IMG/VR virus record: IMGVR_UViG_3300032182_000686
Location: 1 to 33,999 of that record
Reading direction: 5' to 3' (one strand)
DNA length: 33,999 nt
Source: a virus
The notes under the pieces were generated by a model. That model was not told where the DNA came from. It ran no database searches and worked only from the letters and a program-made list of their open reading frames with translations. Numbering within the stretch: position 1 is the first letter of the stretch; the number at the start of each line of letters is the position of its first letter. The position numbers and the translations under genes were made by a program. Below, in pieces: positions 1 through 33,999 of the stretch.

Positions 1-32
1 TATTAAAATAACATTGAAGGTTTGAAAGAATT

Positions 33-938
33 ATGGCAAAAGGATTTACAGTAAAGGCAAAACCGCCTAAAGGTGGAGGATCTTCAGCATCCACACAAGA
101 ATGGGATTATGCAAAGATCAAAGAAAGAATGAGAGGTAAATCGATAGTCTTCTGCCTACCTGGCAGAGGATGTTCGTATGCTTTTCTCAAATCATTCGTT
201 CAACTGTGCTTTGATCTTGTGCAAAATCAGATGAATATACAGATCTCACAAGATTATAGTTCTATGGTGAACTTCGCAAGATGTAAGTGTTTAGGTGCGA
301 ATGTTCTCAGAGGACCTCATCAGATTCCGTGGGACGGTAAGTTACCTTATGATTATCAGTTGTGGATTGATAATGATATTGTTTTCAACTCAGATAAATT
401 TTGGCAATTATGTGATCTTGCGTTCCCTCATGATGCAGTGATTTATAAGGAAGAAGAGAATGAGAACGGAGAGATGGAGAAGAAAGCAGTATTCATTGAA
501 AAGCAAGATCAGAATGGAAATGTAATTTCTCGTAGTCTTAAGGCAGATCCAGAGAAAGACCGTCCCATTGCTGCTGGTTGGTATTCTACAGAAGATGGTA
601 AGACAACATCAGTTGCTCATTGGTTAGAAGAAGATGATTTCCGTAATAATGGTGGAGTCATGAATCATGAGATGGTCGAAGGTATCAGTAAGCGTAGAAA
701 ACCATTTACAGTTGATTATACTGGGTTTGGTTGGGTCATGATTAAGAATGGAGTCTTTGAGCATGAGCAAATGAGATATCCATGGTTTGCACCTAAGTTA
801 CAGAGTTTTGAATCTGGTGAAGTGGAAGACATGTGTGGTGAGGATGTTTCATTCTGTTTAGATGCCATTGATGCTGGATTTAAGATCTGGTGTGATCCTA
901 GAATCCGTGTTGGACATGAGAAGACAAGAGTAATCTGA
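33..938 (+). CDS. Putative GT-A-fold glycosyltransferase-like protein
   Basis: This 301-aa protein has the layout of a metal-dependent GT-A glycosyltransferase. A nucleotide-binding-like strand (KSIVFCLPGRG, from about residue 36) is followed by a DxD-type motif in LWIDNDIVF (D113, D115). A late Glu-Asp pair (E270-D271, in GEDVSFCLDAIDAGF) and a histidine (H295, in RVGHEK) are where GT-A enzymes place catalytic and metal-binding residues. There is no signal peptide or membrane segment. The first 20 residues are Gly/Ser/Lys-rich and look disordered. It could modify a virion protein or a host glycan, but the substrate cannot be told. G+C is visibly higher than in the baseplate genes downstream. 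Its stop codon overlaps the next start by one base, so the two are probably translationally coupled. The fold assignment is inferred from motif spacing; the precise family is not certain. Confidence 0.6.
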   Translation: MAKGFTVKAKPPKGGGSSASTQEWDYAKIKERMRGKSIVFCLPGRGCSYAFLKSFVQLCFDLVQNQMNIQISQDYSSMVNFARCKCLGANVLRGPHQIPWDGKLPYDYQLWIDNDIVFNSDKFWQLCDLAFPHDAVIYKEEENENGEMEKKAVFIEKQDQNGNVISRSLKADPEKDRPIAAGWYSTEDGKTTSVAHWLEEDDFRNNGGVMNHEMVEGISKRRKPFTVDYTGFGWVMIKNGVFEHEQMRYPWFAPKLQSFESGEVEDMCGEDVSFCLDAIDAGFKIWCDPRIRVGHEKTRVI

Positions 939-1093
939 TGACAAAGTTCAACATCATCTATGACGGGCAGGTTCTTCACAAAGCGGTCTCTTATGAGAAG
1001 TCCACAGAGATCCTTGACGAACTGGCAGAGAAGTTCTATAATGACGGAGGATTCAATCCTGATCTACTTGAACTTGAGGAGGTAACTGACTAA
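938..1093 (+). CDS. Small conserved-looking hypothetical protein (51 aa)
   Basis: A 51-codon ORF begins with an ATG sharing its first base with the preceding TGA stop and ends with a TAA whose last base begins the next ATG, so it sits tightly inside a three-gene unit. The product (MTKFNIIYDGQVLHKAV...) is acidic, with an N-terminal beta-like stretch and an amphipathic helix (SYEKSTEILDELAEKFYN). No Cys, His cluster or membrane segment is seen. Third codon positions favour C and G, as in its neighbours and unlike the baseplate genes. The stop/start overlaps on both sides are the main evidence that it is a real gene. Function unknown. By position, small ORFs called uvsY.-1 and uvsY.-2 lie just upstream of gene 25 in T4, but I cannot show homology. 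Confidence 0.65.
   Translation: MTKFNIIYDGQVLHKAVSYEKSTEILDELAEKFYNDGGFNPDLLELEEVTD
1077..1083 (+). promoter_or_regulatory. Strong Shine-Dalgarno site for the 48-aa gene
   Basis: AGGAGGT lies nine bases upstream of the ATG at 1093, inside the end of the preceding ORF. It is near-perfectly complementary to the 16S rRNA tail and fixes the start of the 48-aa gene. Most large structural genes downstream lack so clear a site. Confidence 0.75.
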
Positions 1094-1239
1094 TGGCTGC
1101 GATTAAAAAATCACTGCTCGGCACTGTATTCATCGAAAGTCAACCCAAAAAAACCCGACAGGGATCTGGGCAACACACGAAGTATGCAGCAACCAGCAGG
1201 AACAAAGCTCGCAAACGTTATCGTGGGCAGGGTCGATAA
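1093..1239 (+). CDS. Small highly basic protein (48 aa), possible nucleic-acid binder
   Basis: This 48-codon ORF is preceded by a strong Shine-Dalgarno sequence (AGGAGGT, 1077-1083) nine bases before the ATG, one of the few canonical sites in the window. The product starts MAAIKKSLLGTVFIESQP and its second half is dominated by Lys, Arg and Gln, ending in RNKARKRYRGQGR. There are almost no acidic residues. Such a tail suggests binding to DNA or RNA, but there is no named domain. It is the last gene before a strong intrinsic terminator. Small basic proteins of this kind occur in T4-like phages near gene 25 (T4 uvsY.-2 is in this position); that link is by location and general character only. 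Confidence 0.72.
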   Translation: MAAIKKSLLGTVFIESQPKKTRQGSGQHTKYAATSRNKARKRYRGQGR

Positions 1240-1254
1240 ATACCCTACAAAGAT

Positions 1255-1278
1255 CCGGGGAGTAATCCCCGGTTTTTT
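1255..1278 (+). terminator. Intrinsic (Rho-independent) terminator
   Basis: A perfect seven-base-pair G+C-rich stem (CCGGGGA at 1255-1261 pairing with TCCCCGG at 1266-1272) with a GTAA loop is followed at once by six T residues (1273-1278). It lies 16 bases after the stop of the 48-aa gene and separates the first three genes from the late structural unit. Confidence 0.93.
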
Positions 1279-1334
1279 GTATCTTATGGGGGTTTATGAG
1301 GTCTTATAAAAATCGCTTTTAACGCCTCTCTACG

Positions 1335-1342
1335 GATAAATA
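1335..1342 (+). promoter_or_regulatory. T4-type late promoter octamer (GATAAATA)
   Basis: GATAAATA matches the T4-like late promoter element TATAAATA at seven of eight positions, and the first base varies in marine T4-like phages. It is non-coding, lies downstream of the terminator at 1255-1278 and ends 25 bases before the ATG at 1368. That position suits a promoter for the transcription unit running into the baseplate genes. Recognition would be by the phage late sigma factor (gp55 type), which is not in this window. Confidence 0.7.
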
Positions 1343-1367
1343 CAAAAAAATGCTTTAATCTCTAAGG

Positions 1368-2015
1368 ATGTCTGAACTAATATGCAACATGCCTTCAGAG
1401 AAGGTATGGGTAAGAAAGGAATATTTGACAGATTTTCAATCAGGAGAGGGTGAATTTGTTGAAGGAGTATGGGTATCTGCTAAATCCATACCCGGAAGAG
1501 CATTTTACTTTGAGACTTATCTACCAGAATACGCTGCAATGTATGATAAGTTGCCCATCAGTGCCTTCCTGAGTCGTCCTGAGACCCCAGATCCCGATCT
1601 TGACCTACCAAACCTCCAGTTTTGGAATTGTATGGACTACGGAGTCGTTAATATTTGTAAGCAATTTGTCGGTTCGATGGAATGGGAGGTTAGAACGAGG
1701 CATTTTGGAAGCATAAAGGGGTCATATGTGTGTACTTTAGACAATTATCACCCCGATGCTGACACAATTGACTACTCTACAAGTGAAATTCCTCAAGAAC
1801 ATAAGTCATTTAACCTTATTGAACTAAATAATGGACAGTTCGCACTCTATCCAAACAACAGATGTCGTGTTTATGACATCAGTTTGACTCCACAAGAACC
1901 AAAAATACCCGATTTTAAGGTTTCTACACGTTATTTTCAAGTTGAAAACGGAATTGACTGGGGAAGACTTGGTGATACGGACGAATATTTTTGGAAAACT
2001 CCTGAAGAATCTTAA
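1368..2015 (+). CDS. Conserved phage protein of unknown function (215 aa)
   Basis: A 215-aa soluble protein with no signal peptide or transmembrane segment. It is rich in aromatic residues and prolines (for example RPETPDPDLDLPNLQFWNC at about residues 70-88) and seems mainly beta-stranded. It resembles a hypothetical protein I recall from T4-like marine phage genomes near the baseplate genes, but no function is known to me. The start at 1368 has AAGG directly abutting the ATG, which is poor spacing. ATG 1389 (residue 8) is an alternative, but the first residues (MSELICNMPSEKVWVRKEYL) look like part of the conserved protein, so 1368 is preferred. It is the first gene after a late-promoter octamer and is still relatively G+C-rich (34 of 60 bases by hand count at 1561-1620). 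Confidence 0.8.
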   Translation: MSELICNMPSEKVWVRKEYLTDFQSGEGEFVEGVWVSAKSIPGRAFYFETYLPEYAAMYDKLPISAFLSRPETPDPDLDLPNLQFWNCMDYGVVNICKQFVGSMEWEVRTRHFGSIKGSYVCTLDNYHPDADTIDYSTSEIPQEHKSFNLIELNNGQFALYPNNRCRVYDISLTPQEPKIPDFKVSTRYFQVENGIDWGRLGDTDEYFWKTPEES

Positions 2016-2043
2016 AATCGGGATAGAAACCCCGTAAAAAGTT

Positions 2044-2065
2044 CTGATTTTAACAAAATCAGGAG
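2044..2065 (+). promoter_or_regulatory. Hairpin overlapping the ribosome binding site of the 94-aa gene
   Basis: CTGATTTT (2044-2051) and AAAATCAG (2055-2062) form a perfect eight-base-pair inverted repeat with a three-base AAC loop. The Shine-Dalgarno AGGAG (2061-2065) has its first two bases in the 3' arm. No T run follows, so it is not an intrinsic terminator; it could modulate ribosome access. The stem is A+T-rich and only moderately stable. Confidence 0.5.
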
Positions 2066-2069
2066 AAAA

Positions 2070-2354
2070 ATGGCAAATTCACCAGTAGATCGTAATGTTG
2101 GGATCATGAAATCTGAATTTGGCACGATACATTTAGTAACAGATTACAACTGGGAGGCAAAAATGACACCAAACCACGATTTTTTAGACAATTTGGCGAA
2201 TGATCAGCATCAAATCCTCTTAAGAGAGTTGGATCACGAAAAAAATCGCAAAAATTTGCATAAATTCAAGAAATCTAAAGATTTGCATGAAAAAATTCGT
2301 AATGATGATGATTATGATGATTGGGAATATGGCACAGAACCGATTTTTGGATGA
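2070..2354 (+). CDS. Hypothetical charged protein (94 aa)
   Basis: This 94-aa product has no recognised domain. It is strongly charged: the middle (ELDHEKNRKNLHKFKKSKD, about residues 50-68) is basic and probably helical, and the C-terminal part (RNDDDYDDWEYGTEP) is acidic. The start is fixed by AGGAG at 2061-2065, four bases before the ATG; in-frame ATGs at 2106 and 2163 lack a comparable site. It stands between the 215-aa gene and gp25 in what seems to be one late unit. The drop in G+C toward baseplate-gene values happens in this gene. Its function is unknown; a small accessory or regulatory protein is possible but cannot be shown. Confidence 0.7.
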   Translation: MANSPVDRNVGIMKSEFGTIHLVTDYNWEAKMTPNHDFLDNLANDQHQILLRELDHEKNRKNLHKFKKSKDLHEKIRNDDDYDDWEYGTEPIFG

Positions 2355-2360
2355 AATATT

Positions 2361-2377
2361 GATAAGTATACTAAATA
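2361..2377 (+). promoter_or_regulatory. Weak late-promoter-like sequence upstream of gp25
   Basis: GATAAGTATACTAAATA contains two imperfect matches to the late octamer: GATAAGTA at 2361-2368 and ACTAAATA at 2370-2377. They lie 21-30 bases before the gp25 ATG, about where octamers sit before other genes here. Each differs from TATAAATA at two positions, so this is tentative. Confidence 0.3.
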
Positions 2378-2398
2378 ATCCAAGATTGCTATATTCTA

Positions 2399-2800
2399 AT
2401 GCCTTTAGAACGAGTAAGTAAAAGTTTTACTGACTTAAGTATGACATTTAAGTCAAATCCTATTAATGGTGACTTGTTAAAACTTAAAAATGCACAAGCA
2501 ATTGCTCGTTCTGTGAGAAATTTAGTTGCAACTTTTCCAGGAGAAAGATTTTTTGAGCCAAAAATTGGTTCAGACGTTACTAGAGTTGTTTTTGAGCAAT
2601 TTGATACTGTTACATCATCCGAAATTCAATCTCAAATCGAATATACTCTTTCTTTATACGAACCTAGAATAAAACTTGATTCTGTAGAAGTTGCAAATGA
2701 TTATGAGGCATTAGAATTTAATGTTACAGTAAAATATGACATTATTGGATTAGAAGACCAACCTCAAGAAATATCATTCGCACTTCAGCCAAATCGATAA
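2399..2800 (+). CDS. 25: gp25-like baseplate wedge subunit
   Basis: A 133-aa protein of the gp25 family, the tail-sheath-proximal wedge component shared by contractile tails, close to the usual length. The diagnostic region is LKLKNAQAIARSVRNLVAT followed by FPGERFF (about residues 27-52), then a segment describing N-terminal and C-terminal parts of the fold (EIQSQIEYTLSLYEPRI, about 77-93). In T4, gp25 interacts with gp6 and gp53 and lies where sheath polymerisation begins. The gene is followed without any spacer by gp6 (TAA then ATG), so the two are almost certainly co-translated. The assignment rests on the conserved motif, the length and the position next to gp6. Confidence 0.95.
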   Translation: MPLERVSKSFTDLSMTFKSNPINGDLLKLKNAQAIARSVRNLVATFPGERFFEPKIGSDVTRVVFEQFDTVTSSEIQSQIEYTLSLYEPRIKLDSVEVANDYEALEFNVTVKYDIIGLEDQPQEISFALQPNR

Positions 2801-4699
2801 ATGGCATTAGTAAATTTTTCAAACATAGATTTTGATCAAATCAAAATATCGATAAAAGACTTTTTAAGATCTAATTCGGAATTTACCGATTATGATTTTG
2901 AAGGATCTGCATTATCTACTGTTATTGATGTCCTCGCATACAACACTTATATAACTTCGTATAATGCTAACATGATTAGCAACGAAGTTTTTATCGATAG
3001 TGCGACGTTAAGAGAAAATATTGTTGCTTTAGCAAGGAATATAGGATATGTCCCGAAGTCCAGGACTTGTGCAAGAGCTAATATATCCTATACTGTGAAT
3101 GTAAGTGAGTTTATTGGAACTAGACCAGTCACATTAACATTAACTAAAGGATTAGCATTTACTGGAGGTAATTATACATTTAATGTTTTAGATGATATAA
3201 CAAGACCAGTATTAAATGATGAAGTAAATTTTGAAGAAATTGAGATTATAGAGGGAACTTATTTAAGTGAAATTTTTGAGATAGACTTTAATATTCCAAA
3301 TCAAAAAATAATTCTTGGAAATCCAAATATAGATGTATCTACAATAAGAGTCAGTGTCAGAGATGGTAGTGACAGAACTACTGTAAGAAAATATAATTTA
3401 GCAGATAGTTTATTTGATGTTAAACCAACGTCGAATGTATTTTTCATCCAAGAAATATCTGATCAACGTTATGAGTTGATTTTTGGTGATAATGTTTTTG
3501 GTAGAAAATTAGAAAATCTGAGTTTAGTCGAAGTTACTTATTGCGTTTCAAGTGGTCCAGATGCAAATGGCATTGATAGATTTTCATACTCTGGAAGAAC
3601 TTTAACAAATAATGCAGCAATAGTTACTTCTGATTTTTCGGTAATAGATACTATTGCAAGATCTAGAAATGCACAAGAAATAGAAAGTGTAAATTCTATA
3701 AGAAATTATGCACCTAGAATATACGCTTCTCAGTATAGAGCTGTCACTGCAACAGATTACGAAGTATTAGTTCCTCAAATATATGAAGAAACTGAGTCTA
3801 TTTCTGTTTTTGGGGGAGAAGTATTAGATCCTCCTCAGTATGGTAAAGTTTTCATTACTATTAAACCTGTCAATGGTCAATTTATACCAAATTTTGTTAA
3901 AGAAAATATAAAAAATGAACTTCGCAAATACTCAGTTGCTGGAATATCCCCAGAAATTTTAGATTTAAAATATCTTTATGTTGAAGCAACTACTAATGTT
4001 TATTTTGACCCATCAAGATTTTCAAGTGCATCCGATCTTCAAAATTTAATTTACAGTAATTTAAATACTTATTCAAAATCTGATGACCTGAATAGATATG
4101 GTGCTAGGTTTAAATATAGTAAGTATCAAGCAGTAGTTGATAATAGTAGTAATTCTATAACATCAAATATTTCTAAAATACAAATAAGAAGAGACCTTAG
4201 AGCTCAATTAAATCAATTTGCGGGATATGAAATTTGTTTTGGAAATGAATTTTATGTTAGTAACGAAAAAGGTTATAACATAAGAAGTACTGGATTTGAA
4301 ATTAGTGGAATTTCGGGAACAGTGTATCTTGGAGATGTTCCTGGAAGTGATTTAAAAAAGGGTAAATTAGTAATATTTAAATTAAATGAAGAAAAGGAAC
4401 CAATAATACTTAGAAAAAATGCAGGAGACATAGATTATATTAAAGGTGAGGTTATATTATATCCAATAAATATTATTCAAACGACTAAAGTAGTTGGAAG
4501 TGAAAATATTGTAGAAATATCTACAACACCAAAATCAAACGATGTTATTGGTTTACAGGACCTTTATTTACAATTAGATGTTAGTTCATCAGTAGTTAAT
4601 GTTATTACAGACTCTATTGGTTCTGGTTCTGAATTATCAGGTTCCACTTTTACATTTTCGTCTAGTTATTCCGATAGAAACACAATAATTAGAAATTAA
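2801..4699 (+). CDS. 6: gp6-like baseplate wedge protein
   Basis: This 632-aa protein is close to T4 gp6 in length (about 660 aa) and lies directly after gp25. The N-terminal part (NIDFDQIKISIKDFLRSN, then DYDFEGSALSTVIDVLAYNT) is typical of gp6 and of the wider baseplate-J family. A middle region with YAPRIYASQYRAVTATDYE (about residues 300-320) is the J-type core, and a C-terminal domain carries RYGARFKYSKYQAVVD (about 431-446). gp6 dimers form the continuous inner ring of the baseplate and link neighbouring wedges. There is no frameshift or unusual insertion. It has no clear Shine-Dalgarno and probably depends on coupling to gp25; one base separates it from the next gene. Confidence 0.94.
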   Translation: MALVNFSNIDFDQIKISIKDFLRSNSEFTDYDFEGSALSTVIDVLAYNTYITSYNANMISNEVFIDSATLRENIVALARNIGYVPKSRTCARANISYTVNVSEFIGTRPVTLTLTKGLAFTGGNYTFNVLDDITRPVLNDEVNFEEIEIIEGTYLSEIFEIDFNIPNQKIILGNPNIDVSTIRVSVRDGSDRTTVRKYNLADSLFDVKPTSNVFFIQEISDQRYELIFGDNVFGRKLENLSLVEVTYCVSSGPDANGIDRFSYSGRTLTNNAAIVTSDFSVIDTIARSRNAQEIESVNSIRNYAPRIYASQYRAVTATDYEVLVPQIYEETESISVFGGEVLDPPQYGKVFITIKPVNGQFIPNFVKENIKNELRKYSVAGISPEILDLKYLYVEATTNVYFDPSRFSSASDLQNLIYSNLNTYSKSDDLNRYGARFKYSKYQAVVDNSSNSITSNISKIQIRRDLRAQLNQFAGYEICFGNEFYVSNEKGYNIRSTGFEISGISGTVYLGDVPGSDLKKGKLVIFKLNEEKEPIILRKNAGDIDYIKGEVILYPINIIQTTKVVGSENIVEISTTPKSNDVIGLQDLYLQLDVSSSVVNVITDSIGSGSELSGSTFTFSSSYSDRNTIIRN

Positions 4700-4700
4700 T

Positions 4701-7700
4701 ATGAAAAAGACAAGCATTAAAACGAGTTCTATTGTTGAATATCAACTTCCCGAATTTGTAAGAATAGAATATCCCCTTTTAGTAGAATTTTTAAAAGAAT
4801 ATTACAAGTATGCCGAGACTAATTTTGGCCCTAATGATATAATTTCAAATATTAATGACTATATTAAATTAGATTCACTTAGTAATCTTGCGGATGTATT
4901 TTATCTTTATAATGAACCAAAAAAAATAACTAAAATTGAAAAAAACTCTACTACTATTTTTGAAGGAATTAATTTAGTCAAAATAACAACATTAACACCT
5001 CATAATTTAATTGATGGTGATACGGTTGATATTATTCTTTCACCTACTGCACCACCTCCAGGCCCATCGCAACAAGACATTGATCTTGGTGTTGAACTTG
5101 ATACATTTAATGGGAAAAGTTTTACTGTTAATGTTTTTGATGAAGTAACTATATTCTTAGATAACAGCACATCAATATCCGAAAAGAATTTTATAGATGA
5201 GACCGGACAATTATTTGGAACAGTCGTAAAAAATACTTTAGATGATAATACTGATGAAATTTTAATATATTCAAAAAATGGCAATAGAAAATCCCTTCCA
5301 CTAAGGTATGGTTTTATTCAAATCGATGATGAAATAATTTTATACAAGTCTATAAGTGAAAATACGACTAAAATAAAAATCCAAAATGTAGAATATGATG
5401 GATTTACATTATTAGAGTGTGCTAGAGGATTTTCCGGTGTAACTGGATTTGGAGAAGATGGAACTGATTTATTAAATTTTTCATCCACCAATGCAGAAGA
5501 ACACTCTATACGTTCTGAAGTAAAAAATCTTGCTTCTATATACCTTAAAAAATTCTTACAAAAAATAAAGACTCAATTTTTACCTGGATTTGAAGATAGA
5601 ACTTTAAATCCTGATCTCAATGAGTCTCTCTTTATAAAACAATCAAAGGATTTTTACTCATCAAAAGGAACCGATAACTCCTTTAAAATTTTATTTTCGG
5701 TCCTTTATGGATCTGATGTTGATGTAATTAAACCAAGAGATTATTTAATAGAACCTTCCAATGCTGGTTATAAAGTAGTAAAAAATATTGTAGCCGAAGC
5801 AATTGAGGGAAATCCGGAAGAATTAATCAATAAAACCTTATTTCAAGATGATTTTGGGTTTATTAATCCGGCAAGGGGAACGGTTTCATTCGTTGAAAAA
5901 ATTAGAAGAGATGAAAAAGATTACTATGTGATCAGTATTGATGATGGATATGAAAGAGACATTAATTTTAGAGGAACTCTTTTTAGTAGTTTTTCAATTC
6001 ATCCCAAAACAAGAATTATTGAAAAAGTTTTTTCCGGTTCTACTACAATTGATGTAGACAGCACTATTGGGTTTCCAAATTCTGGAAATTTAGTAGTCAA
6101 TGTAAAAAATCCTGCAACTAATATAACATCTACATTTAATATTGAGTATAAATCAAAAACTTTAAATCAATTTTTAGAATGTTCAACCATTGATAATATT
6201 GTTGAGAATATTTTAAATGATTTAGAACCAGAAAGTGAAGTATTTTCGGATGCTTATGCATATGGATTCTCGGGTGGGGTAGGTTCAGATTTAATTAGAA
6301 TAAGAGTTTCTGGTGTTCTTTCAGATTTTGAACAAAACGAAAAAACTTATCTTTATGAAAGTGGAAATAAAATAAAAGTTAGATCATTAGGACAAGAATC
6401 TAAAAAAATTAGAGATAATAAATGGATTTTTAATATTCCAATTACATATCAAGTAGAAACAGTTATCGAAAAAGATTCTGCACTTTTCGAGTATGAAATA
6501 ACATTCGCAGGAGAACATAATTTTTTCGCATGTGATGAATTTTATTTTGATCAATCTCCAGAACTTAAATTATTTGTAAAATCAGTAACTACTAAAAAAA
6601 GTATAATTGTAAGAATAGAATCTGATATTCCAAGTCAAATACAGCAGTTAATTGGAGATGTTAATCCAATTACATTCAGAGTCCCTAAACTAGAATCTTA
6701 TAAGATTACAAAATATCTTTCAAAAGGATTATTTGAAAATTATCCAGAATTGAACATCTATAATTCAAATGTTCAAAATGTTTATATCGGTAAAGATCAA
6801 TCAACTTATGTCTCCTCACCATCATTACCATCATATTCAGTTCCTCCTGGAGCAATCGAACTGAATATTCAAGATGGATCAGTTTCTGGTAGTTTCTTAT
6901 TTGGAAAAAAAATTAATCCTTTAGGGACATCTGGAGATGATTTAGTAGAATCTATCTTTTTTGCCGATGGGACTATAGATTATTCATATTTTGTTATTTT
7001 TGATGTTGATATTAATGGTGTTCTTGTATCTCCCAAAGAACATGGATTTTATACCGGAGATGAAATTGTATTTAGATCTCTAGATGAAACTTCTCCAATT
7101 CCAGATGGAATTTACTACGTTAAGGAATTTAAGTCTGTTGGAGATCCATATGGGATAAAATTATCAAGTAGTAGATCAAATATAGTAAATGAAAAATATG
7201 TATCTCCATTAGTAATACCACCAAACACGGTTCCAGAGATAACTAATGCTTCATGTTCTTTACAGTTTTATGATTTTTCTAATACAGATTTAAATTCTAC
7301 CGATAAATTAAAACCACAATTAATATCACCGCAAAATTTAATTAGAAAATTTTCAGATCCTATACAAGATACAGTTAAATTTAATACAATTCCAGGTCCC
7401 GTGGGAATGTTTGTAAATGGAGTTGAAATACTAAATTATAAATCAAGAAGTAATTTATTTTATGGTGAAATTGAGAGGATTGATGTAACCTCTCCAGGAT
7501 CTAATTATGATGTTATAAATCCCCCAATTATTACAATTAGTGATTCTGGAGGTGCATCTATAACATTTAACGCTTCCAACTCAATTCCTTTAATTTATAA
7601 TGATATTCCGATAAAATTTGGTGTATCTGATGGTGGAAGTGTTGTAACTTATGATGGAGATGGTGGAGAGGAAATTATAATAGATGGAAAAAATTTATTA

Positions 7701-10700
7701 TTAGGTGAAAATAAATTATACATTAATCAAACAGGTGGATCAACTGTAAGAATAAATGGACTTTTACTATCAGTAGGAGGAAGCGGTGGAACTTCTTTAG
7801 GTATAGGTGGAAATGGTGGAACAAAAATAAGAATATTTAATAATTTACTTACTTTAGGGACAATAGGAACTGGATGTGAAGTTTTCCCCAACGTAATTGG
7901 AAGTTTAGAAAGAATAGACTTAAGATATCCAGGATTTAACTACATTGGAATTCCAAAAATATTCGTTACTGGGGGAAATGGATCTGGTGCATTAGTTGAA
8001 CCGATAATGGAATCATTTAAATATGAAATTCCATTCCAACCTTTAGAAAATATAATGGATATTGATAATGATATTATTGGTTTCTCTACATTTCATAATT
8101 TTCAAAGGTTTGAGGAGATTATATACATTAGTGGGACGACTAATCCAATACCGGGATTGCAGGACAAGAGTAGATATATTATATCAGTAGTTGACGCTAG
8201 TAATATAAAATTACATAAATCAAGAGAAGACGCTAGTGTTGGAATAAACACTGTAGATATCACTGGTTATGGTAGTGGAATCCATTTTATAAGATCTGCA
8301 TTCAATAAATCAAAAATTGGTAGTATACGGATCATTTCTCCCGGAGAAGGATATCAAAATAAAAAAGTATCAACAATACGAGAAAATGTTAATCAAATAA
8401 CAAACGTTATAACAATAAAAAATCATGGATTTTCTAGTGGTGAATTGATTCAACATTATGCAGAAGAATTGAGAGATTTTGATGAAAATGGTAATCCAAC
8501 TAGTAAAGATCAACCCATTCCAGTTACAATAGGAGGAGTTCAAGAAAACACTTCTTATTATGTAACAAAAATTGACGACAATAATATAAAATTATCAGAA
8601 ATTTATACAGACCAAGTTGAATTTGAAGCACCTAAAGATTTCCTATTTCAAACAAAACAATATGTTAATATTACTGGAATAGGTAGTGGAAGATTATTTT
8701 TTAACTATGAACCCATTAATGTAAAAATAGAAGGTCTTGTTGGTGTATCAACGTTTGGAAGTACTGATTTAAATGCAAAATTTATTCCAATTTTTAGAGG
8801 AAAAATAGAATCTTTATTTTTAGCGAATGGAGGAAGTGGTTATGGTTCTCTCGATGTATTAAATTATTCAAAACAACCAAATGTTAATGTAAAAAAAGGT
8901 TCTAATGCTTCAGCAATACCAATCATTAGTAATGGTGGAATTGCTGAAGTATTAATGACAAATTTTGGTGTTAACTATACATCAACACCAGATATAGTTG
9001 TAAGAGGTGATGGTATTGGTGCGGAGTTAATTCCAATTTTAGAAGATGAAAAAATAAAACAAATTGAAGTTCTTTATTCTGGATCTGGTTATAAACCAGA
9101 AACTACCACTATTGATATCATAGAACGTGGAGAGGGTCTTAAAATATCAACAAGTATTAAATCGTGGAATGTTAATCTACTCAAGAGGTATCAATTAACG
9201 GACAGAATTACTGATGATGAAGGATTTGTATATTCTGGATTAAATAATAAATATGGACTTCAATATTCTCACATATATTTACCCAAAAAACTTAGAGAAT
9301 TAGTTTATAACGATTATTTGCAAGGAAATACATTTTTAGACAGTTTATCTGATGAATTGGGAGGTGAAAAACGTCATTCTCCAATTGTCGGTTGGGCATA
9401 TGATGGAAATCCAATATATGGTCCATATGGATATGCAAATGGTCAATCTGGGACAATAAAAGCGTTAACTAGTGGATATAAATTAATTGAATCTCCAGAT
9501 AGAATAGGTGGACCGTCTAGGGCAATATATCCGGATGGATTTTTTGTTGAAGACTATAAGTATGATTCTAGTTTAGGATCAGATCTTGATGAAAACAATG
9601 GAAGATTTTGCAAAACTCCAGAATTTCCAAATGGAACATATGCATATTTTTGCTCCATAGACACTACTCAACCAAGAAATTTAAATACTGGGTTATTTAA
9701 TTCCGCTTTTCCATATGTTATCGGTAATAAGTATAAATCAAAACCAATAGATTTTAACTTTGATGTTTTTTCAAATCAAGATGATATAGATTTAAATAAA
9801 ACAGAATGGTATAGAAATACAACACCATATAATATAAACAACAAAGATTTTAGTGATTACAAATACTTATTGGTTCCAAATAAAGTTAAAACGCCAATTA
9901 GTGAGATTAAATACGCAACATATGGAGAATTAGAAACAGTAGATATTATTGTTTCTGGTGATAACTACAAAGTTGGAGATAGAATTAATTTTGAAAATTC
10001 AGATGTAATTGGGCAAAATGCTACGGCAGAAATTGAAGAAATTAAAGGTAAATCTGTAAGAGACCTATCTATTTCCAGATCTTCTTTTAATAATGTAGAA
10101 TTTGCAAAATACGGTGCAGGAACGGAAGTAGTTGGTTTTGTAGACGAACCTCATGAGTATACCTCAGGAGATATCGTTTCAATATCTACACCTATAGAAA
10201 GAGTTGTATTTAAAGATATAAATTTTTCTATTAATGTTTTGCTGTTAACAGATTTTGTTGATGTTTCTTCCGTTACTGGTTTAACTACTTATTTTTCTGT
10301 TTCTGGAAATTTAAGTAAGACATCTATACGTGAAAATGATATCTATAAAATATTTGATCCGGGATCATCTTCTAATGAATTTGAAGAAGTAAAAGTTTTA
10401 AATATATACCCACAAACTCAAACAATACGTGTATTGAGAGAATATAATTCATATACATCTATTGCTGGATTTTCTACAGGAACTCGTTTATCTGAGAATC
10501 CTAGAAAATTTAGTACCAATTTAGGAATACAAACATATTATAATTATGAAACAAATTTCACTAAACACTTTAATACATCTGAGAGTCTTGGAGTTGGTGA
10601 TTCTTTTGGTCCTGGAATAACAACATCAAATTATTTTGTATATCCAAAATCTGTTGGAGTTACTTCTATAACAATACCAACAAGATCAATTTACATTCCT

Positions 10701-13700
10701 AATCATGGGTTTGAAACTAATGAGATTCTATCATATACGGGAAGTTCTATTATTGTAAGTCCAGATGGAACTACAGAAAATCAATTTTTTATAGAATCCA
10801 CAGACAAAGTTAGATCTGTTAAATTGTCTGAAGATTTAATAGGAATATCTACAGGGCCAGTTGGGATTGATTCTCTTGGTAATATAGTATCTCTTGAAAA
10901 TGGAAATGATGCATTAGTATATTTTTTAAATAAACCTACTAATACATCATCAAGTTTTAGAACACAGAGACCAAATATATTAACTGCTAAAGTATCACAA
11001 AGTATTGTAACTGTATCAACTTCTTCTACTCATGGGTTAAAGGAAAATGATATTATTAAAATATCAGTTAATCCTACTACAACAAAAACTACAGTGATTG
11101 AATATAATGATGAAGCAAGATTATTAGTGGTAGATCCTAAGAACTTTGTTTCATCTGATGTTGATGTTCAAAATAACACAATTACTATAGAAAATCACAA
11201 ATATAACACAGGAAATAAAATTCTTTATAAATCAAATTCTCCTATTTCTGGTCTAATTGATAATGAATTATATTACATTGTTGCTATAGATAGAAACACT
11301 TTTGCGTTAACCACTTCTTTATTTGAAAGTCAGAAAGAATTCCCACAATTTATTAATTTTGGTTCTTCAGAGGATGGAACAATATATTCCGTTAATCCAG
11401 AAATTGATATAATAGAAGGTCAAACAATATTTTTTGACTTGTCAAGCGAAAGTCTTTCTTTCACGCAAGGATCATCACCACAAAGAATATCGGCATTTAA
11501 ATTTGACATATTTGAAGATATTTCTTTCAATCATGTGTATATATCTTCAGGAGAAACAGATTCTTTTGATGTTTTATTTGAAGGTTCTGTAGGAGATATT
11601 GGAGCAAGTGTAAAATTAAATGTAACAAATAAAACACCTAAAAATTTGTATTATAAGTTAACCCCAATAGATGTTAATGGTATACCCATTGAAAAATTGG
11701 GTATTTTTATAGATTCTGAAGAAATTAATAATAATAGAATAACAGTAAGGAAAAGTAATTATGATGGGGAATATCGAATTTTTGATCCAATTGAAAGAGA
11801 TCCTTTAGTTCCTCCATTTTTATATTCCGAATTTAAATATCAAATTCCTGTTAATCCGGAATCTGAGTCTTATACTTTTGAAAATTCTACGATTCAATAT
11901 TCGACAAAATCAAAAAATACTTTTGGTCCTATATTTAAAGCAGTAATTAAAAATAGGGGCAGATATTTCTACAAATTACCCAAAAAAACTACTATAATAT
12001 CTGCAAACGGAAGTGGTGCTATATTAAGTGCCAACAGTAGATCCATTGGTGAAATAAAAACAGTCAATATTAGAGATATTGGGTTTGACTATCCATCCGA
12101 TTTTACGATTAGACCGATTGCAAAATTACCCACAATTTATAAAGTTGAACCTTTGTATTCTATAGATTTTATTAGAATATTAAACACAGGGACAAATTAT
12201 CTTTCTGCACCTAACATTGCAGTTATTGATAACAAGACAAATGAAAGAATAAACGATATTGTTTTATCATATCAGTTAGGAGACAATTTTGTTTCTATTA
12301 TTCGTAATACTAAAAATCTTTCTAATGTTATTCCTAAATTAATTCCCATTGATAATAGTAATGGAATACCAGTATTATTGAATCAGGGAGATCCTATTAT
12401 ATTGGATGCTAACGATACATCAGATCCTGACGAGGTGATTCTCGCCACTTCAGTATCTGGGTTAGATCTTGACGATCCAGATGTTAATTCGCAATATAAT
12501 TCATTAGTTTCTGCAAGTCCCGTAAACTCTCAGGCATTAATATTTTCTAATATACCAACAGCAAGAATATTTTTAGCGACTGAATATAGTTCCATTGCTG
12601 ATTTCCCATTTAGACTTGGAGATACCATTTTTATTGAGGATGTTATTACAATTGAAGAAACTAATGGTGGGACAAGTAACGGATATAACTCAATTAATAA
12701 TGGATTTGCCTTTTATAAGGTAGTTAGAGTTGATCCAAATATTGGTGGTGCCGGTGGATCTATATGGATAGATTTTAGTGGATATATTGATGATGATGTT
12801 TTGGATCCAGAAGATAGTAATTTTTATAAAGTAGATGAGATTTTATCGGAAGCTGCAAGAGTCATACCAACAAAATTCTTCCCAACATATGAAACTTTCT
12901 TACAAAAAAATAATTTTATATTAGATGAAGAACTTGTAACAGAATTAGGAACGTCAATTGGAACGGTTGAGCAATGGGATGATGCGAATGATTATTTAAA
13001 AATTGCAGAAACAATTACATTTGAAGAAGGCGACACTATAATTGGACAATCCTCAAAAACAAAAGCAATTTTACTAACTAAAATTGAATTTGATGCTGGT
13101 TATGTTGTATCTGATAGTTCTGTGGTTAATAAAGGATGGGACTTTGATACTGGAAAATTGAATAATGACTTGCAAAGAATGCATGATAGTGATTATTATC
13201 AATATTTTTCATACGCATTAAATTCAAAAATTTCAATTACAGAATGGAATGATGATGTTGGAGCATTAAATCATACATCTGGTTATAAGAGATTTGGAAA
13301 TTTGCAGGTAGACTCTTCTGGATTAGATTTTACTGGAATAAGAACAGACCAAAATGCGGGAGTATCTTTTGGACTTAGTGATATAATATCAGAGGTTAGC
13401 ACTAATTGTTACTATGATTTTGATTTAGTTAGAGAAATAACCTTTGGAAATCCAATAAAATCAAATGAGTTAGTTTTTGGATCAGCAATCCTTCAAGATT
13501 ACATCGAATCAATAAGCAATAGGGTATTAAGTATAGATGATATTAGTAAGAATTTTGAAGCTCTTCCTAGAGAAACTAATTTTTCTGTCATCGCAAGAGC
13601 GGATTCTACTGAGATTAGAACAATAAAAAGATTTTTCTATGTGCAAGATAGAAGATTTTTAGATGATAAGCAGACGACTATTTTTGTTACAACACATAAT

Positions 13701-15776
13701 GATGTAAACGTTGTATCAAATGAGTATGGTAGAGTGGAAACAAATTATGATATGGCATTTTATGAGTCTGACATTGTTGGAACTCAGCAAAATCTTTTAT
13801 TTTATCCAACTAACGCTGAGATTAACAACTATTTAATTGATTTTGTTTCATTTGAAATGACTGATGATCCTGCTGATGTTGAAACTTTAGGATTTGGTGA
13901 TGTAGCGTATATATACAATCAAGTTGGTCTTTTACCTGAAGGATCTATTGCAGGCGTAGGGACCACAGCTGTTGGAATAGGCTCAACATTTAGAGCTAGT
14001 AAACTACTAGTTCAAATTGGTGCTGCATCCACATCTTATCGTGAAGTCAATGAAATAACTGTAATGCACGATGATGTTGGTAATGTTAGACTGGTGGAAT
14101 ATGGTGAAATTACTACAAGAACAGAAGAAACTGAAGCATCTCCCGGAATATGCACTTATGGTGCAAGAATGTCAGAAGATGGAAGTAGTCTTGACATTAT
14201 AATGACCCCAAGGGAAGATTTAACTGATGATTATAATATAAAAACAGTTACTATATCTGTAGGAAATAGTTCATTTACAAATACAGATAGTCTTGGATTT
14301 GAAACTGGAGAAGTATCATCATTTACTATTAGTGGAATATCAACAGAAATACCAGAAGTAGTTGATGTAACTCAATACAATACTCAATACAAATGTTCTT
14401 ATATTTTTAACACACTTAGTGGCATTCAAACAACTTCATATGTTCCATATGCATTAGGTGATAGAAATCATGGTGTTTCTGATTGGTATGCTTTTGATGA
14501 TTCTTCGGATGTAACATATTCCGCAATATATCCAAACACAACAATTTATTCAATAGATCCGGATGGATTTGTTGAAGAAGTGGTAACAACATCAACAGAT
14601 CCAGAAAGAGGGACAATTGGAATTCAATCTGGATACAGATATTATGGTTCAAATGCCATTCATTTTATTGAGGAAGGACAGCAAAGCACTATGGCACCTG
14701 TGTCATATGCTTCCACAACATTTGGTCAATTTATCGTAGACAGAGGTGATCCAACGGGAATTACCACATTCTTAATATACTCTCCGTTTGAAGATACGGA
14801 GGTTAGATTATATGATAAAGATCCAGATGGAATTGCTGGAATTGCTTCAACATCTGTCACTATAAGTAAATTTAGTTCTGGTATTCTTACAACATCCGCA
14901 GATACACCTGTAGGAAAATGGGTATTTTTTGACTCGGATCAAGAAGTGATTATAACTTCTCTCGGTGAGGATGGAAGAGACAATACTATTCTTTCTCCCG
15001 CAATCACTGGAATAGGATCAACAAATTATAAATATTACCCACCAAATACGTTTAGTGCTATTAATGTCACTAGAACTGCTTATAATAATTTCCCAACTGG
15101 ATTAAATTCAACTACAGTTTACGATCTAGATCCCGTCGTTGCGATTAGACAAAATGATGGAAGTGGGGATGATATTCTTCAAGGTATATTAGTAGATTAT
15201 ATTTCTGACACTTACTCTTGGGGTAATACTTTATCAGATTTTATTCTTATAGCACCATATGAAGATACAACAGTGAATGTTTCTTATTGGAATGGTTCTT
15301 GGAATTTACTCGAAAGTTTTGACCTTACTGGTGGTCAATTACAAACACCAAAAGTAGCATTTAGAGATGGAACAACCGGAATTGGAGCATGGGGAACTAT
15401 TTTAGATGGAACTGCTTCAAATTTCGCATCAGGTGCAGATCTCTGGAAATTTGAAGGAACTCAACCTTTTGGTTTACTCGTAAATGATTTTGTTGATGAT
15501 GAAGAAGCAATGCTTGGATTCTCAAGTGAATCTAACACAAGACCTCTAAATAAAGAATATAGATCTTCAGAGATTCAAATTATAAATGATAGTCTCAATT
15601 CATATATAAGTGAATTTGGGATTGTCGATATTAAACCAGATGCTGGTATTGGAACTGTTGGTGTTGGAACATTCACAACTACCCAAGAAGGAGCAAATAC
15701 TAAGTTGCAATTTATTCCATCAGCACTAACTGAATATACTATAAGTGGATTCCAATTAAATGTAGGCCGTTTCTAA
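4701..15776 (+). CDS. Giant baseplate protein in the gp7 position, with YHYH domain
   Basis: At 3691 aa this is over three times the size of T4 gp7 (about 1030 aa), whose position between gp6 and gp8 it shares. The N-terminal roughly 400 residues look like the conserved anchoring part: SSIVEYQLPEFVRIEYP, then TQFLPGFEDR and FYSSKGTDNSFKILF (about residues 290-335). The rest is a chain of small beta-rich modules. These include at least nine G-x-x-Y units (I-x-x-I-x-V-x-x-x-G-x-x-Y) and several HGF-x-x-G-D/E units resembling the E1 FCCH-like repeats annotated in other phage tail proteins. There is also a Gly-rich insert (about 970-1060) and a YHYH domain (about 1560-1685). The C-terminal third has two PFEDT/PYEDT repeats. 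It begins one base after the gp6 stop. It is inferred to be a wedge protein elaborated into a peripheral, possibly carbohydrate-binding structure; naming it gp7 is positional. Confidence 0.85.
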   Translation: MKKTSIKTSSIVEYQLPEFVRIEYPLLVEFLKEYYKYAETNFGPNDIISNINDYIKLDSLSNLADVFYLYNEPKKITKIEKNSTTIFEGINLVKITTLTPHNLIDGDTVDIILSPTAPPPGPSQQDIDLGVELDTFNGKSFTVNVFDEVTIFLDNSTSISEKNFIDETGQLFGTVVKNTLDDNTDEILIYSKNGNRKSLPLRYGFIQIDDEIILYKSISENTTKIKIQNVEYDGFTLLECARGFSGVTGFGEDGTDLLNFSSTNAEEHSIRSEVKNLASIYLKKFLQKIKTQFLPGFEDRTLNPDLNESLFIKQSKDFYSSKGTDNSFKILFSVLYGSDVDVIKPRDYLIEPSNAGYKVVKNIVAEAIEGNPEELINKTLFQDDFGFINPARGTVSFVEKIRRDEKDYYVISIDDGYERDINFRGTLFSSFSIHPKTRIIEKVFSGSTTIDVDSTIGFPNSGNLVVNVKNPATNITSTFNIEYKSKTLNQFLECSTIDNIVENILNDLEPESEVFSDAYAYGFSGGVGSDLIRIRVSGVLSDFEQNEKTYLYESGNKIKVRSLGQESKKIRDNKWIFNIPITYQVETVIEKDSALFEYEITFAGEHNFFACDEFYFDQSPELKLFVKSVTTKKSIIVRIESDIPSQIQQLIGDVNPITFRVPKLESYKITKYLSKGLFENYPELNIYNSNVQNVYIGKDQSTYVSSPSLPSYSVPPGAIELNIQDGSVSGSFLFGKKINPLGTSGDDLVESIFFADGTIDYSYFVIFDVDINGVLVSPKEHGFYTGDEIVFRSLDETSPIPDGIYYVKEFKSVGDPYGIKLSSSRSNIVNEKYVSPLVIPPNTVPEITNASCSLQFYDFSNTDLNSTDKLKPQLISPQNLIRKFSDPIQDTVKFNTIPGPVGMFVNGVEILNYKSRSNLFYGEIERIDVTSPGSNYDVINPPIITISDSGGASITFNASNSIPLIYNDIPIKFGVSDGGSVVTYDGDGGEEIIIDGKNLLLGENKLYINQTGGSTVRINGLLLSVGGSGGTSLGIGGNGGTKIRIFNNLLTLGTIGTGCEVFPNVIGSLERIDLRYPGFNYIGIPKIFVTGGNGSGALVEPIMESFKYEIPFQPLENIMDIDNDIIGFSTFHNFQRFEEIIYISGTTNPIPGLQDKSRYIISVVDASNIKLHKSREDASVGINTVDITGYGSGIHFIRSAFNKSKIGSIRIISPGEGYQNKKVSTIRENVNQITNVITIKNHGFSSGELIQHYAEELRDFDENGNPTSKDQPIPVTIGGVQENTSYYVTKIDDNNIKLSEIYTDQVEFEAPKDFLFQTKQYVNITGIGSGRLFFNYEPINVKIEGLVGVSTFGSTDLNAKFIPIFRGKIESLFLANGGSGYGSLDVLNYSKQPNVNVKKGSNASAIPIISNGGIAEVLMTNFGVNYTSTPDIVVRGDGIGAELIPILEDEKIKQIEVLYSGSGYKPETTTIDIIERGEGLKISTSIKSWNVNLLKRYQLTDRITDDEGFVYSGLNNKYGLQYSHIYLPKKLRELVYNDYLQGNTFLDSLSDELGGEKRHSPIVGWAYDGNPIYGPYGYANGQSGTIKALTSGYKLIESPDRIGGPSRAIYPDGFFVEDYKYDSSLGSDLDENNGRFCKTPEFPNGTYAYFCSIDTTQPRNLNTGLFNSAFPYVIGNKYKSKPIDFNFDVFSNQDDIDLNKTEWYRNTTPYNINNKDFSDYKYLLVPNKVKTPISEIKYATYGELETVDIIVSGDNYKVGDRINFENSDVIGQNATAEIEEIKGKSVRDLSISRSSFNNVEFAKYGAGTEVVGFVDEPHEYTSGDIVSISTPIERVVFKDINFSINVLLLTDFVDVSSVTGLTTYFSVSGNLSKTSIRENDIYKIFDPGSSSNEFEEVKVLNIYPQTQTIRVLREYNSYTSIAGFSTGTRLSENPRKFSTNLGIQTYYNYETNFTKHFNTSESLGVGDSFGPGITTSNYFVYPKSVGVTSITIPTRSIYIPNHGFETNEILSYTGSSIIVSPDGTTENQFFIESTDKVRSVKLSEDLIGISTGPVGIDSLGNIVSLENGNDALVYFLNKPTNTSSSFRTQRPNILTAKVSQSIVTVSTSSTHGLKENDIIKISVNPTTTKTTVIEYNDEARLLVVDPKNFVSSDVDVQNNTITIENHKYNTGNKILYKSNSPISGLIDNELYYIVAIDRNTFALTTSLFESQKEFPQFINFGSSEDGTIYSVNPEIDIIEGQTIFFDLSSESLSFTQGSSPQRISAFKFDIFEDISFNHVYISSGETDSFDVLFEGSVGDIGASVKLNVTNKTPKNLYYKLTPIDVNGIPIEKLGIFIDSEEINNNRITVRKSNYDGEYRIFDPIERDPLVPPFLYSEFKYQIPVNPESESYTFENSTIQYSTKSKNTFGPIFKAVIKNRGRYFYKLPKKTTIISANGSGAILSANSRSIGEIKTVNIRDIGFDYPSDFTIRPIAKLPTIYKVEPLYSIDFIRILNTGTNYLSAPNIAVIDNKTNERINDIVLSYQLGDNFVSIIRNTKNLSNVIPKLIPIDNSNGIPVLLNQGDPIILDANDTSDPDEVILATSVSGLDLDDPDVNSQYNSLVSASPVNSQALIFSNIPTARIFLATEYSSIADFPFRLGDTIFIEDVITIEETNGGTSNGYNSINNGFAFYKVVRVDPNIGGAGGSIWIDFSGYIDDDVLDPEDSNFYKVDEILSEAARVIPTKFFPTYETFLQKNNFILDEELVTELGTSIGTVEQWDDANDYLKIAETITFEEGDTIIGQSSKTKAILLTKIEFDAGYVVSDSSVVNKGWDFDTGKLNNDLQRMHDSDYYQYFSYALNSKISITEWNDDVGALNHTSGYKRFGNLQVDSSGLDFTGIRTDQNAGVSFGLSDIISEVSTNCYYDFDLVREITFGNPIKSNELVFGSAILQDYIESISNRVLSIDDISKNFEALPRETNFSVIARADSTEIRTIKRFFYVQDRRFLDDKQTTIFVTTHNDVNVVSNEYGRVETNYDMAFYESDIVGTQQNLLFYPTNAEINNYLIDFVSFEMTDDPADVETLGFGDVAYIYNQVGLLPEGSIAGVGTTAVGIGSTFRASKLLVQIGAASTSYREVNEITVMHDDVGNVRLVEYGEITTRTEETEASPGICTYGARMSEDGSSLDIIMTPREDLTDDYNIKTVTISVGNSSFTNTDSLGFETGEVSSFTISGISTEIPEVVDVTQYNTQYKCSYIFNTLSGIQTTSYVPYALGDRNHGVSDWYAFDDSSDVTYSAIYPNTTIYSIDPDGFVEEVVTTSTDPERGTIGIQSGYRYYGSNAIHFIEEGQQSTMAPVSYASTTFGQFIVDRGDPTGITTFLIYSPFEDTEVRLYDKDPDGIAGIASTSVTISKFSSGILTTSADTPVGKWVFFDSDQEVIITSLGEDGRDNTILSPAITGIGSTNYKYYPPNTFSAINVTRTAYNNFPTGLNSTTVYDLDPVVAIRQNDGSGDDILQGILVDYISDTYSWGNTLSDFILIAPYEDTTVNVSYWNGSWNLLESFDLTGGQLQTPKVAFRDGTTGIGAWGTILDGTASNFASGADLWKFEGTQPFGLLVNDFVDDEEAMLGFSSESNTRPLNKEYRSSEIQIINDSLNSYISEFGIVDIKPDAGIGTVGVGTFTTTQEGANTKLQFIPSALTEYTISGFQLNVGRF
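7467..9120 (+). repeat. Cluster of G-x-x-Y beta modules in the gp7-position giant
   Basis: Six copies of a module with the pattern I-x-x-I-x-(V/I/L)-x-x-x-G-x-x-Y, some followed by a P-x-I-x-(I/V) strand, are visible at about 7467 (VTSPGSNY), 7905 (LRYPGFNY), 8317 (IISPGEGY), 8803 (LANGGSGY), 8940 (MTNFGVNY) and 9054 (LYSGSGY). Further single copies lie near 9930, 12054 and 12163. The copies are diverged at DNA level, so this is a protein-domain repeat rather than a DNA repeat. Confidence 0.75.
9376..9755 (+). other. YHYH domain inside the giant baseplate protein
   Basis: The encoded segment, about residues 1560-1685 of the protein starting at 4701, has the hallmarks of the YHYH domain: GWAYDGNPIYGPYG (from residue 1564), then LDENNGRFCKTPEFPNGTYAYF (its last part from residue 1636), then FPYVIGN (from 1670). 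The domain is known from bacterial proteins of unknown function and from structural proteins of T4-like cyanophages. The classical Y-H-Y-H tetrad itself is not obvious; the flanking GPYG, TPE-x-P-x-GTYAYF and FPY-x-IG blocks drive the call. Confidence 0.8.
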
Positions 15777-15787
15777 AATAAAGATAA

Positions 15788-18700
15788 ATGTCAATTATTA
15801 ATAGTGGTTCTGGATTTTATGTCGGAAGAAGATTTGATGTTCAACTTAGTGCAGAATTAAGGCACCGAGGAGATTTAATCTTTGAGCGACAAATTGGATA
15901 TAATAGAGTATTTGAATTACAGGGATTTGTTAGTTTTACAGATAATACATTTACTATCCCAAATCACTTTTTTAGGACTGGTGAAAAACTTTTATATGAA
16001 TATGATGATTTTCAAAATGGAACTACAAATGCTATTGGAATAGCGACTACGACCACACAAGCTGGAATTACTAGTGTAATTCCATTATTTGTATACGCTA
16101 TAGCAGTAGATGAAAGAACAATACAAGTAGCTGGAACAAAAGAAGAAGCACTTAGAAGAATACCTAAACCTTTAGATCTGACAACTGTTGGGGCAGGAAC
16201 ATATCATAAATTTATAGGAGAAAAACAAAATACCAGAAGTTTAATTACAGTCGATAATGTAATACAAACACCTGCAATTGATACTGAGATTGTTACTACG
16301 CTTGCAGAAGATCTTTCCGGTGTCTCTGATTTTGTTAGAGTTGTTGGAGTTAATTCATTTTTTCCTGGCGATTTAATACGAATTGGTCAAGAAATAATGA
16401 AGATCAATTTAGTCCAAGATGAAAATAATGCTTTTATTGTTAGAAGACCTTTATTAGGAACTGGTCTTCAGGACTCTTCTGCTGGGAGTAAAGTAGTTAA
16501 GCAAACAGGCGCATATAAAATTGTTGATAGTATTATTTACTTCCCAGTTCCTCCATTTGAAAAATCACCAACTACTGATTTTGAAAGGAAAGATCCTCTA
16601 GATAGAGACTATGTTGGTCTGGAAACATTTTCAACTTTTGATGGAAGAGTTTTCTTACGATCTGGATTTGAAGACACTGAAATTGGTCCTTATGATAGAA
16701 ACTTTTTACTAGATGATATATCCAACCAATTTTTAGGAATAAGCACTCAAGGTGTATTAAAGGAGCAAGGCTCTAATATTGCTGGGTTTTCTACAGGAAA
16801 TGCTTTAGTATTAATTAATAATGTATTTCAAACGCCCGATTTTATTGACTATGGATTGGGAGAAAGTTCAGGAATAACAACAATTAGTTTTACCGGAAAG
16901 GCAACATCAAATCCCGAAGATATTAATTCATCTTCTATACCAAGGGGAGGAATTATAGTATCCATAGGAACCTCTGAGGGTTATGGTTATCAACCGTTAG
17001 TTGCTGCTGGTGGAACAGCTAATGTTTCTGCAGGAGGAACAATAAAATCTGTATCAATTGGATATACCGGATCTGGATATAGAGCACCAGAAATTTACAC
17101 ATTAAAAACTAGAATTTCATCACCAACATTTGCTCCAAATGGAAATAGATTTTATTTAGATGATGAAAATGGATTATTTAAACAATTAGAATATTTTAAT
17201 CCTTCCGAATATCCTGGAAATGGATCAAAATGTTCTATATCTATTAAAGACAGTATTGGAAATAATATTATATCCTCAAATGATTTTAATAGAATTGTTT
17301 CTGTCGGAGATACATATGTTGATATCAATCCATCCACTGCAGTAGATGCTTGGTCTTTAGTCTTTGATTCTACAAGTTTTATATTTTTTAGTTCAACAAA
17401 TGTAATTAGTGCCTCTGGAATTGCAACTAATAGAATAAGAGTGGCAAGTGTTGCTGGAATAGACACAGGTGCTGATGATTATTACCTTTCTATTGGATCT
17501 GTTGCTAGTAATATATTAATCGAAGATGTTGACGAGGTAAACTCCATATTTATTCTTGAAAATAATACTAGTGCTGGGTATGTAGATAATTCCGCAGTGA
17601 CAATAAAAACTTTCCAAAGTGGAATAGAACAAACAAATGTAGGAGATATAGTATACATTACAGTAACTGAACCAAGTGTTGGCGTTGCAAATGTTTATGT
17701 AAATACAAAAAGAGCATTCTCTGCAACTTCTGGAGATTATACTGATAATACCGGAATAACCACTATAAAAGCCCCAGGATTTGATGTTGATAAAGGAGAA
17801 ACAGTAGAATTACGTAACTTTATATACAAATGTAATAGTGGGGGAACTTTTGGAGATGCTCAAGGTTCATTTAATAAAAGATTGGGTATAAATTCAATTA
17901 CAGTAGATACCCAAATTTATAGTGTTTTAGATGCTACTTACGAACCAATTAGTGGAATTGCAACTTTAAATATAGGACCTCACGAATTAACATCTGAAAG
18001 ATTTTATATAGAATCTGAAGGACTTGGATTTAGTTGCACACTTGACTCAAACGCAACTACTTCATACTATCCTGGTCCAAATGATGCAAATTATAGGAAA
18101 ACTTATGATATTATTAGCACTACAGCAACAACTGTAGTTGTTGATGTTGGCGCAGCAGGAACAAATACTTCTGACCATACCTTTGAGAGGGTAAATAATT
18201 CCACTCTGAGTGATCCATATACGGTCACAGCAGCGACTTATGATGGTTCTACGGGATTATCTACAATAACCTTTAATGGTGCTCATGGACTCACCTCAAG
18301 CATCTCATACGATGCATTATATGCTGACTATGAACCAATATCCGGAATTGCAACAATAGCAATTACTGCGGACTCTCACCCACTACAAATTGGTGATAAA
18401 ATACTACTATCGCCAGAATCTTTAGGATTTACTTGCACTACTGATGGAAATGTTGAGGTAACTTATTACCCCAGACCAGTTGCATTAGATGGGGATCCGG
18501 ATCCATTATATGATACATTTGCCACAATTAGTGGAATTGGAGCAACTACGATTGAATTTGTTGCTGGTGCTTCTGTAGATACAAGTGAGCATACTTTTGT
18601 TGGTGTAAACACAATTACACCAAAACCAATCAAAGTTGCATCCGGTGATTATATATTCTTAGATGAAGAGGGATTAAGATTTTATTGTGATCTCGGTGGT

Positions 18701-21700
18701 CCAACTGATGTTTTTGGGTATCCAAGAGAAGAAAGTCCTATTACTGGAGATCCCGATTATGCATACAATAACTTACTTGAAATTTTAGAGGTTCCAACAG
18801 CATCATCCGTAGTTGTTTATGTCGGTTACACTGAAGATCCCCTTGCAATATCTCCCCATACTTTTGTCGATTCAACTCCTAATGCAGTAAGATCATCTAC
18901 AGGACAATCTAGATACTCTTCAGGAATTGTTACAGTTACAAATGAAGGTGATGTTTCAAATACATTAAACGCTGGTAATTTGGTTTTATTTAAAAATACC
19001 GGAACTTTATTAGATGATAATATTTTTACTGTTGTCAATTCTCCATTAGTTTATGGAAGTTCTTCAAATGCGTTTACAATAGATACTAATGAATTATTAT
19101 TACCAGCACCAAAAAATATTGATTTAAATTCTCCCGGTGACTTTGTTTTAGCGACTATTTCTTTACCTTCTGGAAAATTTGGATTTGAATTTGAAGTATT
19201 AGAAGTTTTTAGTGATGGATCGTTTGTCGTAAATACGGGAACAAATGTTTCGGCAAATAAGAGCACTTATGTTGGCGGTGGAGTAGTTAAAAATTCATCA
19301 AGAGGAAAAAATCCAGAGCATATTGGTGTTTCATCGATAAAAGATGGATATCTGGTTGATATAGAAATTACAAATGTTGGTGCTGGTTTCACCCAATACG
19401 ATTTATTTTCTAAGACTAATTTGTTTAGTGCCGCATCACTTGGTGATTCAACAGTTCGTATTTCAAATGCAATTGGAATAAACACTTATACTGATTATGT
19501 AACAATTAGAGAAGGGGAGACATATTTAAGTAAAATTCTTTCAATTACTGAAGGGACAAACTTCTTTGACTTGGAAATTGAACCAAGTATGTCTGGAGAT
19601 GCAGAGATTAAATCTGAAGTTGAAATATATCGATTTGATAGATTTGAATTGGATATTGATGATCCTCTTTCATATGATAATCTTTCCTTAGTTTATAGTC
19701 CGTCATCAGAAATTGGTATTGGAAGTTACGCTTCTGCGAACATAAGAGTCGGTAATGATGGCAGAGTTAAAGAAGTTGAATTATTAAATTCTGGTTATTC
19801 CTATGGACAGGGAGAGTTATTAACAGTTCCTGTTGGTGGTGTAACTGGTATACCAACATTTGGAGTCATAAATCAAGTCACTGGAATTAGTACTGCTGTT
19901 GGAATATTTACAGGATCTATTATTTCCAATGATGATAGATTTGGGTTCTCTGTAGCAATTAGTGCCGGAGGAACTACCATGGCAGTTAGTTCACCATATG
20001 GAGAAGGTGAAGAATTAAATGCTGCAGGTTTAGGAACTGCCTCCGGTGCTGTCTATATTTTTGATGATCAATCAGGTATAGGATATACCCAAGTTGGTAT
20101 TATAACAGGTCAATATTCTTCAGATTTTGAGGATAATTTTGGTTATTCTGTTGCAATGAGTTCAGATGGATGGAGAATTGCAGTTGGTGCTCCATTTGAT
20201 GAATTTCCAGATGCTGGAATTACTACAGGATTGGTATACATGTTTGATAGAAGTGCAGGTGACACATTTACCCAAGTTGGAATTTTAAGCACTTTAGATG
20301 ATACAAATTCTTCCCAGTTTGGATTTGACGTTGATATGTCATCTGATGGAAATGTAATAGTTGTTGGTTCTCCATTTGAAAATACCACAGGAAAAATTCA
20401 TGTATTTGAACGTGAACCTGGACCATCTTTTATTGGTGTGGCGACATTATCTGGTTCAGCCGCAAGTTTGAGCGATGATTTTGGTGCGTCTGTAGCGATC
20501 AGTCCCGAAGGACAATTTATAGCAGTTGGTGCTCCAGAAGATGAAGATACTGTCAATCAATTTACGAATTTTGGCGTAGTTTACATATTTGAAAAAACGG
20601 GATCAATTGTAAATCAAGTTGGTATTATAACATCTCCGAAATTAACTACATTAAAGTCATCTGCAGATAAATTTGGTTCTTCGGTCGATATTAGTAAAAA
20701 TGGAGAAATAGTTGCAGTTAGTGCAGTCGATGACAAGACAGCAATAGGAGAACCAACAAGTGGAATAGTATATGTTTATGAGAAAATTGAAGGTGAATAT
20801 TATCTTATTTCTAAATTACAAGGAATATATTCTACGGAAGATGATGATGATTTTGGAAATTCAATATCTTTAAGCGATGATGGAGAAGTTCTTGTTGTTG
20901 GTGCTAAAAATGACGAAAGACCAGATTTAGAAAATTCTACAGGTCTGTCCTATATTTACGAAAGAAGAACAAGAAATTATCTTGGAAATGATTTTGTTAA
21001 CATTGGAATTACTACTGGATTTTATAGTAATAATTTAAATGATAATTATGGTTCTTCTGTGGCAATATCACCAGACAAAACATCAATTATAGTTGGTGCT
21101 CAATATGATGAAATATCAACTACAGGAATTGGAACTTCTGGAGTTGCTTATGTGTATGATATTACAGTTGGTAATATTTTTGAGGAATTTTTAATTAGCG
21201 TTGATAGAACCTTTACTGATGAATTTGCAGGTTATGTATTTGGAGATCTTGTTGTTTTTGATGATATATCTAGATTGTTTAATGGAAAACGAGTGGAATT
21301 TCCAATACGACTTAATGGTTTACAAACAACATTAAGAGCAAGACCGGGATCGACATTAGAACTTGAGTATAATTTATTAGTCTTCATAAATGATATATAC
21401 CAAATTCCAAATCAATCGTATTCTTTTGAGGGTGGGAGTATTTTAACATTTTTAGAAGCACCCAAAGAGGGTGATAAATGTGTAATCATATTTTATTACG
21501 GAACTACAGAAGTTGATACTAGATTAGTTGACATTCTCGAAACAATTAAGATAGGTGATGAAGTTACTGTCAATGCAGATGTAATATCTTTACAGCAAGA
21601 TCCTAGAGTAGTGACAGATATAAGATCAACTGATACTATAGAAACTAATGTATATTCGACACCAGGGGTAACTGAGGACAATCAATTAGAAAGACCGATA

Positions 21701-22861
21701 ACTTGGTGTAAACAGTTGGTTGATAAAGTGATTGATGGAAACGTTGTAGGTAAATCAAGATCGCCATATGAACCTCAAATTTTATCTAAAACACAGGTAA
21801 TTCAACCTTTAGGAATTGGAACTGAGGAAGTTTTTGTTGAAAATGTTAGAACATTTTTCGACAGTGATGATGAGTATGAAGATGTGGGAATTAATAAGAG
21901 ACCTCAAAATGATATTATTATTATTTCAAATGATGAAGAGGTTACAGCGACCGGAAATGCTTTCGTTGGAAATGATTTAAGAATTAGTAGTGTATCAATT
22001 TCAAATGTTGGTAGTGGATATACCTCATCTGATCCACCAGACATCTCATTCTCTTCTCCTGCTTTTGCAGGAATAGGAACAACAGTATTTGAGGTAGCAC
22101 AAGCTACTTTAGAAATAACAAATGGATCTATATCTGGGGTTAATTTAACTAATCCTGGATATGGATATACGACAAACCAAGTTTTAAAAGTTTTAATTTC
22201 TCCACCAAAAACAAAATATGAAGTAATTGAAGATGTTGTATATGAAGGTGACTTTGGATGGATTACTGGTATAGGAACAACATCTACATTATCATCGGAA
22301 AACAATTTTGTATTCGAGTTGTATATAACTGAAGATTCTTTCTTAAGAGATGAATCAATTGTAGGAACACAAGTAAAAGAATCTACAATACAAGAAAATT
22401 ATTTCTTTAGAGTTAGTAAATCTAACGTTGGTAATGGAACTGACATTGGATATGGCATAACTTCATATTATAATGGAACTACCGATATTTTATTCAATGG
22501 TGACAAATTCTTAGATGGAGTTTACAATGTATCATCAGTTTCTATCGCCAGAACAGAAGTTCCAGGTCTTACTGTTGGATTTGGAAGAACTGATATTGTT
22601 AGGGTTACTGTTCCTGTCCAGAGTTATAATGGAATTGATGTTGAAAGTGGTGGATTTATAGGAACTATCGGTGGAGGTCCTGGTGTTGGATACACATATG
22701 CACAATATTTTGGAAATTATTCATGGGGAAGAATTTCTAGTATGAATAGATCATTACCTCAAGACTTTGGATTTTACAATAATGGGGATTCCGGAATTAA
22801 TTCTTCCCCAACAATACTCAGAGTTAATCCTCTAAAATCTGAAGGGTATACACCAAACTAA
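15788..22861 (+). CDS. Giant structural protein with seven-repeat beta-propeller
   Basis: A 2357-aa protein between the gp7-position giant and gp8. The start MSIINSGSGFYVGRRF and the C-terminal end (WGRISSMNRSLPQDFGFYN) look like conserved terminal regions of marine T4-like phage baseplate proteins. In order it contains an HFFRTGEKLLY unit (about residue 58); conserved blocks with FVRVVGVNSFFPGDLIRIG and FINGIFQTP-like LINNVFQTP (to about 360); two G-x-G-Y modules (about 390-440); three tandem repeats of roughly 100 aa (about 715-1030); more G-x-G-Y units; and a complete FG-GAP-like beta-propeller (about 1375-1798). A beta-sandwich-like segment (FINDIYQIP) and two final G-x-G-Y modules follow. 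No signal peptide or catalytic motif is seen. It is spaced 11 bases from the previous stop. It is probably a baseplate-associated adhesin or wedge protein; no T4 equivalent can be named. Confidence 0.82.
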   Translation: MSIINSGSGFYVGRRFDVQLSAELRHRGDLIFERQIGYNRVFELQGFVSFTDNTFTIPNHFFRTGEKLLYEYDDFQNGTTNAIGIATTTTQAGITSVIPLFVYAIAVDERTIQVAGTKEEALRRIPKPLDLTTVGAGTYHKFIGEKQNTRSLITVDNVIQTPAIDTEIVTTLAEDLSGVSDFVRVVGVNSFFPGDLIRIGQEIMKINLVQDENNAFIVRRPLLGTGLQDSSAGSKVVKQTGAYKIVDSIIYFPVPPFEKSPTTDFERKDPLDRDYVGLETFSTFDGRVFLRSGFEDTEIGPYDRNFLLDDISNQFLGISTQGVLKEQGSNIAGFSTGNALVLINNVFQTPDFIDYGLGESSGITTISFTGKATSNPEDINSSSIPRGGIIVSIGTSEGYGYQPLVAAGGTANVSAGGTIKSVSIGYTGSGYRAPEIYTLKTRISSPTFAPNGNRFYLDDENGLFKQLEYFNPSEYPGNGSKCSISIKDSIGNNIISSNDFNRIVSVGDTYVDINPSTAVDAWSLVFDSTSFIFFSSTNVISASGIATNRIRVASVAGIDTGADDYYLSIGSVASNILIEDVDEVNSIFILENNTSAGYVDNSAVTIKTFQSGIEQTNVGDIVYITVTEPSVGVANVYVNTKRAFSATSGDYTDNTGITTIKAPGFDVDKGETVELRNFIYKCNSGGTFGDAQGSFNKRLGINSITVDTQIYSVLDATYEPISGIATLNIGPHELTSERFYIESEGLGFSCTLDSNATTSYYPGPNDANYRKTYDIISTTATTVVVDVGAAGTNTSDHTFERVNNSTLSDPYTVTAATYDGSTGLSTITFNGAHGLTSSISYDALYADYEPISGIATIAITADSHPLQIGDKILLSPESLGFTCTTDGNVEVTYYPRPVALDGDPDPLYDTFATISGIGATTIEFVAGASVDTSEHTFVGVNTITPKPIKVASGDYIFLDEEGLRFYCDLGGPTDVFGYPREESPITGDPDYAYNNLLEILEVPTASSVVVYVGYTEDPLAISPHTFVDSTPNAVRSSTGQSRYSSGIVTVTNEGDVSNTLNAGNLVLFKNTGTLLDDNIFTVVNSPLVYGSSSNAFTIDTNELLLPAPKNIDLNSPGDFVLATISLPSGKFGFEFEVLEVFSDGSFVVNTGTNVSANKSTYVGGGVVKNSSRGKNPEHIGVSSIKDGYLVDIEITNVGAGFTQYDLFSKTNLFSAASLGDSTVRISNAIGINTYTDYVTIREGETYLSKILSITEGTNFFDLEIEPSMSGDAEIKSEVEIYRFDRFELDIDDPLSYDNLSLVYSPSSEIGIGSYASANIRVGNDGRVKEVELLNSGYSYGQGELLTVPVGGVTGIPTFGVINQVTGISTAVGIFTGSIISNDDRFGFSVAISAGGTTMAVSSPYGEGEELNAAGLGTASGAVYIFDDQSGIGYTQVGIITGQYSSDFEDNFGYSVAMSSDGWRIAVGAPFDEFPDAGITTGLVYMFDRSAGDTFTQVGILSTLDDTNSSQFGFDVDMSSDGNVIVVGSPFENTTGKIHVFEREPGPSFIGVATLSGSAASLSDDFGASVAISPEGQFIAVGAPEDEDTVNQFTNFGVVYIFEKTGSIVNQVGIITSPKLTTLKSSADKFGSSVDISKNGEIVAVSAVDDKTAIGEPTSGIVYVYEKIEGEYYLISKLQGIYSTEDDDDFGNSISLSDDGEVLVVGAKNDERPDLENSTGLSYIYERRTRNYLGNDFVNIGITTGFYSNNLNDNYGSSVAISPDKTSIIVGAQYDEISTTGIGTSGVAYVYDITVGNIFEEFLISVDRTFTDEFAGYVFGDLVVFDDISRLFNGKRVEFPIRLNGLQTTLRARPGSTLELEYNLLVFINDIYQIPNQSYSFEGGSILTFLEAPKEGDKCVIIFYYGTTEVDTRLVDILETIKIGDEVTVNADVISLQQDPRVVTDIRSTDTIETNVYSTPGVTEDNQLERPITWCKQLVDKVIDGNVVGKSRSPYEPQILSKTQVIQPLGIGTEEVFVENVRTFFDSDDEYEDVGINKRPQNDIIIISNDEEVTATGNAFVGNDLRISSVSISNVGSGYTSSDPPDISFSSPAFAGIGTTVFEVAQATLEITNGSISGVNLTNPGYGYTTNQVLKVLISPPKTKYEVIEDVVYEGDFGWITGIGTTSTLSSENNFVFELYITEDSFLRDESIVGTQVKESTIQENYFFRVSKSNVGNGTDIGYGITSYYNGTTDILFNGDKFLDGVYNVSSVSIARTEVPGLTVGFGRTDIVRVTVPVQSYNGIDVESGGFIGTIGGGPGVGYTYAQYFGNYSWGRISSMNRSLPQDFGFYNNGDSGINSSPTILRVNPLKSEGYTPN
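17929..18865 (+). repeat. Three tandem protein repeats of about 100 residues
   Basis: Three diverged copies lie at about 17929-18200, 18311-18605 and 18643-18865 (protein residues about 715-803, 842-938 and 952-1026). Copies 1 and 2 open with YEPISGIAT; the shared core is an E-x-LGF-x-C type motif (ESEGLGFSC, SPESLGFTC, DEEGLRFYC), then a YPGP/YPRP/YPRE turn, a strand of V-x-VG type, and a closing HTF. Each core has a single cysteine in the same place. The repeat is visible in the protein, not as a near-identical DNA repeat. Confidence 0.8.
19903..21180 (+). repeat. Seven FG-GAP-like beta-propeller repeats
   Basis: Seven copies of the pattern D-x-(F/Y)G-x-(S/D)-(V/I)-x-(I/M/L)-S-x-x-G-x-x-(I/M)-x-V-(G/S)-(A/S) occur, with the FG/YG aromatic at residues 1385, 1451, 1511, 1565, 1629, 1689 and 1754 of the protein starting at 15788. 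Spacing is 54-66 residues. Each copy is followed by a strand of G-x-V-Y-I-F/Y type. Seven blades of this length fit an integrin-alpha-like closed propeller. Calcium-binding DxDxDG loops are not evident. Confidence 0.88.
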
Positions 22862-22880
22862 TATATAATAATAGTTATGT

Positions 22881-22888
22881 AATAAATA
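22881..22888 (+). promoter_or_regulatory. T4-type late promoter octamer (AATAAATA) before gp8
   Basis: AATAAATA lies in the 46-base spacer between the propeller protein and gp8 and ends 19 bases before the gp8 ATG. It matches TATAAATA except at the first position. The spacer is the longest between large structural genes here, consistent with an internal late promoter for gp8 and the DUF4815 giant. Confidence 0.68.
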
Positions 22889-22907
22889 AGTATAAAAACA
22901 AAAAAAG

Positions 22908-24482
22908 ATGGCTGCAATCATTACTGACCAATTAAGAATACTGAATGCAAAGACTTTTTTGGAAACGATTTCGGATCCATCAAACTCTTTTTATACCTTT
23001 GTTGGACTTCCAAATCCTTTTGACTACAGCACTACTTGGGATGTAACACCACCATCGCCCAAAGATAGTTTTGATCAAGAGGATATTTCTTGGGATAATA
23101 TGATTGCTTTAAAAAAAATTAAAGCAGATGATGTTAAACAAGTTGTGAGAAAAGTAGAGTGGATTTCTGGTGTTATTTACGATAGGTATCGTAATAATAT
23201 TAATAGAGATAATTTAGCAAATCAATCTTCTTCAACATCTTTATATACATCAAATTATTATGTAGTAACTAGTGATTTTAGAGTTTATATTTGTTTGGAA
23301 AATGGAGAAGATCCCGAGAACCCAAATGGAAAACCAAGTTTAGACGAACCAAGATTTACAGATTTGGAACCGAGATCTGCTGGAAATAGTGGAGACGGAT
23401 ATGTATGGAAATATTTGTATACAATTAATCCTTCTGATGTGATTAGATTTGATTCAACTCAATACATTCCCGTTCCAAAAAATTGGGATAGTAATAATGA
23501 TGTTGCATTAATAAGAGATAATGCTGCAGAAGGTGGACAATTAAAAACCATTATTGTTAAAAATAGAGGTGAGGGATTAGGGATACCTAATAGAATTTAC
23601 AGTAATATTCCAATTAAAGGCGATGGAGAAAATGCACAATGCACTATCGTAGTGAATAATGACTCTAGAGTTGAGAGTGTTACTATATCAAATGGTGGAA
23701 ATGGTTACACTTTTGGTAGGGTTGATTTAGAAGCAGGTGGATTTCCAGTAAGTGGAGCAACTGTAATCCCAACATTTGAAGTTGTTATTCCACCAAAAGG
23801 TGGTCACGGAGCTGACATATACAGAGAATTGGGATCTACAAGTGTATTAGTTTATAGTAGATTAGAGAATGATGAACAAGACCCAGATTTTATTATAGGA
23901 AACCAAATTTCCCAAATAGGAATATTAGCAAATCCAAAATCATTTGGATCTAATGAATTGCTGACAAAAGATAAAGCAAGTGCTGTTTATGCCTTAAAAT
24001 TGGGAACTGGATTTGAAGATGCTACATTTAACGCAGATAGTTTTATTACTCAAACTGTTGGTGCCGGTTTAACTGCAGTTGGTAGAGTCATTTCTTACGA
24101 CTCAACAACTGGAATATTAAAGTATTGGACTGATAGAACCAATTATGGGTTTAATTTTTTAGGTGATCAATCTACATCAACTTATGGATTTGAGGTAATT
24201 GAATTTACAGCAAATCCTGATTTTATAACAGGTGGAAATGTAAATATTATCGGTGAATTATCAACCATACCAATTGATACTACATTTGGAACTTCGTTAG
24301 AACCCGGTATAAGTACCACAATAAATAATAGGACATACTATGTTGGTCAGCCTTTTGTAGAAGGCGTATCTAACCCAGAAGTTAAAAAATATTCTGGAGA
24401 TCTAATTTATGTTGATAATAGACCCCCAATAACAAGGTCTCAGAATCAAAAAGAAGATATTAAAGTTATTTTGCAATTTTAA
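22908..24482 (+). CDS. 8: gp8-like baseplate wedge protein, enlarged
   Basis: This 524-aa protein is recognised as gp8 by motifs that line up with T4 gp8 from memory: FYTFVGLPNPF near the N-terminus, a PPSPKDSFDQEDISWDNM segment, a central GDGYVWKYLYTINPSDVIR block followed by YIPVPKNW, and the C-terminal signature LIYVDNRPPITRSQNQKED. T4 gp8 has 334 residues. The extra length here includes an insertion of about 100-200 residues holding two G-x-G-Y modules (RGEGLGIPNR and NGGNGYTFGR, about residues 210-280), shared with the neighbouring giants. gp8 forms dimers on the wedge and binds gp10 and gp7 in T4. A late-promoter octamer lies upstream, and the next gene starts after six bases. Confidence 0.93.
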   Translation: MAAIITDQLRILNAKTFLETISDPSNSFYTFVGLPNPFDYSTTWDVTPPSPKDSFDQEDISWDNMIALKKIKADDVKQVVRKVEWISGVIYDRYRNNINRDNLANQSSSTSLYTSNYYVVTSDFRVYICLENGEDPENPNGKPSLDEPRFTDLEPRSAGNSGDGYVWKYLYTINPSDVIRFDSTQYIPVPKNWDSNNDVALIRDNAAEGGQLKTIIVKNRGEGLGIPNRIYSNIPIKGDGENAQCTIVVNNDSRVESVTISNGGNGYTFGRVDLEAGGFPVSGATVIPTFEVVIPPKGGHGADIYRELGSTSVLVYSRLENDEQDPDFIIGNQISQIGILANPKSFGSNELLTKDKASAVYALKLGTGFEDATFNADSFITQTVGAGLTAVGRVISYDSTTGILKYWTDRTNYGFNFLGDQSTSTYGFEVIEFTANPDFITGGNVNIIGELSTIPIDTTFGTSLEPGISTTINNRTYYVGQPFVEGVSNPEVKKYSGDLIYVDNRPPITRSQNQKEDIKVILQF

Positions 24483-24488
24483 AAAGTC

Positions 24489-27400
24489 ATGCCCCAGGAA
24501 ACCAATTTCAACGTATCTCCATATTTTGACGATTTTGATAAAGATAAGGATTATTACCGGGTGCTTTTTAAACCCGGATATCCCATTCAAGCAAGGGAAT
24601 TGACTACTTTACAGTCAATGCTCCAGAATCAAATTGAAAATTTTGGCAACAAATTTTTAAAAGAAGGTGAAATTGTAATTCCTGGGAATGTAAGTTACAA
24701 TAATCCAACTTATGCTGTAGAAATTGATCCATCATTCAATGGTCTTCCAATCAATTTATATTTTTCTGAATTGAAAGGAAAAAAAATAAAAGGATTGAAT
24801 AGTGGAGTAACAGCAGAAATATATGATTTAATTACAAATTCTGAATCAGAAAGGGGAAATTATACATTATATGTAAAATACTTAGAGAGTGGTGGAGAAG
24901 AACTTAATATTAAAAGATTTCAAGATGGGGAAACTTTACTTTCGTTAGATTCAATTTCGTATGGAGAAAATAAAAAATTCGTAATTCAACAAAATCAAGA
25001 GTTTCTTAATACAATTAGTATAAATTCAACATCAGAATCTTCATCGGTAAGTATTTCAGAAGGTGTAGCATTTATTAGGGGATTTTTTGTTAATTTTGGT
25101 GCTCAAAATTTAATTTTAGATCAATATTCTACAGAATCTTCATATAAAGTTGGATTTGATATCGTAGAAAGAATTGTTACTTCAGATGAAGACGAAAGTC
25201 TTTATGATAATGCAAGAAATTTTTCAAATTATACAGCACCGGGGGCAGATAGATTAAAATTTGAATTATTTTTAGCAAAGAAAGAATTAATTGATACCGA
25301 AATTGATAATTTCGTTGAATTAATGAGAGTTGTCGATGGTATTCCAATATTTCCTGATGTAAATCGAGATGAAACGAAACCAGCACTAACAGCAAAAACG
25401 GAAAGCGCAAAAGCCGTTTCTGACACAAGCGGTGACTTTTTTGTTAAACCATTTTCGGTAAATGTAAGAGATGGACTCAATGACGGATTATTAAATAATG
25501 GAATTTATTTTGAAGATCAGTCTACTGTTGGTGGAGAAACGCCAACGGAAGATAAATTTGTATACCAAATTGGTCCAGGAAAGGCTTATATTGGTGGATA
25601 TGTTGTAGAGACAGTATCTTCTAGACTTTTAGATGTTGAAAAACCAAGAGATACCGACACTTGCACCAAAGAGACAGTTCAATATACCGCAGGTAACTTA
25701 GTAGTACTTAATAATACGTATGGAACACCTCCTATTGGAATAGGAACAAATCTAACTGTAAGTTTAATGACAGATAGATTGGGATTAGATAAGTCAGTTG
25801 CTTCCGGAACAACAATAGGATTAGCAAGAGTATATGATTTTGTTCCTGAGAGTTCATATGAAAATAATTTAAGTAGGATGCATCTTAGATTATTTGATGT
25901 TCAAACATTTACTAAATTAAATTTCTTAAAGTCTGTTCCAGTATATTCTCCATCATTCTTCAGAGGATCTAAAAGTAATGCAACTGGACATGCATTAGAT
26001 GTTTCGCCAAAAGCAGACATACAAACAATAACATTCCCATCTGTAGGAATTGGAACAATTCAATTTGAGACTGGTTTTGACTTGGCAGAATTAACTCTAG
26101 ATGTCGATACTGGTTTGTCTCCTGGAGATGTAGTATTTTTAGACAACATATCCGATGTAGACGCTTCAAATTATTTAAGTTATGAAAAAAGAGGTCCTTT
26201 GACTGTAAGCGCATCTATTGGAAGAACATTTTCAGTAAATTTCAATACAAACGCATCAATATATGGTTCTTTAGATAATGATGCTAGTTCACTACCATCT
26301 GATATTTCCACTTTAGATCTCAGTGCAGCAGATTTTGTAGTATCAACTGCAATTCCAACTGTAAATTCAACATCTCATGGATTTAATCCGGGAGATGAAA
26401 TTTACATTTTTGATACTAGTAATTCTTATTTCAATAAAAGATTTATAATAGATACAACTCCGACTGCAAACACATATACTTTATTGGATGTTTCTGCAAT
26501 TAATAGTGGAATTCAATATTTTGGTGGAGTTACAAGTTCTACTGGAGGAGAAGCTTTAGTTGGTATAACAAGTGTAAGATTATATGAGGTTAATGGCAAA
26601 TTTGCAAAGAATGAAGGTTTTTCGGTAAATGGAATAGATCAAGGAAGGTTAATTGATAGTATAACTGACTATGATTTATCTCAAGTAAAATCAGTATTTT
26701 CTGATGATACTGTAGAAACTGTTTCTTCTTTTAATGCTGATGTAATTTTAGAAAACACATCATCACTTGCTCCGGCAGGAACATTATTTAAAGTTACAGT
26801 AACAGATTTAGCGACTGGAATATCAACAATATCTACAGCAACACCAAAAGATATAACTACAAATTTAAAAGTTGGTGATATCGTTTCATATTCAAATCCA
26901 AACGCACCAGAATCAACAAATGGAAGAATACCACCAACATATAATAAAGTTGTCTCGATAAATTCTAATGGTAGATCTTTTGAGGTTATTGGAGTATCCA
27001 CTGTAACTGATTATATTGATGGTTCTACTTTTTATGGTGGAGATCTTGAGATAGAGGTAACAAATGTAGAAAAAGTTTCTTCTTCACTTTATGGAGATCC
27101 AGAAGAAGAAAGTTTGTTGACAAGATTAAATAATGAAAATATTTCTAGCATTGATTTTGAAGAAAATACAATTACTCAGAGAATATCTTTTAAAAACGTA
27201 ACTATTGTAAATTCAACTGTAACTATTTCTATAGATCCTGCAGATGAAGATGTATTTTTTGCTTCTTTTGATGAAGATAGATACGTTATTAACTATTCTG
27301 ATGGTTCGATAGAAGTAATTAGATTTGATAAATTTAATATCGATAGTACTGGAAAATCTGCTCAATTTGTCGGATTATCTCAGTCAAGTGGAAGTGCAGA

Positions 27401-30400
27401 TGTAATAGCAACTGTAACTAACTTTAAATTAAATTCAAAAACTAAAAAATTTAATTCCGTAAGTGTTTTAAATGTATCAAGATCTAAGTTTTCTGGTTCT
27501 GGTTCAACAATTGAAAGTTTAGAAGACGGATTGACTTTTAGTAGAGTTTATGGAACAAGAATTCAAGATGAAGAAATTTCACTGAATGTTCCAGACGCAG
27601 TTAGAGTTCTTGCTATATTTGAATCATCAGATTCATCTTTACCAATTTTACCTAGTTTACAGATTAGTGGAACTAATGCTCAAAGTTATGTTTTAGGTGA
27701 GTATATTGTAGGTGAATCCAGTGGAGCTATAGGTATACTTGTTGAGAAAACAAATACAAGTGTTTTAGAATTTGTTTATTTAAACTCTAAAACTTTTATA
27801 GAAGGTGAGGTAATATTAGGTAAAAAATCTACTCTTAAAACAAATATTACAGCAATAACTATTGGTTCTAAAAATATTACTCAAAATTTTGAATTTGATG
27901 ATGGTCAAACAAATTCTTACTATGGATATAGTAGCATTATTCGTAAGAGTAAAGTTGATCCTCCAAAAAGATCATTAAAAATTGTTTTCCAAAATTATTC
28001 TGTAGACTCTAGCGATACTGGAGAATTATTTACTGCAAACAGTTATAATCCAGAAAACTATAAATATGATGTTCCCATCTTTGATGACACTAGAAATAGT
28101 GATTATATAGATTTAAGAGCAAGGGTTTCTAAGTATGATTTGTCATCAAATAGGTCTCCATTTGAATTTTATCAAAGAGATTTTTCTGGGCAAGGTCAAT
28201 ATGCAAAATACATATTAGCGCCAAATGAGTTATTGCAAGTTTGTTACAAATATTATGTTGGTAGAGTTGATAAAATAATTTTAAATCCGAATGGTTCATT
28301 TGGAGTATTGCAAGGTGAACCATCCCTATCTCCAATAGAACCAGAAACTCCTGATGGATGTTTGGAAATTGCAACAATCAATCTTCCGCCGTTTGTTTTT
28401 AATGTAGATAGTATTGAAGTTGATGTTGAAAATCACAAAAAATATACAATGCAAGATATTGGTCTTCTTGAAGATCGTATTAGAAGATTGGAAGAATATA
28501 CAATATTAACTGCATTAGAAACTAGCACAGAAAATTTAAAAATTCAAGACGCAGAAACTGGATTAGATAGATTTAAGTGTGGATTTTTTGTTGACACTTT
28601 CAAAAATACTGCTCTTCATGATGAAGAAGATCCAGACTACAGTTGTGCAATTGATGATGTAGAAAATGTTTTAAGACCAACTCACTATACAACTGCATTA
28701 GATATGCAATTGGGATCTGAAGTAATATCTGGTGTAGGTGCAACATTCAAAGAAAATTTTGATCACGATTTTGTCACTGATTTGGGTTCTAATGGAATTA
28801 GAAAAACTGGAGATTTAATCACTTTAAATTATGAAGATCAAGAATATTTTGATCAACCATATGCAACAAGAACTGAAAGTGTAACACCGTTTTTGGTTAA
28901 GTATTGGACGGGTACAATAACTTTAAATCCCCCAAGTGACAGTTGGATAGAAGAGCGTGAAATTGTAAATAGAAGTTTCCAAACAAGAACGGAAACACTT
29001 CCAGCACTCCCAGATATAAACATAACTGTAACTAATAATATTACTAGAAATAGAAGAGTATTTCGTAATAGAGTTGTAACTCAAAGAGGTATATGGTGGA
29101 GAAGATGGATAAACTCTAGAGGAATGTGGGTAAGAAGAGGAAGATGGTGGAATAGAAGAAGATTCTTCCAATCTGGCGTTAACCTTAGAAGATTTTTAAC
29201 TAGAGGAACTGGAAGACTCAGTAGTAGAATTGTAAATCAAAATGGAAGACAAGCAATTCAATTTAGAGTTCGTAGAGGTAATCTTACTGGAGCAGAATTT
29301 GTTTTCTTAAGAAGAGTTCTCCCAAGAGACGTTGCTGAAGGTTTTATCACGAGAATACGTAATAGAAGAAGAAATTTCCAACTCTTCATGCTATTTGCTC
29401 CAGGTGAAGTAGCTAATAGAAGAACCAGAACTGTTTCCACAACAGTAAGAACGACAAGAACTACTAATACTACGGTAATACCACCGCAAATAAGAGAAGA
29501 AACTACAGTTGATGAGCAAGTTTCCAATTTTACAGAACCAACTAGATTTTTAAGATCTAGAAATATAGAATTTGATGTTAAGGGTCTTAGACCAAGAACA
29601 AGATTTTACTCTTTCTTTGAGGGAATTGATGTATCCAGATATATTGTCCCCAAATTATTAGAAATTGAAATGGTTTCCGGAAAATTCCAAATAGGTGAAA
29701 CTGTAGAAAGTGATCCACACTTTACTGCTAAAAAAATAAGATTTAGACTTTGCAATCCGAATCATAAAATTGGCCCATTTAGTTCTCCAACGGAAACTTT
29801 TAGTTTTATACCCTATAGACAATCTGAACCACCTGTTGCATATACAGAAGCATCAGATTATCTTAATGTAGACACTAGAGCACTCGAACTTTCTTCTGAG
29901 ATTGACTTTTATGGGGAAGTTGCCGTAAACATGCAAGTAATTGGTAAAACTTCAGGTGCTGTTGCTAGAATTACAAATATAAGACTAGTTTCAGACAATT
30001 CTGGAAGATTGATTGGTTCTTTATTTGTTCCTGATCCAAAAGTTCAAGAAAATCCAAAATGGATTAATGGAGAAAACACATTTACTGTGATAGATACACC
30101 ATCATTATCGGAAGTTGCGTCTGGTGATAGTAATGTTGTAAATGAAAGTTCAGCAGAAGAAGATTTTACTTCTTCGTCTATAACAAATGTGACCCAAAGA
30201 AATATTACAACCACAAGAAATATAATTATTACACCAGCAAGAAATGTTAATACTACCAGAATTACTAATGTAAGAACAAATACAACTGCCATAACAAATA
30301 CTAGAATAAGAGGTAGACGCAGAAGACTTGTAAGAAATTGGGAGGTTTGGGATCCTCTTGCACAATCTTTCTATGTTAAAGATGAAACAGGAGTCTTTAT

Positions 30401-32912
30401 TACAGGTGTAGATGTTTATTTTGAAACAAAGGATGAATCTCTTCCCGTAACCATGCAGTTGCGAACAATGGAAAATGGAACACCTACAACAACGGTATTT
30501 CCTTTCTCCGAAATAACTTTAGATCCATCCCAAATTAACTTGTCAGTTGATGGATCTGTTCCTACTAGATTTACTTTTGCATCTCCGATATACCTTTCTG
30601 GACCACAAGCACAGGAAGTTAGAGGAGCACCAATAGCAAGTGATACAAGCGCGGAATATTGTGTTGTTCTATTATCTAATAGTTCAAATTATAGGGTGTT
30701 TATTTCTAGACTTGGTGAGAATGACATAATTACAAATATTAAAATAGGAGCTCAACCAACACTTGGTAGTTTATTCAAATCTCAAAATGGATCTACTTGG
30801 ACTCCAACCCAACTGGAAGATCTTAAGTATAAATTGTATCGTGCAGACTTTGTGGAGTCTGGAACAGTTAGATATTTTAATCCACTTCTTGGACTAAAAA
30901 ATGGAAAAGTTTCTGTTCTCGGTGAAAATCAAATTACTACTTTATCTAAGAAAAATGTACTCAGACTTGAAGGAAGTGAAAATATAAAACCCGAAGTTGT
31001 TCCAGGTGTTACAATATTCCAACCTGGTAACGCCAAAGGAAAATTAGTCGGTGTTGGGGGAAGCATATCAACAGGATTTGGTGTGACAGTAACAAATGCT
31101 GGTGTGGGATATACGCCAGCATCTGGAACATTCACATTTGATGATGTTTCATTGGAAACTATTTCGGGATCTGGAGTTGGTGCTGTAGGTAATGTAAAAG
31201 TAACTGATGGAAAAATAGTAAGTATTGATATAACGTCAGGTGGATACGGTTATGACGTTGGTGATTATTTAAAAGTTCCTTCAATAGGAACTGATGTTGG
31301 ATTCGGAGGTGAAGTATTAGTTGATAATATTTCTATAAGAAATACACTTATAGTCGATAACATCGAAAAAGGAAATACTTTAACTGCAACATCAGCAGCT
31401 TTCTTTGGATCTGGTGACATTTTATATTTACAAAATAGCGGAATTGGAACTTATGTCACCACAAATAGATCTAGACTTAAATCTGATGGTGTTATCCAAG
31501 ATCCCTTTTATGATGGAGCGCATATTAGACTGGACGTTTTAAATCATGGAAATCATTCATCTCAAAATCTCGTAAGAATTAGTAATGTTAGACCGGAAGA
31601 AGATGAACCAAATTCAGTCTTAACAAACTCAATTACATCAACTGAAAATAATATAATAGATATTGGTGATACAACAGGTTTTGAGATATTTGAAGGAAGT
31701 GCAGTTACAGATTCAAATCCAGGATATGTAATTATTGGAACTGAAGTTGTTGGTTATACAACTTATACTTCTACTGCTTTAGGTGGAGGTCCGGATACAA
31801 TTCAAAGAGGAGTTGATGGAACTGAGTCTCAACCATATGCTACAAATATCCCAGTTTACCGATATGAATTTAATGGAGTTTCATTGAGAAGAATTAATAA
31901 AATTCATCCAATGGGATCAGTTAACCAAGAAATACATAAAACAAAACTTAATTCTTTCTATCTGAAGATAAATTCTTCGGATACAGACGAATTTGATAAC
32001 ACTATTGGTTTTCCTTTAGGTTCTAACATGACATTTAATGAAACTAAAGGATTGGGTGATTCTGGTTCTATAGTTTCTACAAATATACCATATGAAATTC
32101 TAACTCCCAACTTCGCTCATGTAATACCATCACAGACCAACATAACAACTAAAGTTCGCACTTTTAGCGGAACTAGTATTGATGGCAATGAGGTTTCATT
32201 TGAAGATCAAGGATTTGAGAGTATGTCGATTTCTGAAGCTATAAAATTCCCAACACCAAGATTAGTTGCCTCTGTAATTAATGAAAAAGAAAATCTTAAA
32301 GACTCTGGTGTTCCTGGAAACAGAAGTCTTTCGATGGAATTTGATTTAACCACACAAGATAGTAGAGTCTCTCCCATCATTGATGATGTAACTACTGGGG
32401 TAATCTTAACATCAAATCTTATTAATGCCCCAGCTGGAATAGGAGAAGACTCTTCGTTTGCAGATGTTGATTACATTAGAGGTGGTGGCGATGAACATAC
32501 TGCAATTTACATATCTAAACCAATATCATTAAAACTTCCTGCAAATTCGCTGAAAGTATTACTTAAATCTGCTAGAAGTACAGAAAATGATGTAAGAGTC
32601 TTATACAAATTATTCAGAAAAGACTCACCATCTGGAGAATCTAACTATGAACCATTCCCTGGATATTCAAATTACGAAGAAGATTCTAGTGGAATTTTAA
32701 GAGTTGTAGATGCATCCAAAAATGATGGATCAGAAGATGTCAAATCAAATGATAATTCTTCATCGGAATATCAAGATTATGAATATACCATTGATAATTT
32801 GGAAGATTTTACTGGATTCTCGATAAAAATTATTATGGCATCCGAAAATCAAGCAGATCCTCCTTATGTTAAAGATTTGAGAGCGATTGCTACACTTAAA
32901 CCTTCATTATAA
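24489..32912 (+). CDS. Giant DUF4815 structural protein with Arg/Trp-rich block
   Basis: A 2807-aa protein. The N-terminus (NFNVSPYFDDFDKDKDYYR, then RVLFKPGYPIQARELTTLQ) is the diagnostic start of DUF4815, a family of phage structural proteins common in T4-like cyanophages. In order it has an HGFNPGDEIYIF unit (about residues 630-660); a conserved helical segment with DIGLLEDRIRRLEEYT (about 1322-1340) followed by GLDRFKCGFFVDTF; an Arg/Trp-rich block (1520-1560 and beyond); a conserved FLRSRNIEFDVKGLRPRTR domain (about 1680 on); and a second Asn/Thr/Arg-rich stretch ending in RGRRRRLVR. Then come DPLAQSFYV (from 1955), two G-x-G-Y modules (about 2200-2260), and a C-terminal region ending ASENQADPPYVKDLRAIAT. 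Lying between gp8 and gp13, it takes the place of T4 genes 9-12 and wac, so it is probably a baseplate or tail-fibre structure. Exact role unknown. Confidence 0.88.
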   Translation: MPQETNFNVSPYFDDFDKDKDYYRVLFKPGYPIQARELTTLQSMLQNQIENFGNKFLKEGEIVIPGNVSYNNPTYAVEIDPSFNGLPINLYFSELKGKKIKGLNSGVTAEIYDLITNSESERGNYTLYVKYLESGGEELNIKRFQDGETLLSLDSISYGENKKFVIQQNQEFLNTISINSTSESSSVSISEGVAFIRGFFVNFGAQNLILDQYSTESSYKVGFDIVERIVTSDEDESLYDNARNFSNYTAPGADRLKFELFLAKKELIDTEIDNFVELMRVVDGIPIFPDVNRDETKPALTAKTESAKAVSDTSGDFFVKPFSVNVRDGLNDGLLNNGIYFEDQSTVGGETPTEDKFVYQIGPGKAYIGGYVVETVSSRLLDVEKPRDTDTCTKETVQYTAGNLVVLNNTYGTPPIGIGTNLTVSLMTDRLGLDKSVASGTTIGLARVYDFVPESSYENNLSRMHLRLFDVQTFTKLNFLKSVPVYSPSFFRGSKSNATGHALDVSPKADIQTITFPSVGIGTIQFETGFDLAELTLDVDTGLSPGDVVFLDNISDVDASNYLSYEKRGPLTVSASIGRTFSVNFNTNASIYGSLDNDASSLPSDISTLDLSAADFVVSTAIPTVNSTSHGFNPGDEIYIFDTSNSYFNKRFIIDTTPTANTYTLLDVSAINSGIQYFGGVTSSTGGEALVGITSVRLYEVNGKFAKNEGFSVNGIDQGRLIDSITDYDLSQVKSVFSDDTVETVSSFNADVILENTSSLAPAGTLFKVTVTDLATGISTISTATPKDITTNLKVGDIVSYSNPNAPESTNGRIPPTYNKVVSINSNGRSFEVIGVSTVTDYIDGSTFYGGDLEIEVTNVEKVSSSLYGDPEEESLLTRLNNENISSIDFEENTITQRISFKNVTIVNSTVTISIDPADEDVFFASFDEDRYVINYSDGSIEVIRFDKFNIDSTGKSAQFVGLSQSSGSADVIATVTNFKLNSKTKKFNSVSVLNVSRSKFSGSGSTIESLEDGLTFSRVYGTRIQDEEISLNVPDAVRVLAIFESSDSSLPILPSLQISGTNAQSYVLGEYIVGESSGAIGILVEKTNTSVLEFVYLNSKTFIEGEVILGKKSTLKTNITAITIGSKNITQNFEFDDGQTNSYYGYSSIIRKSKVDPPKRSLKIVFQNYSVDSSDTGELFTANSYNPENYKYDVPIFDDTRNSDYIDLRARVSKYDLSSNRSPFEFYQRDFSGQGQYAKYILAPNELLQVCYKYYVGRVDKIILNPNGSFGVLQGEPSLSPIEPETPDGCLEIATINLPPFVFNVDSIEVDVENHKKYTMQDIGLLEDRIRRLEEYTILTALETSTENLKIQDAETGLDRFKCGFFVDTFKNTALHDEEDPDYSCAIDDVENVLRPTHYTTALDMQLGSEVISGVGATFKENFDHDFVTDLGSNGIRKTGDLITLNYEDQEYFDQPYATRTESVTPFLVKYWTGTITLNPPSDSWIEEREIVNRSFQTRTETLPALPDINITVTNNITRNRRVFRNRVVTQRGIWWRRWINSRGMWVRRGRWWNRRRFFQSGVNLRRFLTRGTGRLSSRIVNQNGRQAIQFRVRRGNLTGAEFVFLRRVLPRDVAEGFITRIRNRRRNFQLFMLFAPGEVANRRTRTVSTTVRTTRTTNTTVIPPQIREETTVDEQVSNFTEPTRFLRSRNIEFDVKGLRPRTRFYSFFEGIDVSRYIVPKLLEIEMVSGKFQIGETVESDPHFTAKKIRFRLCNPNHKIGPFSSPTETFSFIPYRQSEPPVAYTEASDYLNVDTRALELSSEIDFYGEVAVNMQVIGKTSGAVARITNIRLVSDNSGRLIGSLFVPDPKVQENPKWINGENTFTVIDTPSLSEVASGDSNVVNESSAEEDFTSSSITNVTQRNITTTRNIIITPARNVNTTRITNVRTNTTAITNTRIRGRRRRLVRNWEVWDPLAQSFYVKDETGVFITGVDVYFETKDESLPVTMQLRTMENGTPTTTVFPFSEITLDPSQINLSVDGSVPTRFTFASPIYLSGPQAQEVRGAPIASDTSAEYCVVLLSNSSNYRVFISRLGENDIITNIKIGAQPTLGSLFKSQNGSTWTPTQLEDLKYKLYRADFVESGTVRYFNPLLGLKNGKVSVLGENQITTLSKKNVLRLEGSENIKPEVVPGVTIFQPGNAKGKLVGVGGSISTGFGVTVTNAGVGYTPASGTFTFDDVSLETISGSGVGAVGNVKVTDGKIVSIDITSGGYGYDVGDYLKVPSIGTDVGFGGEVLVDNISIRNTLIVDNIEKGNTLTATSAAFFGSGDILYLQNSGIGTYVTTNRSRLKSDGVIQDPFYDGAHIRLDVLNHGNHSSQNLVRISNVRPEEDEPNSVLTNSITSTENNIIDIGDTTGFEIFEGSAVTDSNPGYVIIGTEVVGYTTYTSTALGGGPDTIQRGVDGTESQPYATNIPVYRYEFNGVSLRRINKIHPMGSVNQEIHKTKLNSFYLKINSSDTDEFDNTIGFPLGSNMTFNETKGLGDSGSIVSTNIPYEILTPNFAHVIPSQTNITTKVRTFSGTSIDGNEVSFEDQGFESMSISEAIKFPTPRLVASVINEKENLKDSGVPGNRSLSMEFDLTTQDSRVSPIIDDVTTGVILTSNLINAPAGIGEDSSFADVDYIRGGGDEHTAIYISKPISLKLPANSLKVLLKSARSTENDVRVLYKLFRKDSPSGESNYEPFPGYSNYEEDSSGILRVVDASKNDGSEDVKSNDNSSSEYQDYEYTIDNLEDFTGFSIKIIMASENQADPPYVKDLRAIATLKPSL
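29046..29471 (+). other. Arg/Trp-rich cationic segment of the DUF4815 protein
   Basis: Residues 1520-1560 (29046-29168) contain 15 Arg and 6 Trp in 41 residues with no Asp or Glu, including GIWWRRWINSRGMWVRRGR. The following hundred residues remain Arg-rich (RNRRRNF, RRTRTVSTTVRTTRTT) with only a handful of acidic residues. The rest of the protein is ordinary to acidic, so this is a marked local departure. Confidence 0.85.
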
Positions 32913-32915
32913 AAT

Positions 32916-33188
32916 ATGGAAGAACAGAAAGACACGGTTGATATATTTGAAGATTTTTCCCTTGATGAGCATAAAATTATCAAGGGAAGAACTGATATTG
33001 TTAGAGATTCATTTTCAAATGGAATTGTTAATGTAAATGAGAAAGCATACAATACATATGTTGAAAAATATAAAAAACGTTACGAAGAGATTAGTAAAAT
33101 GAAATCTATGGAAAATGAATTAGATGTTTTAAAGAATGATATTGGAGAAATAAAAGATTTATTAAAATATTTAATACAAAATAAATAG
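32916..33188 (+). CDS. Small coiled-coil protein between DUF4815 giant and gp13 (90 aa)
   Basis: This 90-aa product starts three bases after the stop of the DUF4815 gene. Its N-terminal half (DIFEDFSLDEHKIIKGRTD, then IVRDSFSNGIVNVNEKAYN) looks like a short folded motif. The C-terminal half is helical with heptad-like spacing of hydrophobic residues (MENELDVLKNDIGEIKDLL, about residues 67-85), so a dimeric or trimeric coiled coil is likely. It occupies the position where T4 carries wac (fibritin), itself a coiled-coil trimer, but it is far shorter and I see no sequence similarity. The stop codon overlaps a late-promoter octamer for gp13. It could be a small connector or assembly factor; function unknown. 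Confidence 0.8.
   Translation: MEEQKDTVDIFEDFSLDEHKIIKGRTDIVRDSFSNGIVNVNEKAYNTYVEKYKKRYEEISKMKSMENELDVLKNDIGEIKDLLKYLIQNK
33180..33187 (+). promoter_or_regulatory. T4-type late promoter octamer (AATAAATA) before gp13
   Basis: AATAAATA overlaps the last codons and stop of the 90-aa gene and ends 24 bases before the gp13 ATG. The spacing matches the octamers before the 215-aa gene and gp8 (25 and 19 bases), which argues against chance even in this A+T-rich sequence. Confidence 0.62.
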
Positions 33189-33211
33189 TAGTATAATAAT
33201 AATAAAATCTA

Positions 33212-33999
33212 ATGGCACAACCCTCCACAAGACAAGAATTTATTGATTATTGCTTGAGAAAACTTGGTGCTCCTGTTTTGGAAATTAACGTTGCTGAAGA
33301 GCAGATAGAGGATCTTGTGGATGATGCCTTGCAACTTTTTAATGAGCGTTGTTATGATGGATCTTATTCTACATTTTTAAAATATCAAATAACACAAGAT
33401 GATATTGATCGAGGGAAGGCAAATCCACCTTCTGGTGTTGGAATAGCAACAACTTCTCAAAGTGGATATGATTATCACGAAAATTCAAATTACATTCCTT
33501 TACCTCCACACGTTTTAGGTGTTAGAAAAATATTTAAATTTGAAGGTGAAAATTCTTTATCTTCTGGAATGTTTAGCATAAAATATCAATTATTTTTAAA
33601 TGATGTTTATCATTGGGGTGCCTTAGATCTTCTTACATATTCGATGACAAAATCATATCTCTCTGATATTGATTTTCTTCTTACAACACAAAAACAAATT
33701 AGATTTAATAAAAGACAAGGAAGATTATACTTAGATGTTGACTATAATCAACTTACTGCTGGTAAATACTTGATAATAGATTGTGATAGACTCATGGATC
33801 CCACGGAGTATTCTTTAGTTTGGAATGATAACTTTTTAAAGCAGTATACAACTTCGTTAATTAAAAAACAATGGGGACAAAATCTAATTAAGTTCCAAGG
33901 AGTTAAACTTCCAGGTGGTCTTGAGTTTAATGGAAGAACTCTTTATGAAGATGCCCAGCGTGAAATAGATACTCTTATGGATAAGATGTCTTCTACATA
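33212..33999 (+). CDS. 13: gp13-like neck protein (partial, 3' end outside window)
   Basis: 262 codons are visible from ATG 33212 with no stop before the edge; T4 gp13 has 309 residues. The N-terminus (MAQPSTRQEFIDYCLRKLG, then VLEINVAEEQIEDLVDDAL) is characteristic of the gp13 family, as are YNERCYDG-like FNERCYDGSY (about residue 49) and the conserved later part with QKQIRFNKRQGRLYLDVDY and ALIKKQWG-like SLIKKQWGQNLIKFQG. In T4, gp13 and gp14 form the neck that closes the DNA-filled head and connects it to the tail. In T4-like genomes gp14 and gp15 usually follow, probably just outside this window. A late-promoter octamer lies upstream. There is no evident Shine-Dalgarno. Confidence 0.94.
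   Translation, partial: MAQPSTRQEFIDYCLRKLGAPVLEINVAEEQIEDLVDDALQLFNERCYDGSYSTFLKYQITQDDIDRGKANPPSGVGIATTSQSGYDYHENSNYIPLPPHVLGVRKIFKFEGENSLSSGMFSIKYQLFLNDVYHWGALDLLTYSMTKSYLSDIDFLLTTQKQIRFNKRQGRLYLDVDYNQLTAGKYLIIDCDRLMDPTEYSLVWNDNFLKQYTTSLIKKQWGQNLIKFQGVKLPGGLEFNGRTLYEDAQREIDTLMDKMSST

Follow-up and report, generated by a model that had tools for sequence, protein, structure and literature searches.

Why does a large and mostly acidic baseplate protein carry a block of arginine and tryptophan? The question arose in a virus record of 33,999 bases, here called the window, which contained a T4-like baseplate cluster according to profile matches (Table 1). The phage is T4-like and related to cyanophages. 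The baseplate gene next to the gp8-like gene encodes a protein that matched Pfam DUF4815 (PF16075; E 2.4e-52, 178.5 bits, cut-off 30) and phrog_358 (E 0, 1796.8 bits), and judged by these profiles it is a member of the DUF4815/VrlC family. The closest named relative, from Synechococcus phage B23, was 52% identical across 87% of the query, and the relative in the PDB was ORF65 (9euf). The phage homologues were annotated as VrlC or structural protein and lay immediately 3' of gp8. The same placement was observed in the window, where the gp8-like ORF stopped 6 bases ahead of the VrlC ORF, within the baseplate cluster; P-SSM4 and S-B05 shared this gene order. VrlC is described as a component of the two-layered baseplate (PMC7029224), and for VriC a role as cell-facing prongs of the baseplate has been proposed (PMC11721090). 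From these homologues we infer that the window protein is located in the virion baseplate. Upstream, phrog_2885 (4179 positions) was matched by two adjacent ORFs (4701-22861; profile positions 91-2822 and 3647-4177), which look like the two parts of a single giant gene that has been split. A ferredoxin-family auxiliary metabolic gene (phrog_3704) was located at 1368-2015, ahead of the baseplate cluster.

Table 1. Positions of the baseplate genes and of the VrlC features in the window.
Feature	Position	Strand	Basis or remark
gp25-like	2399-2800		name rests on gene order and 'baseplate wedge subunit' annotation
gp6-like	2801-4699		name rests on gene order and 'baseplate wedge subunit' annotation
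Giant wedge family phrog_2885, first ORF	4701-15776		3691 aa
Giant wedge family phrog_2885, second ORF	15788-22861		2357 aa
gp8-like baseplate wedge protein, beside VrlC	22908..24482	+	phrog_438, E 7e-160; acidic, net -22
DUF4815/VrlC (VriC, TmpG-like) baseplate protein	24489..32912	+	2807 aa
Variable insert of DUF4815 region, here Arg/Trp-rich	29016..29441	+	residues ~1510-1651; alignment of 93 distinct relatives
Arg/Trp core, R15 W6	29040..29162	+	residues 1518-1558; clade pattern RGI[WF]xxRWI...RRxxW
Small beta-beta-alpha-alpha-beta subdomain, Arg-rich in window phage	29217..29396	+	residues 1577-1636; AlphaFold2 pLDDT 81-89
Second basic loop, just ahead of conserved DPLAQSF	30195..30338	+	residues ~1903-1950

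A sequence-only reading of the locus had described the block as a dense Arg/Trp stretch followed by a strongly basic one, at odds with the rest of the protein, and its counts were borne out. The densest 41-residue window, the core listed in Table 1, contained no D, E or K. The 142 residues encoded at 29046-29471 (1520-1661) held 37 Arg, no Lys and four acidic residues, giving a net charge of +33 against -97 for the whole protein, and neither D nor E occurred in a run of 93 residues (1510-1602). When the protein was shuffled (n=2000), the highest Arg count per 41 residues was 14 (mean of the maxima 7.0), compared with the observed 15. In GC3 and in its choice of Arg codons (34 of 37 AGA) the block matched the rest of the gene, so there was no sign of foreign DNA, and horizontal gain of the block was set aside.

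In an alignment of IMG/VR relatives and named phages, the block was an insert flanked on both sides by conserved parts of the DUF4815 region. The net charge of this insert ranged from -24 to +30 among 93 distinct relatives, and the Arg/Trp form was restricted to one clade in the tree, comprising the window phage and L095, L003, L002, L012 and L014 (L numbers denote relatives). The insert of the sister lineage L004/L015 did not have this form. By alignment, the block is thus one lineage's form of an insert that varies across VrlC relatives. Within the clade, 8 of the 37 Arg and 2 of the 6 Trp were fully conserved, and both of these Trp were also present in the sister lineage, which is not Arg-rich. 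Neither of the two outcomes that the sequence-only reading had named as fatal to itself was found: the residues were not a core kept invariant in all relatives, and the block was not unconserved low-complexity drift. In L012 and L014, the closest pair with the Arg/Trp form (dS ~0.4), the insert had a dN/dS of 0.04 and is therefore under purifying selection; its most variable part differed by eight synonymous changes and one non-synonymous change. Between deeper pairs, the insert evolved faster than its flanks.

Other lineages carried inserts of different composition. Those of L068, L078, L081 and L087 were Tyr/Trp/Gly-rich (SYNYGYYGNWWWGWPYGYGWGYWG-like) and accompanied by a second loop with three Trp, while Lys-rich inserts occurred in L056 (26 Lys, no Arg) and L063 (20 Lys, 2 Arg), again with Lys in the second loop. 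The insert of L124 was unusually long (309 aa), with a Pro/Ala/Gly-rich middle. Searches beyond the family returned little. The block alone had no match in phages by blastn and tblastn, to which low-complexity masking may contribute, no relative was found by a scan of genome contigs, and the Arg/Trp core had no phmmer match in the PDB. When the insert class was scanned against Pfam and PHROG, matches were limited to the parent family or arose by chance.

AlphaFold2 modelled residues 1518-1575, including the Arg/Trp core, without confident structure (pLDDT <50), and predicted the following beta-beta-alpha-alpha-beta subdomain with good confidence. In the alignment of the insert class, the subdomain region carried a LPPDVA..FIT motif. 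Foldseek and VIA-align searches, run with two models, returned no informative fold match for the subdomain (best VIA Z 3.3); this missing match does not indicate a new fold. The barrel-like domain after the insert aligned weakly (Z 4.4, tied with unrelated EF-Tu barrels) with 5iv5_BJ, which from its chain length we take to be T4 gp7. T4 gp7 had no sequence match to the window VrlC, and the window has a separate giant wedge protein upstream.

A second basic loop, which the sequence-only reading had not mentioned, lay about 250 residues from the insert, within an acid-free run (1893-1951) holding 12 Arg and no Lys. In L091, seven consecutive prolines (FFAPPPPPPPRRNWG) stood in this loop, just ahead of DPLAQSF. 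Across 80 relatives, the two loops were correlated in Arg fraction (rho 0.85) and in charge (rho 0.65), and the correlations persisted in independent contrasts (Arg r 0.73, charge r 0.58), in which control segments gave r 0.04-0.19 for Arg. Without the Arg/Trp clade, the Arg correlation was 0.61; when L033, L056 and L063 were also removed, it was 0.51 and that of charge 0.25 (p 0.15). Both loops of L056 and L063 used Lys with almost no Arg, and both loops of L033 were Arg-rich. In Lys content, the insert also co-varied with the stretch that separates the two loops (r 0.50). Within the Arg/Trp clade and its sister, the seven windows whose charge varied most, out of the whole protein, all fell in the two loops. 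These concerted charge changes among related phages suggest that the loops share an electrostatic docking surface, as opposed to forming a peptide that attacks membranes. Both loops are positive, so they do not pair with each other by charge; most simply, they would have a negatively charged partner in common.

The charge of the insert was also related to that of the virion proteins around it. In a set of 29 full-length proteins, a more basic insert went with a more acidic remainder of VrlC (rho -0.58), and the trend was stronger in the long-insert class (rho -0.68) and for the 150 residues upstream (rho -0.83); gp8 acidity likewise rose with insert charge (rho -0.53). None of these full-length correlations was corrected for phylogeny. 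In independent contrasts, the correlation with the upstream segment was r -0.39, and leaving out the Arg/Trp clade weakened it to -0.23 (p 0.06). In this clade and its sister, loop basicity and the acidity of the rest of VrlC followed a perfect rank order. The giant wedge protein followed the same trend in the three phages compared, with a charge per 100 residues of -5.1 (window), -5.0 (L003) and -3.3 (L014).

Our leading explanation, to which we assign a probability of roughly 0.4, is that the two loops form one charge-tuned basic docking surface on a baseplate arm or prong, for acidic partners in the virion. The insert and the loop ahead of DPLAQSF would probably lie next to each other in space, and the surface would most likely dock on acidic faces of its neighbours, namely the VrlC body, gp8, the giant wedge protein or the fibres. 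Loop charge may have been tuned as the baseplate partners grew more acidic, and binding may stabilise the assembly or the pre-contraction state. The sequence-only reading was thus partly supported: of the functions it proposed, binding of a polyanion or in assembly is still the most plausible kind, given that the basicity of the loops goes together with acidity in VrlC itself and in gp8, but the membrane-active peptide proposed beside it gained no support. Against a docking surface stand the variation of most Arg positions, the low-confidence model of the Arg/Trp stretch, the weaker correlations once particular lineages were removed, the Lys co-variation of the segment between the loops and the spread of acidification beyond VrlC. 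A more specific version, in which the two distant loops act as one electrostatic latch whose strength co-evolves with the acidity of the virion proteins around it and helps to set assembly or the trigger of contraction, we consider rather speculative.

The partner could instead belong to the host. Both loops would then form a tip directed at the host and bind a cell-surface polyanion (lipopolysaccharide, capsule or S-layer glycan) at adsorption, and lineages would vary with their hosts. This reading stays in contention because the VriC prongs are proposed to face the cell (PMC11721090) and VrlC belongs to the two-layered baseplate (PMC7029224). The strong lineage dependence of insert charge and composition, including the Tyr/Trp/Gly-rich and Lys-rich forms, and the faster evolution of the insert relative to its flanks between deeper pairs are in keeping with it. 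However, host binding does not predict a loop charge that follows virion protein acidity, and the part of VrlC that diverged most within the clade was not the block but residues 500-720 (25986-26648; mean identity 25-50% per 50 aa). We regard this explanation as unlikely, although it is the strongest of the rivals. Since VrlC and gp8 acidity scales with the loops, an acidic virion partner is moderately favoured as the most likely one, over a host polyanion.

A habitat in which proteins are more acidic, such as more saline water, could drive both charge trends, because VrlC was not alone in becoming acidic: 7 of 10 orthologues encoded elsewhere in the L095 genome were also somewhat more acidic. 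Arg patches at contacts would then be denser to hold against salt and an acidic background. The Arg-rich phages also have a more acidic gp8 and a more acidic giant wedge protein, which fits this view, as does the use of Arg but not Lys. The shift in the L095 orthologues was nevertheless small and mixed, and no correlation with acidity was seen in non-homologous genome regions, a comparison too noisy to rely on. We therefore rate a habitat effect as improbable.

Arg/Trp-rich cationic antimicrobial peptides have a bulk composition that resembles the window block, a likeness that the sequence-only reading had raised. A membrane-active segment of this kind would disturb the host envelope on contact. 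Four of the six Trp positions were not fully conserved even in the clade and were absent from the sister lineage or most relatives. Unlike such peptides, the stretch showed no amphipathicity above chance, as its maximum hydrophobic moment did not exceed that of shuffled sequences at 100, 160 or 180 degrees, and it is embedded in a structural protein of 2807 residues. Most relatives lack the composition, and residues 1577-1636 are predicted to fold as a small subdomain. This putative role is very improbable. Least probable is compositional drift of a dispensable loop, which the variation of most Arg positions in the clade would allow but which is largely refuted by the L012/L014 substitutions given above and opposed by the coordinated change of the insert with the second loop.

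The DUF4815/VrlC family is itself already known, and no description of the Arg/Trp form, the co-varying second loop or the charge balance was found in the literature searched. VrlC is widespread, in marine T4-like phages, Ackermannviridae and Herelleviridae, and two loops that co-vary in charge offer a concrete surface for docking or triggering, with a signal that can be searched for in solved homologous baseplates.

The window protein agrees in family and size class with the VrlC/VriC proteins (DUF4815, PF16075) of cyanophages, pelagiphages and Ackermannviridae, and shares with cyanophages its position directly after gp8. What sets it apart from them is that its insert is rich in Arg and Trp and its second loop in Arg; in the named cyanophage members compared, the insert was approximately neutral or acidic. 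TmpG of Kayvirus (phage A3R) and ORF65 in the PDB (9euf and others), which have the same length, align with the window protein in the insert flanks and the DPLAQSF region. The flanks of the window profile aligned to ORF65 (9euf) at 559-624 and 679-711, which places the equivalent of the insert at about 620-679; that of the second loop falls at about 745-790. TmpG is shorter than the window VrlC (1152 aa) and its insert comprises 80 residues with a net charge of -3, while its loop ahead of DPLAQSF is basic (net +8).
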